A stretch of DNA of 64,000 nucleotides, from the NCBI RefSeq assembly GCF_000297055.2, contig NC_022357.1, forward strand, positions 2,634,501 to 2,698,500, written 5' to 3'. A program made the position numbers and the translations under genes. The DNA comes from Sulfuricella denitrificans skB26 (lineage in GTDB: Bacteria; Pseudomonadota; Gammaproteobacteria; Burkholderiales; Sulfuricellaceae). Shown here piece by piece: positions 1 to 64,000 of the stretch (within the stretch, counting starts at the first letter, position 1; each line of letters begins with the position of its first letter). The notes beneath the pieces were generated by a model. The model was not told the origin of the DNA. It saw only the letters and a program-made list of their open reading frames with translations, and did not search any database.

Positions 1-13
1 CAAGCGAGACACC

Positions 14-619
14 ATGACCACCGTATCCGACCGTGCCAAAGACGCTATTGCCCGAATCGACGCCGCCAACTCGGAAGACCCCAACAAGGAAATATTCGAA
101 GGTAAGGAATACCCCAAGGAACTGCTGTATTCAGAGCGCATGACCACCTGGCTGAACAAGTTCGAACCCAACGCATCCGAGGCATTGCAGCTTGCCGCGC
201 GCGCCCAGCACATTTGCCGCTGGAAGATTCCGCGCAGTGATTACCCGATGAACCGCAAGGGCTATAACGACTGGCGCACCACCCTGGCGAAATTCCACGG
301 CGACACTACGGCCGCGATCATGAGGCAGGCTGGCTACGACGACGCGATGTGCGAGACGGTCAAGTCGCTGTTGCTGAAGGACCGCATCAAGCTGGGCGAC
401 CCCGATGGCCAGATCCTGGAAGATGTAATCTGCCTGGTGTTTCTGGAATTTTATTTCGTCCCCTTCGCGCCGCATTACACCGAGCCGAAGCTGATCAGCA
501 TCGTGCAGAAGACCTGGAAGAAGATGTCGGAACGCGGCCACGAGACCGCGCTTACTCTCGCCCCGCTCTGGCCGGCAGACTTGCTGGCGTCGGTGCAAAA
601 GGCGCTGGCAAGCGCATAA
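14..619 (+). CDS. DUF4202 domain-containing protein
   Basis: Predicted soluble protein of 201 residues that I recognise as DUF4202-like, a family of unknown biochemical function. It is rich in charged residues and has conserved-looking features such as the KEYPKELLYSERM stretch near residue 33, the RWKIPRSDYPMNRKGY region around residues 70-85 and an LEDVICLVFLEF helix near residue 135. There is no signal peptide or membrane segment. It opens with ATG just inside the window edge, so any upstream operon partner is not visible. The next gene is convergent. The family assignment is from memory of sequence character; no activity should be assumed. Confidence 0.75.
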   Translation: MTTVSDRAKDAIARIDAANSEDPNKEIFEGKEYPKELLYSERMTTWLNKFEPNASEALQLAARAQHICRWKIPRSDYPMNRKGYNDWRTTLAKFHGDTTAAIMRQAGYDDAMCETVKSLLLKDRIKLGDPDGQILEDVICLVFLEFYFVPFAPHYTEPKLISIVQKTWKKMSERGHETALTLAPLWPADLLASVQKALASA

Positions 620-747
620 GTGGTCTTTACGTCGAATGGTGCGCGACTCGCGCCGTTCGGCTACCGCCACTTTTTCATCAAGGCAAGAATCCGCTCCAGT
701 CACTCAGGCGCGCGCGGAGCAGAAGGCTTCGCATATTCCCGCCTTTG

Positions 748-1071
748 TCAGAAATGTTCAAATTCCCAGGCGAGCAGAAAACCACCAATGACCATCAATG
801 ATAGTCCAGCAAGAAATAGGATATCGGCATATTTCTCAAATTTTACGGCTCGCCTGACGGAGCGAATGGAAAGATAAGAAAGAAAGCAGCTAATCAGAAA
901 GATCAGGCCGGTAAAAGCCATGAGGTTATCGATAATGGTGCTGGCATGATGACGGGTTTCAATCAGACGCACGATGCCGATGACAGTAATGCATACCCCT
1001 GCCATGGTGGCGGAGGTCGGCAGGATGTGATTGGAAATACTGCCGTTCGTGGCACCAGGCTTGCTGTTCAT
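748..1071 (-). CDS. Small hypothetical membrane protein
   Basis: A 107-residue protein with about three hydrophobic segments (roughly residues 20-36, 48-68 and 84-102), so probably an inner-membrane protein. I do not recognise the family. Its ATG overlaps the stop of the upstream DUF599 gene by four bases (ATGA), which implies translational coupling and a shared transcript. The basic stretch SIRSVRRAVKFEKY between the last two segments probably lies in the cytoplasm. It converges on the DUF4202 gene with about 130 bp between them, in which I see no convincing terminator. Confidence 0.6.
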   Translation of the reverse strand: MNSKPGATNGSISNHILPTSATMAGVCITVIGIVRLIETRHHASTIIDNLMAFTGLIFLISCFLSYLSIRSVRRAVKFEKYADILFLAGLSLMVIGGFLLAWEFEHF

Positions 1072-1781
1072 GGTTTTCGTTCAACTTCCGAATCGTTTTT
1101 CTCCGGACCGTAATCGTCGACCATGATTTTGGGTGCCCGGTCGATTCGGTAAAGCACTATCAGCAAGCCGAGAGTGGCGATCAGCATGAAATGCGGCCCA
1201 AACAGCCAGAATACGATGGGCACGATGTAGTAATAGGCACGCATGCCAAAATGGTAGAACATGCCCGCCCGATTGAGGTGGGTTGCGACATGGGCAGGCG
1301 ATATGGCTTTGTGGTTGAGGGCGACCGGCACATTGATCATGTAGCCGACATGGTTGAAGACCCGAACCGACATCGAGAAGCTGAAGAAGGCAATGAACAG
1401 GTCGAGCAGCAACAGCAGCAACTTGGCAAGCCAAAGGCCAGAATGCTTGGCACCGATTGCGTTGAGCGAGTGCCAGGTGGACCCCAACCTGGCTTCCTGA
1501 CCGCTCAGGGTCAGTACGCCGATGATTAGCAGAATGGCGGTAGAAGCGAGGAAGGTTGCCGCCATGGTCGAGTTGCGCAGTGTTTGCACCGCCAGGATGT
1601 CCTTGCCCTCGCGCATGATGGTTTCGACCCAGGCGGAACGGGCCATGACGTTGACGGCAGCCACGGTATAAGCCGGATTTTTGGCCTCCTTGTATTTCAG
1701 ATAAAGCTGATAGGCAATGACCAAAGAAACACTGATTAGAAAACTGATCAGATCTGCGGCGTAAGAAGCGATGGAATCCAT
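1068..1781 (-). CDS. DUF599 family membrane protein
   Basis: A 237-residue integral membrane protein of the DUF599 type, function unknown. I chose the ATG at 1781 rather than the longer reading frame because the protein then starts MDSIASYAADLISF, directly into the first membrane segment, and a GGGA ribosome-binding sequence precedes it. The conserved-looking features are the NPAYTVAAVNVMARSAWV region after the first helix, a second helix near residue 80, and a long hydrophobic block around residues 115-135. Two further helices lie near the C-terminus. It is translationally coupled to the small membrane protein downstream. The family name rests on overall pattern recognition. Confidence 0.72.
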   Translation of the reverse strand: MDSIASYAADLISFLISVSLVIAYQLYLKYKEAKNPAYTVAAVNVMARSAWVETIMREGKDILAVQTLRNSTMAATFLASTAILLIIGVLTLSGQEARLGSTWHSLNAIGAKHSGLWLAKLLLLLLDLFIAFFSFSMSVRVFNHVGYMINVPVALNHKAISPAHVATHLNRAGMFYHFGMRAYYYIVPIVFWLFGPHFMLIATLGLLIVLYRIDRAPKIMVDDYGPEKNDSEVERKP

Positions 1782-2012
1782 GGATGTCCCAGGGTGGCGA
1801 ATAAATATTTTTGAGCGGCACGAGTTTTTCTCGGCCAGCATTTGAAGTATATCAAGGTTGGCCGAAGTTCTCTCCAACCCATTTCAGAATGGGGTCGAGA
1901 TTTTTCACAGGCATGGCATCGTCGTTTCCCGCCATCTTAATACTTAATCTCAGGTGAAAATCGAACTGCCGTTACCCCGTAACTTAGTCCACTCTGGAGT
2001 ATCCAACAGGAA

Positions 2013-2041
2013 AAGGCCGGTGAATTTCTTCACTCGGCCTT
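2013..2041 (-). terminator. Putative terminator after the pal-like gene
   Basis: An inverted repeat of AAGGCCG-GTGAA and TTCACTCGGCCTT with a 4-nt loop and one bulged base lies 26 bp beyond the stop codon of the lipoprotein gene. On the minus strand it runs into CCTTTTCC, a short U tract. This is read directly from sequence and is typical of a Rho-independent terminator, although the U tract is weak. Confidence 0.65.
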
Positions 2042-2067
2042 AAACAACACTTGCTTTGGATGAAGTT

Positions 2068-2586
2068 TCAGTCGCCCTGATAAACGATATCGGAACGGCG
2101 ATTTTCCTTCCAGCAGGATTCCTCATGGCAGGTAGCGCGGGGTTTCTCTTCGCCAAAGCTGACGACCTCGATCTGGCTGTCGGAAGCGCCGAATACATTC
2201 ATCATTTTCCTGACGTTATCCGCACGACGATTGCCCAGCGCTATGTTGTACTCGCTACTGCCTCGCTCGTCAGTGTTGCCCTGCACGGTCATTTTGGCGT
2301 CCTTGTGGCCGGTTAAATATTTGGAATGCGCCTCGACCATCGGCTTGTATTCCGCCTTCACATCAGACTTGTCCAGATCGTAATACACGCTGCGCCTGGA
2401 GAGGATGTTGCTGGGATCCTTCAGAGGGTTGACCGCCACCGACTGCTGGCTAGCCGGCTTGGTGTCCGCGCCAGCCCGAGATGCCGTTCCGCTCTCTAGC
2501 GCCGCCTTGGGCTGTTCTTTCACGTCCTGGCCCGCGCATCCGGCCAGAAATAACAAACTCAACAAGCAAACAGACAGACCTTGCAT
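2068..2586 (-). CDS. Pal-like OmpA-family outer-membrane lipoprotein
   Basis: A 172-residue lipoprotein: hydrophobic leader followed by the lipobox LAGC (Cys17), a spacer of low complexity, then an OmpA-C/Pal peptidoglycan-binding domain from about residue 65. Diagnostic features are VYYDLDKSDV, VQGNTDERGSSEYN, LGNRRADNVRK and KENRRSDIVY. The family anchors the outer membrane to peptidoglycan. True pal normally sits in the tolQRAB-pal cluster; here it follows a SulP transporter by 35 bp, so it may be a paralogue rather than the Tol-Pal component. Two cysteines near the C-terminus (TCHEESC) are unusual for Pal and might form a disulfide. An AGGGG ribosome-binding site precedes the ATG. Confidence 0.8.
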   Translation of the reverse strand: MQGLSVCLLSLLFLAGCAGQDVKEQPKAALESGTASRAGADTKPASQQSVAVNPLKDPSNILSRRSVYYDLDKSDVKAEYKPMVEAHSKYLTGHKDAKMTVQGNTDERGSSEYNIALGNRRADNVRKMMNVFGASDSQIEVVSFGEEKPRATCHEESCWKENRRSDIVYQGD

Positions 2587-2621
2587 GAATTGCCCCTAAC
2601 ATAATGAATGGAAAATATCTG

Positions 2622-4328
2622 TCATAGTGCCCGGCCTATTCTCGTATCGATAACCCCGCGCAAGAATAGTTGGTCGAAGGCTTCCTGGTCGCTGGAAAAG
2701 ATATTGTCGACACCAATTTTTTGGCTCAAACCGGTCTTGTCCATGACTTCTCTAACCTGTTTCTTGGGGCCGCTGAAACCCAAAGTAATCCCGTTGTTTT
2801 TTAACCGGCTGATCAGGGTAGAAAGCATCTCGACTCCCGATGCATCCAGATTATTGACTCCGTTGCATTTCACCAGAATGTGGTGAACCGATGGATTTTC
2901 TCTTTCGAACGTCAGAAGCGCATCTTCGAAATACGAAACATTGATAAAGCGCAGCGCCCCATCGAACCGGATCGCGCCCAGATTGGGATGCAGAAGAGGC
3001 AAGTTGTGACGGCGCGCATCGCGCAGCGTTCCGTCTTCGAACATTCCCAGATCGGCAACACGAGGCTGCATCATTCGGTAAAGCAGCAGTGCCAGCGAAA
3101 GGATGATGCCGGTAAGTATGCCGTTCTGGATGTTCGGCGCAAAGGCGAGCGTTGCCAGGAAGGTCACGATAGCTGCGATGCCGTCGTCGCGACTGGCGCG
3201 CCAGGCGTTGGTAATCGACTGGAAATTAACCAGTCCGATAACAGCCATCATGATGACGGCCGCCAGAACCGGCTTGGGCAAATGATAAAGCAACGGGGTA
3301 AAGAACAACAGCGTCAACAATACGAAGACCGCCGAAACAACCGAGGAAAGAGCCGTCTGCGCATTGGTTGAAAGATTCAGTGCGGAACGTGAAAACGAGC
3401 CGCTGACTGGCATGGAATGGCAAAATGCGGAAGCGATTTTTGCCAAGCCCTGACCAATAAGCTCCTTGTTTTCATCCCAGGGTTGACGGGTCTTGAGCGC
3501 AATTACCTTGGCACTGGACATCGCTTCCATGAAACTGATCAGCGCGATGACGAAGCCGGCAGGAATGAGCGACTTGGTTGCATTCCAGTCAAGCAGAGGA
3601 ATGCTGAGGGTGGGTAAACCCTGCGGCACGACCCCAACGACTTTCCCCCCCATACCGGCGTACCCGATCATGTAGCTGACCAAGGTCAGTAAAACCACTG
3701 TAATCAATACACCCGGGAGCCTGGGCGTCAGCTTCTTGAACGCAAGCAGCAACAGGATCGCCGAAAGCCCAAAGGCGACCGATATCTCGTGCATGGTATC
3801 GATGTGAATGAGCACCTGCCAGATATCGAGAAGGAAGTGGCTGGACTGTGCCGCCGAAATACCTAGTAGTGTCGGGAGTTGTGAAAGTCCGATAATAATG
3901 GCGGCGGCGTTGATGAAGCCCATCAATACCGGATTGGACAGAAAGTTGAGCAGCACACCCATCCTCAATGCGCCAAACATGACTTGAAACATACCCGACA
4001 ACAAAGCCAGCAGGACCACATAGGCATAAAACATTTCGCTGCCGTGAGCCGCCAATGGGGCCACGCTGGCGGCAGTCAATAGTGAGGTCATAGCAACCGG
4101 GCCAGTCGAAAGCTGTCTGGAAGAGCCGGTTAAAGCGCCCACGATAGTGGGGATCAGTGCCGCATACAGGCCGTAGTAGGCCGGAACGCCGGCGAGCTGG
4201 GCGTAGGCAAGAGATTGCGGAATGGCGACCAGCGATACGGTGACCCCGGCCACCAGATCTTTCTTGAGTGTGTCTGGGGATAGGGTCCGCCATTTTGCAA
4301 TGGGGAGACGATGAACCCAGGCGTTCAT
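2622..4328 (-). CDS. SulP-family inorganic anion transporter with STAS domain
   Basis: A 568-residue inner-membrane transporter of the SulP (SLC26) family, which moves sulfate, bicarbonate or other anions. The N-terminal part has the family signature around residues 20-60 (LVAGVTVSLVAIPQSLAYA, then YGLYAALIP) and about 10-12 hydrophobic segments up to residue 410. The C-terminal STAS domain (about 440-560) contains VKCNGVNNLDASGVEML, the usual regulatory fold. Substrate cannot be read from sequence. Its ATG overlaps the stop of a small upstream ORF by four bases, and a Pal-like lipoprotein follows 35 bp downstream, so the three form one transcription unit. A second SulP paralogue lies at 20.6 kb. 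Confidence 0.92.
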   Translation of the reverse strand: MNAWVHRLPIAKWRTLSPDTLKKDLVAGVTVSLVAIPQSLAYAQLAGVPAYYGLYAALIPTIVGALTGSSRQLSTGPVAMTSLLTAASVAPLAAHGSEMFYAYVVLLALLSGMFQVMFGALRMGVLLNFLSNPVLMGFINAAAIIIGLSQLPTLLGISAAQSSHFLLDIWQVLIHIDTMHEISVAFGLSAILLLLAFKKLTPRLPGVLITVVLLTLVSYMIGYAGMGGKVVGVVPQGLPTLSIPLLDWNATKSLIPAGFVIALISFMEAMSSAKVIALKTRQPWDENKELIGQGLAKIASAFCHSMPVSGSFSRSALNLSTNAQTALSSVVSAVFVLLTLLFFTPLLYHLPKPVLAAVIMMAVIGLVNFQSITNAWRASRDDGIAAIVTFLATLAFAPNIQNGILTGIILSLALLLYRMMQPRVADLGMFEDGTLRDARRHNLPLLHPNLGAIRFDGALRFINVSYFEDALLTFERENPSVHHILVKCNGVNNLDASGVEMLSTLISRLKNNGITLGFSGPKKQVREVMDKTGLSQKIGVDNIFSSDQEAFDQLFLRGVIDTRIGRAL

Positions 4329-4579
4329 TGTTTTTTCATCGCCTTGTTTTGATCGAGCATCTCCTGAACCTTATCCAGGTTTCCCGCCTCGGCGTAAGAA
4401 ATTGCCGTAAACAGCCGATCCAGCCCTCGAAAAAAATTCGTTACCGCTAATCGCACGGTAACCAGCGGAGAATCGAAACCATGGATAGTTTCGGAAGGGT
4501 ATTCCATGAAAGAGGTTGATGCCGAAGATATTCTCATTTTGATCGCTCGCAGATAGGTTGGCTGATGCCGGAACCTCAT
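4325..4579 (-). CDS. Small hypothetical protein coupled to SulP
   Basis: An 84-residue soluble protein that I do not recognise. The C-terminal half is predicted to be helical and amphipathic (FFRGLDRLFTAISYAEAGNLDKVQEMLDQ), resembling a single helical hairpin or TPR-like unit. The stop codon overlaps the SulP start (ATGA), which supports it being real and co-translated. Start choice is uncertain: ATG at 4579 is taken, with in-frame ATGs at 4537 and 4507 as alternatives; none has a strong ribosome-binding site. It is the first gene after a regulatory-looking intergenic region. Confidence 0.55.
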   Translation of the reverse strand: MRFRHQPTYLRAIKMRISSASTSFMEYPSETIHGFDSPLVTVRLAVTNFFRGLDRLFTAISYAEAGNLDKVQEMLDQNKAMKKQ

Positions 4580-4619
4580 CACAACAAGCGGTGATTTAAA
4601 GGTGCGCGGCCCCGCATCG

Positions 4620-4648
4620 GCAGGCTGAATTTAGTTAAATCAGCCTGC
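4620..4648. repeat. Inverted repeat in the SulP operon leader
   Basis: GCAGGCTGA at 4620-4628 pairs perfectly with TCAGCCTGC at 4640-4648, and the AT-rich interior extends the stem with one bulge. There is no U tract on either strand. It could be a terminator remnant for the upstream kinase gene, an operator, or an mRNA leader hairpin of the SulP operon. Confidence 0.5.
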
Positions 4649-4681
4649 TTCAAGTTACGAGGCAATCGTACAATGACAGCC

Positions 4682-4719
4682 GTCAATGGAACGTCAAGGA
4701 AGTGTCAAGGGAGCGTTAA
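4682..4719 (-). promoter_or_regulatory. Four 11-bp-spaced direct repeats, putative response-regulator box
   Basis: On the plus strand GTCAA occurs at 4682, 4693 and 4704 and GTTAA at 4715, exactly 11 bp apart. Read on the minus strand, toward the SulP operon, this is CTTAA-N6-CTTGA-N6-CTTGA-N6-ATTGA. OmpR/PmrA/PhoB-type regulators bind direct repeats with this one-turn spacing, and PmrA boxes are CTTAA-N6-CTTAA. A TACGAT -10-like hexamer lies about 10 bp downstream. The adjacent OmpR-type regulator is the obvious candidate; that assignment is inference. Confidence 0.55.
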
Positions 4720-4734
4720 GCCGGCTAAGAAGTT

Positions 4735-6009
4735 TCAAGAGTTTCCGATGAAGAACAACTGGGCGGCAGTGCCGCGACCTTCAGTACTGTCGATGACTGT
4801 CTCCCATCCGTACCGGTCGCAGATGCGCTTGACCAGAGACAATCCGATTCCAGCACCGGTGCTGGTCGAGCCCTTGAAGTGCCGCTGGAAGACTTTACCA
4901 ATTTCTTCCTCATGGATTCCTCGACCGGTATCGGTCACCGTCAAGCAGTTGTCGTCCACCTGGATGAAAACCGAACCAGACTCGGTGTAGGTAAATGCAT
5001 TCCGGATCAGGTTGGCAATCACGATACTCAGAAGCGTGCGCTCGGCGGAAATTCGAGGGCGACTCCGGTAATCGATTTCGACGTTTGTTGTGGCGCTGAC
5101 GAGGTAGCGATGCGCCTCTACGACATCTCTGACTACGTCGCATACATCGCATTCCTGCTCGACCGGTTCATCCGAAGTTTTTTCCCGCGCCATCAGCAGC
5201 AAGGCGGCAGTGAGGTCTATCATCTGCCGGGCTGCACGACCGACCCGCGCAATGCGCTTTTGCTGTTTTTCGTCGAGACTATCATCCTCCTCCATCAGCT
5301 CGACGGCACCCTGGATAATAGCCAAAGGAGTTCTTAGCTCGTGGCTGACATCCGCAGTAAAAGCACGCTCCCGATCCATAAACGCCCGCATCCGCCTGAG
5401 GTATCCGTCGAACACTCGGGCGAGTTTGCCGATTTCGTCGCTGGAAAACCCCTTCGCAACATCCGGCACCTCGTCCTCCGGCCTGGCTTTGTCTACCCGT
5501 CGAGCAAGCGTAGCGACCGGCGCGACAACCCGCCCCGCCAGCCACCATCCAATTGCCGCAGAAACCAGCGTCATGATCAGGGCGCCGGCCACCAGGTAAA
5601 TCAGGAATAGCTCCTCGCGCTGCCGCTGTCGCATCTCATTGAACAGCATGACATAACGCTCATCCCCCTGATCTACGACGGCGACCCGGTAAGGAATATT
5701 GGCTAGCGTCAACTGATACTTTCCGGGGTTAAGTCTGAGCAACTCGGGCGGAATATTTTCCGCGCCCCTGCCCGGCACATGAACATAGCCGCGCACGCTG
5801 ATTGTCGCAGGCGGCAGAGAGTTCGGATTGCGCGACCGCCGGGACATATAATCCTCGATTTCCGCCCGCAACGTTTCGTCCATCAAGCGTTCGCCGAGAT
5901 TGTGCGCGGTAAAGAAAAGGCCTAGCGACAAGAGCAGGCTGACCAATGCGCCAAAGACGGCAAACGTTGATGCAAGCCGGAACCGAAGGCTGTGACGGAC
6001 GCTAGTCAT
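4735..6009 (-). CDS. Two-component sensor histidine kinase
   Basis: A 424-residue membrane kinase partnered with the upstream regulator. The start MTSVRHSLRF at 6009 is chosen because it overlaps the regulator stop by eight bases and places the first membrane helix (residues 11-36) correctly. A periplasmic sensor of about 95 residues, a second helix near 135-157 and a HAMP linker follow. The HisKA motif VSHELRTPLAII has the phospho-acceptor His at residue 223. The HATPase_c domain has NLIRNAFTYT (N box), DTGRGI and GAGIGLSLVKRI (G boxes). The signal is unknown. The overall organisation resembles QseC/PmrB-type sensors. Confidence 0.9.
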   Translation of the reverse strand: MTSVRHSLRFRLASTFAVFGALVSLLLSLGLFFTAHNLGERLMDETLRAEIEDYMSRRSRNPNSLPPATISVRGYVHVPGRGAENIPPELLRLNPGKYQLTLANIPYRVAVVDQGDERYVMLFNEMRQRQREELFLIYLVAGALIMTLVSAAIGWWLAGRVVAPVATLARRVDKARPEDEVPDVAKGFSSDEIGKLARVFDGYLRRMRAFMDRERAFTADVSHELRTPLAIIQGAVELMEEDDSLDEKQQKRIARVGRAARQMIDLTAALLLMAREKTSDEPVEQECDVCDVVRDVVEAHRYLVSATTNVEIDYRSRPRISAERTLLSIVIANLIRNAFTYTESGSVFIQVDDNCLTVTDTGRGIHEEEIGKVFQRHFKGSTSTGAGIGLSLVKRICDRYGWETVIDSTEGRGTAAQLFFIGNS

Positions 6010-6673
6010 CGCTGATTTGGTAACCGATCCCCCGCAGGGTTCTGATGAGTGACTTATCCGCCTGTTTGTCGATGGCATTGCGCAAAATGTGAAGGTGCGC
6101 CCGCAAGGCGTCGCTATCGGGAGGCGAATCGCCCCAGATGCCACGTTCAAGCTCTTCCCGCGACAACACCCGAGGGGATTGCCTCATCAGGAGTTCAAGA
6201 ATTTTTAGCGGAATTGGCGGCAGTTCTATGGTTCTCTCGCCCCGCATCACCTTGAGAGTATCAGGGTTGAAAGACAGGTCGCCGACCTGCAGAAGAGACG
6301 AACCCTCCCGCACTTGCGCACGGCGCACGAGCGCACGCAGTCGAGCCTCGACTTCCCTCAAAGCAAAAGGCTTGACCACGTAATCGTCGGCACCCGCCTC
6401 CAGCCCCGCAATCTTGTCGTCCAGCGAGTCGCGCGCCGTGAGCATCAAGACCGGCGTATGCTTGCCGGCTTCCCGCAGTCGCCGGCATAACGTCAGCCCG
6501 TCGATGCCGGGCAGCATCAGATCCAGGATGAGAACGTCGTACTGATTCGATGCGGCAAGATGAAGCCCGGTGATGCCATCTCCAGCCAAGTCCATATCAT
6601 GGCCTTTCGCTTCGAAATAATCGAACATGTTCAGCGCCAGATCACGGTTGTCTTCTATCAGCAGAATATTCAT
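6002..6673 (-). CDS. OmpR/PhoB-family response regulator
   Basis: A 223-residue regulator with a receiver domain (residues 1-115) and a winged-helix DNA-binding domain (about 125-220). Phospho-acceptor Asp51 lies in LILDLMLPGIDG, the acidic pocket is E7-D8, and the conserved Thr79 and Lys101 are present (VLMLTARDS, VVKPFAL). The effector domain contains LPPIPLKILELLM and the recognition-helix region SDALRAHLHILRNAID. It is co-transcribed with the kinase (8-bp overlap). Eleven-bp-spaced direct repeats upstream of the SulP operon and upstream of this operon are plausible targets. Confidence 0.92.
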   Translation of the reverse strand: MNILLIEDNRDLALNMFDYFEAKGHDMDLAGDGITGLHLAASNQYDVLILDLMLPGIDGLTLCRRLREAGKHTPVLMLTARDSLDDKIAGLEAGADDYVVKPFALREVEARLRALVRRAQVREGSSLLQVGDLSFNPDTLKVMRGERTIELPPIPLKILELLMRQSPRVLSREELERGIWGDSPPDSDALRAHLHILRNAIDKQADKSLIRTLRGIGYQISDD

Positions 6674-6731
6674 CGTAAATTCAAGTATCGCAACTACTCA
6701 GCCAAACCCGGCAAAATAATCAATACATCAG

Positions 6732-7241
6732 TCAAATGAACCGCAGCAGCGAAATTGCCAGGTGCAACCCCAAGTAGATCCAGAGGGAAATTGCAGTGGC
6801 ACTGTGAACCTCCCGAATGGCTGTCACGAATGTGGACATACCGCCATCGCCGGTTACGCCAAAATACAGGATTAGGCCGGTCATTGCCATCAGGCTCGCT
6901 ATCAGCAGTCCAAGCCCTTGCAGTGTTCCGGCCGACACCTGCAGTCGGCCTCTTATAGAGCGGGGGGTAGAAGATGGGGATAACCTGCGCTTGAACAACC
7001 ATGGATAAAGGACCTTCATGCCGTTGCTGGCGCGCCCGGACAGTTGCCATAGCCAGTGTACGATGAGTAAGGCCAGAACACCCAATCCGCCCATTCGGTG
7101 AATCTGAAAGAAAACGTCGCCCATTCCCCCGGTTGGCACGCCTAGCCTGGGCGCATCCATCATCAGGCTGAACATAAGTTGTGCGCTGACGCCAAATGCA
7201 AGGCCCGCATGGAGCCAGTAAGTCGTGCGGTCGTACTTCAT
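6732..7241 (-). CDS. Cytochrome b561-type membrane protein
   Basis: A 169-residue protein with four hydrophobic helices and histidines placed as in the bacterial cytochrome b561 family: WLHAG near residue 10, IHRMGG near 48, LIVHWLWQLSG near 60, and REVHSATAISLWIYLGLHL near the C-terminus. Such proteins bind two b hemes and pass electrons between quinol and periplasmic partners. It lies between a Sel1-repeat protein (6 bp upstream) and the two-component genes (58 bp downstream), all on one strand, so probably one operon. The electron partner is not evident. Confidence 0.82.
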   Translation of the reverse strand: MKYDRTTYWLHAGLAFGVSAQLMFSLMMDAPRLGVPTGGMGDVFFQIHRMGGLGVLALLIVHWLWQLSGRASNGMKVLYPWLFKRRLSPSSTPRSIRGRLQVSAGTLQGLGLLIASLMAMTGLILYFGVTGDGGMSTFVTAIREVHSATAISLWIYLGLHLAISLLRFI

Positions 7242-7247
7242 TCAGTC

Positions 7248-8105
7248 TTAGCGAGAGGAAAGTTTGTCAGTATTCTGGGGCGGGTGGGATTTTGACCACG
7301 AGGAGGCCGATACCACGGCATCGGCAATCTGTTTCTGCGACATTTTCGGGGCCAGAATTCTCATATTGTATTCAGCCAAATGGTTGCCATTGGAAGCTGC
7401 GACAGCGAACCATTTGTAGGCTTCTACATCATTTTCCGGTGCGCCTCGACCGTTCCAGCACATCATGCCCAGATTGTAGGCAGCACTTGCCAGCGCCTGA
7501 TCAAGCACCATAGGAAAAACCTTGATAACCTGCGAGCTGTCTTCAGGCGCATGCAAAACCTTTCCGGCCCCCGTTACCAAATCAAATTGCAGCCCCACGG
7601 ATTTTGGCGCGCTGGCGGCCTTGACATACCATTTAGTCGCTTCGACGTAATTTTTTGGTACGCCCAGTCCGTTCTCGTTGATAAGGCCCAGGTAAAAATT
7701 GGGCGCGGCATTACCCTGCACCGCCGCCTTTTCGAACCAATGTGCAGCAGCGGCATAGTCCTGCTTTGTACCATAACCATTGGCATACATCACGCCAAGG
7801 CCGAACTGCGCTTCCATGTCGCCATGTTCTGCCGCCTTGAGAAACCATTTAAGCGCTTCTGCATCATCCCTGTTTACCGACGCCCCTGCCTGATAAAGCG
7901 CACCCAGAACAGTCTCGGCGGCGACCGAACCGGTTTGGGCCGAGGCTTTTATCTCGGCCAGTGCTGCCGGGTTGCCCCCATAAGCCTTCTTCCCCAGTTG
8001 CATCGCTTGGTGGGAGTCCATTCCCTGTGCAATTGCAGCATCACTTAATGCCATCCACGCAATAATTGCCGCAACAACGGAGAATAATAATGATCTATTT
8101 GCCAT
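7248..8105 (-). CDS. Sel1-repeat (SLR) periplasmic protein
   Basis: A 285-residue protein with a signal peptide (start MANRSLLFSVVAAIIAWMAL, cleavage probably after AIA) followed by tandem Sel1-like repeats. Recognisable repeats are LGALYQAGASVNRDDAEALK, FGLGVMYANGYGTKQDYAAA, FYLGLINENGLGVPKNYVEA and NLGMMCWNGRGAPENDVEA. Sel1 solenoids are protein-interaction scaffolds. A longer frame opens at 8246, but the ATG at 8105 has an AAGGA ribosome-binding site and gives a normal signal peptide. It is the first gene of a probable operon with cytochrome b561 and a two-component system, so it may take part in envelope sensing. Confidence 0.85.
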   Translation of the reverse strand: MANRSLLFSVVAAIIAWMALSDAAIAQGMDSHQAMQLGKKAYGGNPAALAEIKASAQTGSVAAETVLGALYQAGASVNRDDAEALKWFLKAAEHGDMEAQFGLGVMYANGYGTKQDYAAAAHWFEKAAVQGNAAPNFYLGLINENGLGVPKNYVEATKWYVKAASAPKSVGLQFDLVTGAGKVLHAPEDSSQVIKVFPMVLDQALASAAYNLGMMCWNGRGAPENDVEAYKWFAVAASNGNHLAEYNMRILAPKMSQKQIADAVVSASSWSKSHPPQNTDKLSSR

Positions 8106-8140
8106 GGAATTCCTTAACAGTTGCGGGATACTAACTACGT

Positions 8141-8159
8141 AAACTGACGACAAACTGAC
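8141..8159 (-). promoter_or_regulatory. Pair of 8-bp direct repeats with 11-bp period
   Basis: AAACTGAC occurs at 8141-8148 and again at 8152-8159, exactly one helical turn apart and 36-54 bp upstream of the Sel1 gene start. Minus-strand reading gives GTCAGTTT twice, followed by a TAGTAT -10-like hexamer. The period is that of OmpR-family boxes, so autoregulation by the operon's own regulator is possible; the orientation differs from the repeats at 4682-4719. Confidence 0.4.
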
Positions 8160-8311
8160 AACCGGCTTGCCTGGATAATTTATGCCGTTTGGATTAGATG
8201 AACTGAGATGGCTAGCAGAAAAACTCGATAGGTCAGTTTGGGCCATTCGGAAAGGATTATCGCCAACCCGGTCAAAAACAGCCTGTCAGATGATGTCTGA
8301 ACAACTGCGCA

Positions 8312-9157
8312 TTAGGTCGTGGTGGCGGCCCCTTCATTTTCCTGCCTCTCCACCAGCAGGGAGTATAGGCGGCGACTGTCAGCTCGCAGCACGTTGAACT
8401 TGAGGCCGTCGAAAGCAACGTGTTCCCCGCGCTTGGGCATATGGCCGAACTTGCTGACGACCAACCCACCCACGGTATCGTAGTCCTCGTCGCTGAATTC
8501 TGTCCCCATCACCTTGTTGAAATCCGCGATCTCGGCCTGTGCCTTGACGCGGAAACGTCCGTCCGGCACGCGGATGATGTTGTCTTCCTGTTCGTCGTAA
8601 TCGTATTCATCCTCGATCTCGCCGACGATCTGCTCCAGCACATCCTCGATGGTCACCATGCCGGCCACGCCGCCGTATTCGTCCACCACGATGGCGATAT
8701 GGTTGCGGTTGCTGCGAAACTCCTTGAGCAGCACGTTGAGCCGCTTCGATTCAGGGATGAATACCACCGGGCGCAGCATGTCGCGGACATTGAATTCCTG
8801 GCCGGCGTAATAGCGCAGCAGGTCTTTCGCCAGCAAAATGCCGATCACGTCGTCCTTGTCCTTGTCGATGACCGGGAAGCGAGAGTGAGCGGTTTCGATG
8901 ACATAAGGGATGAATTTTTCCGGTGAATCGGCGATGTCCACCACGTCCATCTGGGCGCGTGGAATCATGACATCGCGCACCTGCATCTCGGAAACCTGAA
9001 GCACCCCTTCGATCATGGCAAGTGCATCCGCATCCAGCAGGTTGCGCTCGAAGGCGGAATGCAGCAATGCGACCAGTTGTTCGCGGTCTTCCGGCTCCCG
9101 CAACAGGAGTGTGCCTAATCGTTCAAGCCAGGAGGGTTTCGCAAGTTCATCATTCAT
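8312..9157 (-). CDS. corC: CorC/HlyC-type CBS-domain protein (YbeX)
   Basis: A 281-residue cytoplasmic protein with two CBS domains (about residues 60-185) and a C-terminal CorC_HlyC transporter-associated domain (about 200-275). Signatures are VRDVMIPRAQMDVVDI, VDEYGGVAGMVTIEDVLEQIVGEI and the DYDTVGGLVVSKFGHMPKRGE turn. E. coli YbeX/CorC is linked to Mg/Co efflux and more recently to ribosome metabolism. It is the last gene of the miaB-phoH-ybeY-corC operon. The ATG at 9157 is taken; an upstream in-frame TTG at 9166 would overlap ybeY by four bases and cannot be excluded. Confidence 0.92.
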   Translation of the reverse strand: MNDELAKPSWLERLGTLLLREPEDREQLVALLHSAFERNLLDADALAMIEGVLQVSEMQVRDVMIPRAQMDVVDIADSPEKFIPYVIETAHSRFPVIDKDKDDVIGILLAKDLLRYYAGQEFNVRDMLRPVVFIPESKRLNVLLKEFRSNRNHIAIVVDEYGGVAGMVTIEDVLEQIVGEIEDEYDYDEQEDNIIRVPDGRFRVKAQAEIADFNKVMGTEFSDEDYDTVGGLVVSKFGHMPKRGEHVAFDGLKFNVLRADSRRLYSLLVERQENEGAATTT

Positions 9158-9162
9158 GTTGT

Positions 9163-9660
9163 TCAAATATCCTTGGTTTCTTCTCGGTATGAGTCAGCCT
9201 GATAAGGATCAGAGTAACCCAGCTTTGTGACAATCTGGATTTCCAGGGCTTCCATCTGGCGCGCCTGCTCATCGCTTTCGTGGTCGTAGCCCTGCAGGTG
9301 CAGGACTCCGTGGACAGTCAAATGCGCATAATGCGCTTCGATGGGCTTCTCCTGCTGCACGGCCTCGCGTGCAACCACCGGGGCACACAATACGATATCA
9401 CCGGCCAGCGGCAGCTGCGCACCGGGAAATTCATCATCGTATACAAAGGTTAGCACATTGGTCGCGTAGTCCTTGCCGCGATAATCGCGATTGAGCGCCC
9501 GGCCTTCCTCCTCATCGACGATGCGTAGCGCGATCTCGGCATCCTGCCGCAACGCTGCCTTCACCCAGCGACGAAACTGGGCACGGGCCGGCACATCGTC
9601 CGGCTTCGCTGCGTATTGCACTGAAAGGCTGAGTGCTGGTGGAGGGGTTTTTCGGGTCAT
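9163..9660 (-). CDS. ybeY: Endoribonuclease YbeY
   Basis: A 165-residue zinc-dependent endoribonuclease involved in 16S rRNA maturation and ribosome quality control. The UPF0054 signature HGVLHLQGYDHESD provides the three histidine zinc ligands near the C-terminal third. Another conserved segment is NRDYRGKDYATNVLTF. The start MTRKTPPPAL at 9660 is chosen because it lies 13 bp after the phoH stop; longer frames run back into phoH. Order phoH-ybeY-corC is the classical proteobacterial arrangement. Confidence 0.95.
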   Translation of the reverse strand: MTRKTPPPALSLSVQYAAKPDDVPARAQFRRWVKAALRQDAEIALRIVDEEEGRALNRDYRGKDYATNVLTFVYDDEFPGAQLPLAGDIVLCAPVVAREAVQQEKPIEAHYAHLTVHGVLHLQGYDHESDEQARQMEALEIQIVTKLGYSDPYQADSYREETKDI

Positions 9661-9673
9661 GGACAATTGGAAC

Positions 9674-10630
9674 TCAGCACTGCTTTTCACGCTTTTCATA
9701 GGCGTTGACGATCTTCTGCACCAGCGGGTGACGCACCACGTCCTCGGACTGAAAGAAGGTAAAGGAGATACCACTGACCTTTTCCAGCACCTGCTGGGCA
9801 TCTACCAGACCGCTTTTCTGGCCGCGCGCGAGATCCACCTGGGTTACGTCGCCGGTAATCACCGCCTTGGCGCCGAAGCCGATGCGGGTGAGGAACATCA
9901 TCATCTGCTCCGGCGTGGTGTTCTGCGCCTCGTCGAGAATGATGAAGGAATGGTTCAGAGTGCGGCCGCGCATGTAGGCCAGCGGGGCGATCTCGATCGC
10001 GCCGCGCTCGAACAACTTGCCCACCTTGTCAAAACCCATCAGGTCGTAAAGTGCGTCATACAGGGGACGCAAATAGGGGTCCACCTTCTGGGCCAGATCA
10101 CCGGGCAGAAAGCCGAGCCGTTCGCCTGCCTCCACCGCCGGGCGCACCAGCACGATGCGCTTCACCAGATCGCGCTCTAGGGCATCCACCGCGCTGGCCA
10201 CTGCAAGATAGGTCTTGCCGGTGCCGGCCGGGCCGATGCCGAAAGTGATGTCGTGCTCCTGAATCTTGCACAAATACACATTCTGGCGCGGAGTACGGCC
10301 GTGCAGGTCGCTTTTGCGCGTCATCAGCACCGGCATGGCGACGCCTTCCTGTTCGGCGTGGCTCGCGTTCGCCACCTCGATCAGGCCGAGCTGCACGTCC
10401 TCGACGGATAGGTGATTACGGGAACGTTCGTAGAAATTTTTCAGCGCCTCCACGGCCAGACGCGCCTGACGCTGTTCTCCATGCACGGAAAAATGCTCGC
10501 CACGGCGGGAAATGGTCACGTCCAGAGCGGTGGAAATCTGCTTCAGATTTTCATCCAGCGCGCCGCACAGGTTGGCGAGGCGGGCATTGTCCGCAGGGGA
10601 AAAAGAAATATCGAGGGATATTGGAGTCAC
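9674..10630 (-). CDS. phoH: PhoH-like ATPase (YbeZ)
   Basis: A 318-residue P-loop ATPase of the PhoH family that acts with YbeY in RNA metabolism. The Walker A motif GPAGTGKTYLAVAS is near residue 137, Walker B FIILDEAQNTTPEQ near residue 235, and a downstream GDVTQVDLARGQKSGL segment is typical. An N-terminal region of about 110 residues resembles the RNA-binding part of the family. It begins with GTG, 10 bp beyond the miaB stop, with AAGG at suitable spacing. Confidence 0.94.
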   Translation of the reverse strand: MTPISLDISFSPADNARLANLCGALDENLKQISTALDVTISRRGEHFSVHGEQRQARLAVEALKNFYERSRNHLSVEDVQLGLIEVANASHAEQEGVAMPVLMTRKSDLHGRTPRQNVYLCKIQEHDITFGIGPAGTGKTYLAVASAVDALERDLVKRIVLVRPAVEAGERLGFLPGDLAQKVDPYLRPLYDALYDLMGFDKVGKLFERGAIEIAPLAYMRGRTLNHSFIILDEAQNTTPEQMMMFLTRIGFGAKAVITGDVTQVDLARGQKSGLVDAQQVLEKVSGISFTFFQSEDVVRHPLVQKIVNAYEKREKQC

Positions 10631-10640
10631 AGGAGCAGCC

Positions 10641-11972
10641 TTATTCGAGGACGACGATTTCGCCGCGCAAAGTATGGGGGGAAACGGCAGTAATAGTGAC
10701 GTTGACGAACTGTCCGATGAGACGCGGAATGGCCTTGAAATTGGTCACTCGGTTGTTGTCGGTGCGCCCCATCAGTTCGGTTGCGTCTTTTCTGGAAACC
10801 CCTTCCACCAGGATGCGCTGCACCGTGCCAACCATTTTCCGGTTGACGATCTGTTCCTGCTCATCGATTTTTTTCTGCAACTGCCGCAGCCGCTCCTGCT
10901 TCACTTCAAACGGCGTGTCGTCGGCCAGCTCCGCCGCCGGCGTTCCCGGGCGCGGACTGAAAATGAAGCTGTAGCCCATATCGAAGCCGACATCCTCGAT
11001 CAGCTTCAGGGTCGCCTCGAAATCGGCATCGGTTTCGCCGGGAAAACCGACGATAAAATCCGAGGAAAGCGAAAGGTCCGGCCGCACTGCGCGCAAGCGT
11101 CGCACCAGGGACTTGTATTCGAGCGCGGTGTAGCCGCGCTTCATCGCCGCCAGCACCCGGTCCGATCCGCTCTGGACCGGCAGGTGCAGGCCGCTGGCCA
11201 GCTTCGGCACTTCGCCGTATACATCAATCATGCGCTGGGAAAATTCGACCGGATGAGAGGTAGTAAAGCGCAATCGCTCGATGCCGGGCACCTCGGCCAG
11301 GTAATGCAACAGGTCTGCCAGATCGGCGGTTTCTCCATCGTGCATCGCGCCACGGTAAGCATTCACGTTCTGCCCGAGCAGGGTGACTTCCTTTACCCCC
11401 TGCTCGGCCAGCTGCACCACCTCGGCGATCACGTCGTCGAAGGGGCGGGACACTTCGTCGCCCCGCGTATAGGGCACGATGCAGTAGGTACAGAATTTGC
11501 CGCAACCTTCCACCACCGAAACAAATGCGGTCGCGCCATCCACCTTGGCCGCCGGCATATGGTCGAATTTTTCAATTTCCGGGAAAGACACATCCACCTG
11601 AGGCAGGCCGCTTTTGCGCCGGGCATCGATCATCTGCGGCAGGCGGTGCAGGGTCTGCGGCCCGAACACCAGATCCACGTAAGGCGCGCGACCGACGATG
11701 GCGCTGCCTTCCTGGCTCGCCACGCAGCCGCCGACGGCAATCAGCAAATCAGGGTTGTTCTGCTTCAGGGGACGCCACCGGCCCAGCTGGTGAAAGACCT
11801 TCTCCTGCGCCCCCGCGCGCACCGAGCAGGTGTTCAGCAGGATCACGTCGGCATCTTCGACGCGCAGCGTGATTTCCATGCCCTGAGAGGCATTCAGCAC
11901 GTCAGCCATCTTCGCCGAATCATACTCGTTCATCTGGCAACCGAAGGTTTTAATAAAAAGCTTTTTTGCCAC
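10641..11972 (-). CDS. miaB: tRNA-2-methylthio-N6-dimethylallyladenosine synthase
   Basis: A 443-residue radical-SAM methylthiotransferase that converts i6A37 to ms2i6A37 in tRNAs reading UNN codons. It has the N-terminal UPF0004 domain ([26 protein letters not shown] supply the auxiliary cluster cysteines), the radical-SAM motif [15 protein letters not shown] near residue 155, and a C-terminal TRAM domain ending in TLRGEIVV. Length is typical. The start is GTG at 11972 ([13 protein letters not shown]). It heads the miaB-phoH-ybeY-corC operon. Confidence 0.97.
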
Positions 11973-11983
11973 GAGGATATAGC

Positions 11984-12286
11984 CTAACGCCCCATCCCCG
12001 CTTCTTCTTCAGGGGTAGGCAGCCACATCTGGATCAGATATCCGCTCGAATCGAGCTGATAAAACACCTTGGCGCTTTGCGGCAGCTGGGTGGGAATGAT
12101 AGTACGGTTGAACGTATCGTAAACACGCGCGCCAGGTGCCAACCGGTAGACTTCTCCACCGATCTTCACTTCCGGATAGTTATGGCCGTTGATCTGCCCG
12201 ACTTGCACATTTTGCGGCATGAACCTGCCGGCATGAGCTGCCAGGGCGAACAACATGAGGAAAAGAAATAAAAAATGCTTCAGCAT
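11984..12286 (-). CDS. Small secreted hypothetical protein
   Basis: A 100-residue protein with a clear signal peptide ([19 protein letters not shown]) and a short mature part with mixed beta-type sequence, including [19 protein letters not shown] and [14 protein letters not shown]. The family is not recognised; similar short periplasmic proteins are common in betaproteobacteria. ATG at 12286 is preferred over the GTG/ATG options further upstream because it starts the signal peptide directly. It lies just upstream of miaB on the same strand (11 bp) and just downstream of tRNA-Met. Confidence 0.65.
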
Positions 12287-12362
12287 AAACACACGATAGC
12301 ACACAACCTGACAGTGGTCTCGGTGGATTGATCGTTGCTGCCAGGTTGCATGGTGAGGAAAG

Positions 12363-12439
12363 TGGTGGTGATAGGTGGATTTGAACCACCGACCCCAGCG
12401 TTATGAGTGCTGTGCTCTAACCGACTGAGCTATATCACC
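12363..12439 (-). tRNA. tRNA-Met (anticodon CAT)
   Basis: A 77-nt cloverleaf with encoded CCA: acceptor stem GGTGATA/TATCACC, D-arm GCTCAGTCGGTTAGAGC, anticodon loop CTCATAA with anticodon CAT, and T-arm GGTTCAAATCC. It lacks initiator features (the first base pair is present) and resembles elongator tRNA-Met. An Ile2 (lysidine-modified CAT) identity is less likely but cannot be excluded by eye. Confidence 0.9.
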
Positions 12440-12505
12440 AGATAAATCGAAGGATGCGAATTCTGACTTTTTATCGTCAGTTTGTCAAGATTGATCCGCT
12501 ATCGT

Positions 12506-12877
12506 TCATTTGCGCCCGGAAAATCCGAAATCACCTTCCCAATTTCCGTGCCGAAAGTCGATTTTCAGCCAATGCGGCACAAAGGCCGCCGGGTTCTTGA
12601 TCTCAAAATCAGACAAAGGCGCTTCCGCATTGTCTCGATCAATCTTGCAGGATTTTGTCATCACCGGCCTGAACGCTACCGCCAGATGTTGATTAACCGG
12701 GAGAAATTCACGGCTATGGGCCTGATCGCCAAAACGCACTTTCTTGCGGATCAGGCAACTGAAATACAGTTCCATCTCCACCGTCAGCGGACCCATCCGG
12801 CTTGCCATCGCCGACTCGGCGGCATCGCTCCATTCCACGCGCACGGTCTTGTTGAAGATTTCCACGGTTGAGAACAT
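12506..12877 (-). CDS. Conserved-looking hypothetical protein
   Basis: A 123-residue soluble protein that I do not recognise. Its N-terminus (MFSTVEIFNKTVRVEW) and interior (MELYFSCLIRKKVRF, LPVNQHLAVAFRPVMT) suggest a compact alpha/beta fold; no signal peptide or membrane helix is present. A strong GGAAGGA ribosome-binding sequence precedes the ATG, and the codon usage matches the neighbours, so it is probably a real gene. It lies 48 bp downstream of the PilZ gene on the same strand and may be co-transcribed with it. Confidence 0.6.
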   Translation of the reverse strand: MFSTVEIFNKTVRVEWSDAAESAMASRMGPLTVEMELYFSCLIRKKVRFGDQAHSREFLPVNQHLAVAFRPVMTKSCKIDRDNAEAPLSDFEIKNPAAFVPHWLKIDFRHGNWEGDFGFSGRK

Positions 12878-12925
12878 CTAAATCCTTCCGCATAAAAAAC
12901 GGTGGCGTACCGGAGTTTCCAGGCG

Positions 12926-13303
12926 CTATCTGGAATCGAACAAATGGGACAATTCCCTGTCCAGCAGCGTCTCGTCCCCCAGGTTAAGCTCCACCAGGCG
13001 GCGCAGGCGGGTCAGGCTGTCCACGTCGATATGACGGCATTCGATGCCGACATTCTGGCCCTCCTGATGCGCTACCACGCCTTCCATCACGATAACCTCC
13101 CCATCCATGCCCAGATCGAGTGTCAACTGGCAAGCTTTCCCCCGAAGAGCTGCCTCAGGCTGCAACAATTCCACCAGAGCACCCTTGAGCGCGATATCCA
13201 GCAAATGCGCAGGGTGTGTTCCACGCCCCATCTGGAGTTGAACCGTTGCGTCGAAGGGAATACGGGAAAAGTGGCGCTTGTCTTTGTCAGCAGCTGACTT
13301 CAT
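12926..13303 (-). CDS. Single-domain PilZ protein (c-di-GMP receptor candidate)
   Basis: A 125-residue protein consisting almost entirely of a PilZ domain. The c-di-GMP-binding signature is present: RxxxR as RHFSR (residues 10-14) and D-x-A-x-x-G as DIALKG near residue 36. It should therefore be a cyclic-di-GMP-responsive adaptor, although its partner is unknown. A good GGAGG sequence precedes the ATG. It lies next to the sigF-nrsF pair, with a perfect 26-bp palindrome between them, and an HD-GYP protein is encoded 4 kb away beyond the bufferin operon. Confidence 0.85.
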   Translation of the reverse strand: MKSAADKDKRHFSRIPFDATVQLQMGRGTHPAHLLDIALKGALVELLQPEAALRGKACQLTLDLGMDGEVIVMEGVVAHQEGQNVGIECRHIDVDSLTRLRRLVELNLGDETLLDRELSHLFDSR

Positions 13304-13344
13304 GGTATGCCTCCATTACTCAATGAACGAGTCCATCTTACCAT

Positions 13345-13370
13345 CTTGACGATAGCCGGCTATCGTCAAG
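13345..13370. repeat. Perfect 26-bp palindrome
   Basis: CTTGACGATAGCC at 13345-13357 is followed immediately by its exact reverse complement at 13358-13370. It lies between the nrsF stop and the PilZ start. There is no U tract, so it may be a dyad operator, a dispersed palindromic repeat or a weak terminator for sigF-nrsF. Confidence 0.8.
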
Positions 13371-13405
13371 CTCTCAGGGGATTGAGCTAATCTGGCTTCC
13401 GAAAA

Positions 13406-14041
13406 CTACCATTTCAAAAACCTTCTCCCCAGCCACCAGCCGACAAGGCCGATGCCCAGCATGGGCAGGTAATGCCATTGGATGACGTGGATGATCGAGT
13501 TGTTTAATTCATGCAGCAGCAGCCACAGCGCGCCGACGCTGAAAGCGAAAAGCAGTGCAACACTGCCCGCCCATCGGGAATGGGTGCTGGCAAACTGACG
13601 CATGGAAAAGAACGTCCAGGCGGCCGGCAAGAGCGCGAACAGGGTGATGCTGACAGTGCATTCGAAGCTGTGCATGGGCAGGGGCGCAGGCGGCACGTCG
13701 GCGCGCCAGGAAAAAAACAGAACGATAACGAAAATGGCAAACAGGCCAACCGGAGCCCAAGCCGCCTTGCGCATCTGGTGCAGATCGGGAAACACCAGCA
13801 CCGCGGCACTCAGCGACGTCGCGATGAAGATGAGTACCAGGGAGGCCAGTTCGGCAACGAACCACGGCTCATCCAGTTTTTGCATCAGGTCCGGGCGCAG
13901 GCCGGAAATCCACAGGGACGCCACGAGATAGACCACCGCCCCCGCCACCCATCTGAGGCTCAGCATGAACGGATGGGGTGCCGGCTTCACCGGAGCGGCA
14001 TCCCGGGCCAGACTCTCAACCAGTTCTTCGATGTTTACCAT
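13406..14041 (-). CDS. nrsF: NrsF-type (DUF1109) anti-sigma factor
   Basis: A 211-residue integral membrane protein of the DUF1109 family with six hydrophobic segments after a short cytoplasmic N-terminus (MVNIEELVESLARDAAP). DUF1109 proteins such as Caulobacter NrsF and Rhizobiales OsrA hold an ECF sigma factor inactive until metal or oxidative stress. The C-terminal HVIQWHYLPMLGIGLVGWWL segment is characteristic and recurs as a fossil at 19.3 kb. It is encoded 7 bp downstream of the sigma gene, as usual for a sigma/anti-sigma pair. Two cysteines, as expected for redox or metal sensing, are not evident: I see only one (HSFECTV). Confidence 0.9.
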   Translation of the reverse strand: MVNIEELVESLARDAAPVKPAPHPFMLSLRWVAGAVVYLVASLWISGLRPDLMQKLDEPWFVAELASLVLIFIATSLSAAVLVFPDLHQMRKAAWAPVGLFAIFVIVLFFSWRADVPPAPLPMHSFECTVSITLFALLPAAWTFFSMRQFASTHSRWAGSVALLFAFSVGALWLLLHELNNSIIHVIQWHYLPMLGIGLVGWWLGRRFLKW

Positions 14042-14048
14042 AATCTTT

Positions 14049-14588
14049 TTATCTTTCCAGTATCTTTCTCAATATCTTGTAGGCGCGATGCGCGGCGACC
14101 TTGACCGCAGATTCTTTCATGCCGATCTTGTCCGCCACTTCTTTGGCGGTATACCCCTCCTGGTGCATCATCTGCAGGATGGCGGCCTGCTTCGGCGGAA
14201 GTTTTTCGATTTCCCCACTGATAGATTCGTAAGTAATGTCGGATTTGGTTACAGGCGCCTGCAAATCATTTTCCACCTCGGACAGTCCGACGGCGTGATG
14301 CAGGTGGTCGGCATAGTGCGCGCGCAAATGATCCTGCAAACGAAACTTGGCGATCGCATAGGCCCAGGGCTTGTAAGGCCGCTCGCCATCGTAGGTATGC
14401 CGCGCTTTGTGGATGGAAATCAGGATTTCCTGCAACAGGTCGTCCACCTCGCTGCTGGAATTAATTCGCCTGGCCAGGAACGGCCGCAGAAAGCGCGCGG
14501 TTTCCTGCAGCAAAACCGCATAGGCCCGCTTGTCCCCGCTCAGGGACAGCTTCATCAGCGCTTCAAAATTTTCCGATTTATCCGTCAT
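14049..14588 (-). CDS. sigF: ECF RNA polymerase sigma factor, SigF-like
   Basis: A 179-residue ECF sigma factor with region 2 (about residues 25-95: DLLQEILISIHKARHTYDG, PYKPWAYAIAKFRLQDHLR) and region 4 (about 120-175: LPPKQAAILQMMHQEGYTAKEVADKIGMKESAVKV). Pairing with a DUF1109 anti-sigma factor places it with the SigF/EcfF type, known in Caulobacter for heavy-metal response and in Azospira for hypochlorite response. The ATG at 14588 is taken; longer frames run over the promoter-like sequence at 14601-14628. Two matching promoters in the window, at the bufferin and msrB operons, are its likely targets. Confidence 0.9.
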   Translation of the reverse strand: MTDKSENFEALMKLSLSGDKRAYAVLLQETARFLRPFLARRINSSSEVDDLLQEILISIHKARHTYDGERPYKPWAYAIAKFRLQDHLRAHYADHLHHAVGLSEVENDLQAPVTKSDITYESISGEIEKLPPKQAAILQMMHQEGYTAKEVADKIGMKESAVKVAAHRAYKILRKILER

Positions 14589-14600
14589 TAAAATTTCGAT

Positions 14601-14628
14601 GTAACCTTTTTTCAGGGCTGTCCGAATA
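14601..14628 (+). promoter_or_regulatory. Putative SigF-type promoter of the bufferin operon
   Basis: GTAACC at 14601-14606 and CGAATA at 14623-14628 are separated by exactly 16 bp, on the strand of the bufferin operon. The element lies 13 bp outside the sigF start on the opposite strand and implies an mRNA leader of about 115 nt. GTAACC-N16-CGAA is the motif I recall for Caulobacter SigF targets. The only other copy in the window that I found precedes msrB at 27452, with additional shared bases GAT before, TTTT after the first box, and TC before the second box. Confidence 0.75.
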
Positions 14629-14677
14629 GGCCAGTACACGGGGCGGCAATAAAATCTACCGGCCAGTTAATTCCCCG

Positions 14678-14699
14678 TGATGTTTAACTTTCAACATCA
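14678..14699. repeat. Inverted repeat in the bufferin leader
   Basis: TGATGTT at 14678-14684 and AACATCA at 14693-14699 flank an 8-nt spacer, 49 bp upstream of the precursor gene. It could be a leader hairpin or an operator for an additional regulator; AT content makes the hairpin weak. Confidence 0.4.
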
Positions 14700-14747
14700 A
14701 ACCAGCTGCAATGATGCCACTTATTAATAATCATGGAGTAATCACCA

Positions 14748-15077
14748 ATGAAAAAACAAACCCTCGTTACCCTCGCCATCGGTTCCGCCTTCACCGTTGG
14801 CGCCTTGATCCCAGTCGCTCATGCCACCAGCGATAACCCATTCGGAGCCAGCAAGTTGAAGTCTGGTTACCAGCTAGCGGAAGCTGATACCAAGATGAAA
14901 GATGGAAAGTGTGGCGAAGCCAAGTGCGGCGCTGACAAAAAAGCAGAAAAGAAAACCGACGCCAAGTGCGGCGCTGACAAAAAGACCGACGCTAAATGCG
15001 GCGCAGACAAGAAAGTCGAAGCCAAATGCGGTGCGGATAAAAAATCTGATGCAAAGTGCGGCGCTAACAAAATGTAA
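14748..15077 (+). CDS. Bufferin/HvfA-type RiPP precursor with KCG repeats
   Basis: A 109-residue secreted precursor: signal peptide of about 26 residues (MKKQTLVTLAIG to AHA), a linker, then a low-complexity tail with six Cys, each in a K-C-G motif (one GKCG, five AKCG). The last four are in near-perfect ten-residue repeats of the form AKCGADKKxD/E. HvfA/bufferin precursors carry comparable EGKCG-type repeats whose Cys are modified by a DUF692 oxidase, giving copper-binding groups. The genes for such an oxidase, its DUF2063 partner and a DoxX protein follow in order, which supports the call strongly. The main departures are Ala/Lys-rich spacing and Asp-Lys-Lys after each motif. Confidence 0.88.
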   Translation: MKKQTLVTLAIGSAFTVGALIPVAHATSDNPFGASKLKSGYQLAEADTKMKDGKCGEAKCGADKKAEKKTDAKCGADKKTDAKCGADKKVEAKCGADKKSDAKCGANKM

Positions 15078-15089
15078 AACAGCGGGACA

Positions 15090-15112
15090 GCGGGCAGGGA
15101 ACTCCTGCCCGC
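15090..15112 (+). repeat. Stem-loop between precursor and oxidase genes
   Basis: GCGGGCAGG at 15090-15098 pairs perfectly with CCTGCCCGC at 15104-15112 around a 5-nt loop. There is no U tract. In RiPP operons such intercistronic hairpins commonly stabilise the precursor mRNA or partly terminate transcription, so that the precursor outnumbers its enzymes; that role is inferred here. Confidence 0.65.
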
Positions 15113-15142
15113 TACTACCAAGACTTAAACAAGGAAGCAAAC

Positions 15143-16009
15143 ATGCCAAACCGCCTGATGTCACCCCTTCGCCATGCTAGTGGAGCAGGCCTGGGTTTCC
15201 GGCGCGAGCTGATAGAACCGATGATGTCCGGCGTTCCGGAAGCGATCCAATTTTTCGAGCTTGCCCCTGAAAACTGGGCAAGCATGGGCGGTCGTTCCGC
15301 CAAACAGCTGCGCCACTTCACAGAGCGCTATCCCTTCGTCTGCCACGGGCTATCGCTGTCGCTCGGCGGGCCGGCTCCTCTGGACGAAGCCCTGTTGCGC
15401 CGGATCAAGGCGTTCATGGCCGAGCATGGCATCAAGCTCTACACCGAGCATCTCTCCTGGTGCACCGATGACAGCCATCTCTATGACCTTTTACCGATTC
15501 CTTTCACTGAAAATGCTGTGAGATGGACGACCGAGCGCATCAAGCGCGCCCAGGACATCCTGGAAATGCAGATCGGCATCGAAAATGCCTCGTATTATGT
15601 AGCCCCACCCGGCGCAGAGATGAGCGAGACAGCATTCATCCGCGCCATCACCGAGGAAGCCGACTGCGCGCTGCACCTCGACGTCAACAACATTTACGTG
15701 AATAGCTGCAATTTCGGCTTCGACGCCCTCGAATTCATGCATGCACTGCCGCTGGAGCGCACCTGCTACGTGCATGTCGCCGGCCATTACGTCGAACCGG
15801 ACGGGCTGCTCATCGACACGCACGGATCCGACGTCATCGACCCCGTATGGTCACTGCTCGAAGCGGCCTACCAGCGCATCGGCGGTGATGTCCCGACCTG
15901 TCTGGAACGTGATTTCAATATACTCGATGTGGGGCTGTTGACCGCGGAAGTCGAGCAGATTGCGCAGCTGCAAGCATATGCGCCCCCCATTCAACGCAAG
16001 GAGGCATGA
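15143..16009 (+). CDS. DUF692 multinuclear non-heme iron oxidase (BufB/HvfB-like)
   Basis: A 288-residue TIM-barrel enzyme of the MNIO (DUF692) family, the class that modifies cysteines in RiPP precursors such as methanobactin, HvfA and bufferins. Likely iron ligands are visible: CHGLSLSLGG (His near residue 68), YTEHLSW, GIENASYYV, HLDVNNIYVN, HVAGH, DTHGSDV and ERDFN. The N-terminal GAGLGFRRELIEPM matches the family start. An AAGGA ribosome-binding site precedes the ATG. Its stop overlaps the DUF2063 gene by four bases, consistent with an obligate two-protein modification complex. Confidence 0.93.
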   Translation: MPNRLMSPLRHASGAGLGFRRELIEPMMSGVPEAIQFFELAPENWASMGGRSAKQLRHFTERYPFVCHGLSLSLGGPAPLDEALLRRIKAFMAEHGIKLYTEHLSWCTDDSHLYDLLPIPFTENAVRWTTERIKRAQDILEMQIGIENASYYVAPPGAEMSETAFIRAITEEADCALHLDVNNIYVNSCNFGFDALEFMHALPLERTCYVHVAGHYVEPDGLLIDTHGSDVIDPVWSLLEAAYQRIGGDVPTCLERDFNILDVGLLTAEVEQIAQLQAYAPPIQRKEA

Positions 16010-16752
16010 TCATGGAAACCGATTTTCAGCAATTCCAGCGTGCCTTTGCCCGCCACATCCGCGACCCGCGCCATGCGCCGCGCCCGGACGGCGTGCCTGC
16101 GCGGCGCATGGCGGTGTACAACGAACTGCTGCTCAATAACGTCTGCGGTTTTCTCGACACCTGCTTTCCGGTTTGCCGCACGCTGCTCGGCGAGGCTCGC
16201 TGGCGTCGGCTCAATCGCACCTTTTTCCGCGACTGGCCATCGCACACGCCGTGGTTCCGCGAAATTTCCCGCGAATTCGTGCGTTATTTGAGCGAATCCA
16301 TGACCCGACAGCCGCTGCCTCGCTGGTTCGCCGAACTGGCGCATTACGAATGGGCGGAACTCGCGGTCGATGTAATGGAGGCGCCCATTCCCGCCCACGA
16401 CCAGACGGGTGACCTGCTAGTCCGGCCCGTGGAACTCAATCCGACGCTGCTGAATCTTGCCTACGCCTGGCCCGTGCATCGCATCGGCCCCAAATATCGG
16501 CCGCGAAAACCGCAGCCAAGCTACCTCGCCGTCTATCGAGATGCCGACGAAGCGGTGCAATTCACCGAAACCAACGCGGTCACAGCGCGCTTGCTGACCC
16601 TGCTCGCCTCCGCGCCCAGCACTGGCGAGACCGCGCTGCGCCAGATTGCAGACGAATTGCAACACCCCGACCCTGAACAACTGATTATCTTCGGCGCCGC
16701 CTTGCTTGATGAGCTGCGCGACCAAGGCATCATTCTGGGAGCACAAGCATGA
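16006..16752 (+). CDS. DUF2063 partner protein (BufC/HvfC-like)
   Basis: A 248-residue protein with an N-terminal DUF2063 domain (FQQFQRAFARHIRDPRHAP; RMAVYNELLLNNVCGFLDTC) and a C-terminal part resembling a peptide-binding RiPP recognition element. Known homologues bind the precursor and assist the MNIO oxidase. Start at 16006 overlaps the oxidase stop (ATGATC), with ATG at 16012 as an alternative. The stop also overlaps the next gene by four bases, so genes 2 to 4 of the operon are translationally coupled. It is cytoplasmic: no signal peptide or membrane segment is seen. Confidence 0.9.
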   Translation: MIMETDFQQFQRAFARHIRDPRHAPRPDGVPARRMAVYNELLLNNVCGFLDTCFPVCRTLLGEARWRRLNRTFFRDWPSHTPWFREISREFVRYLSESMTRQPLPRWFAELAHYEWAELAVDVMEAPIPAHDQTGDLLVRPVELNPTLLNLAYAWPVHRIGPKYRPRKPQPSYLAVYRDADEAVQFTETNAVTARLLTLLASAPSTGETALRQIADELQHPDPEQLIIFGAALLDELRDQGIILGAQA

Positions 16753-17243
16753 AAAAATATCTCGCCGGCTTCTTCGGCAGTCTCGATCTGATCGGTCTTT
16801 GGTCAGGCCTTCTCAGCCTGCGCATCCTGCTAGGCTGGGATTATTTCGAGTCCGGGCTGGAAAAATTCCACGGCGCAAACTGGTTCATGGACATCCAGGA
16901 CAAATTCCCCTTCCCGTTCAGCGTGGTGCCTCCCGAAGTCAGCTGGCAGATGGCCACCTGGTTCGAGTTGATCGGCGGTATCGCCCTGGTGCTCGGACTG
17001 GCGACCCGTTTCTTCTCGGTGTCGCTGATCATATTGACCGTAGTCGCCATCGCCAGCGTACATTGGCCTGAATCATGGAGTACATTTGGCGAACTGATGA
17101 AAGGCTATGTATTTACCGACCGGGGCCACGGCAACTTCAAGCTGCCTATCCTATTCATTGGCATGCTGATCACTCTGGTTTTGTCAGGTTCCGGGCGTTT
17201 CTCGCTAGACCACCTGATACGCGTCAAAACATTGGAAAAATGA
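16749..17243 (+). CDS. DoxX-family membrane protein (BufD/HvfD-like)
   Basis: A 164-residue inner-membrane protein of the DoxX type with four hydrophobic segments. Typical features are SLRILLGWDYFESGLEKFHG in the first helix and loop, TWFELIGGIALVLGLATRFF in the second and third, and a C-terminal LFIGMLITLVLSGSGRFSLD. DoxX proteins accompany many MNIO RiPP operons and are proposed to act in redox or in maturation and export of the product; the exact function is unknown. The start overlaps the DUF2063 stop (ATGA). It is the last clear gene of the bufferin operon. Confidence 0.9.
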   Translation: MKKYLAGFFGSLDLIGLWSGLLSLRILLGWDYFESGLEKFHGANWFMDIQDKFPFPFSVVPPEVSWQMATWFELIGGIALVLGLATRFFSVSLIILTVVAIASVHWPESWSTFGELMKGYVFTDRGHGNFKLPILFIGMLITLVLSGSGRFSLDHLIRVKTLEK

Positions 17244-17315
17244 GACACTTCCCCATTCTCGCAAACGCGACAATTTTGGGCACGGTCTGATGCTCCAGTT
17301 CCGGAAAGAATTTTT

Positions 17316-19235
17316 ATGCGGCAATTTCCCTGGTACAACACCATCCGATTCCGGATCGGCCTCGCGCTGTTCGTTCTTTTCGCCCTCCAGGCGGGCACCG
17401 CTGGCTTCACCCTGTATGAAGTGGATCTGCGCAAACATGATTACGAGATCCTCAATCTCGCCGGGCAAACACGGGTCATCAGCCATACCATGGCGCATCA
17501 GTCGCGCAACTACCTGAAAGAGAACGCGGTCATCGCTGTAACCAGCCCGCGCGACGCTGGCTTCTACTCACAGAATCTGCAGCAGAGCATGGCGCTCTAC
17601 GACAAAATCATCAGCGGCTTCCGCAACCGCCGCCTTGACCCGGAAATCACCGGACTAGACGAGCCACTGACGTGCAGCTGGGACCAGCAATCCCGCAACC
17701 AGCTGGACGTCAGCGCCGCCGCATGGGAAAACTTTCGCCATGGCATGCAACTCGCACTCGACGCTAACCCTTCCCGCCCCGACCTTGCCGCCGCCCGCTA
17801 CGCGGTGCAACACGGTGAAGAACTGGCCCACTCATCGGATAACCTGAGCCGCGCCTTCCAGCACATGATGGAAGGAAAACTCGCCACGATCCGCCTCTTC
17901 AACCAGCTTGCCTTCATTGCCACCGCTTTGCTGACGGCATGGATTGCCATCCTGGTGTACCGCAAGATATTGCGCCCGCTCACCCTCACCGTGGACGGAT
18001 TCTCCCGGGTAGCCAACGGCGACCTGGGCTATCAGGTGCCCCTGGTGGTGGATAACGAGATTGGCCGCATGACGCAGGCTTTCAACCGTCTTTCTGACCG
18101 GATGCGCGGCCTGTTTCACCTCACCGACCGGATCAGCCGGGGCACCAACCTGCACGATGCGCTCAAGTTAGTCTGCGAGGAATTTCGTACTTTTCTACCG
18201 GTGGAATGGGTAGGGGTGCTGCTGCTCACGCCTGACCACCGCCAGGTGGCACTGGAACGGCTTTACAGCGAATCCCCCAGCAGCTTGCAGGAAAACGACC
18301 ATTTCGAATTTGCGCTCGGCGCACCGGAAGCTGCGCTGGCTAAAGGGAACGCACTGGCTATCGACGACCTGGACGCCTTCTCCAGAAACAAAAGTCCCGC
18401 ATTCCTGTCGGCCCAACTGGCGCGCGATGGCAAACGCTCGGCCCTGTTTATCCCCCTGCGCCACAACGGCGGAGGCGAAGCGCTGCTGGTATTCGCCTCA
18501 TCCCAGGCTGGCGCTTATACGCCGGAACACGTCGAATTCCTGTCCAACCTGGCCGGCCAGGTTGGACACATTCTGGGGAAAACCCTCTTTATGGAAGGCC
18601 TGGTCGTCGCCGCCGTGGAGGGCCTGGCAAAACTGGCTGAAAGCCGCGACCCCGAGACTGGCGACCATCTGGTTCGCATGAGCCTTTATTCCGCCATCCT
18701 CGCCGAAGAGCTGGGCAAGGAGGGCCCCTACCGCGAGCGCATTACGCCGGCTTACGTGCGGGATGTATTCCGTTTCGCCCCGATGCACGATATCGGTAAG
18801 GTCGGCATCCGCGACGACATCCTGCTCAAGCCGGGACGCCTCGACCCGGACGAGCGTACCGAGATGGAGCGCCACCCGGTTATCGGTGGGCAGGTGTTGC
18901 GCCGCAGCGAAGAGCAAATGAACGCTCTCGGCCACAGCATCTTCCAGATCGGGATCGAGATCGCCGAAGGCCACCACGAGAAATTCGACGGCAGCGGCTA
19001 TCCTGCTGGTTTGGCAGGCGAAGCCATTCCACTTTCAGCGCGCATCATCGCCGTAGCCGACGTGCTGGATGCCCTGACCTCGAAACGTCCCTACAAGGAA
19101 GCGTGGCCGATGGAAAAAGCCCTGGAAACCATCAACAATGATGCCGGCAAGCACTTCGATCCGGCCGTGGTCGCAGCCCTGCACCGTTCGCTGCCCCGCG
19201 TGATGGAGATATATGAGCGCCTGAAGCACGTCTGA
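17316..19235 (+). CDS. Membrane sensor with HAMP, GAF and HD-GYP domains
   Basis: A 639-residue protein predicted to hydrolyse cyclic di-GMP. An N-terminal helix (about residues 12-33), a periplasmic region of about 165 residues and a second helix (about 200-220) are followed by a HAMP linker (ILRPLTLTVDGFSRVANGDL), a GAF domain (about 275-420) and a C-terminal HD-GYP domain. The catalytic signatures are intact: the MHDIGKVGI HD motif and HHEKFDGSGYP near residue 550. The periplasmic part resembles type-IV-pili/NIT-like sensors but is not assigned. It begins 73 bp after the DoxX gene, so may be read through from the bufferin operon. Confidence 0.9.
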   Translation: MRQFPWYNTIRFRIGLALFVLFALQAGTAGFTLYEVDLRKHDYEILNLAGQTRVISHTMAHQSRNYLKENAVIAVTSPRDAGFYSQNLQQSMALYDKIISGFRNRRLDPEITGLDEPLTCSWDQQSRNQLDVSAAAWENFRHGMQLALDANPSRPDLAAARYAVQHGEELAHSSDNLSRAFQHMMEGKLATIRLFNQLAFIATALLTAWIAILVYRKILRPLTLTVDGFSRVANGDLGYQVPLVVDNEIGRMTQAFNRLSDRMRGLFHLTDRISRGTNLHDALKLVCEEFRTFLPVEWVGVLLLTPDHRQVALERLYSESPSSLQENDHFEFALGAPEAALAKGNALAIDDLDAFSRNKSPAFLSAQLARDGKRSALFIPLRHNGGGEALLVFASSQAGAYTPEHVEFLSNLAGQVGHILGKTLFMEGLVVAAVEGLAKLAESRDPETGDHLVRMSLYSAILAEELGKEGPYRERITPAYVRDVFRFAPMHDIGKVGIRDDILLKPGRLDPDERTEMERHPVIGGQVLRRSEEQMNALGHSIFQIGIEIAEGHHEKFDGSGYPAGLAGEAIPLSARIIAVADVLDALTSKRPYKEAWPMEKALETINNDAGKHFDPAVVAALHRSLPRVMEIYERLKHV

Positions 19236-19310
19236 TGGAATAGCCATCCGATCACTGCCTGAAGCTATCTGGCTGACTGACCCGCAACGACTTCCCGAGC
19301 TATGAAATAC

Positions 19311-19372
19311 CCGGCCGACAAGGCCGATGCCCAGCATGGGCAGAGAGTGCCACTGGATTACGTGCAGGACTG
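19311..19372 (-). pseudogene. Fossil of a second nrsF gene (C-terminal end)
   Basis: Bases 19317-19344 are identical to 13441-13468 within intact nrsF, and similarity continues with substitutions to about 19370. The minus-strand frame reads HVIQWHSLPMLGIGLVG, matching the NrsF C-terminus, then diverges. No other part of the gene is present. It is thus a remnant of a paralogous or duplicated nrsF. The intact gene lies 5.9 kb away in the same orientation. Confidence 0.75.
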
Positions 19373-19375
19373 GAA

Positions 19376-19663
19376 GCTCAGCTAACCCGCCATCAGGAAG
19401 CCCTCTCCGAGCAAGTCAACTGCAGCTCCGCCAAAACACCCGAAGGCAAAGCCGCGATTGCGGATCTGTCGAACAAGATCAGCACAGTCAAAACGCGTAT
19501 CGAAGAGATTGCAAACACCCAACCCAGCCGCTATTCGTCCACACTCAACACCGCAGAAGTCAGCACGCGCAATCAAGCGCCAGAAAAACCCGGCGTCGAT
19601 GCCGCTTCGGCACCGAAGTCAGCCGGCACGGTTACAGGCAGTCGATTGGATGTATTTGCCTGA
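19376..19663 (+). pseudogene. Truncated gene without start codon
   Basis: An open frame of about 95 codons ends at TGA 19661-19663 and has protein-like composition: LTRHQEALSEQVNCSSAKTP, then AIADLSNKISTVKTRIEEIA and a C-terminal TGSRLDVFA. It has no plausible start codon and runs upstream into the antisense of the nrsF fossil. The coiled-coil character with a GSRLDVFA-type tail recalls FlxA-like small proteins. It probably represents the 3' end of a gene broken at the same junction as the nrsF fossil. Confidence 0.5.
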
Positions 19664-19752
19664 TCGGTTTCAGGAAAAATTCATTGAAAGCATGCGCGGC
19701 GCAATAGCCGGTCACGTTTCAGAAACAGGGTGAAGCCCACCCTGTGCGACCT

Positions 19753-20091
19753 TCAGGGTGTGGGTTCCTTGGGCGGCCGCTTATGGAATTTCTTGGCTGG
19801 CCTTTTGCCCTGCTCGCCAGCACCGGCTCTAGGTTGGCCGCCGGGCCGGGGCTGTCCACCGGGCCGAGGCTGACCGGCCGGCCTGGATGGACCGGCTGAT
19901 CTGGGTTTGCCGGCGGATGCCGGTGCGTTCCGTCGAGCGGCTGGCTCATGAGTTTCCGCTCGATTCGCGGAAGCGAGGGTAATCTCCAGTTCGTTGAGCT
20001 CATCCCACTGGGCGTCGGTTCTCAGCCGCTCCGGGATAGCCAGAAGCTCTTGCTGGCGACGACGCGGGGAAATCGGTTCCTGTTCATTCAT
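19753..20091 (-). CDS. Hypothetical protein with Pro/Gly/Arg-rich tail
   Basis: A 112-residue protein of unknown function. The N-terminal half looks folded and helical (RRRQQELLAIPERLRTDAQWDELNELE). From about residue 58 it is a disordered, basic tail of repeated GQPRPGGQPRPG-type units ending in lysines and prolines. Such basic tails often bind nucleic acid or membranes, but that is only a possibility. The ATG is preceded by a fair ribosome-binding region. It lies 39 bp downstream of the DUF3820 gene on the same strand. Confidence 0.6.
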   Translation of the reverse strand: MNEQEPISPRRRQQELLAIPERLRTDAQWDELNELEITLASANRAETHEPAARRNAPASAGKPRSAGPSRPAGQPRPGGQPRPGGQPRAGAGEQGKRPAKKFHKRPPKEPTP

Positions 20092-20130
20092 ATCGGCATT
20101 ATCTCACTATCACCCCAACCTCAGAGTGAA

Positions 20131-20349
20131 TTATTGCTTTCGTAAAGGATCCAGCAGAGAAGACAGACCATTGTGGTCCAGCTCCTGCATCAGCGCCAAC
20201 AGACGGCCGATTTCACCGGAGGGAAAGCCTTCGCGGGCAAACCAGTTAAGGTACCGCCCCGGCAGATCGGCAATCAGGTGGCCTTTGTACTTGCCGTAAG
20301 GCATGACGCGGGTCACCAGGAGCTGCAAATTTTCGGAATTCATCACCAT
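20131..20349 (-). CDS. DUF3820 family small protein
   Basis: A 72-residue protein with the DUF3820 signature: VMPYGKYKGHLIADLPGRYL followed by NWFAREGFPSGEIGRLLALM. Homologues are annotated as putative quorum-sensing-regulated virulence factors or occur as C-terminal parts of exonuclease-like proteins; the biochemical role is unknown. It probably forms a two-gene unit with the Pro/Gly/Arg-rich protein downstream. The first ATG (20349) and a second at 20343 are both possible starts. Confidence 0.75.
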   Translation of the reverse strand: MVMNSENLQLLVTRVMPYGKYKGHLIADLPGRYLNWFAREGFPSGEIGRLLALMQELDHNGLSSLLDPLRKQ

Positions 20350-20606
20350 CTATAGACCCTGCGCGCTTCAACCCAACCCAACTGCACTGTAAAAACAGGT
20401 CAGGTAAGGTGCACATTGTGCCTCGTTCCGCGATGCGCTTCAAATGTTCGCTTTGAACAGGGTCTGCCTGTAAAATCAGGATGGATATTCTACACCTCAT
20501 GCTCTTTCAGGTGCTCGAAGAAGGCCTCCTCCCTACCCGCTGCTCGCGTTTATACGAACCTGACGCTGATCCACGAACGAATATTTTTCCATTATAAATA
20601 TCGCAC
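20350..20606. other. Intergenic region with a possible gene remnant
   Basis: Divergent promoter region between the DUF3820 gene and the second SulP gene. On the minus strand around 20497-20543 a short frame reads GREEAFFEHLKEHEV then stop, which looks like the tail of a lost protein. No hairpin, tRNA or regulatory motif is convincing. Confidence 0.35.
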
Positions 20607-22142
20607 ATGAACCTGAATAGCTGCTCGAATTATACCCTTCCCCGTCTCAAAATTTGCATCCTGAGCGGACTGACCGTTGCCCTGGCTCTGGTGCCCGAGG
20701 CCATCGCCTTCGCCTTCGTGGCTCATGTCCATCCGCTCGTCGGCCTCTACGCCGCCTTTATCATGGGCCTCATCACCGCCGCTTTCGGCGGCCGGCCCGG
20801 CATGATCTCCGGTGCCACCGGCGCGCTGGCGGTGGTAATGGTGGCGCTGGTGGTGCAGCACGGCGTGGAATACCTGTTCGCCACCGTGGTCCTGATGGGC
20901 GTGCTGCAAATCGCTTTCGGCCTGTTGAAGCTGGGCAAGTTCATCCGCATGGTGCCGTTCCCGGTCATGCTGGGTTTCGTCAACGGCCTCGCCGTGGTGA
21001 TCTTTCTGGCGCAGCTGGGGCACTTCAAAACGCCCGCGCCGGACGGCACCCTGGTCTGGATGTCGGGCACGCCGCTCTACACCATGCTGGGCCTCATCGC
21101 GCTGACCCTGGCCATCATCTACCTGCTGCCGCGCCTGACCAAGGCCATCCCCTCAACTCTGGCCGGCATCGTCGCGGTTTCGTTGCTGGTAATCTTTGCC
21201 GGCATCGACACCAAAACCGTGGGCGACATGGCTTCCATCGAAGGCGGCCTGCCGCAGTTCCACTTGCCGCAGGTGCCGCTGTCCTGGGAAACCCTCAGGA
21301 TCATCTTCCCCTACAGCCTGATACTCGCCGCCATCGGCCTGATCGAATCCCTGCTGACGCTCAACCTGATCGACGAAATGACCGACACCCGCGGTATGCC
21401 CAACCGGGAATGCATGGCCCAGGGCTCCGCCAACGTCGTCACCGGCTTCTTCGGCGGCATGGGCGGCTGCGCCATGATCGGCCAGAGCATGATCAACGTC
21501 AGCAACGGCGCTACCCAGCGCCTGTCCGGCATCGCCGCCGCGCTGTTTCTGCTGACCTTCATCCTGTTCGCTTCGGAGTGGATCGAGATGATCCCGCTCG
21601 CCGCGCTGATCGGCCTGATGTTCATGGTCTCGGAAAAAACCTTCGAATGGGGCAGCCTGACCACCCTGCGCAAGGTGCCGCGCAGCGACACGTTTATCGT
21701 CGTCGCGGTCACCCTGATCACCGTGTTCACCGATCTGGCCATCGCCGTGATCACCGGCGTGATCATCGCCGCACTGGTGTTCGCCTGGCAGCACGCCAAG
21801 CACATCAACGTGCGCACCTATCTCGACGACAAGGGCTGGAAAATCTACGAGCTGGAGGGTTCATTGTTCTTCGCCTCGACGGCGGAATTCCAGACCCTGT
21901 TCACCCCCAAAGACGATCCGGACGAAGTGGTGGTGGAATTCCGCCGCGCCCGCGTCATCGACCATTCCGCTATCGAAGCCATCGACAGCCTGGCCAGCCG
22001 CTATCAGCAGGCCGGCAAGCGCCTGCACCTGCGCCATCTCAGCCCGGACTGCCTGGAGGTCCTGACCAACGCCAAGGACATGGTGGAAATCAACATGGGA
22101 GAAGATCCCCATTACCACCTTGCGGACGACAAGCTGGGGTAA
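20607..22142 (+). CDS. SulP-family anion transporter with STAS domain (second copy)
   Basis: A 511-residue inner-membrane SulP transporter. The conserved opening [20 protein letters not shown] is followed by about ten more hydrophobic segments with the glycine-rich [16 protein letters not shown] and [20 protein letters not shown] regions. A C-terminal STAS domain (about residues 415-505) includes [19 protein letters not shown]. It is shorter and differs in sequence from the SulP at 2.6 kb, so the two are paralogues of different subgroups; bicarbonate or sulfate are equally possible substrates. No clear ribosome-binding site precedes the ATG. Confidence 0.92.
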
Positions 22143-22313
22143 TCCTGCTATGCGTATAAACCAGGCCGGAACGACGGGCTTCAAACCCGGTATATTACGT
22201 TAATAATCAATGCGATGCCAGGTCAGCGTAACAGAGACTCGGTTTGACACACAAGGTGACTGGGCGCAGACTGCCGCGCATTCGCAAACCATGAAGCACC
22301 ACAGGAGAAGAGA

Positions 22314-22592
22314 ATGTCCAAGAAACGATTCCACTGCCAAGCGGTTATTCACGAAGGCATCAAAAGCATCAGCATCACCGATGACGCGCACCATTTCTGC
22401 ATCACATTGGAAGACGCAGGCAATAGACTCACCGCCCTAAAAGAAGCCCTCGCCATCGGCAAATATCCTATCGCCATGGAACTGGTGGACTCCTGTGCCA
22501 AATTGATGGCCGGCCCAACCGTGAAATATCACGTCACACAACACGACGCCGAGAAGTTTCTCCATTCGCTGGATAAAGCGCTGCACCATTGA
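22314..22592 (+). CDS. Small hypothetical protein
   Basis: A 92-residue soluble protein of unrecognised family. It has a good AGGAG ribosome-binding site and a strong terminator 20 bp after the stop, so it is very likely expressed as its own transcript. Composition is alpha/beta with many histidines (DDAHHFCITLEDAG, KYHVTQHDAEKFLHSL, ending HH) and two cysteines in the central part. Metal binding is possible but not demonstrated. Confidence 0.6.
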   Translation: MSKKRFHCQAVIHEGIKSISITDDAHHFCITLEDAGNRLTALKEALAIGKYPIAMELVDSCAKLMAGPTVKYHVTQHDAEKFLHSLDKALHH

Positions 22593-22612
22593 GACGCAAG
22601 CACACAAAAATG

Positions 22613-22640
22613 AAAGCCTCGCAGGGATGCGAGGCTTTTT
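22613..22640 (+). terminator. Rho-independent terminator
   Basis: AAAGCCTCGC pairs with GCGAGGCTTT around a 6-nt loop and is followed by a T tract, 20 bp after the stop of the 92-residue protein gene. The A residues on the left side give partial function on the other strand. Confidence 0.9.
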
Positions 22641-22852
22641 GTTTGTAGCATTTTCAAGGTCGTAAATTGTGATCTTAAACACTAGCCTTGTCTGATAAGG
22701 TACCCGCCGTTCACCCGGTGTGTTTCCCGTTGCCGCTATGGCCACAGATGGCATTAAGCAGAAGTTTATGACGCAACAAATTCGACGAGTGCCCGCGAGT
22801 GATGGCGGGCCAAGATCTCTAATTAACAGCCGGCTATTTAAACCGGACGCCA

Positions 22853-23245
22853 TCAGCGCACCCATAACAGATACACACAGCTGACGGCCACGGCCCCAAG
22901 AATGGCGATAACGGCCAGCAGCAATCGCCGCTGCAATCCCACTGCCTTGATGAGCTGGGAATTCTGATCGGCCAGCGCCTTGATCAGTTCGGCAGACGAC
23001 ACCATTTCCCGCTGCAGATCCGCCACATTGGCCTCGAGTGAAGACACCCGCAACTTAACGGCCGCGATGGCCCGTTCATCGGGCGTAAGCTCGTGTTCAA
23101 TTTCAGCGTTGTCCGCCGTGGACTGCGTTTTTTTCTTGCCCACGACTTTCCAGAGCTTCTTGGCGCCGTCGACAACCAGCGGGGCATTGCTCACAACGTC
23201 AGCCCAAGGGACCAACTTCAGTGCGGCGAACAAGCTTATTGCCAT
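22853..23245 (-). CDS. Hypothetical protein with coiled coil and C-terminal anchor
   Basis: A 130-residue protein. The N-terminus (residues 1-35) is amphipathic, a basic KKLWKVVGKKKTQ stretch follows, then a predicted coiled coil (about 55-100: VKLRVSSLEANVADLQREM) and a single C-terminal membrane helix (LLLAVIAILGAVAVSCVYLLW). This is tail-anchored architecture. I do not recognise a family. It is transcribed in the same direction as the GFA-family gene but upstream spacing of 53 bp leaves co-transcription uncertain. Confidence 0.6.
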   Translation of the reverse strand: MAISLFAALKLVPWADVVSNAPLVVDGAKKLWKVVGKKKTQSTADNAEIEHELTPDERAIAAVKLRVSSLEANVADLQREMVSSAELIKALADQNSQLIKAVGLQRRLLLAVIAILGAVAVSCVYLLWVR

Positions 23246-23297
23246 GGTTCATCTCTCCTGTAATGGGGTTGCCTGATGTTTCGACTCCGGGCGGCAG

Positions 23298-23711
23298 TCA
23301 GCGTTCGTTGCGACCCGGCTCATAGCCTTCATACTGGGGCAAGTCGCCGCAGATCTCTTCCCAGTTGGCCTTCGACGTGGCGAAGATATGTGCCACAGGC
23401 CGTTCCTCGATATCCGAATCAATCGTGCCGAGCCGCACGCGGACGTCATCCGGCCTTGATTCCGACTTGCTCAGGATCGGGGAGCCGCAGATCTTGCAGA
23501 AGAATTTTGTCTGCCCTGACGTGGACTCGTAACCCGTGAGCGCATCTTCCCCGGCAGTAATCCTGAAGCCGGAAGCCCTGACGATGCCGTTAGTGGCAAA
23601 GGCGCTGCCCTGGGCCTTGCGGCATTGAGAGCAATGGCAATAAACGATGTTGCGTATCGGGCCATCGATTTCGAATCGGACAACGCCGCAAAGACAGTCC
23701 CCTGTAACCAT
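23298..23711 (-). CDS. GFA-family (glutathione-dependent formaldehyde-activating-like) protein
   Basis: A 137-residue zinc protein of the GFA/CENP-V fold. Zinc cysteines are seen as GDCLCGVVRFEI at the N-terminus, YCHCSQCRKAQGSAFAT near residue 25, and FFCKICGSPI near residue 70. Most family members have no proven formaldehyde chemistry. The start at 23711 (MVTGDCLCG) is chosen because AAGGAG lies 7 nt upstream and the gene then begins one base after the symporter stop. The longer frame from 23741 would overlap the symporter. Confidence 0.88.
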   Translation of the reverse strand: MVTGDCLCGVVRFEIDGPIRNIVYCHCSQCRKAQGSAFATNGIVRASGFRITAGEDALTGYESTSGQTKFFCKICGSPILSKSESRPDDVRVRLGTIDSDIEERPVAHIFATSKANWEEICGDLPQYEGYEPGRNER

Positions 23712-23712
23712 G

Positions 23713-24999
23713 TCAGCTCCTTTGTAAAGCCGGTTCGCCAAGTACGTCCGGTTCTCCGGTCCGCCGTGCGATGATCACGGCCCCGCAGGAATCGCTGAAT
23801 ACATTCACCGAGGTGCGGCACATGTCCAGCACGCGGTCCACCGCCAGAATCAGGCCGATCGCCTCCACCGGCAAGCCGATGGCCGCCAGAATAATGGCGA
23901 TGGCGACCAGGCTGGCCGAGGGAATAGCGGCCACGCCGATGGAGGTGACCAGCGACATCAGCACGATGGTGAATTGCTGCACGAAACCCAGTTCGATACC
24001 GTACGCCTGGGCAATGAACATCGCCGCCACGCATTCATATAAGGCCGTGCCATCCATGTTGACCGTCGCACCCAACGGCAACACAAAGCTGCTGGTACGG
24101 TTGGAAACCCCCGCCTCTTTTTCCACGCATTCCATGGTAAGCGGCAGCGTGGCCGCCGATGAGCTGGTGGAAAAGGCCGTCAGCAGAGCCGGCGCCATGG
24201 CGCGATAGTGGCGCAGCGGATTGACCCGCCCGACAAAAAACAGCAGCAAGGGCAGCACCACCAGAAAATGTACCGCCAGCCCCGCCATCACGCTGATAAA
24301 AAACCACGCCAGCGGCACAAAGGCGGAATAGCCGGTGCTGGCCACCACCTTGGCAACCAGCCCGAAAATGCCGATCGGCGCGAACTGCATCACCCAGTCG
24401 GTAATTTTCATCATCACCTGGAAAAACCCTTGCCAGAAGTTGTACATGCTTTCCGCGTAGGCTTCCTCGATCTTGGTCATGAAGTAGCCGAACAACAGGC
24501 TGAAGAAAATCAGCCCGAGCATCTGGCCATCCGCAGCCGCCGCAATCACGTTGGTGGGCACCATGCGCAGGAACACCCCGACCAGATCGCCGGTGCCTTT
24601 GCCTTCGACCTTGGCGACTACGTCGCTGACATTCGCAGACATCCCGAGCAAATGCTTTGCCGGTTCGCCATCCACCATGCCCGGCGCCACCGCATTGACG
24701 ATGACAAGCCCCACCAGAATGGCCAGCAGGCTGGTCGTCAGGTAATACAGCAGAGTCTTCAGGCCCAGCCTGCCGAATGCACCGCCCGAGCCGATACCGG
24801 CGATACCGACGATGATGGACGACACCACCAGCGGCACGATCAGCATCGTCAGGGCATTCAGGAACAGCGTGCCGATAAAGTCGAACGCCGCATAAAAGCG
24901 CACGCCCAGCAGTTCCGCGCTGGTTCCCGCCAGCGAACCGGCAATCACGGCCAGCGCCAGCGCAATAAGGATTTGCCAGTGCAGTTTCAGTTTCATCAT
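23713..24999 (-). CDS. Dicarboxylate/amino acid:cation symporter (GltP/DctA family)
   Basis: A 428-residue transporter of the DAACS family. It has eight helices and the re-entrant signatures ALLTAFSTSSSAATLPLTM (serine-rich hairpin 1) and FVLPLGATVNMDGTALYE (TM7 NMDG motif), then IPSASLVAIAIILAA (hairpin 2) and VDRVLDMCRTSVNVFSDSC (TM8). These identify glutamate/aspartate or C4-dicarboxylate uptake driven by protons or sodium; specificity cannot be fixed. ATG at 24999 or 24996 follows an AGGG sequence. The GFA gene follows one base downstream. Confidence 0.92.
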   Translation of the reverse strand: MMKLKLHWQILIALALAVIAGSLAGTSAELLGVRFYAAFDFIGTLFLNALTMLIVPLVVSSIIVGIAGIGSGGAFGRLGLKTLLYYLTTSLLAILVGLVIVNAVAPGMVDGEPAKHLLGMSANVSDVVAKVEGKGTGDLVGVFLRMVPTNVIAAAADGQMLGLIFFSLLFGYFMTKIEEAYAESMYNFWQGFFQVMMKITDWVMQFAPIGIFGLVAKVVASTGYSAFVPLAWFFISVMAGLAVHFLVVLPLLLFFVGRVNPLRHYRAMAPALLTAFSTSSSAATLPLTMECVEKEAGVSNRTSSFVLPLGATVNMDGTALYECVAAMFIAQAYGIELGFVQQFTIVLMSLVTSIGVAAIPSASLVAIAIILAAIGLPVEAIGLILAVDRVLDMCRTSVNVFSDSCGAVIIARRTGEPDVLGEPALQRS

Positions 25000-25103
25000 C
25001 CCTGGGTACCTGTTTGAAGAGTGGGTAAATACAAGCATATCCTAACCTGATCTGCAAAATGCCTTAAAATCACGCTTTCCGATAACGAACACGAAACGCA
25101 AGC

Positions 25104-25808
25104 ATGAGTGAAAATACACCCGACCCCTACGCCTACATGGCCGAACTGCCAGACGGCCTGAGCGAAACCGAGAAGGCCGAATTCGGCCAACAGCTGATCG
25201 AAAAGAAGCTCCAACTGGAGCGCAGCTCAGGCGCCGACACGCTGGAACGCGCCCGGCTGAAACTGGATATTGCCGAACTGCTGGTTTTGCTGGAGCGCAA
25301 GGAAGAAGCCTGGAATCTGGCGCGCGAGGCTTTCGATACCGCATTGAAAAATGAATCGTGGCAAGATGCCGTGGAAGCCTGCAACGTGCTTTACCAGACC
25401 GAACAGGCCGCCTCGATTCCCGCCCTGGGCATGGGCGTCTGGCTGGCGGTGACTTTCCCGGTCACGCCTGAACTCACCTATGCCATGCTCGACCATGTCG
25501 TCACCGAAACGCCCAACAATTCGGACGGCGCAGCGCTCGCTGCCGTCACCACGCGCTACGTGATCGACCTGCGCGCTAACGATGAAGAGCACGGAGACTG
25601 GAGCCTGCTGGCCGACAACCTCATCGCCCGCGTTGCCGAGCGCCACAGCAAAGTGCAGGATCAAAAGGCGCTGGATGCGTGGATGGACAAGCTGGGCCTG
25701 CGCGACCCGCAGGTGTTTCTGCCCCGGCTGAGTCAGGTGGTGAATGCCATCGTCGGCGATGCGTGGTGGTTTGATCGGGATGAGCTGCGGGATAAATTGC
25801 CGGATTAG
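25104..25808 (+). CDS. Hypothetical cytoplasmic helical protein
   Basis: A 234-residue acidic protein without signal peptide or membrane helix and not recognised by family. It is rich in helices and begins with a region that resembles TPR-like pairing (LLVLLERKEEAWNLAREAFDTALK). A conserved-looking middle segment, ALGMGVWLAVTFPVTPELTYAM, and the C-terminal VGDAWWFDRDELRDKLP stand out. It is transcribed divergently from the symporter, with 104 bp between the start codons. Codon usage fits the host. Confidence 0.6.
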   Translation: MSENTPDPYAYMAELPDGLSETEKAEFGQQLIEKKLQLERSSGADTLERARLKLDIAELLVLLERKEEAWNLAREAFDTALKNESWQDAVEACNVLYQTEQAASIPALGMGVWLAVTFPVTPELTYAMLDHVVTETPNNSDGAALAAVTTRYVIDLRANDEEHGDWSLLADNLIARVAERHSKVQDQKALDAWMDKLGLRDPQVFLPRLSQVVNAIVGDAWWFDRDELRDKLPD

Positions 25809-26020
25809 TCGCTACTAGTCGTTAGGGTTGCCGAAGACAGGTAGATAGGCGCTCTCTAGGCCAGCGGCTGTTAAAGCCTTGGCTGGCTCGCCGGTTCGGA
25901 CAAATCTAGGCACTGGATTATTGTGGTTAACGTTTGATATTAGCAACGTCTAAATTCACCGGCCTGTACGGCTTTTTGCGCAGGTCCGGTGGAATGACGG
26001 GTTGGGCATCATCCAGAAGA
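25809..26020. other. Intergenic region with inverted repeats
   Basis: Between convergent genes. CACCGG-N-CCTG and CAGG-N-CCGGTG arms at about 25959-25991 can form a stem around a 14-nt loop on the minus strand, a possible terminator for the secreted protein gene downstream of it although the U tract is poor. It marks the left edge of the AT-rich patch. Confidence 0.35.
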
Positions 26021-26386
26021 TCACTTAACCCTCCTGATCTTCGTTCTTTGCTCTTTCACCAGCGGCAGTGCTGCACTAACAAATGGCAGCAAGGGGTTTT
26101 CTCTACAATGTTTGTCAATGTATAGGACAAGCGTTGTGTTGTCCGGCAGGGCTGTGAGCGGAACCTCGTAAGAAACGCTACCGAAGTTGTAGCCAGAGAC
26201 AAAACCACGAAACCAAAATAGGTAGGTCTGACGGGCGACCGAATCGCTCTGCGATTCAGTCCAATTGCCACAGGACGTATTTTCGAAACTGAATAGAGGG
26301 AAAGGAGCTTCTTCCGCAGCTGTTGCAAGAAACGGAGTAATTAGAACGAGAGCAGTGATAACGGCAGTCAAGCGGATCGACAGCAT
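26021..26386 (-). CDS. Secreted hypothetical protein, Rap1a/Tai-like pattern
   Basis: A 121-residue protein with a signal peptide (MLSIRLTAVITALVLITPFLATAA). The mature part follows the order C-x-x-W (SCGNWTE), YLFWFRGFVSGYNF, LYIDKHCRENPL and PLVKEQR, which resembles small periplasmic proteins of the Rap1a/Tai type, some of which are immunity proteins for secreted amidases. The likeness is faint and no effector gene is visible. Start ATG 26386 follows GGAG at long spacing. It lies in the AT-rich patch and has looser codon use than the flanking genes. Confidence 0.5.
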   Translation of the reverse strand: MLSIRLTAVITALVLITPFLATAAEEAPFPLFSFENTSCGNWTESQSDSVARQTYLFWFRGFVSGYNFGSVSYEVPLTALPDNTTLVLYIDKHCRENPLLPFVSAALPLVKEQRTKIRRVK

Positions 26387-26408
26387 GGTATATGTATCTC
26401 CAATCAAA

Positions 26409-26675
26409 CTACTTCCCAGTTACTGGATCTTTAGAGCCGTCCTTGCCACTGTACGGGTTTACGTTACCTTTAGTTGACCAGTTGTCGTACTTGCTATGGT
26501 TCGGATTTGTGGCGTTCGATGGCGCAACGTATGTTCCATCTTTCTTTACATAGCCTTTGATACTGTGACTCCCACCGGTCGAGCTGTACCCGACGCTTGA
26601 GTGACTGCCACCTTTAGCAAATACTGGTGCAGCCGCAAGTGCTCCGACTAAAAATATGATGGCAACTTTTTTCAT
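26409..26675 (-). CDS. Small secreted Gly/Ser-rich hypothetical protein
   Basis: An 88-residue protein with a signal peptide (MKKVAIIFLVGALAAAPVFA) and a mature part with GGSHSS/GGSHSIKGY repeats, then SIKGYVKKDGTYVAPSNATN and YDNWSTKGNVNPYSGKDGS. The second half matches a widespread small-protein pattern with unknown function that often occurs near mobile DNA. A GGAG sequence at 9 nt supports the ATG at 26675 over the ATG at 26687. It lies 22 bp upstream of the next secreted-protein gene on the same strand, so both may be co-transcribed. Confidence 0.65.
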   Translation of the reverse strand: MKKVAIIFLVGALAAAPVFAKGGSHSSVGYSSTGGSHSIKGYVKKDGTYVAPSNATNPNHSKYDNWSTKGNVNPYSGKDGSKDPVTGK

Positions 26676-26780
26676 GGGTTTCTCCATAGCTAAAAATGGT
26701 TGGCACGTCTGAATATGATGCCCAACTTGTAGCTAACCGGATGGCCGGTGGTTTATCGGCCAGACCGGTTGAGCGTAGGG

Positions 26781-27137
26781 TTAGGTTTGTTTTGTTCCAA
26801 TGATGAAACATGTTTGCATAATAACAACTAAGCATAAAATTAAAGCTATAAGTGTTGCACTAGCGACCGTTATAGCTTTATCAGCCAAAGGGCCAAAAAT
26901 CATGAAAGCAGCAAGGGAAATGCTCGCAATCAAACTAACACCACCGACATTTACAATATCCCGTTTAACTTTCGTTAAACGCTGGATAGCCGTTGAAATT
27001 GTTATTTCAGGAGCGTTGTTTGCAATATCTATTTGGTATTTAAGCAATGAGGACTGGTATTCAACGATACTCTTCGCCAGCACAAGTGCCGCTGTTAATG
27101 TGGCGAGTAGGCTTGCAAGGAAAATAAGGATGGTCAT
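26781..27137 (-). CDS. Small hypothetical membrane protein
   Basis: A 118-residue membrane protein with three hydrophobic segments (about residues 4-23, 65-85 and 90-112) and a hydrophilic first loop (VEYQSSLLKYQIDIANNAPE). No family is recognised. Codon use is AT-rich, unlike the neighbours. Ribosome-binding signal is weak (TAGG). It could equally be read as a cargo gene of a lost mobile element. Confidence 0.5.
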   Translation of the reverse strand: MTILIFLASLLATLTAALVLAKSIVEYQSSLLKYQIDIANNAPEITISTAIQRLTKVKRDIVNVGGVSLIASISLAAFMIFGPLADKAITVASATLIALILCLVVIMQTCFIIGTKQT

Positions 27138-27451
27138 GCTAAAACCTAACGTAAAGTAGACACCCTAAAATGCACCGGCAAAGGCACCTTCGAAGTGTAT
27201 AAACTGGAAACTTGTGTGCAATGCAATGATTTCAATGAGGCACAATTTTTGTGCATCCCCTAATTATTCTGATAAATACACCATCTCATTTCTGTTGCGT
27301 ATTATTTTTATATTACCCCCCCGTCCAAGTAATACTGGGGCTACGGATACATTACCCGTAACAGCCCCACTTTAATACAGGGTTTCCCCTATTTTATTCT
27401 GCTTACATAAACCAACCTCTGCCTAGCATCCCAGCATGACGCATTGAAGAT
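27138..27451. other. AT-rich non-coding region
   Basis: No credible ORF, tRNA or long repeat. The sequence is AT-rich with runs such as TATTATTTTTATATTA and a C7 tract near 27320. A hairpin TGGGGCT and AGCCCCA arm pair occurs near 27346-27372. It ends at the SigF-type promoter of msrB. Confidence 0.5.
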
Positions 27452-27479
27452 GTAACCTTTTCCCGCTACGCTCCGAATA
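27452..27479 (+). promoter_or_regulatory. Putative SigF-type promoter of msrB-dipZ-msrA
   Basis: GTAACC at 27452-27457 and CGAATA at 27474-27479 are separated by exactly 16 bp, as upstream of the bufferin operon. The shared flanks (GAT before and TTTT after the first box, TC before the second) lift the match beyond the core. It lies 60 bp upstream of the msrB start codon, giving a leader of about 55 nt. Recognition by the SigF-like factor at 14.0-14.6 kb is inferred. Confidence 0.75.
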
Positions 27480-27539
27480 CCTCAGCAAAGATGGCTTGCC
27501 ATCGCTTTATCAACACACACTACGACGAGGTGGAAGATC

Positions 27540-28034
27540 ATGGACAGACGGATGTTTATCAGACTGGCGACCAGCGGGGCAGGCATTCTGGCCTTGCCGC
27601 AGCTTTTCATGTCAGGCATGGCAATTGCGGCGGAGCGCATAGCAAAGCTCAGCAAGACCGATGCCGAATGGAAAAAACTGCTGACGTCGGCGCAATACGA
27701 CGTGCTGCGCCAGGAAGGCACCGAGGCGCCGTTTACCAGCCCGCTCAACAAGGAAAAACGCGACGGCGTGTTTGCCTGCGTGGCCTGCGATCTGCCGCTA
27801 TTCCCTTCTAAATTCAAGTACGACAGCGGCACCGGCTGGCCGAGTTTTTTCGATGTGCTGCCCGGCCATGTAGAAACTACCACCGACTACAAGCTGGTGC
27901 TGCCGCGCACCGAATATCACTGCGCGCGCTGCGGCGGCCACCACGGCCATGTGTTCAATGACGGTCCAAAACCCACCGGCCTGAGGTACTGCAATAACGG
28001 CGTGGCTTTGAAATTTATCGCGGACAAGGCATAA
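27540..28034 (+). CDS. msrB: Peptide-methionine (R)-S-oxide reductase, Tat-exported
   Basis: A 164-residue MsrB that reduces methionine R-sulfoxide in proteins. A twin-arginine-type leader (MDRRMFIRLATSGAG) predicts export to the periplasm. The zinc Cys pairs FACVACDLPLF and YHCARCGGHHGH and the catalytic region GLRYCNNGVALKF are present, with the HVFNDGP motif between. Cytoplasmic MsrB lacks such a leader. It is followed 4 bp later by dipZ and then msrA, so the operon supplies both stereospecific reductases and their electron donor. Start ATG follows GAGG/GGAAG. Confidence 0.93.
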   Translation: MDRRMFIRLATSGAGILALPQLFMSGMAIAAERIAKLSKTDAEWKKLLTSAQYDVLRQEGTEAPFTSPLNKEKRDGVFACVACDLPLFPSKFKYDSGTGWPSFFDVLPGHVETTTDYKLVLPRTEYHCARCGGHHGHVFNDGPKPTGLRYCNNGVALKFIADKA

Positions 28035-28038
28035 ACAC

Positions 28039-29685
28039 ATGATCATCGATATCGGATTAGCATTTCTCGAAGGCCTGGCGCTGATCGCCTCGCCTTGCAT
28101 TTTGCCGGTTTTGCCGCTGGTGCTTGCGGCTTCGGTCGAGGGCGGCAAGCGCAGGCCTTACGGCATCATTATCGGTTTCGTGCTGGCGTTCAGCCTGTTT
28201 GCGCTGGCTTCGCGCCAGATCGTGCTGGCGCTGGGCGTCGATCTCGACATCATCAAGAACGTTTCCCTGGTGCTGCTCGCCGTGTTCGGCCTGGTGCTGC
28301 TGTCGTCCAAGCTGTCTGAAAAATTCAGTTCGATGACGCAAGGCGCGGCCAATTTCGGCAATGATCTGGCGTCTCGCGGCGGCGATGGCCTGCTCAGCGG
28401 CGTCTTGATCGGCGCGCTGATCGGGCTGGTGTGGACGCCCTGCGCGGGGCCGATCCTAGCTGCCGTGCTGGTGCAGGTGATTCGCCAGGAGACCGCCCTC
28501 GCCGGCAACCTGATCATCGTTTCATTCGCACTCGGCGCCGGCGTGCCGATGTTTATCATTGCCATGACCGGGAGAAAAATGATGAATAAACTGGGCTTTC
28601 TCACCCGCCATGCCGAAGCGGTTCGCCGGGGGTTCGGTGTGCTGATCCTGCTGTCCGTTGCCTATATTGCTTCCGGTGTGGATGTGGAATCCCTGCTGAC
28701 GACCCAGAGCACGAAAGCCCAACGGCCTGCCGGTGAGCTGGTGCTGCAGGATGGCCTGAGCACGCCCTACGCCGCGCCGGAATTCAAGGATATCGAGGCC
28801 TGGATCAACGCCAACCCACTCACCATGCAGAGCCTGAAAGGCAAAGTTGTGTTGATCGATTTCTGGACCTATTCCTGCATCAACTGCGTGCGCACGCTGC
28901 CCTACATCACCGACTGGGACAGCAAATATCGCGAGCAGGGGCTGGTGATCGTCGGCGTGCACTCGCCGGAATTCGAGTTCGAGAAGAATCTCGACAACGT
29001 CAAGGCCGCGATTGCGCAGCACGGCATCCGCTACCCGGTGGCGCAGGACAACCGTCTCTCCACCTGGTTGAATTTCAAAAACCGTTACTGGCCTGCGCAT
29101 TACCTTATCGACCGGGATGGCAAGGTGGTCTACACGCATTTTGGCGAGGGCAAATACGATGTCACGGAAAACAACATCCGCTATCTGCTGGGGCTGAAAA
29201 ACGGCGGCGCAACCGTCAAGGCATCGGCACCCGCCATCAACCCCGAGCAGACAGCGGAAACCTATCTCGGCTATGGCCGGGCGAATAGCTACGATGGAGA
29301 TGCGCCTGCCCTGCATGACAAGGCACAGGCTTACCGCTTTCCGGATGCCCTTGCCGAAGACGGTTGGGCGCTGAACGGAAAATGGAAAGTGGGTGCAGAA
29401 AATATCACTGCGCTCGAAAATGGCGCTGCGCTGCGCCTCGACTTCAATGCGCGCAAGGTGTTCCTGGTGCTGGGCACCTCCACCGGCAAGCCGATCAAAG
29501 TTTCTATCCGGCTGAATGGCGAGGCCGTCGACCTCAATGCCGGCAAGGAGGCCGACGGCGGCGTGGTGACGGTCGAACGCAACACGCTCTACGAACTGAT
29601 AGACCAGAAAATACCGAAGAACGGTGTGCTGGAAATTCAGTCAGACTCTCCAGGGCTGGAGGCTTATGCCTTTACCTTCGGCTAA
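28039..29685 (+). CDS. dipZ: DipZ-like thiol-disulfide interchange protein
   Basis: A 548-residue fusion that carries reducing equivalents across the membrane. The N-terminal CcdA/DsbD-type domain (about residues 1-215) has six helices with redox cysteines in SPCILPVLPL and WTPCAGPILA. A periplasmic thioredoxin-like domain (about 250-385) has the CxxC motif SCINC. The C-terminal region (about 400-548), beta-rich with VFLVLGTSTGKPIKVSIRLN, resembles the DipZ carbohydrate-binding-like domain. Placement between msrB and msrA indicates that it re-reduces them in the periplasm. Confidence 0.92.
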   Translation: MIIDIGLAFLEGLALIASPCILPVLPLVLAASVEGGKRRPYGIIIGFVLAFSLFALASRQIVLALGVDLDIIKNVSLVLLAVFGLVLLSSKLSEKFSSMTQGAANFGNDLASRGGDGLLSGVLIGALIGLVWTPCAGPILAAVLVQVIRQETALAGNLIIVSFALGAGVPMFIIAMTGRKMMNKLGFLTRHAEAVRRGFGVLILLSVAYIASGVDVESLLTTQSTKAQRPAGELVLQDGLSTPYAAPEFKDIEAWINANPLTMQSLKGKVVLIDFWTYSCINCVRTLPYITDWDSKYREQGLVIVGVHSPEFEFEKNLDNVKAAIAQHGIRYPVAQDNRLSTWLNFKNRYWPAHYLIDRDGKVVYTHFGEGKYDVTENNIRYLLGLKNGGATVKASAPAINPEQTAETYLGYGRANSYDGDAPALHDKAQAYRFPDALAEDGWALNGKWKVGAENITALENGAALRLDFNARKVFLVLGTSTGKPIKVSIRLNGEAVDLNAGKEADGGVVTVERNTLYELIDQKIPKNGVLEIQSDSPGLEAYAFTFG

Positions 29686-29708
29686 TGATTCATTTAAGGA
29701 GTTCCATC

Positions 29709-30353
29709 ATGCAAACCACCAAACGTTTCCGCCACTACTTGCTCGGCAGCCTGTGCCTCTTGTTCAGCCTGACCACACTACCCAGCGCCACGGCCGCACC
29801 CGCCGAACAAACGGCGGTCTTTGCCGGCGGTTGTTTCTGGGGCGTGGATGCGGTGTTCAAGCACGTGAAGGGAGTGTCGGAAGTTGTGTCCGGCTATGCC
29901 GGCGGCAGTGAAGCCACGGCACATTACGCACAAGTCAGCGACGGCGATACCGGGCATGCCGAAGCGGTGCGCGTCCGGTTCAACCCGGAGCAGGTTTCCT
30001 ATCAGCAACTGCTGCAAGTGTTTTTCAGCGTGGCGCATAACCCCACCGAGCTTAACCGCCAAGGCCCGGATACCGGCAGCCAATACCGCTCGGCGATCTT
30101 TCACACCAGCGTAGAGCAGCAGAAAATGGCGCAAAGCACCATTCAGCAACTCACCGCCGCGCGTACTTTTTCCAGGCCCATCGTCACGCAAGTCGTGCCG
30201 CTGCAGCAGTTCTATCCCGCCGAGGCATATCACCAGAACTATCTGGCATTGCATCCAACCCAGCCCTACATCGTGATCCACGACAAGCCCAAGCTGGAGC
30301 AATTGCGCAAGCAGTTCCCCGCGTTGTACACGCCAGCTGAGGCCAGCCGATAA
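29709..30353 (+). CDS. msrA: Peptide-methionine (S)-S-oxide reductase, periplasmic
   Basis: A 214-residue MsrA with a signal peptide (MQTTKRFRHYLLGSLCLLFS to AA). The catalytic motif is FAGGCFWGVDAVF, and GYAGGSEATAHYAQVSDGDTGHAEAV and PTELNRQGPDTGSQYRSAIF are conserved substrate-binding segments. After the leader it has only the catalytic cysteine, so it is a 1-Cys enzyme that cannot form the usual internal disulfide and should depend on an external reductant, presumably DipZ. Start ATG at 29709 follows AAGGAG by 7 nt; a longer frame overlapping dipZ is discounted. Confidence 0.94.
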   Translation: MQTTKRFRHYLLGSLCLLFSLTTLPSATAAPAEQTAVFAGGCFWGVDAVFKHVKGVSEVVSGYAGGSEATAHYAQVSDGDTGHAEAVRVRFNPEQVSYQQLLQVFFSVAHNPTELNRQGPDTGSQYRSAIFHTSVEQQKMAQSTIQQLTAARTFSRPIVTQVVPLQQFYPAEAYHQNYLALHPTQPYIVIHDKPKLEQLRKQFPALYTPAEASR

Positions 30354-30518
30354 GGGTTAGGGTTCGAATTACATTTCAAGAAAATCATTTTCCAGGGCGC
30401 GCCCTGCTATTCATGAGCAACCGCGAATCGGTTAATGAACGCCTGGCTCGGCGATTGAGGTCTTACTGAAGGGGGGCATGCGCCAGCTCAGCGAGGCTGG
30501 GCTGGCGAGGAGTTCTGG

Positions 30519-30710
30519 CTAGTGCTTCCAGTCCGTTTCGCGGCGTTGTTGCGGACTAAAGATTACCCGTGTTATCACATCCGGCGGGACGCCTTCATCT
30601 CTCATAATCTTGATGCCCTCGGGAATATTGCCCAGCAGCGCTGCCGCTATTCCCTTATTTACCACTGCATCCAGCTTTGTGTCGATGCGGTCGAGGCGAA
30701 AGTATTTCAT
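30519..30710 (-). CDS. Small conserved-looking hypothetical protein
   Basis: A 63-residue protein (MKYFRLDRIDTKLDAVV, then GNIPEGIKIMRDEGVPPDVITRVI and a basic end). The EGxxxMxxxGVPxxVxxRVxxxPxxRR pattern recurs in short betaproteobacterial proteins of unknown role. GGAG lies 9 nt before the ATG. It is isolated between msrA (convergent) and ychF. Confidence 0.55.
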   Translation of the reverse strand: MKYFRLDRIDTKLDAVVNKGIAAALLGNIPEGIKIMRDEGVPPDVITRVIFSPQQRRETDWKH

Positions 30711-30939
30711 GGTTTCACTCCTTACCCGGATCCGCGCTTCCAGCGCTGCGCTGGATGCGCTACGCCGGGAAACATATGCTTGCGGAATTATTTGGAACAC
30801 CCTTTTGACGCTGGTTATCGCAACAAAGTTCCCTGGTGGATGGAACGACCAACCACAATACAGATTTCAATTATAGACAAATAAAGAAAAATACTTATGC
30901 ATCCCATCCATCTGGATGTAAAACCCTGGTCAAAACCTG

Positions 30940-32031
30940 TCAAACGTTAAACAGGAAATTCATGACATCTCCGTCATGGACCACATATTCCTTGCCTTCC
31001 GAACGCATTTTGCCGGCTTCCTTGGCGCCATGTTCGCCGTTGCAGGCGACGAAATCCTCATAGGCAATAGTCTGCGCGCGGATGAAGCCACGTTCAAAGT
31101 CAGTGTGAATCACGCCCGCAGCCTGGGGTGCGGTGTCGCCGATGTGAATAGTCCAGGCGCGCACTTCCTTGACGCCGGCAGTGAAGTAGGTCTGCAGGCC
31201 GAGCAGCTTGTAGGCGGCGCGGATAACGCGGTTCAGGCCGGGCTCTTCGAGGCCCATGTCGGCAAGAAATTCCTTCTTGTCGGCCTCGTCGAGGTCGGCG
31301 ATCTCGCCCTCGATGGCGGCGCAGATCGCCACCACCGGCGAGCCTTCGCGCGCGGCCAGCTCCGCCACCTTGTCGAGATGGGGGTTGTTGGTAAAGCCAG
31401 CCTCATCGACGTTAGCGATGTACATGGTAGGCTTCATGGTCATCAGGCATAGCGGCTTGAGCAGGGCAGCCTCTTCCTTGTCCGGATTCAGGTTGCGGGC
31501 GGGTTGGCCCTGGTCCAGCGTGGCGCGCACTTTTTCCAGCAGCGCCATCATGCGCACCGCGTCCTTGTCGCCGGACTTGGCCAGTTTATTGGTGCGCAGC
31601 ACTGCCTTTTCGACGGTTTCCAGATCAGCCAGGGCGAGTTCGGTGTTAATCACCTCGATGTCGGAGATCGGGTCGATCTTGCCCGCCACGTGTATCACGT
31701 CAACGTTCTCGAAGCAGCGCACCACATGGGCAATGGCATCGGTCTCGCGAATGTTGGCGAGGAACTTGTTGCCCAGGCCCTCGCCCTTGCTCGCTCCGGC
31801 TACCAGGCCGGCGATATCGACGAACTCCATGATCGCATGCTGCACCTTTTGAGGCTTGACGATGACCGTCAGCGCATCGATGCGCGGGTCGGGCACTTCG
31901 ACGATGCCGACATTGGGCTCGATAGTACAGAAGGGATAGTTCTCCGCTGCAATTCCGGCACTGGTGATGGCGTTGAACAGGGTGGACTTGCCGACGTTGG
32001 GCAAACCGACGATACCGCATTGCAGACTCAT
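30940..32031 (-). CDS. ychF: Redox-regulated ATPase YchF
   Basis: A 363-residue Obg-family P-loop protein (OLA1/YchF) with ATPase activity, associated with ribosomes and oxidative-stress control. The G1 motif [14 protein letters not shown] is at residue 8, G3 [16 protein letters not shown] near 75, and the altered G4 NVDE near 208; a coiled-coil insert and the C-terminal TGS domain ([20 protein letters not shown]) follow. Length is typical. AAAGGA precedes the ATG. The pth-ychF neighbourhood is conserved in many bacteria, here with a pseudouridine synthase between. Confidence 0.97.
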
Positions 32032-32079
32032 GAAAATCCTTTAATTATCAGTTCTATTTCAAACAAACCAGTACAGCTA

Positions 32080-32796
32080 TTATAACCCTGTCAGCAAAGC
32101 CCGCTGCGCTTCGTCCAGGTAACACCATTCACCCTCTTTCAGCCCCAGCGCATCCAGCGTCAAATTGCCGATCGCCGTGCGGCTCAAGGCATCGCAATGA
32201 TTACCGGCGGCAGCCAGCATGCGCTTGACCTGATGGTACTTGCCCTGCTCCAGCACGATCTCCAGCCGGTACTCTTCTATCTTGCGGCAGGTCAGCGCTG
32301 CCAGTGGGGCGGGTTCGTCGTGCAGCTTTACACCAGCCAGCAACAGTTCGACCAGCGCTGGCGTCACCGGCTCGTGCGTGGTGGCCGCATAAATCTTGGG
32401 GACGTGCCGCTTGGGGGAAGACTGTGCGTGAATAAAAGCACCGTCATCCGACATCAGTAATATCCCGGTCGTATCGTGATCGAGACGGCCCACCGTCTGA
32501 ACGTCACGCCAGGTAAATTGTTCCGGAAACAGGGTCAGCACGCCGGGATGGTGGCTGGGTTTCCTGGAACATTCAAAGTTGGCGGGCTTGTTCAGTGCGA
32601 TATAGACATGCTCGCGGTAGGTCCATGATTCGCCATAGACACTAAACTCCAGGCCATCCGTCTCAAATGTGGCGCGTGGATTGGTAATGCATGCACCAGC
32701 AATCGAAACCTCGCCCGCTGCTATCATCTGCTGGCAACCCTTGCGGGTGCCAAAGCCCTGCGATTGCAGGATGCGGTCGAGGGTCAGCTTGCTCAA
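32080..32796 (-). CDS. 16S rRNA pseudouridine synthase (RsuA type)
   Basis: A 238-residue enzyme of the RsuA/RluB/E/F family. An S4-like N-terminal domain ([20 protein letters not shown]) is followed by the synthase domain with the catalytic motif [18 protein letters not shown] and [10 protein letters not shown]. It most resembles RsuA, which forms pseudouridine 516 in 16S rRNA, but closely related paralogues cannot be separated by eye. The start is TTG at 32796, overlapping the pth stop by four bases (TTGA) and preceded by GGAAGG. Confidence 0.88.
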
Positions 32797-33389
32797 GCGC
32801 CTTCCGATTTCGGTTTGGTGTGCAACTTGATCATCGCGGCGGGAAAATCGCCCGACAGCAGTTGCGGCAGTCCGGCGAGGCTGGCATCGACGGCGCTGTC
32901 GATCAGCTCCTGCTCTGCACGCTGCGGTGCATTGAGCACGAAGTTCACCACCGCATCGCGGTCGCCGGGATGGCCGATGCCGAGACGAAGACGCCAGAAA
33001 TCCGGCGTGCCGAGCTGGGCGATGATGTCCTTGAGGCCGTTATGGCCGCCGTGACCGCCGCCTTTTTTCAGGCGCACCGTGCCTGGCGGCAAATCGAGTT
33101 CATCGTGCACCACCAGGATCTCGTCCGGCTCGATCTTGTAAAAACTGGCCAGTGCGCTGACGGCACGACCGCTGAGATTCATGAAGGTTTCCGGCTTCAG
33201 CAGCCAGACCTCGCGATTGTTGACGGCGAGACGTGCAGCCAGGCCATGAAACTTTTTTTCAGGCTTGAAGCTGGCGGATTTTCCTGCCGCCACGGCCTCC
33301 ACCCACCAGAAGCCGGCATTGTGCCGGGTGGCCTCGTATTCCCGTCCCGGATTTCCCAAGCCCACAATCAGGCGGATTCCTGTCGTCAT
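32793..33389 (-). CDS. pth: Peptidyl-tRNA hydrolase
   Basis: A 198-residue esterase that frees tRNA from peptidyl-tRNA. Conserved motifs are [21 protein letters not shown] (the catalytic His is in RHN), [12 protein letters not shown] and [19 protein letters not shown] followed by GHNGLKDI. The start [12 protein letters not shown] at 33389 is chosen over the frame from 33425, which would enter the terminator of rplY. The stop overlaps the pseudouridine synthase start. Confidence 0.97.
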
Positions 33390-33404
33390 TTCCCGTCCCA
33401 CAAT

Positions 33405-33451
33405 GAAAAAACCCGCCGAGCGCACCCCATAAAGGTCGTATGCTCGACGGG
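33405..33451 (-). terminator. Terminator downstream of rplY
   Basis: CCCGTCGAGC and GCTCGGCGGG (minus strand) form a 10-bp stem with one mismatch around a 20-nt loop, followed by six T. It lies between rplY and pth, 34 bp after the rplY stop, and should attenuate readthrough into pth. Confidence 0.8.
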
Positions 33452-33485
33452 CTCCTTACAAGCAGCCAAGCAGCTGCGAAGTGGC

Positions 33486-34112
33486 TTACGCCTTGGCTTC
33501 GGGCGCTTCTGCCGCTTCTGCCGCTGCTGCTGCTTCAACCGCACCGCGCGGAATGGTGATCGTCGCTACAGCCAGATCCTCACCTTTGGTCAGCGGGATC
33601 AGTTCGATACCCTTGCCCAGCTTCAGCTCGGACAGGTGAATCGAGTGACCGGCAGCCAGGTTGGCCAGATCCACTTCGATGAACTCGGGCAGGTCCTTCG
33701 GCAGGCAGGCCACATCCACTTCGGTGATGATGTGGCTGACGATGCCGGCAGAAAGCTTCACGCCAGGAGCGATGTCGGCATTTGCGAAATGCAGCGGCAC
33801 CTTGATGTGAATCTTTTCTTTCGGGTTAACGCGCTGGAAGTCCACGTGCATTACTACCGGGCGGAACGGGTGCATCTGGTAGTCACGCAGCAGCACTTGC
33901 TCGGCCTTGCCGTCGAGGTTCAACGACAGAATCGTGGCGTGAAAGGCCTCGTTCTTCAGTTTGTAGAACACTTCTTTGTGGTCCAGTTCGATGGCTGCAG
34001 CATCTTTTTCACCACCATAAACCACTGCCGGGATGCGACCAGTGCGACGCAGGCGGCGGCTCGCACCCGTTCCCTGTAGCGTACGCGCGGTTGCGCTGAT
34101 TTCGATTTTCAT
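33486..34112 (-). CDS. rplY: 50S ribosomal protein L25 (Ctc-type)
   Basis: A 208-residue long-form L25 that binds 5S rRNA. The N-terminal L25 domain has [20 protein letters not shown] and [16 protein letters not shown]; the C-terminal Ctc (TL5) domain includes [20 protein letters not shown] and [17 protein letters not shown]. The tail is Ala/Glu-rich. The ATG at 34112 gives the normal [16 protein letters not shown] start. The prs-rplY-pth order is standard. Confidence 0.96.
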
Positions 34113-34199
34113 GTTGATGCTCCTAAAGTTAAAATGCCGCCCGCGACCAGGCAGCATTCGGTTTGCGCAGAGCCGGTATAAAACCGACTCCGCAAAAAA

Positions 34200-35150
34200 T
34201 TATTCCATGAACAGCGAGCTGACCGAATCCTCGTTGCTGATCCGGCGCATCGTTTCGGCCATCAGTTCCGCCACGGAAAGCTGACGGATGCGGCTGCAAT
34301 TTTTGGCATCTTCACGCAACGGTATGGTATCGGTCACGACCAGCTCATCCAGATGCGAACTCATCACGCGCTCTATCGCAGGACCGGACAACACCGGGTG
34401 GGTACAGTACGCCACCACCTTTTCCGCGCCGTGCTCTTTCAAGGCCTTAGCGGCCTCGCACAGGGTGTTGGCAGTATCGACCAGGTCGTCCATCAGCACG
34501 CAGGTGCGGCCCCGAACGTCGCCGATGATGTGCATCACCTTGGCGACGTTGGCCTTGGGGCGGCGTTTGTCGATAATCGCCAGATCCACGTCCAGGCGCT
34601 TGGCCAGTGCACGGGCACGCACCACACCACCGACGTCGGGCGATACCACGATCAGGTTCTCATAATGCTGTTTCCACACGTCGCCGAGCAGAATCGGTGC
34701 AGCGTAGACGTTATCCACCGGAATGTCGAAAAAGCCCTGAATCTGGTCGGCATGCAGGTCCATGGTCAGCAGGCGATCCACGCCGGCGCTGGTGAGCATG
34801 TTCGCCACCACCTTGGCGGTGATTGCAACGCGCGCCGAGCGCGGTCTGCGATCCTGGCGCGCATAGCCCAGGTAGGGAATGGCTGCGGTGATACGTCCGG
34901 CCGAGGAGCGCTTGAGCGCATCCACCATCACCAGGACTTCCATCAGGGTGTCATTGGTCGGGGTACAGGTCGATTGCAGCACGAATACATCCTTGCCGCG
35001 AACGTTTTCGAGGATCTCGATCATCACCTCGCCGTCGCTGAAACGACCGACCGTCGCTCGCCCAAGGCGAAGATTGAGATGTTTCACCACCTCCTCGGCA
35101 AGCCGGGGATTTGCGTTACCGGTGAAAACCATCATGCTGCCGTATGCCAT
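34200..35150 (-). CDS. prs: Ribose-phosphate pyrophosphokinase
   Basis: A 316-residue PRPP synthetase that makes phosphoribosyl pyrophosphate for nucleotides, histidine and tryptophan. Signatures are [17 protein letters not shown], the flexible-loop [15 protein letters not shown], the [12 protein letters not shown]-type metal site ([11 protein letters not shown]) and the PRPP-binding loop [17 protein letters not shown]. Length is exactly that of the bacterial class I enzyme. An AAGGG sequence precedes the ATG. A 28-bp palindrome and tRNA-Gln lie upstream. Confidence 0.98.
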
Positions 35151-35171
35151 GACGCGCCCTTAAAAACAAAC

Positions 35172-35199
35172 GTAGGGACGTCGCATGCGACGTCCCTAC
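35172..35199. repeat. Perfect 28-bp palindrome
   Basis: GTAGGGACGTCGCA at 35172-35185 is followed directly by its exact reverse complement at 35186-35199, between tRNA-Gln and prs. The type (GTAGGGACGTCGCATG core) is recognisable as a dispersed palindromic repeat in several bacteria. It may also act in processing of the tRNA-prs transcript. Confidence 0.85.
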
Positions 35200-35215
35200 C
35201 GGTTTGGATTACAAC

Positions 35216-35290
35216 TGGCTGGGGAGGTAGGGATCGAACCTACGAATGCTGGAATCAAAATCCAGTGCCTTACCACTTGGCGACTCCCCA
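35216..35290 (-). tRNA. tRNA-Gln (anticodon TTG)
   Basis: A 75-nt cloverleaf with encoded CCA: acceptor TGGGGAG/CTCCCCA, D-arm GCCAAGTGGTAAGGC, anticodon loop ATTTTGATT with anticodon TTG, and T-arm GGTTCGATCC. It closely follows the E. coli tRNA-Gln pattern. Its 5' end touches the ispE stop codon, so it must be cut out of the ispE transcript. Confidence 0.95.
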
Positions 35291-36121
35291 TTAACTGATA
35301 AAATCGTACAAAGGATGCCTATCCAGGCCCTTTGCCACAAAACCGGCCATCTGCGCCGGCTTCACGGAAAACACTTTATTCGCTTCTTCCTGGCTCGAAA
35401 ACGCGGCAAAAACACACGCTCCCGATCCGGTCATCCTGGCATCGCCGAAGGCTTTGAGCCACTCCAGGCACTCGGCGACCTGCGGATACTTCCGGCACAC
35501 CACAGGCTCCAGATCATTTCTTCCGCAGCCCGTTGAAAAGTCCGACATTTTGATAGGTTTCGTATCGCGTGTCAATTCCCTGCTGGTAAAAATCTCTACC
35601 GTGGATACGGCTACCGACGGCACCAGCACCACATACCAGGCAGGCGGAAGCACCACCGGCTGGAGTTTTTCGCCCACACCTTCGGCAAAGGAGCTCTCGC
35701 CGAACACGAATACCGGCACATCGGCACCGAGGCGCAAGCCCAGCTCCTGCAACATCTGGCGGCTGAGATTCAGGTCCCACAAGCGATTCAGCGCCAGCAG
35801 CACCGTAGCGGCGTCGGAACTACCCCCACCCAGGCCGCCGCCCATCGGCAAACGCTTCTCCAGGAAGATATCCGCGCCCAGACGGCATCCGGTTTCCTGC
35901 TGTAGCAGACGCGCAGCGCGCACGGTGAGATCCTGTTCCGGGTCCAGGCCGGGAAGCGGATTCACCCGCCGGATCACGCCATCATCACGGACAGTAAAAG
36001 AAAGGCTATCGCCGTAATCGACGAAACGAAACACCGTTTGCAATAAATGGTAGCCGTCCGGACGCCGACCCACCACATGCAGAAACAGGTTCAGCTTGGC
36101 CGGGGCGGGGAAGGTGGTCAT
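35291..36121 (-). CDS. ispE: 4-diphosphocytidyl-2-C-methyl-D-erythritol kinase
   Basis: A 276-residue GHMP kinase of the non-mevalonate isoprenoid pathway. Motif 1 is PAPAKLNLFLHVVGRRPDGY; motif 2, the ATP-binding loop, is PMGGGLGGGSSDAATVLLAL near residue 95; motif 3 is MTGSGACVFAAF near residue 235. The stop TAA is immediately followed by the first base of tRNA-Gln. The start overlaps the lolB stop (ATGA). Confidence 0.97.
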   Translation of the reverse strand: MTTFPAPAKLNLFLHVVGRRPDGYHLLQTVFRFVDYGDSLSFTVRDDGVIRRVNPLPGLDPEQDLTVRAARLLQQETGCRLGADIFLEKRLPMGGGLGGGSSDAATVLLALNRLWDLNLSRQMLQELGLRLGADVPVFVFGESSFAEGVGEKLQPVVLPPAWYVVLVPSVAVSTVEIFTSRELTRDTKPIKMSDFSTGCGRNDLEPVVCRKYPQVAECLEWLKAFGDARMTGSGACVFAAFSSQEEANKVFSVKPAQMAGFVAKGLDRHPLYDFIS

Positions 36122-36855
36122 GGCAGCACCCAGTCATCGATCACCAACCGGACCCGCAGGCGCTCGTCCAGCGCCACCTCCAGTTTGGCTGGCAGCAAGG
36201 TTCCCTGCACCATTCGGTAACCGAGATAGTCAACGCGCCAGCCATCCTGACGCAGGGCACGAAGCTGCCGCTTATCGTCCAGTTCGCTTTCCGCCACGCT
36301 ATCCGGTGCGGAGCGGCCCATCACCCAATATTGCAGGCCGCGCGCCGGCAGGCGCCAGCCCAGCACTTCTTCGGTCAGGCTTTCCACGTCCGCGGCTCGG
36401 TAACTCTGCCCATCTGCGGTCTCCAGCGAAGCGCCGGCAGAATTGTTCACAATCCGGGCGACGCCCTGCCCTAACGGAGAAAGAATAAAAATCTCGTCCT
36501 CCTCGGCAGCGTGACTCCAACGCAACGAACCGGAAAAACTCTCTCCGTTGTGCGACACAGCGATCCGACCTGACAGCCGGAACAAACCCTCTGCACCGCT
36601 ACTAGACTGTGGGCGGGCGGCCGATTCAAGCTCCAGCGGCGGCACCGGCAGTGCAGCGCAACCCCATAGCAGCATGGGGAAAAAGAGGGCGGCGAATAAA
36701 CCTTTAATGAGGTGAGGGGTAAGGGGTGAGGGGTGAGGGGAAAGGTCAAAACCGGTGCGGTGGGGGTTTTGACTCTCCGCCTCACCCCTCACCTTCTCAC
36801 CCCTCACCCCTAACAACGCCTCACCGCACCGCAGGAATATATTTCTTGATGACAT
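36118..36855 (-). CDS. lolB: Outer-membrane lipoprotein LolB with abnormal N-terminus
   Basis: LolB accepts lipoproteins from LolA and inserts them into the outer membrane. The mature part fits (LFRLSGRIAVSHNGESFSG, WSHAAEEDEIFILSPLGQ, EEVLGWRLPARGLQYWVMG). The leader KGLFAALFFPMLLWGC has a lipobox ending at residue 66. The anomaly is upstream: the only ATG of the frame (36855) lies inside the preceding TPR gene, and residues about 15-49 are encoded by an inverted-repeat element (36709-36813). A 50-residue extension before a lipoprotein signal is odd. Initiation may occur at ATT 36708 or another non-ATG codon, so the start given is only the frame limit. Confidence 0.85.
   Translation of the reverse strand: MSSRNIFLRCGEALLGVRGEKVRGEAESQNPHRTGFDLSPHPSPLTPHLIKGLFAALFFPMLLWGCAALPVPPLELESAARPQSSSGAEGLFRLSGRIAVSHNGESFSGSLRWSHAAEEDEIFILSPLGQGVARIVNNSAGASLETADGQSYRAADVESLTEEVLGWRLPARGLQYWVMGRSAPDSVAESELDDKRQLRALRQDGWRVDYLGYRMVQGTLLPAKLEVALDERLRVRLVIDDWVLP
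36709..36813. repeat. Inverted-repeat element inserted at the lolB start
   Basis: GTGAGGGG-type tandem units on the left (36711-36740) mirror CTCACCCC-type units on the right (36779-36811), and an inner stem GTCAAAACC (36745-36753) pairs with GGTTTTGAC (36765-36773). The whole can fold into one long hairpin. It resembles a small palindromic mobile repeat. It lies between the TPR gene stop and the lolB leader. Confidence 0.8.
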
Positions 36856-38548
36856 TCAACAGCGTTTCGTGGCCGGGATTTTCCTTCAGGGCGGCGCGCC
36901 AGATTTTTTCTGCCTCTTCGCGCTTGCCCCTGGCCCACAGGACTTCGCCCAGATGCGCCGCGATTTCCGCATCTTGCTGACCGGTGTAGGCGCGCCGCAG
37001 AATGTCCTCAGCCTTTTCGAGCTGCCCCATGCGGAAATTCACCCAGCCCAGACTATCCATGATAAAAAAATCATCCGGCGACAGTTCAAGCGCCTTTTCG
37101 ATCAGCTGCCGCGCCTCATCCAGCCGCTCGGTGCGATCCGCCAGAGTGTATCCCAACGCATTGTAGGCATGGGCGTAATCGGGCTTGATCTGGATCAGCT
37201 TGCGCAGATCCTGCTCGAGAATGTCGATCTTGCCCAGCTTTTCCGCCGCCATCGCATGGTCGTAGAGTAGATCAGGGTAATTCGGCAGCTTCTCCAGCGC
37301 CTTGCCCAACAAATCGAACGCCTCGCCGTAAGCCTTGGCATCCCGCAGCAAATGCGCCTCCGCCACGACAACCTGAACCCGCTGCTGATTGTTCTGCACC
37401 GTGATCTGTCTGAGGTGCTGACGTGCCTCCGGAAGCTTGCCCTGTTTGGCCAGCATCACCGCTTGGCGGATTTGCGCGGGAATATACTGCTCGCCCCGCT
37501 CGACCGAAGCATACCAGTCTGCGGCTTCCTCGTAGCGCCCACGCTCATCGAACAACTGGCCGAGATACATGCGCACCATGGCTTCATCGCGATATTGGCT
37601 GGCCAGCGCCTGTTTCAGGTGTTTCTCTGCGGCGTCGTAATCCTTGAGCTGCATCGCCAGCAGACCGACAGACAAACTCACCTCGGGATTTCCAGGAAGA
37701 TCGTTGAGCAGCTTTTCAAACTGGGCACGCGCCTCGGCATATTGGCGGTCGCTCACCAGCAAACGGGCATAAGCCAGCCGCACATCCTGCATTTTGGGGT
37801 AATCGCCAAGCAGGTTCCGGAAGAACTGCAATGCCTCCGAGATGGAACTACGTTGCAATAGCTGGCCCTGAAACAGCGCCGCCGCCTCCCAATTGGGACG
37901 GAGCCGACTTGCCTCGCGAACTTCATGCAATGCCAGTTCATTCTGGCCCGCACTCCATGCCGCATAGGCAATAGTGAAATGCGCTTCAGCGTGATTCAGA
38001 TAAGGCGCGGCCAATTCCTGCACCAGAGCCAGGGCAGCCGGCTTATCCTTCTGCCGCGACAGCATCTGATTCAAATGCAGCAGTGCCCCGCCAACGTTGT
38101 CGCCTTCTCCTGCCAGCAATTTCTCAAGATGGGGCTTAGCTTCCTGCAAGCGACCGCTGCTCAGCAGAATCCCCGCCACAGCCTGCCTCGCCTGGACTTC
38201 GTCCGGGTCGGTCTGTTGCCACAGCGTGGCTGCCTCCAGTGCCTGCGCTTCCTGCCGTGACTGCAAGGCCATCTCGGCAGCCCGTTTTGCCAGGCGCGGA
38301 TCGCGCGTTGTTTTGGCCATATCCAGCATACCTTCGGTGGCCAACCCCATGTCACCACGCTGTCCGGCAACCTCCGAAACCAGGTACTGAAACAGGAGAG
38401 GCCTGGTCAAGTCGACCTTGGGCAGCACCGGGATTCGCTCTACGCGCTCCGGTTGAGCAACGGGCTGAACGACTTCTTTCGGCGACAGTTGGGCGCACCC
38501 GGCAGCAACCAGCGCGATGGGGGCCAGCAAGAGATATTTAAATTTCAT
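36821..38548 (-). CDS. TPR-repeat lipoprotein
   Basis: A 575-residue lipoprotein: leader MKFKYLLLAPIALVAAGC with lipobox VAAGC, then more than ten TPR units over the rest (examples: AEKHLKQALASQYRDEAMVR, YEEAADWYASVERGEQYIPA, LDEARQLIEKALELSPDDFF, QLEKAEDILRRAYTGQQDAE). It is probably a periplasmic or outer-membrane scaffold. Such a TPR gene upstream of lolB-ispE is normal in betaproteobacteria, but no precise role is known. ATG 38548 is preferred over GTG 38551; the ribosome-binding site is weak. Confidence 0.88.
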   Translation of the reverse strand: MKFKYLLLAPIALVAAGCAQLSPKEVVQPVAQPERVERIPVLPKVDLTRPLLFQYLVSEVAGQRGDMGLATEGMLDMAKTTRDPRLAKRAAEMALQSRQEAQALEAATLWQQTDPDEVQARQAVAGILLSSGRLQEAKPHLEKLLAGEGDNVGGALLHLNQMLSRQKDKPAALALVQELAAPYLNHAEAHFTIAYAAWSAGQNELALHEVREASRLRPNWEAAALFQGQLLQRSSISEALQFFRNLLGDYPKMQDVRLAYARLLVSDRQYAEARAQFEKLLNDLPGNPEVSLSVGLLAMQLKDYDAAEKHLKQALASQYRDEAMVRMYLGQLFDERGRYEEAADWYASVERGEQYIPAQIRQAVMLAKQGKLPEARQHLRQITVQNNQQRVQVVVAEAHLLRDAKAYGEAFDLLGKALEKLPNYPDLLYDHAMAAEKLGKIDILEQDLRKLIQIKPDYAHAYNALGYTLADRTERLDEARQLIEKALELSPDDFFIMDSLGWVNFRMGQLEKAEDILRRAYTGQQDAEIAAHLGEVLWARGKREEAEKIWRAALKENPGHETLLNVIKKYIPAVR

Positions 38549-38590
38549 CACAGGGATATAATAATCCTAGAAACCTTAGTTGGACGGGGT

Positions 38591-38697
38591 GGAGTGTGCG
38601 GTTTTGGGGGTGCAGGGCAAGACGCAACGACGCGGAATGGTCGTTCCATTCCAAGGAGTTGCAACGCCGCCATACGCCGCAAAAACCGTGCAATCCA
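38591..38697. repeat. Long imperfect inverted repeat (REP-like)
   Basis: About 105 bp forming an imperfect dyad centred at 38643: GGAATGG at 38634-38640 pairs with CCATTCC at 38646-38652 and the outer arms (GGAGTGTGCGGTTTT and AAAAACCGTGCAATCC) also pair with mismatches. It fills most of the gap between the TPR gene and the divergent ABC genes and looks like a dispersed repetitive element rather than a gene. Confidence 0.6.
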
Positions 38698-38902
38698 TCC
38701 CGTAGCGGGCTCAACAACCGGGTGAAACGGTAAATCATGAAGAAATTTATTGCAATCACGGTGTCGCCTAGAGGCGCCTACTTTCGGTAAATATTCAGCC
38801 GAGCGGTCAACTGAGGTTTCTAGGATGATGCAGTTGGCAAATGCGCTCTTTACGCGTACCCCATATTAGGACATATTTGCTCTTTTTCAAAGCAACCAAG
38901 GC

Positions 38903-39643
38903 ATGACGAAGATTACTGTTTCCGCCAAAAACCTTTCCCGCCGCTACGGCGCCCGCTCCGCCGTGCAGAACATCGGCTTTGAACTGCGCCAGGGTGAGGT
39001 ACTGGGTCTGCTGGGGCCGAACGGCGCCGGAAAGACCACTACCCTGCAAATGCTGGCAGGATGTCTGGCTCCCAGCACTGGCAGCGTCGAAATCTGCGGC
39101 ATCAACCTGCTGGAGAATCCGCGCGAAGCCAAGGCCTTACTCGGCTACCTGCCGGAGACCCCGCCCCTGTACCGGGAACTGGCCGTGGATGAATATCTCC
39201 GCCTTGCCTCGCGACTGCACCGCATTCCCAAGAATGAAATCGCAGATGCTGTTGACAAGGCCCGGCAGCGCTGCGGCCTGACCGAAGTCGGAAAACGTCT
39301 GATCGGCAATCTGTCCAAAGGCTACCAGCAGCGGGTCGGCATCGCCCAGGCGATCGTACACAATCCGCGCGTGGTGATTCTGGATGAGCCCACTGTCGGC
39401 CTCGACCCGATCCAGATCCGCGAGATCCGCAGCCTGATCCGCGAACTGGGTGGCGAGCACAGCGTGATCCTGTCCACCCACATCCTGCCGGAAGTGGAAA
39501 GCGTGTGCGACCGCATTCAGATCATGCACCAAGGCAAGCTGGTATTCAGCGGCGACATGGCAGCTCTGAAACAAACTTACCCTGATCAAGCCAACCTGGA
39601 AGAGGTTTTCATCCAGCTGACAAAGAAAGAAGGAAGCGCATGA
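38903..39643 (+). CDS. ABC transporter ATP-binding protein, GldA-like
   Basis: A 246-residue ABC ATPase. Walker A is GPNGAGKTTTLQMLAG near residue 38, the signature motif LSKGYQQRVGIAQAIVH near residue 138, Walker B VVILDEPTVGLDP near residue 160, and the H-loop STHILPEVE. The best functional analogue is GldA, the ATPase of a Bacteroidetes complex, but the same gene set is widespread in proteobacteria without gliding. It overlaps the permease gene by four bases. Confidence 0.9.
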   Translation: MTKITVSAKNLSRRYGARSAVQNIGFELRQGEVLGLLGPNGAGKTTTLQMLAGCLAPSTGSVEICGINLLENPREAKALLGYLPETPPLYRELAVDEYLRLASRLHRIPKNEIADAVDKARQRCGLTEVGKRLIGNLSKGYQQRVGIAQAIVHNPRVVILDEPTVGLDPIQIREIRSLIRELGGEHSVILSTHILPEVESVCDRIQIMHQGKLVFSGDMAALKQTYPDQANLEEVFIQLTKKEGSA

Positions 39644-40383
39644 TTTTCACCATTGCCGCCAAGGAACTGAAAATCCTGTTCAGCGGGCCGATGGCCTGGA
39701 TTATTCTGGCTGTACTGGAGATCATCCTCGCCTATTTTTTTCTGAACCAGGTCGATGCCTTTCTGACGATCCAGCCGCAGCTGACCGCCCTCGCCAACCC
39801 ACCGGGTGTTACCGAGCTGATTGTGACGCCTCTGTTCGGCAACGCCGCAATCATTTTGCTGATGGCGGTGCCGCTTCTGAGCATGCGCCTGATCGCCGAG
39901 GAAAGGCGCAACCAGACTCTTAACCTGTTGCTGAGCGCGCCAGTTTCAGTCAGCGAGATCATCCTCGGCAAATTCCTCGGCCTGATGGCTTTCCTCTCCC
40001 TGTTTATCGGCCTGACCGCGCTGATGTCGCTGTCGCTGTATGCCGGCGCAACGCTCGACCCCGGACTGCTGGCCGGCAACATCGTCGGCCTGGTGCTACT
40101 GGCGGCCAGCTTCGCCGCGCTCGGCCTGTACATTTCCAGCCTCACGGCACACCCGCTCATCGCCGCGATGGGCACTTTCGGCGCACTGCTTGGCCTGTGG
40201 ATCATCAACATGTCAGCGCGCGACGCCGACAGCTGGCTGAACACCCTTTCGCTGCTGAAGCATTTCGAATCGTTCAACCGCGGCATCATCAATAGCGCAG
40301 ATGCCGCCTACTTCGTGCTGTTCATCGCTTTGTTCCTGGTGCTGACGGTGCGCCGGCTCGACAACGACAGGACGCACGGCTAA
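39640..40383 (+). CDS. ABC-2 type permease, GldF-like
   Basis: A 247-residue membrane protein with six hydrophobic helices and the ABC-2 features PLLSMRLIAEERRNQTLNLL and SVSEIILGKFLGLMAFL. It should form the membrane channel for the upstream ATPase. Stop and next start share a base (TAATG). Substrate is unknown. Confidence 0.88.
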   Translation: MIFTIAAKELKILFSGPMAWIILAVLEIILAYFFLNQVDAFLTIQPQLTALANPPGVTELIVTPLFGNAAIILLMAVPLLSMRLIAEERRNQTLNLLLSAPVSVSEIILGKFLGLMAFLSLFIGLTALMSLSLYAGATLDPGLLAGNIVGLVLLAASFAALGLYISSLTAHPLIAAMGTFGALLGLWIINMSARDADSWLNTLSLLKHFESFNRGIINSADAAYFVLFIALFLVLTVRRLDNDRTHG

Positions 40384-41735
40384 TGAAACCCACCAATCCA
40401 TCCCGCTTCCAGTTGCGTCTGCAAAGCGCCCTCTTTCTCGTCCTGTTCCTCATCGCCGTCGGCCTGCTAGTCACCCTTTCCCGTGAATACACGACGCAAC
40501 GAGATCTCACCCGCAACAGCCGCAACTCGCTGAGTCAGGCCAGCATCGACGTGCTCAAGAGCCTGCCCGGCCCGGTCACTATCACCACCTACGCCACCCA
40601 GCAGGATCCCCGGTTGGGCGATGTGCGCAAAATCATTCGCGAATTCATCGGCCTCTACAGCCTCACCAAGCCCGATCTCACGCTCAAGTTCGTTGATCCG
40701 GCGGAGCAGCCGCAGTTGACGAGAGCGGCCGGCATCCAGGCCAACGGCGAAATGGTGGTGGAATACCGGGGGCGCAGCGAACACCTCACCACCCTGAACG
40801 AGCAGATGCTGACCTCTCTCCTTACCCGGCTGGCCCGCGCCGGCACGCGCATGGCGTTCTACCTGGACGGACACGGTGAACGCAAGCTCGACGGCATGGC
40901 CAACCACGACCTCGGCGATTTCGGCAAGAAACTGGAAGCCAAGGGATTCAAGACGGCAAGCCTCAACCTCACCCTGGCCCAGAATGTACCCGACAACGCC
41001 AGCCTGCTGATGATCGCCAGCCCGCAAGTGGATCTGATGCCAGGGGAAGTAGAAAAGCTGAAAACGTACCTGGAAAAGGGTGGCAACCTGCTCTGGCTGA
41101 TCGATCAGGAACCGCTGCACGGCTTGCAGCCGCTGGCTGAAATGCTGGGACTGATTCTGACGCCCGGCACGGTGGTAGACCCCTCCGCCCAGCAGCTCAA
41201 CGCCGCTCCGACCATTGCCCTGGGCGCCGTTTACGGACGCCACCCGGCGACACTGGGCTTCAATCTGGTTACGGCATTCCCCTACGCTCGCACTATCGGG
41301 TACAGCGAAGGAAAAGGCTGGCAGACCACCCCCCTGATCGAGGTCGCACCGCAGGGATGGGTGGAAACCGGCAAGCTCGACGAGACCCTCGCCTACGATA
41401 AGAACCGCGACACACCAGGGCCGGCAACCATCGCCATCGCCCTTGAACGCAGCGTGGAAGACCAAAACCAGCGGGTCATCGTGGTCGGTAACGGCGGCTT
41501 TCTCTCCAACACCTATCTCGGCAACGGCGGCAACCTCGACCTCGGCCTCAACCTGTTCAACTGGCTGGCCGGGGATGACACCCTCATCACCATCCCGACC
41601 AAGGCCGCCCAGGACACCAGCCTTAACTTGAGCAAAACCTCCGCGGCGGTGATTGCCATCGGCTTTCTCATCGTCCTGCCGCTGGCATTTATCGGCATCG
41701 GCATCGGCACCTGGTGGCGACGGCGCAAGGCATGA
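40383..41735 (+). CDS. GldG-like ABC-associated protein
   Basis: A 450-residue protein with an N-terminal helix (about 13-34), a large extracytoplasmic region with ABC-transporter auxiliary (GldG/IFT52-like) character, and a C-terminal helix (about 420-445). Recognisable segments are LSREYTTQRDLTRNSRNSLS near the start, FYLDGHGERKLDG and YLEKGGNLLWLIDQEPL. In known systems it works with GldA and GldF. It overlaps the DUF4340 gene by four bases. Confidence 0.88.
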   Translation: MKPTNPSRFQLRLQSALFLVLFLIAVGLLVTLSREYTTQRDLTRNSRNSLSQASIDVLKSLPGPVTITTYATQQDPRLGDVRKIIREFIGLYSLTKPDLTLKFVDPAEQPQLTRAAGIQANGEMVVEYRGRSEHLTTLNEQMLTSLLTRLARAGTRMAFYLDGHGERKLDGMANHDLGDFGKKLEAKGFKTASLNLTLAQNVPDNASLLMIASPQVDLMPGEVEKLKTYLEKGGNLLWLIDQEPLHGLQPLAEMLGLILTPGTVVDPSAQQLNAAPTIALGAVYGRHPATLGFNLVTAFPYARTIGYSEGKGWQTTPLIEVAPQGWVETGKLDETLAYDKNRDTPGPATIAIALERSVEDQNQRVIVVGNGGFLSNTYLGNGGNLDLGLNLFNWLAGDDTLITIPTKAAQDTSLNLSKTSAAVIAIGFLIVLPLAFIGIGIGTWWRRRKA

Positions 41736-42562
41736 AATACAGAATCTTGCTGAATCTCGTGCTGGCCGCGCTGGTCGCTGCCCTGATTCTGCTGGTCTGG
41801 CTCAAGCCCAAGCCCACGGTCCAGACGGAATTCAAGCTCTCTACCCTCGCCAGCGCCAGTGTTAAACGCATTACCATCGAGAAGCCCGGCCAGCCGGCAA
41901 TCGTGCTGCAAAACAATCCAGCTGGCTGGCGCCTGATCGCCCCATTCCAGGCACGCGCGGAGAGAACGACAGTCGGACGCCTGCTGGAAATCCTTGCTGC
42001 CACCAGCCTCCAGCGCTTTCCCGCCACCGATCTTGGCCGCTTCCAGCTCGACAACCCCCTGCTACGACTCACGATCAACGACCAGAAATTCAGCTTCGGC
42101 ACTCAGAATACGCTGACCGGCGAGGTCTATGTCGCCACGAATGGCGGCGTCCATCTGGTTGCGCCCAGCTATCTCGTTTATACGATGAAAATGCCTGCCG
42201 ATTTCGCTGCCCGCGCCTTTCTGGCTGAGGAAGAAAAGCTGGCCGGCTTCGAGTTTGTGGATCTGAATCTCAGCCAGAACAGCGATGGCAAATGGTCAGT
42301 TTCCCCCGCCCGTCCGAACTGGAGCCAGGACGATATCAACCGCTGGGTGGACGAATGGCGTCACGCCTCCAGCCTGGTTACCCAGCCCTACGACGGTACG
42401 CCCGCACAGGAATCCTTCACCCTGCGCCTCGGCGATGGCAAGCTCATACCCTGCAAAATCCTGCGGCATGAACCCGAACTGGTGATCCTGCGCGAAGACG
42501 AGAAACTGCAATACCATTTCCCCGCCGAAATTGGGAAACGTTTGCTCCGCCCCGGGAAATAA
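41732..42562 (+). CDS. DUF4340 domain protein
   Basis: A 276-residue membrane-anchored protein with one N-terminal helix ([20 protein letters not shown]) and a long extracytoplasmic DUF4340-like part ([50 protein letters not shown]). DUF4340 genes regularly follow GldG-like genes. The start at 41732 overlaps the previous stop (ATGA); a frame from 41714 is discounted. Confidence 0.85.
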
Positions 42563-42569
42563 TCACGCC

Positions 42570-43385
42570 ATGCCAGAACTGCCCGAAGTCGAAACCACCC
42601 GTCGCGGCCTGGAACCCCACCTTGTCGGCCAGCGCATTCTGACTGCTATCGTCCGCCATACCGGCTTGCGCCATCCGGTGCCGGAAACGCTGAAACAAGT
42701 CCTGCCCGGTTTAACCCTGCGCAGCATCGAACGACGCGGCAAGTATCTGCTGCTGGATTGTGGCGAGGGCTGGCTAATCCTGCACCTTGGCATGTCGGGC
42801 AGTCTGCGCATCCTGCCCGCCTCTACGCCGCCAGAGAAGCACGACCACTTCGATCTGGTAGTGGAAAGCGGCCAGTGCATGCGACTGCGCGATCCACGCC
42901 GCTTCGGGGCAATACTATGGACGACGGCGCCACCGGAAGCCCATCCACTCCTGGCCAAACTCGGTATCGAGCCGCTGACGCCTGCGTTCGACGGCAATTT
43001 TCTCTACCGGGTATCGCGCGGTCGCCGGACCCCGATCAAGCAATTTCTGATGGACGGCCACATCATTGTCGGTGTCGGCAACATCTACGCAAACGAAGCG
43101 CTGTTTTCCGCCGGCATCAGCCCGAAAACCGCGGCCGGGAGGTTGGGCAAAGCGCGCTGCACCAAGCTGGCGGCTTTAGTGAAGGACATCCTGAATCTGG
43201 CCATTGCCGCGGGCGGCAGCACCCTGCGCGATTTCGTCAACAGTGCCGGCAACCCCGGCTATTTTCAGCAGCAATATGGCGTCTATGGCCGCACCGGCCA
43301 GCCCTGCCTGCGTTGCGGCATGACAGTACGCCAGTTACGCCAGGGGCAACGCTCCACCTTCTACTGCCCCGGCTGCCAGAAATAG
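42570..43385 (+). CDS. mutM: Formamidopyrimidine-DNA glycosylase
   Basis: A 271-residue base-excision repair enzyme that removes 8-oxoguanine. The catalytic N-terminus [13 protein letters not shown] is exact, the helix-two-turn-helix region has [17 protein letters not shown], and the C-terminal zinc finger is CLRCG to CPGCQK. The start at 42570 is fixed because Pro2 must follow the initiating Met. It lies 7 bp after the DUF4340 gene, so may be co-transcribed. A decayed copy of its 3' end occurs at 44963-45024. Confidence 0.97.
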
Positions 43386-43426
43386 CGCCTGGACACGCCT
43401 TAAAATATCGGCGAATCGCGCTGATT
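43366..43426 (+). repeat. Direct repeat, intact copy (mutM tail)
   Basis: The last 20 bp of mutM and about 40 bp beyond it are matched at roughly 70 percent identity by 44963-45024. The two copies flank the PilZ gene region. This copy is the intact one. Confidence 0.7.
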
Positions 43427-43787
43427 AATTTAACAAGAATATGCTATTAATCCAGGCTTGAGGTTTTCAGTGGTCTACCCGAATGCCTTGATGGCCAAGC
43501 ATAATGCGACACGCGCTCTGACACAGCAAAAACAGAGGCACGGATCAGGTTAAATAGGCTTAGTACCCTTTTTTCCGGTAGAGTTCGTAATTACCAAATT
43601 TCAACCGGTTTTGAAATGTCCAGTGGAGTCGGGACGATTCAGCTTTTAGTAGAAAAATAGCCTGTTGCCGTATGACAGCACAACTGCCTTTTCGGGCTGA
43701 AATCTGCCGCCTTGGCCTGTGCAGGAGCTCCCTGAAAAACGTTGCTCTATGATTTTTGGCGAGTGACAGTATGCGAGGAGAAGAGAA
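43427..43787. other. Non-coding region upstream of the PilZ protein gene
   Basis: About 360 bp without a convincing gene. It is somewhat AT-richer than the surroundings. A GCGAGGAGAAGAG ribosome-binding region precedes the GTG start of the PilZ gene. No clear hairpin, tRNA or promoter stands out. Confidence 0.45.
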
Positions 43788-44702
43788 GTGATAAAAACAT
43801 TCCTTGGCAAATCCTTTGGCTCTGAGAGGGCTAAGGAGCCATCATCGGGAAACACCACCCAGACGAGGATCGACCTCGATCAGATCAGGACACTGATCGA
43901 ATTTTTCCCGATCGGGAAAAAACTGCGCTATTACCCCGAGTTCCAGAAGGAAATTGTTTTCGACACATTTGTCATCGCCTACTGCGTGAATGGGAGTTTC
44001 ATCTACTCCGGGGAAGCGATCGATCGCGACTCTCAAGGCTATCCGACGGCGTTCTGTGCAGGGGAAAACGAAGAGCGAATACCCGTTTCCGATCTCAAGC
44101 TGTTTCAGTTGCTCGTTCCGGACACGTCCGACCTTGAGATGAAGCTCGATTATCACCGGCGTGCGCTTATTGGCCGAAAACGGCAATTTAACAAGGGCAA
44201 TTCCATTTCCCTGATATCCAATGCGGGTGCCAAGGGCGTGTCGACTGTAGATACCGTGGTGGCGAAGCAGATCGCACTGCCCGATGGCCCTTACGCGCAT
44301 GCGCAAATGGTCTTGCTGATGCCGGAACTGGATACCCTGGCTGTTACCGATCAACGAAAGAAGGCTCGTGCGAAAATCTGTGCTCCGGTGGCGGTGTCTT
44401 TGCCGGAAGGGAAGTTATCCGGGCCCTGCACGATTTATGATTTATCCGAGAACGCTGTGCGTATCCGTGTGCGTGACCGCGATACAACGATGCCTGTGAT
44501 GCCACGGGGTAGCGAAGTGATCCTTGACATCGATCTCGGTGAAGCGAAACGGCACTACACTATCAAAGGATCGGTAATCCGCAGCTCGCCGGAGACCTGC
44601 GCTATTAAGCTGGAGGGGCTGTTCAAGGACGGAAGGCTACGCAGCTTCGATCCGCTGGACCTTCTGGAGTTGAAGACTGGGTTGCTCAACTACGGCGCGT
44701 GA
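43788..44702 (+). CDS. PilZ domain protein with long N-terminal region
   Basis: A 304-residue soluble protein starting with GTG after a strong GGAG region. The C-terminal part (about 185-290) is a PilZ domain: RxxxR as RKKAR near residue 187 and DLSENAVRIRV near 218, where the usual Gly is Ala. It then resembles a c-di-GMP binder that may have altered affinity. The N-terminal 180 residues (IRTLIEFFPIGKKLRYYPEF, FDTFVIAYCVNGSFIYSGEA) are not recognised; they may be a YcgR-like or sensory fold. It is isolated and flanked by repeats. Confidence 0.75.
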   Translation: MIKTFLGKSFGSERAKEPSSGNTTQTRIDLDQIRTLIEFFPIGKKLRYYPEFQKEIVFDTFVIAYCVNGSFIYSGEAIDRDSQGYPTAFCAGENEERIPVSDLKLFQLLVPDTSDLEMKLDYHRRALIGRKRQFNKGNSISLISNAGAKGVSTVDTVVAKQIALPDGPYAHAQMVLLMPELDTLAVTDQRKKARAKICAPVAVSLPEGKLSGPCTIYDLSENAVRIRVRDRDTTMPVMPRGSEVILDIDLGEAKRHYTIKGSVIRSSPETCAIKLEGLFKDGRLRSFDPLDLLELKTGLLNYGA

Positions 44703-44962
44703 ATCGAGCAGATGTTCGCAGAAGCTTGATGGTTTGATTGCCCTCAGGAACGCGTTCTCAACTGGGAAAGAAGCAACTAAAGAGGTCCGCTTCAATTAAC
44801 CTTTTAGAAAACTCCGGGGTCTTGCATAGCAACAAGAATTTCCCAAACAACCACCCACAACCCCACACAAATATTCGCCTTGACGCCGCTTAAACGTCAA
44901 CTGAAGGCACGTAAAGCAAGCGTGGGAGGATACCCTTCACCCTCGCCACTCAATTTTTGGAT
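44703..44962. other. Non-coding region after the PilZ protein gene
   Basis: About 260 bp without a credible ORF or structured RNA. It runs into a decayed mutM end and then the dynamin gene. Confidence 0.45.
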
Positions 44963-45024
44963 GCCCCAGCTGCCAGAAGTAACGTTGAATACCCACCTTA
45001 GAATATTGATAAATCACGTTGATT
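44963..45024 (+). pseudogene. Fossil of the mutM 3' end
   Basis: The frame reads CPSCQK then stop, matching CPGCQK of intact mutM, and the downstream bases follow those after mutM (43386-43426) with mostly transition differences and one single-base indel. Overall identity is about 70 percent over 61 positions. The upstream part of the gene is not recognisable. Confidence 0.65.
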
Positions 45025-45082
45025 GCGTTGTGTTTTGTGATAAAGTTTAACCCACTTGAATAAATCATCCCCCGGGGGAAAC

Positions 45083-47047
45083 ATGGCACACGATGATCTG
45101 GTCGCGCATTTCGAAGCCTACAGCGCTTGGCGCAGCCGCCTGACTGACAACGTCGGCGACTTTCGCAACTGGCTCAACGAGCAGGAACTGAACGACGCGC
45201 AAACGGATCAGCGCATCCAGCACTTGCTCGACCGACTCCACGACGACAAGCTCAACGTGGCCTTTGTCGCCGAATTCTCGCGCGGCAAATCCGAGCTGAT
45301 CAACGCCATTTTCTTTGCCGATTACGGCCAGCGATTGCTGCCTTCGAGCGCCGGGCGCACCACCATGTGCCCGACCGAACTGATGTACGAGGAAGGTCGC
45401 GAACCCTGCATCCAGTTGCTGCCCATCGAAACCCGTGGCGCCGACACCACCACCACGGAGTACAAGCGCTACCTCGACGAATGGAAAATTCTGCCGCTCG
45501 ACATCGAGTCGAGCGATGCCATGGTCAATGCCTTCCTGCAGGTGAGTCAAACCAAGCGGGTCAGCCTGGATGAAGCCGCACGCTATGGCCTGTATAACGA
45601 AAAAGATGAAAATAACATCGTTACCGTGCATGAAGACGGCACGGTGGACATTCCCTGCTGGCGCCATGCCATCATCAACTTCCCGCATCCGCTGCTGAAG
45701 CAGGGCCTGGTCATCCTCGACACGCCGGGTCTCAACGCCATCGGCACCGAGCCGGAACTGACCCTGAACCTGCTGCCCAACGCTCATGCAGTGTTGTTCA
45801 TTCTCGCCGCCGACACCGGCGTCACCAAGTCCGACATCGAAGTCTGGCGCAATCACATCGGCAACCAGCAGGGGCACCAGAAGGGTCGCCTGGTGGTACT
45901 GAACAAAATCGATGGCCTGTGGGACGAGCTAAAAACTACCGAGGCCATCGAAAGCGAACTCGACAAACAAGTCACCACCAGCGCCAGTCTGCTCGGTATC
46001 AAGCCTGATTATGTCTTCCCTGTTTCCGCACAGAAGGGGTTGCTCGCCAAGATCAATCAGGACGAACCTCTACTCGAAAAAAGCCGTTTGCTGGCGCTGG
46101 AAAAATCGCTCAGCGACGAGCTCATCCCCTCCAAGCAGGAAATCGTCCGGGACAATACCCGAGGTGAAGTCGAGTACATGGAGGAAAACATCCGCTCGAT
46201 TCTGGATGCGCGCCTTGCCGGCGTACGCGAGCAACTGGATGAACTGCTCGGACTGCGCGGCAAGAACGAAGACGTGATCGAGCACATGATGTCCAAAGTG
46301 AAGAAGGACAAGGAGGATTTCGAAAAAGGCCTGCAACGCTTCCAGGCGCTGCGCAGCGTATTCTCCCAGCAGACCAACATCCTGTTCGCTCACCTCGGCA
46401 TGGATGCGCTCAAGACCGAGGTCAAGAAGACCCGTGTCGCCATGGTCGAAGCCAAATTCACCAAGGGCATGCGCGATGCCATGAGCCAATTTTTCAAGGA
46501 CGCCAACGACAACATCGCCCAATCCGCCAGACAGGTCGAAGAAATCAAGGGCATGATGGGCGCGATGTACAGGAAATTCAACGAGGAGCACGGCTTAAGT
46601 CAGACGGCTCCCGCCCAATTCTCGACCCTGAAATATCACAAGGAAATTGCCCGGCTGGAAAAAGCCTACAACGAGCACTTCAACACCGTGCTCAACATGC
46701 TGACTCACGAAAAATTTTCCATCACCACGAAATTTTTCGAAACCTTGGCGAACCGGGTGGTGCATGTATACGAAGTCGCAAACAAGGATGTGGAAAACTG
46801 GCTGAAGGCGATCATGGCACCGATGGAAACCCAGGTACGCGAGCATCAACTCCATTTGCGCCGCCGCCTGGAAAGCATCAAACGCATCCACAAGGCAACC
46901 GACACACTGGAGGACCGTATTTCCGAACTGCAATACATGGAAGGCGGTATCCTCCAGCAGTTGCAGGATTTGTCCTTGCTGCAGCAGCAGATTGCCAACT
47001 CGCTTGCCTACGAGCAAGAAACACAGCCCGTTGCGGCAAGCGCCTGA
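45083..47047 (+). CDS. Bacterial dynamin-family GTPase
   Basis: A 654-residue protein with an N-terminal dynamin-type GTPase domain and a helical remainder. The P-loop is AEFSRGKSELINAIFF (a shortened form of the GxxxxGKS motif), switch II is VILDTPGLNAIG, and the G4 motif is LNKIDGLWDE. After about residue 330 it is mostly coiled coil, without an evident membrane segment. Bacterial dynamins act in membrane remodelling or repair. Start ATG 45083 (MAHDDLVAHF) follows a GGGGG sequence; a GTG frame from 45056 is less likely. A bidirectional terminator lies 15 bp after the stop. Confidence 0.85.
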   Translation: MAHDDLVAHFEAYSAWRSRLTDNVGDFRNWLNEQELNDAQTDQRIQHLLDRLHDDKLNVAFVAEFSRGKSELINAIFFADYGQRLLPSSAGRTTMCPTELMYEEGREPCIQLLPIETRGADTTTTEYKRYLDEWKILPLDIESSDAMVNAFLQVSQTKRVSLDEAARYGLYNEKDENNIVTVHEDGTVDIPCWRHAIINFPHPLLKQGLVILDTPGLNAIGTEPELTLNLLPNAHAVLFILAADTGVTKSDIEVWRNHIGNQQGHQKGRLVVLNKIDGLWDELKTTEAIESELDKQVTTSASLLGIKPDYVFPVSAQKGLLAKINQDEPLLEKSRLLALEKSLSDELIPSKQEIVRDNTRGEVEYMEENIRSILDARLAGVREQLDELLGLRGKNEDVIEHMMSKVKKDKEDFEKGLQRFQALRSVFSQQTNILFAHLGMDALKTEVKKTRVAMVEAKFTKGMRDAMSQFFKDANDNIAQSARQVEEIKGMMGAMYRKFNEEHGLSQTAPAQFSTLKYHKEIARLEKAYNEHFNTVLNMLTHEKFSITTKFFETLANRVVHVYEVANKDVENWLKAIMAPMETQVREHQLHLRRRLESIKRIHKATDTLEDRISELQYMEGGILQQLQDLSLLQQQIANSLAYEQETQPVAASA

Positions 47048-47061
47048 AATTTCAGCCAAAT

Positions 47062-47099
47062 AAAAAACGGCGACATGGACTCCATGTCGCCGTTTTTTT
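47062..47099. terminator. Bidirectional Rho-independent terminator
   Basis: CGGCGACATGG (47068-47078) and CCATGTCGCCG (47082-47092) form a perfect 11-bp stem with a 3-nt loop. A6 precedes and T7 follows, so it works on both strands, for the dynamin gene and the convergent ferredoxin gene. Confidence 0.95.
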
Positions 47100-47118
47100 A
47101 TCCAGACCCAGGTTTGGT

Positions 47119-48426
<1,308 letters not shown>

Positions 48427-48429
48427 GGA

Positions 48430-49746
48430 CTATTTCGCCTCGTCCGCACCGACGACCACGGTCGCCATGTTATCCGGCTGGATGCGGCGGGTAAAAGCAT
48501 CCCTGATTTGGGCAACCGTCACTTTTTCAACATTGCCGGAAAAGTCATCCAGATAGGAAAGTGGCAGCCGGTAAAACCCGATTACAGCCAGGTAATCGAG
48601 GATTTTTTTATTGCTGTCCAATCGCAACGGAAAGCCCCCCACGATATTTTGCCTGGCCTTCTTCAGCTCGTCCTCAGTTGGCCCTTTGGCTATGAAATCC
48701 CGCAAGGTTTTGCGCACTACGACCAGCGCCTCTTCGGCTTGCTCACGCTTGGTCTGCAGGCCAATCTGGAACGGCCCGCTTTGCTGCAACGGCAGAAAAT
48801 AGCTATAGACGCTGTATACCAGTCCGCGCTTTTGCCTGACTTCCTCGATCAAACGCGAGGCGAAGCCGCCCCCGCCCAGGATGTAGTTGCCGACATAAAG
48901 CGGGAAATAATCTGGGTCTGTGCGCGTCATGCCCGGCTGCCCGATGAGAATATGGCTCTGCGTGGCGGGATGGGCTATTTTACGAGTTTCCCCCATGGAC
49001 ATGGCCACCACTGGCAAGGACTGCAGCTCGCCTTCAGCCCGCGGCAAAGCCGCTGTTAGCTGAGCGGCAATTTCTCTGGCCTGAGCCGGAGTAACATCGC
49101 CGATCACGGCAACAACTGCCTCATCAGCGCGATAATGCGCGCGGTAGAAACCAACCAGATCCTCGCGTCGCAGTGCGGCGATCGATTCCGGCTCAACCAT
49201 GGAGGATAGCGCATAAGGATGGGTTCCATAGATCATAGAATTGAACAACCTCCCAGCGATGAAGTCCGGTTGGGTCTTGGCTTCCTTGAGTTCAGCGATG
49301 GATCGGGTTTTCTCCCGCGCCAGCACCGCCTCAGGGAAAGCCGGGAATTGCAGCGACTTGGCCATGATCTCCAAAGCCTGGCCGCGCTCCCGCTCGCCAC
49401 TCAAAGTGCGCAGGCGCAGTCCGGCTCGATCCTGATCGAAACTGCCACCCAGGCTGGCACCGATATCGGCCATTCGACGGGAAATCTCTTCCTCGGTCAT
49501 CCCTCCAGCGCCCAGGGTAAGCAGATGATGCGTCATGCTCGCCAGGCCCGGGCTGGACTTGTCATCCCGGCTGTCACCGGCAGGAAACTCGACGCTGACA
49601 TCCAGCAACGGCAGGTCGTGGTTCTCGATGAAAATCACACGCACGCCATTGTCCATCCGCCAATGCTGAATCGGCAATGCCGCTTGGGCGGCGGTGGCAA
49701 CGAGCAGCAGACCAGCAAAAACCAACTCCATGAATTTAATGTGCAT
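48430..49746 (-). CDS. M16-family peptidase-like protein, non-catalytic subunit
   Basis: A 438-residue exported M16 protein (leader MHIKFMELVFAGLLLVATAA). The M16 fold is clear (NGVRVIFIENHDLPLLDVSV, EEISRRMADIGASLGG, GAGGMTEEE, and RLIEEVRQKRGLVYSVYSYF), but the zinc motif HxxEH is replaced by THHLLTLGA. It is therefore probably the inactive partner of the adjacent active subunit, as in processing-peptidase pairs. It overlaps that gene by 11 bp and has GGGAGG before the ATG. Confidence 0.88.
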   Translation of the reverse strand: MHIKFMELVFAGLLLVATAAQAALPIQHWRMDNGVRVIFIENHDLPLLDVSVEFPAGDSRDDKSSPGLASMTHHLLTLGAGGMTEEEISRRMADIGASLGGSFDQDRAGLRLRTLSGERERGQALEIMAKSLQFPAFPEAVLAREKTRSIAELKEAKTQPDFIAGRLFNSMIYGTHPYALSSMVEPESIAALRREDLVGFYRAHYRADEAVVAVIGDVTPAQAREIAAQLTAALPRAEGELQSLPVVAMSMGETRKIAHPATQSHILIGQPGMTRTDPDYFPLYVGNYILGGGGFASRLIEEVRQKRGLVYSVYSYFLPLQQSGPFQIGLQTKREQAEEALVVVRKTLRDFIAKGPTEDELKKARQNIVGGFPLRLDSNKKILDYLAVIGFYRLPLSYLDDFSGNVEKVTVAQIRDAFTRRIQPDNMATVVVGADEAK

Positions 49747-51112
49747 GACGTCCTCCCGAAACAGGTTTCACCGGCTTCACGCCATCCATCGGTTGCGGGT
49801 CGAGCACCGCCACGGTAAGGCGGTCGTCGATCAGGTACTTGCGCGCCACCTCCTGCACTTGACCGGCGGTGACCACCTTGAGTTTCTCAAGGCGCGTTTC
49901 CAGCGTGTTCAGAGGCAGTCCAGCTGTTTCCACCTCGCCGATCAGCATCGCCTGGTAGAACATCGAATCGCGCTGATAGACCTGAGCTGCGATCACTTGT
50001 GCCTTGACACGCTGCAGCTCCTCCTCGGTCACCCCATCCCGTTTGATCTTCTCAATCTGCTCGCGGATTGCCGTTTCCAGTTCGGCAACACTCTTGCCCT
50101 CGGCGGGGGCTCCGTCCAGGATGAACGTCGAAGGTCCGCGCGAAATCAGGTCATACCCGGCCCCGGTCGACACCGCAACCTGCTGCTCCCGCACCAGCGC
50201 CTGATTGAGTCGCGCCGAGGCATGGCCGTCCAGCACGCCTGCCAGCACCTCCAGCGAGTAAGGCTCGTGGTCGTTAACCGGATCTCGCAGGGAGGGCGTG
50301 TGGTAGCTCATGGCAAGATAGGGCAGCTTGGCGGGGGCTTTAACGGTCACACGCTTGATGCCGCGCTGATCTGGTTCGGCCTGGGGTTTGCGCTGGGGCA
50401 GGGCAACCGGACGAATTTTGCCGAAATAACGCTTGGCCAGTTTCAGCACCTCCTGAGGTTTGACGTCTCCCACTACCACCAACGTGGCATTGTTTGGCGC
50501 ATACCAGCGACGATACCAATCCCTGGCATCGTCTGCTGTCATGTTTTCCAGATCATTCATCCAGCCGATGATCGGGTGATGGTAAGGATGAGCCTCGTAG
50601 GCTGCCGCCATCAGTGTTTCATAGACCAGCGCCTGCGGTTTGTCTTCTGTGCGCATTCGCCGCTCCTCCATCACCACCTTGATCTCTTTCGCAAACTCCT
50701 GCGGCAAAAGTACCAGGTTATGCATCCGGTCGGCTTCCAGTTTCAATGAAAGCTCCAGCTTCGATTTTTGTAGCTGCTCAAAATAGGCCGTGTGATCACG
50801 GCTGGTGAAAGCGTTTTCCCGTCCGCCAGCCGCCGCGACAATCTTCGAGAACTCACCGGCAGGGACCGCCTTGGTTCCCTTGAACATCATGTGTTCCAGG
50901 ACGTGCGCCACGCCGGTCGTGCCATTGAACTCATCCATGCTACCGGCGCGATACCATACTTGCGAAACCACCACTGGCGCACGATGGTCTTCCTTGACGA
51001 TCACCTTCATGCCATTGGCCAGCTTGTATTCATGGACAGTCGCCATGGCCTGGAACGGTAATATCGCCGCCAGCAACCAGATGCACCGGATCAATGTTTT
51101 TTTACGCTGCAC
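49736..51112 (-). CDS. M16-family zinc peptidase, catalytic subunit
   Basis: A 458-residue exported insulinase-family peptidase. The zinc motif is HVLEHMMFKGT with the distal Glu in ENAFTSRDHTAYFEQL. The C-terminal M16 domain includes LAMSYHTPSLRDP and EVARKYLIDDRLTVAVL. I chose the GTG start at 51112 because AGGAGG lies just upstream and the protein then begins with a signal peptide (MQRKKTLIRCIWLLAAILPF if Val is replaced by Met); the frame from 51322 crosses the divergent ftsY start. The two M16 proteins likely form a heterodimer in the periplasm. Confidence 0.9.
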   Translation of the reverse strand: MQRKKTLIRCIWLLAAILPFQAMATVHEYKLANGMKVIVKEDHRAPVVVSQVWYRAGSMDEFNGTTGVAHVLEHMMFKGTKAVPAGEFSKIVAAAGGRENAFTSRDHTAYFEQLQKSKLELSLKLEADRMHNLVLLPQEFAKEIKVVMEERRMRTEDKPQALVYETLMAAAYEAHPYHHPIIGWMNDLENMTADDARDWYRRWYAPNNATLVVVGDVKPQEVLKLAKRYFGKIRPVALPQRKPQAEPDQRGIKRVTVKAPAKLPYLAMSYHTPSLRDPVNDHEPYSLEVLAGVLDGHASARLNQALVREQQVAVSTGAGYDLISRGPSTFILDGAPAEGKSVAELETAIREQIEKIKRDGVTEEELQRVKAQVIAAQVYQRDSMFYQAMLIGEVETAGLPLNTLETRLEKLKVVTAGQVQEVARKYLIDDRLTVAVLDPQPMDGVKPVKPVSGGRHAH

Positions 51113-51179
51113 AAAACCTCCTAATCGCCTAAAATGACGAAGTTGTGAATTATAGCCTACCTTGAGACCACCATCCCCC

Positions 51180-52139
51180 ATGCTAAGTTTCTTCAAATCC
51201 GACAAGAAAGCCGATGAAAGCCTGGAACAGCCCCAAGGCTGGGCGGCCAGACTGAAACAAGGGTTAGCCAAAACCCGGGACATCCTGAATACGCCGGTTT
51301 CCGGTCTGTTCGCCGGCGGCAAGATCGACGAGGCGTTTTACGAGGAGCTAGAAACCGTCCTGCTTTCCGCCGATGTCGGTGTCTCCGCCACCCAATACCT
51401 GCTCGATGACCTGAGAAGCCGCGTCAAGCGCGACAAGCTGGATGATGCGGCGCAACTCAAGCAGGCTTTGCGCGATGGCCTACAGACCTTGCTCACCCCG
51501 TTGGAGTCGCCGCTATCCCTGTCCGGCCACAAACCCTACGTCATCATGATGACAGGCGTTAACGGCGCCGGCAAAACCACCACCATCGGCAAGCTGGCCA
51601 AATATTTTCAGGCCCAGGGAAAATCGGTGTTGCTCGCCGCCGGCGACACCTTCCGCGCTGCAGCGCGCGAACAACTGCAGGTATGGGGAGAACGCAACAA
51701 TGTCACGGTCATCACCCAGGAAGGCCAGGACTCCGCTGCCGTGATCTTCGACGCGATCCAGGCAGCGCGCGCGCGCGGCATCGACATCGTGCTGGCAGAC
51801 ACCGCCGGACGACTGCCCACCCAGTTGCACCTGATGGAAGAACTAAGAAAGATCAAGCGCGTCATCGCCAAGGCCGAACCGGGCGCACCCCACGAAACCA
51901 TCCTGGTGCTCGACGCCAACACCGGCCAGAACGCCATCGCCCAGGTCAAATCCTTCGACGATGCACTACAGGTGTCCGGGCTGGTCCTGACCAAGCTCGA
52001 CGGCACAGCCAGGGGCGGCGTCATCGCCGCTATCGCCAAGACCCGCCCGATCCCGGTGAGGTTCATCGGCGTCGGCGAGCAACTTGATGATCTGCGACCC
52101 TTTGTCGCCAAGGAATTTGTTGAGGCACTGTTTGAATGA
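51180..52139 (+). CDS. ftsY: Signal recognition particle receptor FtsY
   Basis: A 319-residue SRP GTPase that docks ribosomes at the membrane. Motifs are GVNGAGKTTTIGKLAKYF (G1), DTFRAAAREQL (G2), DTAGRLPTQLHLMEEL (G3), TKLDGTARGG (G4) and GVGEQLDDLRPF. It has only a short charged N-terminus (MLSFFKSDKKADESLEQPQ) instead of the long acidic A domain of E. coli, which is common in this class. It overlaps ftsE by four bases; ftsY-ftsE-ftsX is the normal order. Confidence 0.97.
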   Translation: MLSFFKSDKKADESLEQPQGWAARLKQGLAKTRDILNTPVSGLFAGGKIDEAFYEELETVLLSADVGVSATQYLLDDLRSRVKRDKLDDAAQLKQALRDGLQTLLTPLESPLSLSGHKPYVIMMTGVNGAGKTTTIGKLAKYFQAQGKSVLLAAGDTFRAAAREQLQVWGERNNVTVITQEGQDSAAVIFDAIQAARARGIDIVLADTAGRLPTQLHLMEELRKIKRVIAKAEPGAPHETILVLDANTGQNAIAQVKSFDDALQVSGLVLTKLDGTARGGVIAAIAKTRPIPVRFIGVGEQLDDLRPFVAKEFVEALFE

Positions 52140-52786
52140 TTTCTTTCAGCCAGGTTTACAAACGCTACCCAGGCGGCCATGAGGCACTGAAAAACCTCAG
52201 CTTCACCATCGAAGCCGGCGAAATGGCCTTCATCACCGGGCCAACTGGCGCCGGCAAGAGTACCTTGCTGAAACTGGTGGCCGCAATCGAGAAACCCTCA
52301 TCCGGCAGCGTGGTGGTAAGCGGCCAGAACATCGGCAAGCTGCGCCGCAGCGCCGTACCCTACCTGCGCCGAAACTTCGGCCTAGTCTTCCAGGATCACA
52401 AACTGCTCTATGACCGCAACGTGCTGGAAAACGTCATCCTGCCGCTGGATATTGCCGGCCTGCCTCGCGCCGAAGGCATGAAGCGCGCCCGCGCCGCACT
52501 CGACAAGGTGAAATTGCTGGGACTGGAAAAGGCGAGCCCGATTTCCCTTTCCGGTGGCGAACAGCAGCGCCTGTGCGTGGCTCGGGCGATCGTTAACCGC
52601 CCGACCATCGTGCTGGCCGACGAGCCTACCGGCAACCTTGACGCCGAATATGCCGGCGAAATCATGGAAATGTTCAAATCCTTCAACCAGGTTGGCGTCA
52701 CGCTTTTGATCGCCACCCATGACGAATCGCTAATCACACGCTACAGCAGCCGGGTGTTACACCTGAAGCAGGGGGAGCTATCATGA
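52136..52786 (+). CDS. ftsE: Cell-division ATP-binding protein FtsE
   Basis: A 216-residue ABC ATPase that, with FtsX, couples septal cell-wall hydrolysis to division. Walker A is GPTGAGKSTLLKLV, the signature motif SLSGGEQQRLCVARA, and Walker B IVLADEPTGNLD. The FtsE-specific NFGLVFQDHKLLYDRNVLEN segment is present. It overlaps ftsY and ftsX by four bases each. Confidence 0.97.
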   Translation: MISFSQVYKRYPGGHEALKNLSFTIEAGEMAFITGPTGAGKSTLLKLVAAIEKPSSGSVVVSGQNIGKLRRSAVPYLRRNFGLVFQDHKLLYDRNVLENVILPLDIAGLPRAEGMKRARAALDKVKLLGLEKASPISLSGGEQQRLCVARAIVNRPTIVLADEPTGNLDAEYAGEIMEMFKSFNQVGVTLLIATHDESLITRYSSRVLHLKQGELS

Positions 52787-53691
52787 ACTGGCTCAGCCAA
52801 CACCGCCTCGCCTTGGGTCTGATCCTCGGCCGCTTCGTTCGTGCGCCTTTTTCCAGCTTGCTCGCCATGATGGTCTTTGGCGTCACGCTCAGCTTGCCGC
52901 TTGGCCTTTATACGCTGATCGAAAACGTCAAGGCAGTTGCCGACAACGTCAGCCTGGAACCCCAGATCACCGTGTTCATGTCCGTTGGCGCCGATGCCGG
53001 CAGCACCCGACAAGTCGAGTCGCGACTGAAGGAACTCAATACCATCAAGCAATTCCGCTTCATCCCGCGCGACCGTGCTTTGCAGGAACTGCTGCAAAGC
53101 ACGGGGCTGGTGGACGTAGCGGCGGGGCTGGAGCGGAACCCGCTGCCGGACGCTTTCGTGATCGAACCCAAAAACATCAATCCTGGTGAGCTTGAAAAGC
53201 TGCGCAAGGATCTAACCAAGTTACCTAAAGTAGACAAGGTATTGCTGGATACGGCCTGGGCAGAACGACTTAACGCCATGGTACGCCTTGGCCGCGATGT
53301 CACCCTGATTCTTGCCATCCTGCTCGGTTTTGCCCTGGTAGTGATTACCAGCAATACCATCCGTCTGCAAATTCTGTCACAGCGTGAAGAAATTGAGGTC
53401 AGCACGCTAATCGGCGCGACCGACGCTTTTATCCGCCGCCCCTTCCTCTACCATGGTGCGCTGCAGGGCTTGGGCGGTGGCATCGCTGCCTGGCTCATCG
53501 TCAGTCTTGGCCTGCAACTGCTCAATGTGGGCATAGCCGACCTAGCGAAACTCTACACCACCCAATTTCGCCTGCTTCCACTGGATTCGGTCGATATTCT
53601 CAGCCTGCTGCTGTTTTCCTCTCTGCTCGGCTGGCTCGGTGCGTTTCTGGCGGTAGGAAGGCATTTGCGCCGGATCGAGCCCAGAGCATAA
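52783..53691 (+). CDS. ftsX: Cell-division permease FtsX
   Basis: A 302-residue membrane protein with four helices: one near residue 25, then a periplasmic loop (about 60-165) and three more (about 172-195, 220-245 and 270-290). Typical features are LPLGLYTLIENVKAVADNVS, SQREEIEVSTLIGATDAFIRRPFLYHGALQG and a C-terminal LGAFLAVGRHLRRIEP. It partners FtsE and activates amidases through its loop. Confidence 0.96.
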   Translation: MNWLSQHRLALGLILGRFVRAPFSSLLAMMVFGVTLSLPLGLYTLIENVKAVADNVSLEPQITVFMSVGADAGSTRQVESRLKELNTIKQFRFIPRDRALQELLQSTGLVDVAAGLERNPLPDAFVIEPKNINPGELEKLRKDLTKLPKVDKVLLDTAWAERLNAMVRLGRDVTLILAILLGFALVVITSNTIRLQILSQREEIEVSTLIGATDAFIRRPFLYHGALQGLGGGIAAWLIVSLGLQLLNVGIADLAKLYTTQFRLLPLDSVDILSLLLFSSLLGWLGAFLAVGRHLRRIEPRA

Positions 53692-53777
53692 GTTCCATGC
53701 CTCAAGTCTGAGAGTCGAGTTGCAGACTACTTTTGCTAACGTCAAATCAGTTCTGACCCACTTTTTTAATATAATTA

Positions 53778-53807
53778 TTGACTAATATAGTCGTGAGTTA
53801 GTATAGT
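53778..53807 (+). promoter_or_regulatory. Candidate upstream sigma-70 promoter of rpoH
   Basis: TTGACT (53778-53783) and TATAGT (53802-53807) are separated by 18 bp in an AT-rich tract about 130 bp upstream of rpoH. It may give a second, HrcA-independent transcript. This is a motif match only. Confidence 0.4.
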
Positions 53808-53880
53808 TGACAATATTACTCGGATATTTCTGCCGCACGAGGGAATGCGCTGAATTTTTCCAACGAACTTTTTCGACTAT

Positions 53881-53910
53881 TTGGCACTCTCATTCCCCGA
53901 GTGCTAGAAT
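53881..53910 (+). promoter_or_regulatory. CIRCE operator overlapping the rpoH promoter
   Basis: TTGGCACTC (53881-53889), nine bases, then GAGTGCTAG (53899-53907): 16 of 18 bases match the CIRCE consensus TTAGCACTC-N9-GAGTGCTAA, the binding site of the HrcA heat-shock repressor. The same bases carry a sigma-70-type promoter, TTGGCA (53881-53886), 18 bp, TAGAAT (53905-53910). HrcA bound here would block the promoter. hrcA itself is not in the window. Confidence 0.88.
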
Positions 53911-53934
53911 AAAAAACATTGGAGGAATAATCTT

Positions 53935-54798
53935 ATGACGAATGCTTTATTAGCCATTTCCATCCCTTCTGCTGCCGGCAGCCTGGAAAGCTATATCCAG
54001 TCGGTCAAGGCAATGCCAGTGTTAAGTGCCGAGGAAGAACAAGAGCTGGCGTTACGACTGAAGCGCGACAACGATGTGGAAGCAGCACGGATGCTGGTGG
54101 TTTCACACCTGCGCGTGGTCGTGAACATCGCACGCGGCTACATGGGTTACGGCCTGCCCCAGGCGGACCTGATTCAGGAAGGCAATATCGGCCTGATGAA
54201 AGCCGTGCGCCGCTTCGACGGTGAGCGCGGCGTGCGCCTGGTTTCCTTTGCCATCCACTGGATCCGCGCCGAGATGCACGAATACATCCTGCGCAACTGG
54301 CGCCTGGTCAAGGTCGCCACCACCAAGGCGCAGCGCAAACTGTTCTTCAATCTGCGCAGCATGAAAAAGGGACTCGGCTACCTCGGCCCGGATGAGGTTA
54401 ACAGCATCGCAAAAGACTTGGGCGTGAAGCCGGAGGAAGTGGTGGAAATGGAAAGCCGCATGGGCGGTCAGGATATCTCCATGGAAACTCACGGCGGTGA
54501 CGAGGATGAAGGCACCGGCCCGATCGCCTATCTTGCGGCCGACGCAACCAACGAACCGGCGGCCCTGCTGGAGCAGGAACAAACCAGCCAGCAGCGCGAA
54601 CGCGGCCTGTCCAGCGCTTTGCAGGGCCTCGACGACCGCAGTCGCCGCATCATCGAGGCGCGCTGGCTCACCGAGGACGCGAGCTCCACACTGCATGAGC
54701 TCGCTGCTGAGTATGGCGTGTCCGCGGAACGCATTCGCCAGATCGAGCAAAAAGCCTTACAGAAAATGAAAACAGCGATTGTAGCTGAGGCCACCTGA
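53935..54798 (+). CDS. rpoH: RNA polymerase heat-shock sigma factor RpoH (sigma-32)
   Basis: A 287-residue sigma-32. Region 2 has [20 protein letters not shown] and [20 protein letters not shown]; the RpoH-box segment [18 protein letters not shown] is diagnostic; region 4 ends with [30 protein letters not shown] precedes the ATG. It follows ftsX as in most proteobacteria, but carries its own promoter under a CIRCE operator. A terminator lies 15 bp after the stop. Confidence 0.97.
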
Positions 54799-54812
54799 CC
54801 TCTCACCGCGTC

Positions 54813-54851
54813 AAAAAAAGGGCGGGGCGCATTTCGCGCCCCGCCCTTTTT
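54813..54851. terminator. Bidirectional Rho-independent terminator
   Basis: GGGCGGGGCGC (54820-54830) and GCGCCCCGCCC (54836-54846) form a perfect 11-bp stem with a 5-nt loop, flanked by A7 and T5. It ends rpoH on the plus strand and the cco accessory transcript on the minus strand. Confidence 0.95.
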
Positions 54852-54873
54852 GTTTGGGCATTCCGATGCCTGA

Positions 54874-54954
54874 TCAGGCCAGAATTACGGAAAAAAAGCT
54901 GATATAGCTCCAAACCATCAAAGCCACCACGATAGGCATCACAAATTTAGCCAT
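54874..54954 (-). CDS. 26-residue membrane microprotein
   Basis: A short frame encoding MAKFVMPIVVALMVWSYIS and then FFSVILA: one hydrophobic helix with a single Lys near the N-terminus. An AAGGAG sequence lies 6 nt before the ATG, and a terminator follows the stop by 22 bp. The position at the end of the cco accessory genes suggests a small oxidase-associated subunit, comparable in kind to CcoM or CydX, but the sequence is not recognised as either. Confidence 0.5.
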   Translation of the reverse strand: MAKFVMPIVVALMVWSYISFFSVILA

Positions 54955-55031
54955 TGTCATCTCCTTAATTAAAAATCCGCCAAAAACCATTTTTCAGAAT
55001 GGGGTAATTCTAGCTCAAAGCCCTATTCCTT

Positions 55032-55238
55032 TCACCCCGCTACGTCAACTTTTTGCCTCTTAGATCGAGAATCTGCGTACCGCGGAATTCGAGGGTCGTC
55101 GTCATCCATCAGGATGCGCTGGGCCGGGCCTTCCATGTCCTCGAACTGACCATTCTTGATCGCCCAGAAAATACCAATACCAGCGACAAAAATCATCACC
55201 GCGGCCATGCCCAGCAAATAGATCAGTATCGGTGTCAT
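55032..55238 (-). CDS. ccoS: cbb3-type oxidase assembly protein CcoS
   Basis: A 68-residue protein with one N-terminal helix (MTPILIYLLGMAAVMIFVAG) followed by FWAIKNGQFEDMEGPAQRIL, the CcoS/FixS signature, and a charged tail. It is needed for cofactor insertion into CcoN. The start at 55238 follows GAGGA; the longer frame from 55382 overlaps ccoI. It lies 14 bp after ccoI. Confidence 0.95.
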   Translation of the reverse strand: MTPILIYLLGMAAVMIFVAGIGIFWAIKNGQFEDMEGPAQRILMDDDDPRIPRYADSRSKRQKVDVAG

Positions 55239-55252
55239 TCCATATTCCTCAA

Positions 55253-57664
55253 TTAGCGCAGGCGCAATGCATTCAACACCACCACCAGCGAGCTGGTCGA
55301 CATGCCGATGGAGGCAAGCCACGGCGGTATCATACCGACTGCGGCGAAGGGCAGCGCAAGCAAATTGTAAACGACTGCCCAAGCAAAGTTCTGGCGCATC
55401 ACGGCGATACTCGCATGGCCGGTCTGCAGGGCACGCTGGATATCCAGGAGATTCTCCGTCAGCAATACGATGTCGCTGCTGGCCCGTGCAACCTGGGTGC
55501 CACCGCCCATGGCGATGGACACATCCGCCCCGGCCAGCACTGGCGCATCGTTGACGCCGTCACCTACCATGGCTACGACATTGCCTTGCTGCTGAAGTTC
55601 GCGCAGCGCCTTGAGTTTGTCTTCCGGCCGCAACGCGGCCTGCCAGGATTCGATGCCGACCTCGGTGGCAACGTGGGCCACCGCGTCGGCCGCATCACCG
55701 CTCAGGATAGTGACCTGCACCCGCGCAGCCTTGAGCTGCTCGACCAGCTCGCGGGCCTGTGGCCGCAGACCATCAGACAGCACGAAAACCGCCATGGAGC
55801 GCCACTCGTCACACAACCACACCAGGGTTGCACCTTGCGGCAGATCACTTGGCAGAGCAACCGGCTCGAACCCAGCTAAAGCGGCATTGCCCAGGGTATA
55901 ACGCGCACCGGCAATGCAGCCGCTGACTCCATTGCCCGGCAGGTTCTGCGCTTCCTGAACTGCAATCAAATCCGTGCCGGCGACCCTGCTTAGAAAACTT
56001 TGTGCCAGCGGATGCTCCGAAGCCTGTTCCAGGCTGGCCGCGAGCAACAGGCAACGATTTTCGGCTACGTCAGAAAATGTGACGGTGCGCTGCAGCACCG
56101 GCTTGCCGTAGGTCAGGGTACCCGTCTTGTCGAAGACCACATGATTGACCTTAGCCAGGGTTTCCAGGGCATGGCCGCGCGTCAACAATATGCCATTCCG
56201 CAGCAAATGCGATCCGGCAGCGGCGAAAGCTGTCGGCGCGGCGAGCGACAATGCGCACGGGCAAGTCACCACTAGCACCGCCAGCATGATTCCGAATGCC
56301 TGCCCTGGCTCTAGCCACCACCAAATGGCGCCGACTATCGCCGTCAGAATCAGCAGACCGACCGTGAAATGCCCCGCCACTCTATCTGCAAGCTGCGCCA
56401 AGCGCGGCTTCTCCGCCACCGCCCGGTCGAGCAGACGGACGATACCCGCCAGCACGGTGTTTTCGCCCACCCCCGTCACGCGCAGCAGCAGAGGCCCTTC
56501 CAGATTTATGCTGCCAGCAATCACCGGAGCCCCGACACGTTTCGGCACAGGACGGCTTTCGCCAGTCAACAGCGCCTCGTCCACCGTGCTCTCGCCTTCG
56601 ATCACTTCAGCGTCGGCGGCGATGGATTCGCCCGGCTTGGCCAGGATAGTGTCTCCCTCGTTCAGCTCCAGCACTGGCACAGGCTGGTGCTGGCCACCAT
56701 CTAATACCTTGGTAGCCATTGCAGGTGCGAGCTTGAGCAAGTTTTCCGCCGCTTCGACCGACTTTTCCTGGGCGCCATGTTCAAGAAAACGGCTGGAAAG
56801 CAGGAACAGGCTGAACATGGTGATGGCATCGTAGTACACGACACCGTGGCCCTGTAGTGTGGTCCAGGTGCTGCCGACGAAAGCGCCGATCACGGCCAGT
56901 GAAACCGGCACATCCATGTTCAGGCGCTTTCCAAGCAGGGCATTCCAGGCGCTCTGGTAGAACGGCCAAGCAGCGTAGAACACCACCGGCAACGTCAGCA
57001 CCAGGCTGAAATAGCGCAGCAGCGCAGCTGTGCTGTCCTCCATGCCGAAAGCGGCGCCGGCGTACAGCGCTACCGCCAGCATCATCACCTGGCCGGAAGA
57101 TAGCCCGGCAATCGCTATCCTGCGCAGATCTTTTGCCCGCCGCTTTCGGCGCAGGCTTTCCTGACGTTCGGCGCTGAAGGGATGAGCGTTGTAGCCAAGC
57201 AACTGGATTTCTTCGAGGATCTTGCTGAGATGAATCGCCTGGTCGTCCCAGGTAATGCGGGCGCGATGGGTAGCGTAGTTGACCTGAACCTGCAGCACGC
57301 CCGGCAGTTGCTTGAGATGCCGCTCGTTGAGCCAGATGCAGGCGGCGCAGGTAATGCCTTCGAGGATCAGGGATGCCTCCTTGACGTGCTCGCTTTCTTG
57401 CCTGACAAAGCTTTTCTGGATGCCGGGGTGGTCGTAAAGTGCCAGTTTCTGCACTTCCTCCGGCACCACTTCGTGGCCAACGCCGGGCAATGATGTGCGA
57501 TGCCGGTAATAGTCGGTCAACCCGTTGTCAACGATGGTCTGCGCCACCGCCTGACAGCCGCGACAGCACATCTCGTGCGACACGCCTTCAATGATTACTG
57601 GGTAATGTGCGCTGGCCGGAACTGGCAGGGCGCAGTGGTAACACGTCTTGTCAGCGCTACTCAT
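55253..57664 (-). CDS. ccoI: Copper-translocating P-type ATPase CcoI
   Basis: An 803-residue P1B ATPase that supplies copper for cbb3 oxidase assembly. The N-terminus has Cys-rich motifs (CYHCALP, MCCRGC), then an HMA domain with GITCAACIWLNE. Eight helices, the ion motif VTCPCALSLAAPTA, phosphorylation site FDKTGTLTYGKPV and hinge GDGVNDAPVLAGADVSIAMG follow. ATG 57664 is taken; the TTG at 57667 is one codon earlier. The context of fixH and ccoS confirms the CcoI/FixI assignment rather than CopA. Confidence 0.96.
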   Translation of the reverse strand: MSSADKTCYHCALPVPASAHYPVIIEGVSHEMCCRGCQAVAQTIVDNGLTDYYRHRTSLPGVGHEVVPEEVQKLALYDHPGIQKSFVRQESEHVKEASLILEGITCAACIWLNERHLKQLPGVLQVQVNYATHRARITWDDQAIHLSKILEEIQLLGYNAHPFSAERQESLRRKRRAKDLRRIAIAGLSSGQVMMLAVALYAGAAFGMEDSTAALLRYFSLVLTLPVVFYAAWPFYQSAWNALLGKRLNMDVPVSLAVIGAFVGSTWTTLQGHGVVYYDAITMFSLFLLSSRFLEHGAQEKSVEAAENLLKLAPAMATKVLDGGQHQPVPVLELNEGDTILAKPGESIAADAEVIEGESTVDEALLTGESRPVPKRVGAPVIAGSINLEGPLLLRVTGVGENTVLAGIVRLLDRAVAEKPRLAQLADRVAGHFTVGLLILTAIVGAIWWWLEPGQAFGIMLAVLVVTCPCALSLAAPTAFAAAGSHLLRNGILLTRGHALETLAKVNHVVFDKTGTLTYGKPVLQRTVTFSDVAENRCLLLAASLEQASEHPLAQSFLSRVAGTDLIAVQEAQNLPGNGVSGCIAGARYTLGNAALAGFEPVALPSDLPQGATLVWLCDEWRSMAVFVLSDGLRPQARELVEQLKAARVQVTILSGDAADAVAHVATEVGIESWQAALRPEDKLKALRELQQQGNVVAMVGDGVNDAPVLAGADVSIAMGGGTQVARASSDIVLLTENLLDIQRALQTGHASIAVMRQNFAWAVVYNLLALPFAAVGMIPPWLASIGMSTSSLVVVLNALRLR

Positions 57665-57667
57665 CAA

Positions 57668-58453
57668 TTAGAATGCCGGAACGATAATCTCTTTTGCCGT
57701 TTCGAATTTGTCCTGACCGCGCTCGATCAGTAGCACCGCCACCCACTGGCCAGGCCGATCCATCCCGACCAGCGCACGGTAGCGCCCTGGCGCAGAAGCA
57801 CTCAGGTTAGTCGATTTTCCCATATCCGCACCGTCGGCCGGGTGCTTGATGGTGAGCGTCACGGTCGCGCCTTCGAGTGGCTGCTGCGCCTCGTCGCTAG
57901 CGCTGACGGTCACTTCACTGGCTTGACCGAGCTTGATCTGGTCAAGTCCAGCAACCTCAATCCGCCAGCCAAGCTCTCGTTGCCGCAGGGATTTCTTCAT
58001 GTACTGACTGACAACCTTGGCCGCTGCCTCGTCGTGCGGAACCTCTCCGGAGAAACCGGTATATACGGGCTTGTCTCCCGCATTAGGCATGACCCATTTG
58101 GCAATCGAAGGGGGCAAGCCACTGATTGAAATTGTTACAAATGCTGCCATCAAAAGCGCCAGCGTCAGAAAGAAACCGACGATAATCTTCGGAATCCAGT
58201 GCATCCGCTGCCGCGGTGCCCCTGCTTTTCGATCTCCCGTCAAGGTCAGCACGATCGCCGTAGCGACGTACAGCGCCAGATGCAGTGCCACTACGTCACC
58301 GCCGGGCCAGTGGCTCAGACTGTAGAACATGATTGCCAATGTCGGCAAAGCTCCGCTGATCACGCCGCGCCAGTAATTGGAAACGCCGACAAACCGCAGG
58401 CCAAAATACAACAGAGCGATTAGCGCCGCCCCTCCGAACAAGGTTACTGTCAC
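57668..58453 (-). CDS. fixH: FixH-family protein with N-terminal membrane extension
   Basis: A 261-residue protein. The C-terminal part (from about residue 90) is FixH: a helix (KIIVGFFLTLALLMAAFVTI), PVYTGFSGEVPHDEAAAKVV and the beta-rich VTVSASDEAQQPLEGATVTL and GRYRALVGMDRPGQWVAVLL. FixH works with CcoI in copper delivery to the oxidase. The first 75 residues add about three hydrophobic segments absent from the roughly 160-residue FixH norm. Start is GTG at 58453 with AAGGA upstream; it follows ccoG by 4 bp. Confidence 0.85.
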   Translation of the reverse strand: MTVTLFGGAALIALLYFGLRFVGVSNYWRGVISGALPTLAIMFYSLSHWPGGDVVALHLALYVATAIVLTLTGDRKAGAPRQRMHWIPKIIVGFFLTLALLMAAFVTISISGLPPSIAKWVMPNAGDKPVYTGFSGEVPHDEAAAKVVSQYMKKSLRQRELGWRIEVAGLDQIKLGQASEVTVSASDEAQQPLEGATVTLTIKHPADGADMGKSTNLSASAPGRYRALVGMDRPGQWVAVLLIERGQDKFETAKEIIVPAF

Positions 58454-58457
58454 CTAT

Positions 58458-59903
58458 TTATCCTTCATGTTTGGCGTAAAAGCGAACTTTCTTTATGACT
58501 GCCTGATCCGGGTTTTTCAGCGGTGTAATGACAAATTCTATTTCACTCACCTTGCTCACCATGGCGGGAGGAAGCTTGACGTTCGCCAGCACCATCAAAC
58601 TCTTGCCCTGGCGCACACTAACCTTGCTCATCTCTCCCAAGTCCACTGCACCCTCCGGAATCCCATGCACACTGATGCGGTATTCCTGCACGTCTTGCGA
58701 CTTGTTGGTAATGTGTATCTGGTAACGGTTGCGGATATCCCCGTTCGACAACACAACGAACAGCGGCTGGCGCACCGGCTGGATGGAAAGCTCAATCTCG
58801 GAACGAGAGGTAATATTGTATACCAGCAAACCCACCATCACGAGTATCGCCACGCCATAGCCCAGGGTGCGCAAGCGCAGCCAGTCCAGATGTGGCTTGC
58901 CCGGATTCTTGCTTTCGATGTTGATTTCCGAATCATAGCGAATCAGTCCCTTGGGGTAACCGACTGAATCCATAATGTTGTTGCAGGCATCGACACACAA
59001 ACCACAGGAAATGCACTGGTATTGCAACCCTTTGCGGATGTCGATACCCGCTGGACACACCTGCACGCAAAAACCGCAATCGATACAATCACCTATTCCC
59101 TTGGCATGTCGCTCCTCGCGGGTCTTGCTGCCTGCACGCGGTACGGCTCGCCCTGCCGTGCCCTCGCCGCGCTGTAAATCATAGTAGGGCGCCAAGGTTT
59201 CCGGCTCGTACATCACACCCTGAAAACGCGCATAGGGGCACATGTAAATGCATACCTGTTCGCGTGCCAGTGCAGCCGCCACGTAAGTGGTCACGGTTAA
59301 AATCAACACGGTGAAATAGGCCACAAAAGGCAGATCGACAGTAAAGAAGCGCTGGGTCAGCTCGGGCGCATAACCGAAGTACATGATGAAACTGTAGGCG
59401 GTAATGAAGGCCAGAAGCAGCCACAAGCCGTGTGTGGCACCGTATTTGGCCACCTTCTCCGCATTCCATGGCTGCTTGTGAAGACGGATGCGGGCCGGGC
59501 GCTCACCCTGAACCCATTTTTCGATAAAAATAAAAGCATCCGTCCACAACGTCTGGAAGCAGAAATAGCCGCAGAATGCCCTCCCTACCAGACCGGTTGT
59601 GAAAAATAGCAGGGCCGCGGCAATGAACATCAGTAGCGAGAGAGAGATCAGATCCTGCGGATAGAACACCAGGTCAAAGATGAAAAAGCGGCGGCCCACC
59701 ATGTCGAACAATACGGCTTGCGCGGGCGCATCATGGCGTGCCCAAGGCAGCCAGGGCAGGAGAAAATAGACGGCGTATGCCAGCACCAGTACGGACGTCT
59801 TGAAGGTGCGGAAAGTGCCTTTTACCGATCGAGGGTATATCGGAATCCGTTTCTGGAACAACTCTTCGGAGTTTTCACCTGCTTGCAAGTTTTTCATCTT
59901 CAC
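58458..59903 (-). CDS. ccoG: cbb3 oxidase accessory protein CcoG (FixG)
   Basis: A 481-residue membrane iron-sulfur protein that reduces copper for oxidase assembly. Features are five or six helices, a 4Fe-4S type motif CIDCGFCVQVCPAGID and a second CISCGLCVDACNNIMD near residue 280, and an Ig-like C-terminal domain (YQIHITNKSQDVQEYRISVH). The GTG at 59903 has AGGA in front; an ATG two codons later is an alternative. An FNR-type promoter precedes it, so ccoG-fixH-ccoI-ccoS should form a separate transcript from ccoNOQP. Confidence 0.96.
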   Translation of the reverse strand: MKMKNLQAGENSEELFQKRIPIYPRSVKGTFRTFKTSVLVLAYAVYFLLPWLPWARHDAPAQAVLFDMVGRRFFIFDLVFYPQDLISLSLLMFIAAALLFFTTGLVGRAFCGYFCFQTLWTDAFIFIEKWVQGERPARIRLHKQPWNAEKVAKYGATHGLWLLLAFITAYSFIMYFGYAPELTQRFFTVDLPFVAYFTVLILTVTTYVAAALAREQVCIYMCPYARFQGVMYEPETLAPYYDLQRGEGTAGRAVPRAGSKTREERHAKGIGDCIDCGFCVQVCPAGIDIRKGLQYQCISCGLCVDACNNIMDSVGYPKGLIRYDSEINIESKNPGKPHLDWLRLRTLGYGVAILVMVGLLVYNITSRSEIELSIQPVRQPLFVVLSNGDIRNRYQIHITNKSQDVQEYRISVHGIPEGAVDLGEMSKVSVRQGKSLMVLANVKLPPAMVSKVSEIEFVITPLKNPDQAVIKKVRFYAKHEG

Positions 59904-59960
59904 AATCCAATCCTGTCAATCCTCGTCATTGGGCTAAAAACATTCAAATTCGTTCCATCC

Positions 59961-59986
59961 GGAATATAAGATTATCTGAATATTCC
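59961..59986. repeat. Inverted repeat in the ccoG leader
   Basis: GGAATAT (59961-59967) and ATATTCC (59980-59986) are separated by 12 bp. They flank the predicted -10 of the ccoG promoter and could be an operator or only a local hairpin. Confidence 0.4.
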
Positions 59987-60010
59987 ATAACCATCACTGA
60001 CAAAAATCAA
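59969..60010 (-). promoter_or_regulatory. FNR-type class II promoter of ccoG-fixH-ccoI-ccoS
   Basis: On the minus strand TTGAT-TTTT-GTCAG (60010 to 59997) resembles the FNR/ANR box TTGAT-N4-ATCAA. A -10-like TAATCT (59974 to 59969) is centred 32 bp downstream of the box, the spacing of a class II FNR promoter (box at -41.5). The ccoN box has the same two half-sites and the same spacing. Confidence 0.75.
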
Positions 60011-60017
60011 TTCCCGC

Positions 60018-60055
60018 AAAAAACAAAGACCCCGTCCATTAGGCCGGGGTCTTTG
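60018..60055 (-). terminator. Terminator after ccoNOQP
   Basis: CAAAGACCCCG (60024-60034) and CGGGGTCTTTG (60045-60055) form an 11-bp perfect stem with a 10-nt loop. The plus-strand A6 at 60018-60023 gives a U tract on the minus strand. It separates ccoNOQP from ccoG-fixH-ccoI-ccoS. Confidence 0.93.
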
Positions 60056-60085
60056 GTTGAACTGTTACTCTATTTTACTTATTTC

Positions 60086-61009
60086 TTATCTACCGCCACC
60101 GAGCACATCGTGCACGTAAACCGTCAGCAGCTTGATCTGGTCAGCGCTGAGGCGGCCATTCTGGGCAGGCATCACGCCCTTGTTCAGGCCGGAGGAAATC
60201 ACTTCCTTGACTGCAGCGACTTTCTTGTCAGCAGAGCCAGCTCCAGGCACATCGGCCCACAACCAGATCTTGTCGGTCAGGTTGGCCGAGCCGATATCCT
60301 TATTACCCTTAGCATCAGCACCGTGACACGCAACGCAGCTACCCTTGCCATGGAACAATTCGTCGCCGGCTTTAACCTTGGCGGCATCCATAGTCTCGCC
60401 TGACAGGCTCAGCACATAGTTGGCGAGACTCTCGATTTCGCTCTCGTTCAGATCTGCACCACCCTTGGCCGGCATGATGCCGTGACGACCATTGGTGATA
60501 GATGCCTGGATCTTGTCGTGAGTACCACCATAGATCCAGTCGTCGTCTGTCAGATTAGGCGCAAATGCCATCTTTCCCTGACCACCACTCTGGTGACAAG
60601 CTGCACAGTTGTCGGAGAACAGCACCTTACCGGCGGATGCTACGAAGTTGGACAACTCCGGATTCTTGGCAATCTCCTCGTAGGGCGTGGCCGCAACCTT
60701 GTCGAAGTAGGGTTTCTGCTTTTCACGGGCATCCTGCAGGTCTTTCATCAGCAGGGCACGTGTGCTCCAGTGCGTGGTTTTCTCAACACCCTTGTCATTC
60801 TTGTAGGTGATGGTAGCAATACCGGTGGTAAAACCCTTGCCCAGCGGCCAAGCCGGATAAGCCACCCAATACACCACCGAGAAAATGATCGTGACATAAA
60901 AGGCCCACAGCCACCAGGCGGGCAGCGGATTGTTTAACTCCTGCAAATCCCCGTCCCAGACGTGGCCGGTGGTTTTCACGTTGCTCGATTGCGAGTTTCC
61001 CTGACTCAT
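60086..61009 (-). CDS. ccoP: cbb3-type cytochrome c oxidase subunit III (diheme)
   Basis: A 307-residue membrane-anchored diheme cytochrome c. One N-terminal helix (PAWWLWAFYVTIIFSVVYWV) carries two c-type domains with CAACHQSGG near residue 125 and CVACHGADA near 220. It brings electrons to CcoO/CcoN. The start MSQGNSQSSN at 61009 is chosen over a longer frame that overlaps ccoQ. Confidence 0.96.
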   Translation of the reverse strand: MSQGNSQSSNVKTTGHVWDGDLQELNNPLPAWWLWAFYVTIIFSVVYWVAYPAWPLGKGFTTGIATITYKNDKGVEKTTHWSTRALLMKDLQDAREKQKPYFDKVAATPYEEIAKNPELSNFVASAGKVLFSDNCAACHQSGGQGKMAFAPNLTDDDWIYGGTHDKIQASITNGRHGIMPAKGGADLNESEIESLANYVLSLSGETMDAAKVKAGDELFHGKGSCVACHGADAKGNKDIGSANLTDKIWLWADVPGAGSADKKVAAVKEVISSGLNKGVMPAQNGRLSADQIKLLTVYVHDVLGGGR

Positions 61010-61046
61010 GATTTGTTCCTTTGCGTCAATATTTAATCGGCCTGAC

Positions 61047-61208
61047 TTAATCGTCTTGGAGCGGCATATTCTTGTAGGATTCCAGGCGCTCGCCGCGCTT
61101 CTTGTTGCCAAACACGTAGAACAGGATGGCGCAAAACGTGATGAAGAAAATCAGCAGCGATATCGGCTTGGTATTTTCAAAGCGGGTAAACCACATCAGC
61201 AATTCCAT
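61047..61208 (-). CDS. ccoQ: cbb3-type oxidase small subunit CcoQ
   Basis: A 53-residue membrane protein (MELLMWFTRFENTKPISLLI, then FFITFCAILFYVFGNKKRGE). One helix and a short charged tail (ESYKNMPLQDD) match CcoQ/FixQ, a subunit that stabilises CcoP and the complex. The ATG at 61208 gives the usual length. It lies between ccoO and ccoP, as in all ccoNOQP operons. Confidence 0.93.
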   Translation of the reverse strand: MELLMWFTRFENTKPISLLIFFITFCAILFYVFGNKKRGERLESYKNMPLQDD

Positions 61209-61221
61209 AGCGCCCTCCCGT

Positions 61222-61974
61222 TTAGCGGAATTTAACGAAGTTGTCGCTGTCGAGCTTGCTGAAGTCAACCATCGTCCCCAGCACCTGCAGGTAGGCCACC
61301 ATCGCATCCATTTCAGTTATGTCAGCAGGGTTGCCGTCATACTTGCCGGTTTGTGCCTGCTCAATCAAGTTCTTCTGCGCATCGGGAATATGCAGTTGCT
61401 TCGCCACATCCTCGCCAAACTCTTTGACGTTGTTGTCATACTCGGCCTTGTTGATGGAATATGGCACGCCCGTCGTACGCAGCGCCTTCATACGGCTGGT
61501 TATATCGGAAGTATCCAGGGCAGTAGACAGCAGCCAGGGGTAATTCGGCATCACCGACTCGGGTACCATAGAGCGTGGCGCGATCAAGTGCTGCACGTGC
61601 CACTCGTTGGAATATTTCTTGCCAACTCGCGCCAGGTCCGGACCGGTACGCTTGGAGCCCCACTGGAATGGATGGTCATACTGAGATTCCGCCGCCAGCG
61701 AGTAGTGGCCATAGCGCATAGCCTCATCGCGGAACGGACGGATCATTTGCGAATGGCACAGGTAGCAGCCCTCGCGGACGTAGATGTCACGGCCGCGCTG
61801 TTCGAGTGGGGTATAGGGGCGAACCATCTTGATGCCATCGGCGTTCCTTACATCCTCGATGGTACCCTTGATAAAGAACAGCGGCACGATTTCAACCAGG
61901 CCGCCGATACTGATGGCGAACATGGTCAGCACCAGCATCAGCCCTAGATTTTTTTCAATTTTTCCGTGATCCAT
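61222..61974 (-). CDS. ccoO: cbb3-type cytochrome c oxidase subunit II (monoheme)
   Basis: A 250-residue membrane-bound monoheme cytochrome c. One N-terminal helix ([20 protein letters not shown]) is followed by the heme motif [12 protein letters not shown] near residue 70 and [19 protein letters not shown]. The methionine ligand region near [15 protein letters not shown] is present. It forms part of the electron entry path. An AAGG sequence precedes the ATG. Confidence 0.97.
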
Positions 61975-62040
61975 GATGACCTTTCCTTATGCTTAGTGAT
62001 GCCCCGCCCCGCGGAGCATCGTCTCTCAATCTGAGTCCCG

Positions 62041-63474
62041 TTATGCTGCGCTCGCTGCCAAACCACCGGCAGGCATGCTCTTCGCCTGACGTATGGTCAT
62101 GAAGCAGTTGTAGAGCATCAGCAGCATACCGGTCAGGAACACAGCCCCGCCCAAGGCACGCATGGCGTAATAGGGATGCATGGCGGCAACGGATTCGGCG
62201 AAAGAATACTGCAGGTTGCCGAAATCATCATAGGCACGCCACATCAGGCCCTGCATGATGCCGGAAATCCACATCGCGGTGATGTACATCAGGGTGCCGA
62301 TGGTCGCCAGCCAGAAATGCACGTTGATCAGCTTGGCACTGTGCATCTTGGTATCCCACAACCGGGGAATCATGTGATAAATGGCGCCGAAGGAAATCAT
62401 CGCCACCCAGCCCAGTGCGCCGGAGTGGACGTGACCCACCGTCCAGTCGGTGTAGTGGGACAGTGCATTCACATCTTTCAGCGACATCATCGGGCCTTCG
62501 AAGGTGGACATGCCGTAAAACGACAGCGCCACGATCAGGAAGCGCAGGATCGGGTCGGTACGCAGCTTGTCCCAGGCACCGGACATGGTCATGATGCCGT
62601 TGATCATGCCGCCCCAGGATGGCATCAGCAGCATGATGGAGAAAGTCGCCGCCAGGGTAGAAGTCCAGTCAGGAATCGCAGTCCAGTGCAGGTGATGAGA
62701 ACCGGCCCACATATACATGAAGATCAGCGCCCAGAAGTGGACGATGGACAAGCGATAAGAGTAGATCGGACGGCCTGCCTGCTTGGGCACGAAGTAATAC
62801 ATCATGCCGAGAAAGGCGGCGGTGAGAAAGAAGCCCACCGCGTTATGGCCGTACCACCACTGGGTCATCGCATCCTGCGCACCGGCGAACAGCGGGTAGG
62901 ACTGGGTCATGCTGAACGGAATCGCCAGATTATTGAAGATGTGCAGCAAGGCGGTAGCCAGGATGAAGGCGAGGTAGAACCAGTTGGCCACATAAATATG
63001 GGGCTCCTTGCGCTTCATGATGGTGCCGATGTAGACAATGGCATAGGCTACCCAGACTACGGTGATCAGCAGGTCGACCGGCCATTCCATTTCCGCATAT
63101 TCGCGGCCCTGGCTATAACCCATCACATCGCCCAGCGCGGCCAGCACGATGATCGCCTGCCAGCCCCAGAAAGTGAAGCTGGCTATGCCATCGGAAATCA
63201 GACGTGCCTGGCAGGTGCGCTGCACAATATAGTAAGAAGTGGCGAACAGCGCGCTACCGCCAAAACCGAAAATCACAGCACCAGTATGAACCGGGCGCAA
63301 ACGACCGAAGGTGATGTAGGGAATATCAAAATTCAGAAACGGCCATGCCAGTTCCGAGGCGATAGTCACCCCCACCAACATGCCCACCGCGCCCCAGATC
63401 AGGGCCATGATGGTGAATTTGCGAACAATATCGTAGTTGTATTGCTCGCCGCTCCCTATCGCAACCGATGCCAT
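62041..63474 (-). CDS. ccoN: cbb3-type cytochrome c oxidase subunit I
   Basis: A 477-residue catalytic subunit with twelve helices and the heme-copper centre. It has conserved histidines in [47 protein letters not shown] and [15 protein letters not shown]. It reduces oxygen with high affinity for microaerobic growth. The start at 63474 follows AAGGAG; a longer frame from 63507 is discounted. It heads ccoNOQP under an FNR-type promoter. Confidence 0.97.
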
Positions 63475-63603
63475 AATTTTCTCCTTGCTGTAAACGTAAA
63501 CCTGCACATTACCGCTCTTAACTTAACACCCAGACCGATACGTGATATTCAATGCATCCGCGCTAAAAAAGCACGTTTTTCAGCCAGTTGGCGAATGGTG
63601 CGT

Positions 63604-63645
63604 AATATAACTGCAAACGCGCTGACTTTCACTGACTTAGATCAA
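63604..63645 (-). promoter_or_regulatory. FNR-type class II promoter of ccoNOQP
   Basis: On the minus strand TTGAT-CTAA-GTCAG (63645 to 63632) is the box and TATATT (63609 to 63604) the -10. Their centres are 32 bp apart, matching an FNR site at -41.5. Leader length to ccoN is about 125 nt. The FNR-family gene at the window end is the likely regulator. Confidence 0.8.
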
Positions 63646-63714
63646 CCAAACTGCAATTAATCAATACCTGCGTATCCGATTAACCAGGGGAAATACCGTG
63701 AATTTAAATGCGGT

Positions 63715-64000
63715 TCAGATGCGAGCGATGGATTTTAGGCGATCCTGATCGAGTAATTTCACCTGCCGCCGCTCAGTGGCCAGAAGACCGTCATCCTGAA
63801 AACGGGTGAACACCCGGCACACCGTTTCCTCGGCCATACCAAGGTAATTACCGATATCACTGCGAGACATGCTCAAATTGAATTGGGTAGGTGAATAACT
63901 GCGCCTCTGAAAGCGCCGTGACAGGCTTAACAAAAAAGTAGCTAGGCGCTCATCGGAATTTTTCTTGCCAAGGAGCAGCATCAGTTCCTGATTGTCGAGA
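63715..64000 (-). CDS. FNR/CRP-family regulator, C-terminal part (runs off the window)
   Basis: The frame is open through the window end, so this is the last 94 or so residues of a regulator. It continues LDNQELMLLLGKKNSDERLA, helical linker, then the CRP-type helix-turn-helix (MSRSDIGNYLGMAEETVCRVFTRFQDDGLL). The pattern (ETVCRVFTRF with E and R of the recognition helix) fits FNR/ANR and the TTGAT half-site. The iron-sulfur Cys would be in the missing N-terminal part. Proximity to ccoN supports a role as oxygen sensor. Confidence 0.88.
   Translation of the reverse strand, partial: LDNQELMLLLGKKNSDERLATFLLSLSRRFQRRSYSPTQFNLSMSRSDIGNYLGMAEETVCRVFTRFQDDGLLATERRQVKLLDQDRLKSIARI

Follow-up and report, generated by a model that had tools for sequence, protein, structure and literature searches.

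We analysed a 64,000-nucleotide stretch of Sulfuricella denitrificans skB26 DNA (the window), in which a sigma/anti-sigma gene pair lies beside an operon for a ribosomally made peptide (RiPP), and a methionine sulfoxide reductase operon follows at a distance. The features are, by position in the window:

13406..14041, minus strand: nrsF, membrane anti-sigma factor (Pfam NrsF PF06532, E 4e-47)
14049..14588, minus strand: sigF, ECF sigma factor, ATG at 14588 (Sigma70_r2 and r4 domains)
14226..14253, minus strand: SigF-like element TGTAACC-N17-CGAA within sigF, aimed at nrsF (motif scan, hit at C1:2648726-2648752; conservation)
14598..14628, plus strand: predicted hvf promoter of SigF type, -35 box 14601-14606, -10 box 14623-14628 (motif scans)
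14634..14747, plus strand: 5' leader common to the mrpX leaders of relatives, with a GC stem, CACGGGG/CCCCGTG, close to the likely 5' end
14748..15077, plus strand: hvfA-type (EGKCG) RiPP precursor with a signal peptide, the leader judged by eye (NF050137 HvfA-family domain above cut-off)
15143..16009, plus strand: hvfB-type MNIO maturase (PF05114; NCBIfam HvfB family, 393.9 bits for a cut-off of 360)
16006..16752, plus strand: hvfC-type partner (DUF2063, NGO1945_C; HvfC above cut-off)
16749..17243, plus strand: hvfX/DoxX family membrane protein (HvfX above cut-off)
27449..27479, plus strand: predicted msr promoter of SigF type, -35 box 27452-27457, -10 box 27474-27479 (motif scans, footprint)
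27540..28034, plus strand: msrB, its leader (RRMFIRL) judged Tat-like by eye (SelR; TIGR00357 above cut-off)
28039..29685, plus strand: fusion of a DsbD-like membrane domain with thioredoxin-like domains (DsbD_TM, Redoxin, Thioredoxin_10)
29709..30353, plus strand: msrA with a GCFWG motif, its leader judged Sec-like by eye (PMSR; TIGR00401 above cut-off)

The sigF-nrsF pair that the sequence-only reading had placed beside the first promoter copy was borne out by Pfam domains, in that a sigma factor with regions 2 and 4 adjoins an NrsF-family membrane anti-sigma factor, as in ECF16 SigF/NrsF systems. SigF is 70-98% identical to 11 aligned relatives, and NrsF scored 46.6 bits against the NCBIfam AntiSigF_NrsF equivalog, below its cut-off of 300. 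Neighbourhoods of sigF were compared in the best 80 of 138 relatives, leaving 79 loci after one with too little upstream DNA (L256) was dropped, and nrsF lies directly downstream of sigF in 78 of these 79. The RiPP operon had been taken for a bufferin operon, which did not hold, since there is no DUF2282 (Buf1) precursor and the maturase stays below the BufB cut-off (243.6 of 310 bits). It is of the HvfABCX/EGKCG type ('captophorin/oxazolin') and not bufferin proper: HvfB, HvfC, HvfX and the HvfA-family domain all exceed their cut-offs, while the EGKCG precursor belongs to no Pfam family and falls below the full-length HvfA equivalog (27.9 of 95). The msr operon encodes MsrA, MsrB and transmembrane donor domains as expected of a periplasmic Msr system, for which the export signals are predicted by eye only; the DsbD/thioredoxin fusion likely supplies the reductant.

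The sequence confirmed GTAACC-N16-CGAATA at 14601-14628 and 27452-27479, and the flanking bases claimed to be common to both sites are present, each copy reading GATGTAACCTTTT-N10-TCCGAATA. Both sites match the Caulobacter SigF motif GTAACC-N16-CGAA that the earlier reading had named, which, in the available text of the original study, rests on 5'RACE (PMC3511200), and both conform to the ECF16 promoter consensus (T/C)GTAAC-N17-CGAA as given in the accessible part of the Brucella report (PMC8315932). The T run after the -35 box is likewise part of the clade consensus, with 94-97% conservation at three of those positions in the 79 loci from the best 80 of 138 relatives. A genome-wide scan, proposed as a check on the motif, gave a divided answer. 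In its bare form (GTAACC/CGAA, spacer 15-17) the motif occurs 21 times against 25 times for the reversed pattern, which is chance level; 16 of the 19 matches other than our two sites fall within ORFs of at least 100 amino acids, and the three outside such ORFs (L001, L003, L014) have a 17-base spacer. The 31-nucleotide extended form, in contrast, matched with up to 3 mismatches only at the two sites in the 3.2-Mb genome and nowhere in the reversed control, on which grounds we rejected a chance origin of the pair. A looser TGTAACYTTT-N13-CGAA with 1 mismatch (reversed control, 1) added two places, one antisense in a Sel1-repeat-like gene and one in a tilS-like gene (both named by eye); as these two candidates fall within genes, a third intergenic copy of ordinary spacing was rejected. 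The claim that no other site has the right second box thus stands for the 16-base spacer in the window, but it overlooked a minus-strand GTAACC-N17-CGAA (14252-14226) within sigF.

From motif identity, co-occurrence with nrsF and a footprint before msrB, we consider it highly probable that both sites are promoters of one ECF factor, SigF, held by NrsF and serving hvfABCX and msrB-dsbD/trx-msrA, so that the single switch proposed from the letters alone is supported. It is improbable that the sites serve a different sigma factor as promoters, or are bound by another regulator, with sigF incidental in the neighbourhood. The genome very probably encodes further ECF factors, as that account would need; against it stand the agreement of the motif with the Caulobacter SigF and Brucella ECF16 consensus and its position in relatives. 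Among the best 80 of 138 relatives, the motif adjoins sigF in 65 of 79 loci (permuted boxes: mean 0.06, maximum 4 of 79), and the 1.12 Mb of DNA around the 80 sigF genes contains 103 copies, compared with a single copy of the reversed control. In the same set it lies within 700 nucleotides upstream of MNIO matches near sigF in 15 of 18 loci, of MsrB matches in 39 of 53, and of MsrA, DsbD-fusion and MsrP matches in 11 of 44, 18 of 39 and 1 of 8, respectively. The MsrA and DsbD-fusion genes near sigF are mostly not the first gene of their operon.

Also against another factor, the motif before msrB is restricted to genomes with nrsF (scored above the Pfam cut-off) in the examined set. Of 22 nrsF-positive genomes, 15 have it within 400 nucleotides upstream of a close msrB homologue and 7 lack it at that distance; of 50 nrsF-negative genomes, none has it there. 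Outside the window's family the counts near msrB are 7 of 14 and 0 of 48. Fisher values for this co-occurrence overstate the case, because the genomes are related and some nrsF-negative assemblies are incomplete (G010 89%, G004 87%). The count draws on 81 entries of a main homologue list and 6 of 28 entries of another msrB list, in which 4 of the 10 entries below 1e-40 duplicated the main list and 18 weaker ones were excluded; one of the excluded (L042, genome G002) has a motif about 1 kb upstream. In G147 msrB lies inside a longer operon preceded by the motif, G066 and G109 have motifs only in the vicinity, and in G010, which has no nrsF match, a decayed -35 box precedes msrB. Gene maps of such loci came from a simple codon-score caller, by which small genes may be missed. 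Within the family, the msrB motif stands out as a clear footprint in all 8 nrsF-positive genomes, window included, and the 150 nucleotides preceding it remain similar in one of 28 genome pairs (G000-G005). Coincidence, or plain common ancestry without selection, would accord with the chance-level bare motif and with the relatedness of the genomes compared; given dissimilar DNA before the motif in the other 27 pairs, confinement of the extended form to two sites, and permuted and reversed controls near zero, we regard it as having almost no probability.

At the hvf site the history appears more involved. The hvf promoter and leader of the window match the mrpX promoter region of G005 at 88.5% identity over 122 bp. 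The methionine-rich peptide gene mrpX is present in seven family genomes; tblastn gave no credible match to it in the window, and the whole genome gave no match. Promoter and leader upstream of hvf thus probably share ancestry with those of mrpX, and as that gene is missing here, the RiPP operon seems to have come under a pre-existing SigF promoter. The leader resembled no known RNA family credibly, one weak match below cut-off pointing to an unrelated viral family, and a covarying structure was rejected: none of its 7 pairs changed on both sides, so the element remains a plain stem. The same likeness would suit a reading in which only the msr copy is real, the hvf copy being a relic of a lost mrpX unit with hvf expressed mainly otherwise, as would the scarcity of the motif before the EGKCG operons of relatives (4 of 36 loci, all in the window's family, with 4 further loci in nrsF-positive genomes lacking it; in this sample the script detected no EGKCG precursor in G134 and G160, and contig ends truncate four loci). 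We hold the relic reading to be very improbable, for motif and leader are retained before hvf in four family genomes, the relatives being G005, G019 (contig C27) and G017 (contig C13), the last with sigF on a different contig; moreover, a search of the hvf intergenic region for a sigma-70-like site, a weak test, found none.

The element overlooked within sigF has a spacer one base longer than ordinary targets. It is conserved at the DNA level in 78 of 81 sigF genes. Of 169 codon columns compared among the best 80 of 138 relatives, 7 have a third base conserved to 95% or more, and 6 of these fall within the element. This conservation holds even where the amino acid differs, and the third-base constraint disfavours an explanation by protein sequence only. 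No motif points toward sigF within 500 nucleotides upstream in any of the 79 loci of this clade from the best 80 of 138 relatives, and a sigma-70 promoter for sigF was searched for without success (a weak test), whereas among distant SigF homologues an upstream motif occurs in 11 of 15 and an internal copy in 0 of 15 (comparison of 30 loci, with no sigF found in 2). The close-clade samples behind the different sigF counts overlap (L231/G005, L281/G133), and the distant clade is independent. We give even odds to the proposal that a codon-embedded SigF-recognition element, selected at the DNA level, replaces the self-activating promoter and yields delayed negative feedback through nrsF; if so, active SigF would boost its inhibitor and not itself.

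The closest known system is Caulobacter SigF/NrsF (ECF16; PMC3511200), with the same GTAACC-N16-CGAA motif and a sigma/NrsF pair beside a RiPP operon that includes MNIO and DUF2063 genes. As far as the accessible text goes, Caulobacter sigF has its own SigF-type promoter, unlike sigF in the window's clade, but such self-transcription, shared with Brucella, need not define the family. Caulobacter msrA homologues were unchanged in the available account of the SigF study (PMC3511200), whereas msrB-dsbD-msrA carries the motif here, and the Caulobacter RiPP is of bufferin (DUF2282) type in the available parts of the MNIO papers, that of the window of HvfA type. The perchlorate-reducer SigF/NrsF-MrpX-YedYZ (PMC4623255) and Brucella BcrS/AbcS-bcrXQP (PMC8315932) systems feature an MsrP/YedY-type reductase, and the accessible text of these reports describes no copper RiPP for either; the window's genome lacks mrpX. 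According to the text available, MsrA/MsrB with predicted export are encoded on two perchlorate islands (PMC4623255). In the accessible portions of the Neisseria SigE/MseR (PMC2893595) and Haemophilus RpoE2/HrsE (PMC7907618) reports, one ECF factor likewise governs MsrAB and a DoxX-containing cluster, but the anti-sigma factor is a small ZAS-type or related protein instead of NrsF, MsrA and MsrB form a single protein, and the boxes differ, GTAAGGTT being reported in meningococci. Gonophorin is described as an EGKCG-class peptide in the available text (PMC12668002), and the Neisseria SigE cluster, judging by its DUF2063 gene NGO1945, is presumably the one that makes it. HvfABCX oxazolin/captophorin operons share the EGKCG precursor, HvfB MNIO, HvfC and HvfX with ours, but in this order they mostly lack the SigF motif. 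Such operons are expected to yield a product whose 5-thiooxazole cysteines would bind copper. That one ECF factor can govern both such a cluster and Msr is therefore already known from Neisseria and Haemophilus, as far as these sources extend, and the NrsF-type version would be new.

We propose that envelope oxidant or metal stress would inactivate NrsF and release SigF, whose RNA polymerase would start hvfABCX, under a promoter that may once have belonged to an mrpX unit, to give a putative periplasmic copper-binding RiPP, and would also start the msrB-dsbD/trx-msrA operon, whose predicted exported Msr enzymes would repair periplasmic methionine sulfoxide with electrons crossing the membrane. 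In sulfur- and iron-oxidising betaproteobacteria, a single ECF switch of the NrsF type would thus join copper sequestration and methionine repair as two halves of envelope defence. That Neisseria and Haemophilus show a like pairing, there with anti-sigma factors of an unrelated type, suggests that the pairing arose more than once, and, if the intragenic element acts as proposed, the sigma-factor gene would itself encode an internal feedback element for its anti-sigma factor.

The SigF-type promoter motif GTAACC-N16-CGAA, which the sequence-only reading had placed before each of two stress operons, is confirmed at both positions, and the two copies share the extended form GATGTAACCTTTT-N10-TCCGAATA. 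The features concerned are as follows.

14601-14628: first motif copy, between sigF (minus strand) and the RiPP operon
27452-27479: second motif copy, upstream of msrB, the DsbD/thioredoxin fusion gene and msrA
14226-14253, minus strand: intragenic SigF-like element TGTAACC-N17-CGAA in the sigF coding sequence, pointing at nrsF
14634-14747, plus strand: leader common to hvf and mrpX in the family, from sequence comparison

The genome-wide scan proposed in that reading (3,217,213 bases, two contigs) gave a divided answer: the bare motif, GTAACC-N15-17-CGAA, is not above chance, with 21 matches against 25 for the reversed pattern, whereas the extended motif, allowing up to 3 mismatches, is above chance, occurring in only 2 places with 0 for the reversed control. 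A looser form added 2 places, both intragenic, so that the genome holds two intergenic SigF-type sites with the ordinary spacer. Three intergenic GTAACC-N17-CGAA matches (match regions L001, L003 and L014, position 1501) lack the T run and are possibly weak sites or chance occurrences. The T run, also noticed in the earlier reading, belongs to the consensus TGTAAC[CT][TA]TTT-N12-CGAAT derived from base frequencies at named sigF loci.

In the window's family (22 genomes), the motif was found upstream of all 8 msrB-type genes (better than 1e-40, 10 in total) whose genomes have NrsF, and was absent upstream of both genes from genomes without an NrsF match (G010 and G004, 89% and 87% complete). 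When 260 nt upstream of nine msrB-type genes were aligned, the motif was conspicuous, and the leader and ribosome-binding site that follow it were conserved in part; in the 150 nt preceding the motif similarity was left in only 1 of 28 genome pairs (G000-G005), and in G010 the second box is still there while the first has decayed. Across the order, the scan covered the 400 nt preceding msrB in 87 rows (81 from the order search, 6 from the family search), and the motif was present in 15 of 22 genomes with an NrsF match over the Pfam cut-off (15/25 rows) versus 0 of 50 without (0/62 rows; Fisher p = 1.5e-10, a value made too small by genome relatedness). Outside the window's family the counts were 7/14 versus 0/48 (p 7e-6, again too small from relatedness).

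Searching with an alignment of 12 SigF proteins yielded 138 loci, the best 80 of which, mostly from Gallionellaceae and Nitrosomonadales with some Alphaproteobacteria, were used as named loci. Of 79 of these, 65 have the motif next to sigF and pointing away from it, and none has it pointing toward sigF; 500 permuted boxes next to sigF gave a mean of 0.06 loci and a maximum of 4. The 1.12 Mb around the sigF genes of the best 80 loci held 103 copies of the motif and a single copy of its reversed form. With tblastn, an MsrB match was found no more than 8 kb from sigF at 53 of the 79 loci, an MsrA match at 44 and a match to the DsbD fusion at 39. An HvfB/BufB-type maturase (MNIO) and an Msr gene occurred together at seven sigF loci, with the motif before both in three (L246, L248, L271).

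Loci with the motif at most 700 nt upstream of each type of match (sigF neighbourhoods, best 80 of 138)
MsrB: 39/53
MNIO: 15/18
DsbD fusion: 18/39
MsrA: 11/44
MsrP: 1/8

The element inside sigF is retained, as TGTAAC-N18-CGAA, in 78 of the 81 genes compared (sigF of the window and of the best 80 of 138 loci, whose proteins are 49-98% identical to the window's SigF). In these 81 genes the codon preceding GTA ends in T in 78, the amino acid there varying widely; the element's valine is always GTA, its single leucine CTA, and the codon preceding GAA has C as its third base throughout, including the genes in which F, S or H replaces tyrosine. Only 7 of 169 sigF codon columns have a third base conserved to at least 95%, and 6 of them lie within the element. 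The order search supplied 28 sigF genes: those of the close clade (at least 65%) had the element in 12/13 and a motif toward sigF in 0/13, and those of the distant clade (31-38%) had 0/15 and 11/15, respectively; the sole close-clade exception, from G133, is one of the later genes of a row whose start carries the motif. With N17 between TGTAAC and CGAA, 101 copies were elsewhere and 2 inside sigF; with N18, 77 were inside sigF and 5 elsewhere. Since its spacer is one base longer than in ordinary targets and the T run is missing, the element need not be a strong promoter. We read it as a candidate weak SigF promoter for nrsF; it may instead be a binding or pausing site, because intragenic promoter-like sequences are described as binding holoenzyme without transcription or causing pausing (PMC10771440). 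Caulobacter sigV is reported to be driven from within its neighbour cabp (PMC13171946). Among the matches listed for literature on intragenic promoters, anti-sigma factors and NrsF, we found no earlier report of the element.

The bufferin label given earlier to the RiPP operon does not fit: the precursor matched the HvfA-family domain, the maturase scored over the HvfB and under the BufB cut-off, and HvfC and HvfX were both recognised. The RiPP is of the EGKCG class, named oxazolin or captophorin (PMC12452194, PMC12668002). The motif is rare before such operons: it accompanies 4 of 36 loci checked, all four in the window's family, and is missing from 4 despite an NrsF-positive genome; other SigF-type loci of the order (G066, G109, G133) have DUF2282 precursors instead, by Pfam. 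Directly behind hvfX lies a HAMP-GAF-HD-GYP gene (17316-19235, plus strand), which possibly belongs to the hvf operon because G005 and G017 keep the same order; in G014 it is near msrA, not hvfX.

Six family genomes (G003, G005, G002, G017, G001, G006) have behind the motif an MrpX-like gene for a small, methionine-rich, secreted peptide, matched below cut-off by the MXKDX repeat family (NCBIfam). When all 22 genomes of the family were searched, mrpX turned up in these, in G014 and as a short remnant in G013, with no match anywhere in the window's genome. The mrpX leader, about 100 nt, is shared by the hvf operon, and 122 bp of the G005 mrpX promoter region are 88.5% identical to the window's hvf promoter region; G005 retains both units. 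The hvf operon thus appears to use a duplicated SigF promoter and leader. Near the leader's 5' end, the likely start, is a GC stem, CACGGGG/CCCCGTG, in which zero double-sided changes were found. At 19246-19363 the window lacks mrpX and its SigF promoter, both of which G005 has at this spot. Beside sigF, the mrpX unit has shrunk to a remnant in G013 (L076, ~3040-3231) and is gone in G015, where msrA comes after the leader (L074, ~5870-6680). The relative G002 has further motif copies before a small gene (L079, 4187, minus strand) and an MsrA/MsrB-type fusion gene (L091, 1753, minus strand).

The window's motif is the same as that of Caulobacter SigF, defined by 5'RACE; that study is reported to show control of two RiPP operons and sigF itself, and no SigF effect on msrA homologues (PMC3511200). 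Perchlorate reducers are described as combining SigF/NrsF with MrpX and YedYZ, sometimes with MsrA/B with predicted export (PMC4623255). Joint ECF control of Msr and a DoxX-containing cluster is already known, as Neisseria SigE (PMC2893595) and Haemophilus RpoE2 (PMC7907618) are each reported to control MsrAB and such a cluster. The window's hvf, msr and nrsF promoters are predicted SigF promoters and, as far as these papers show, the NrsF-type form of this control with an HvfA-type peptide would be new.
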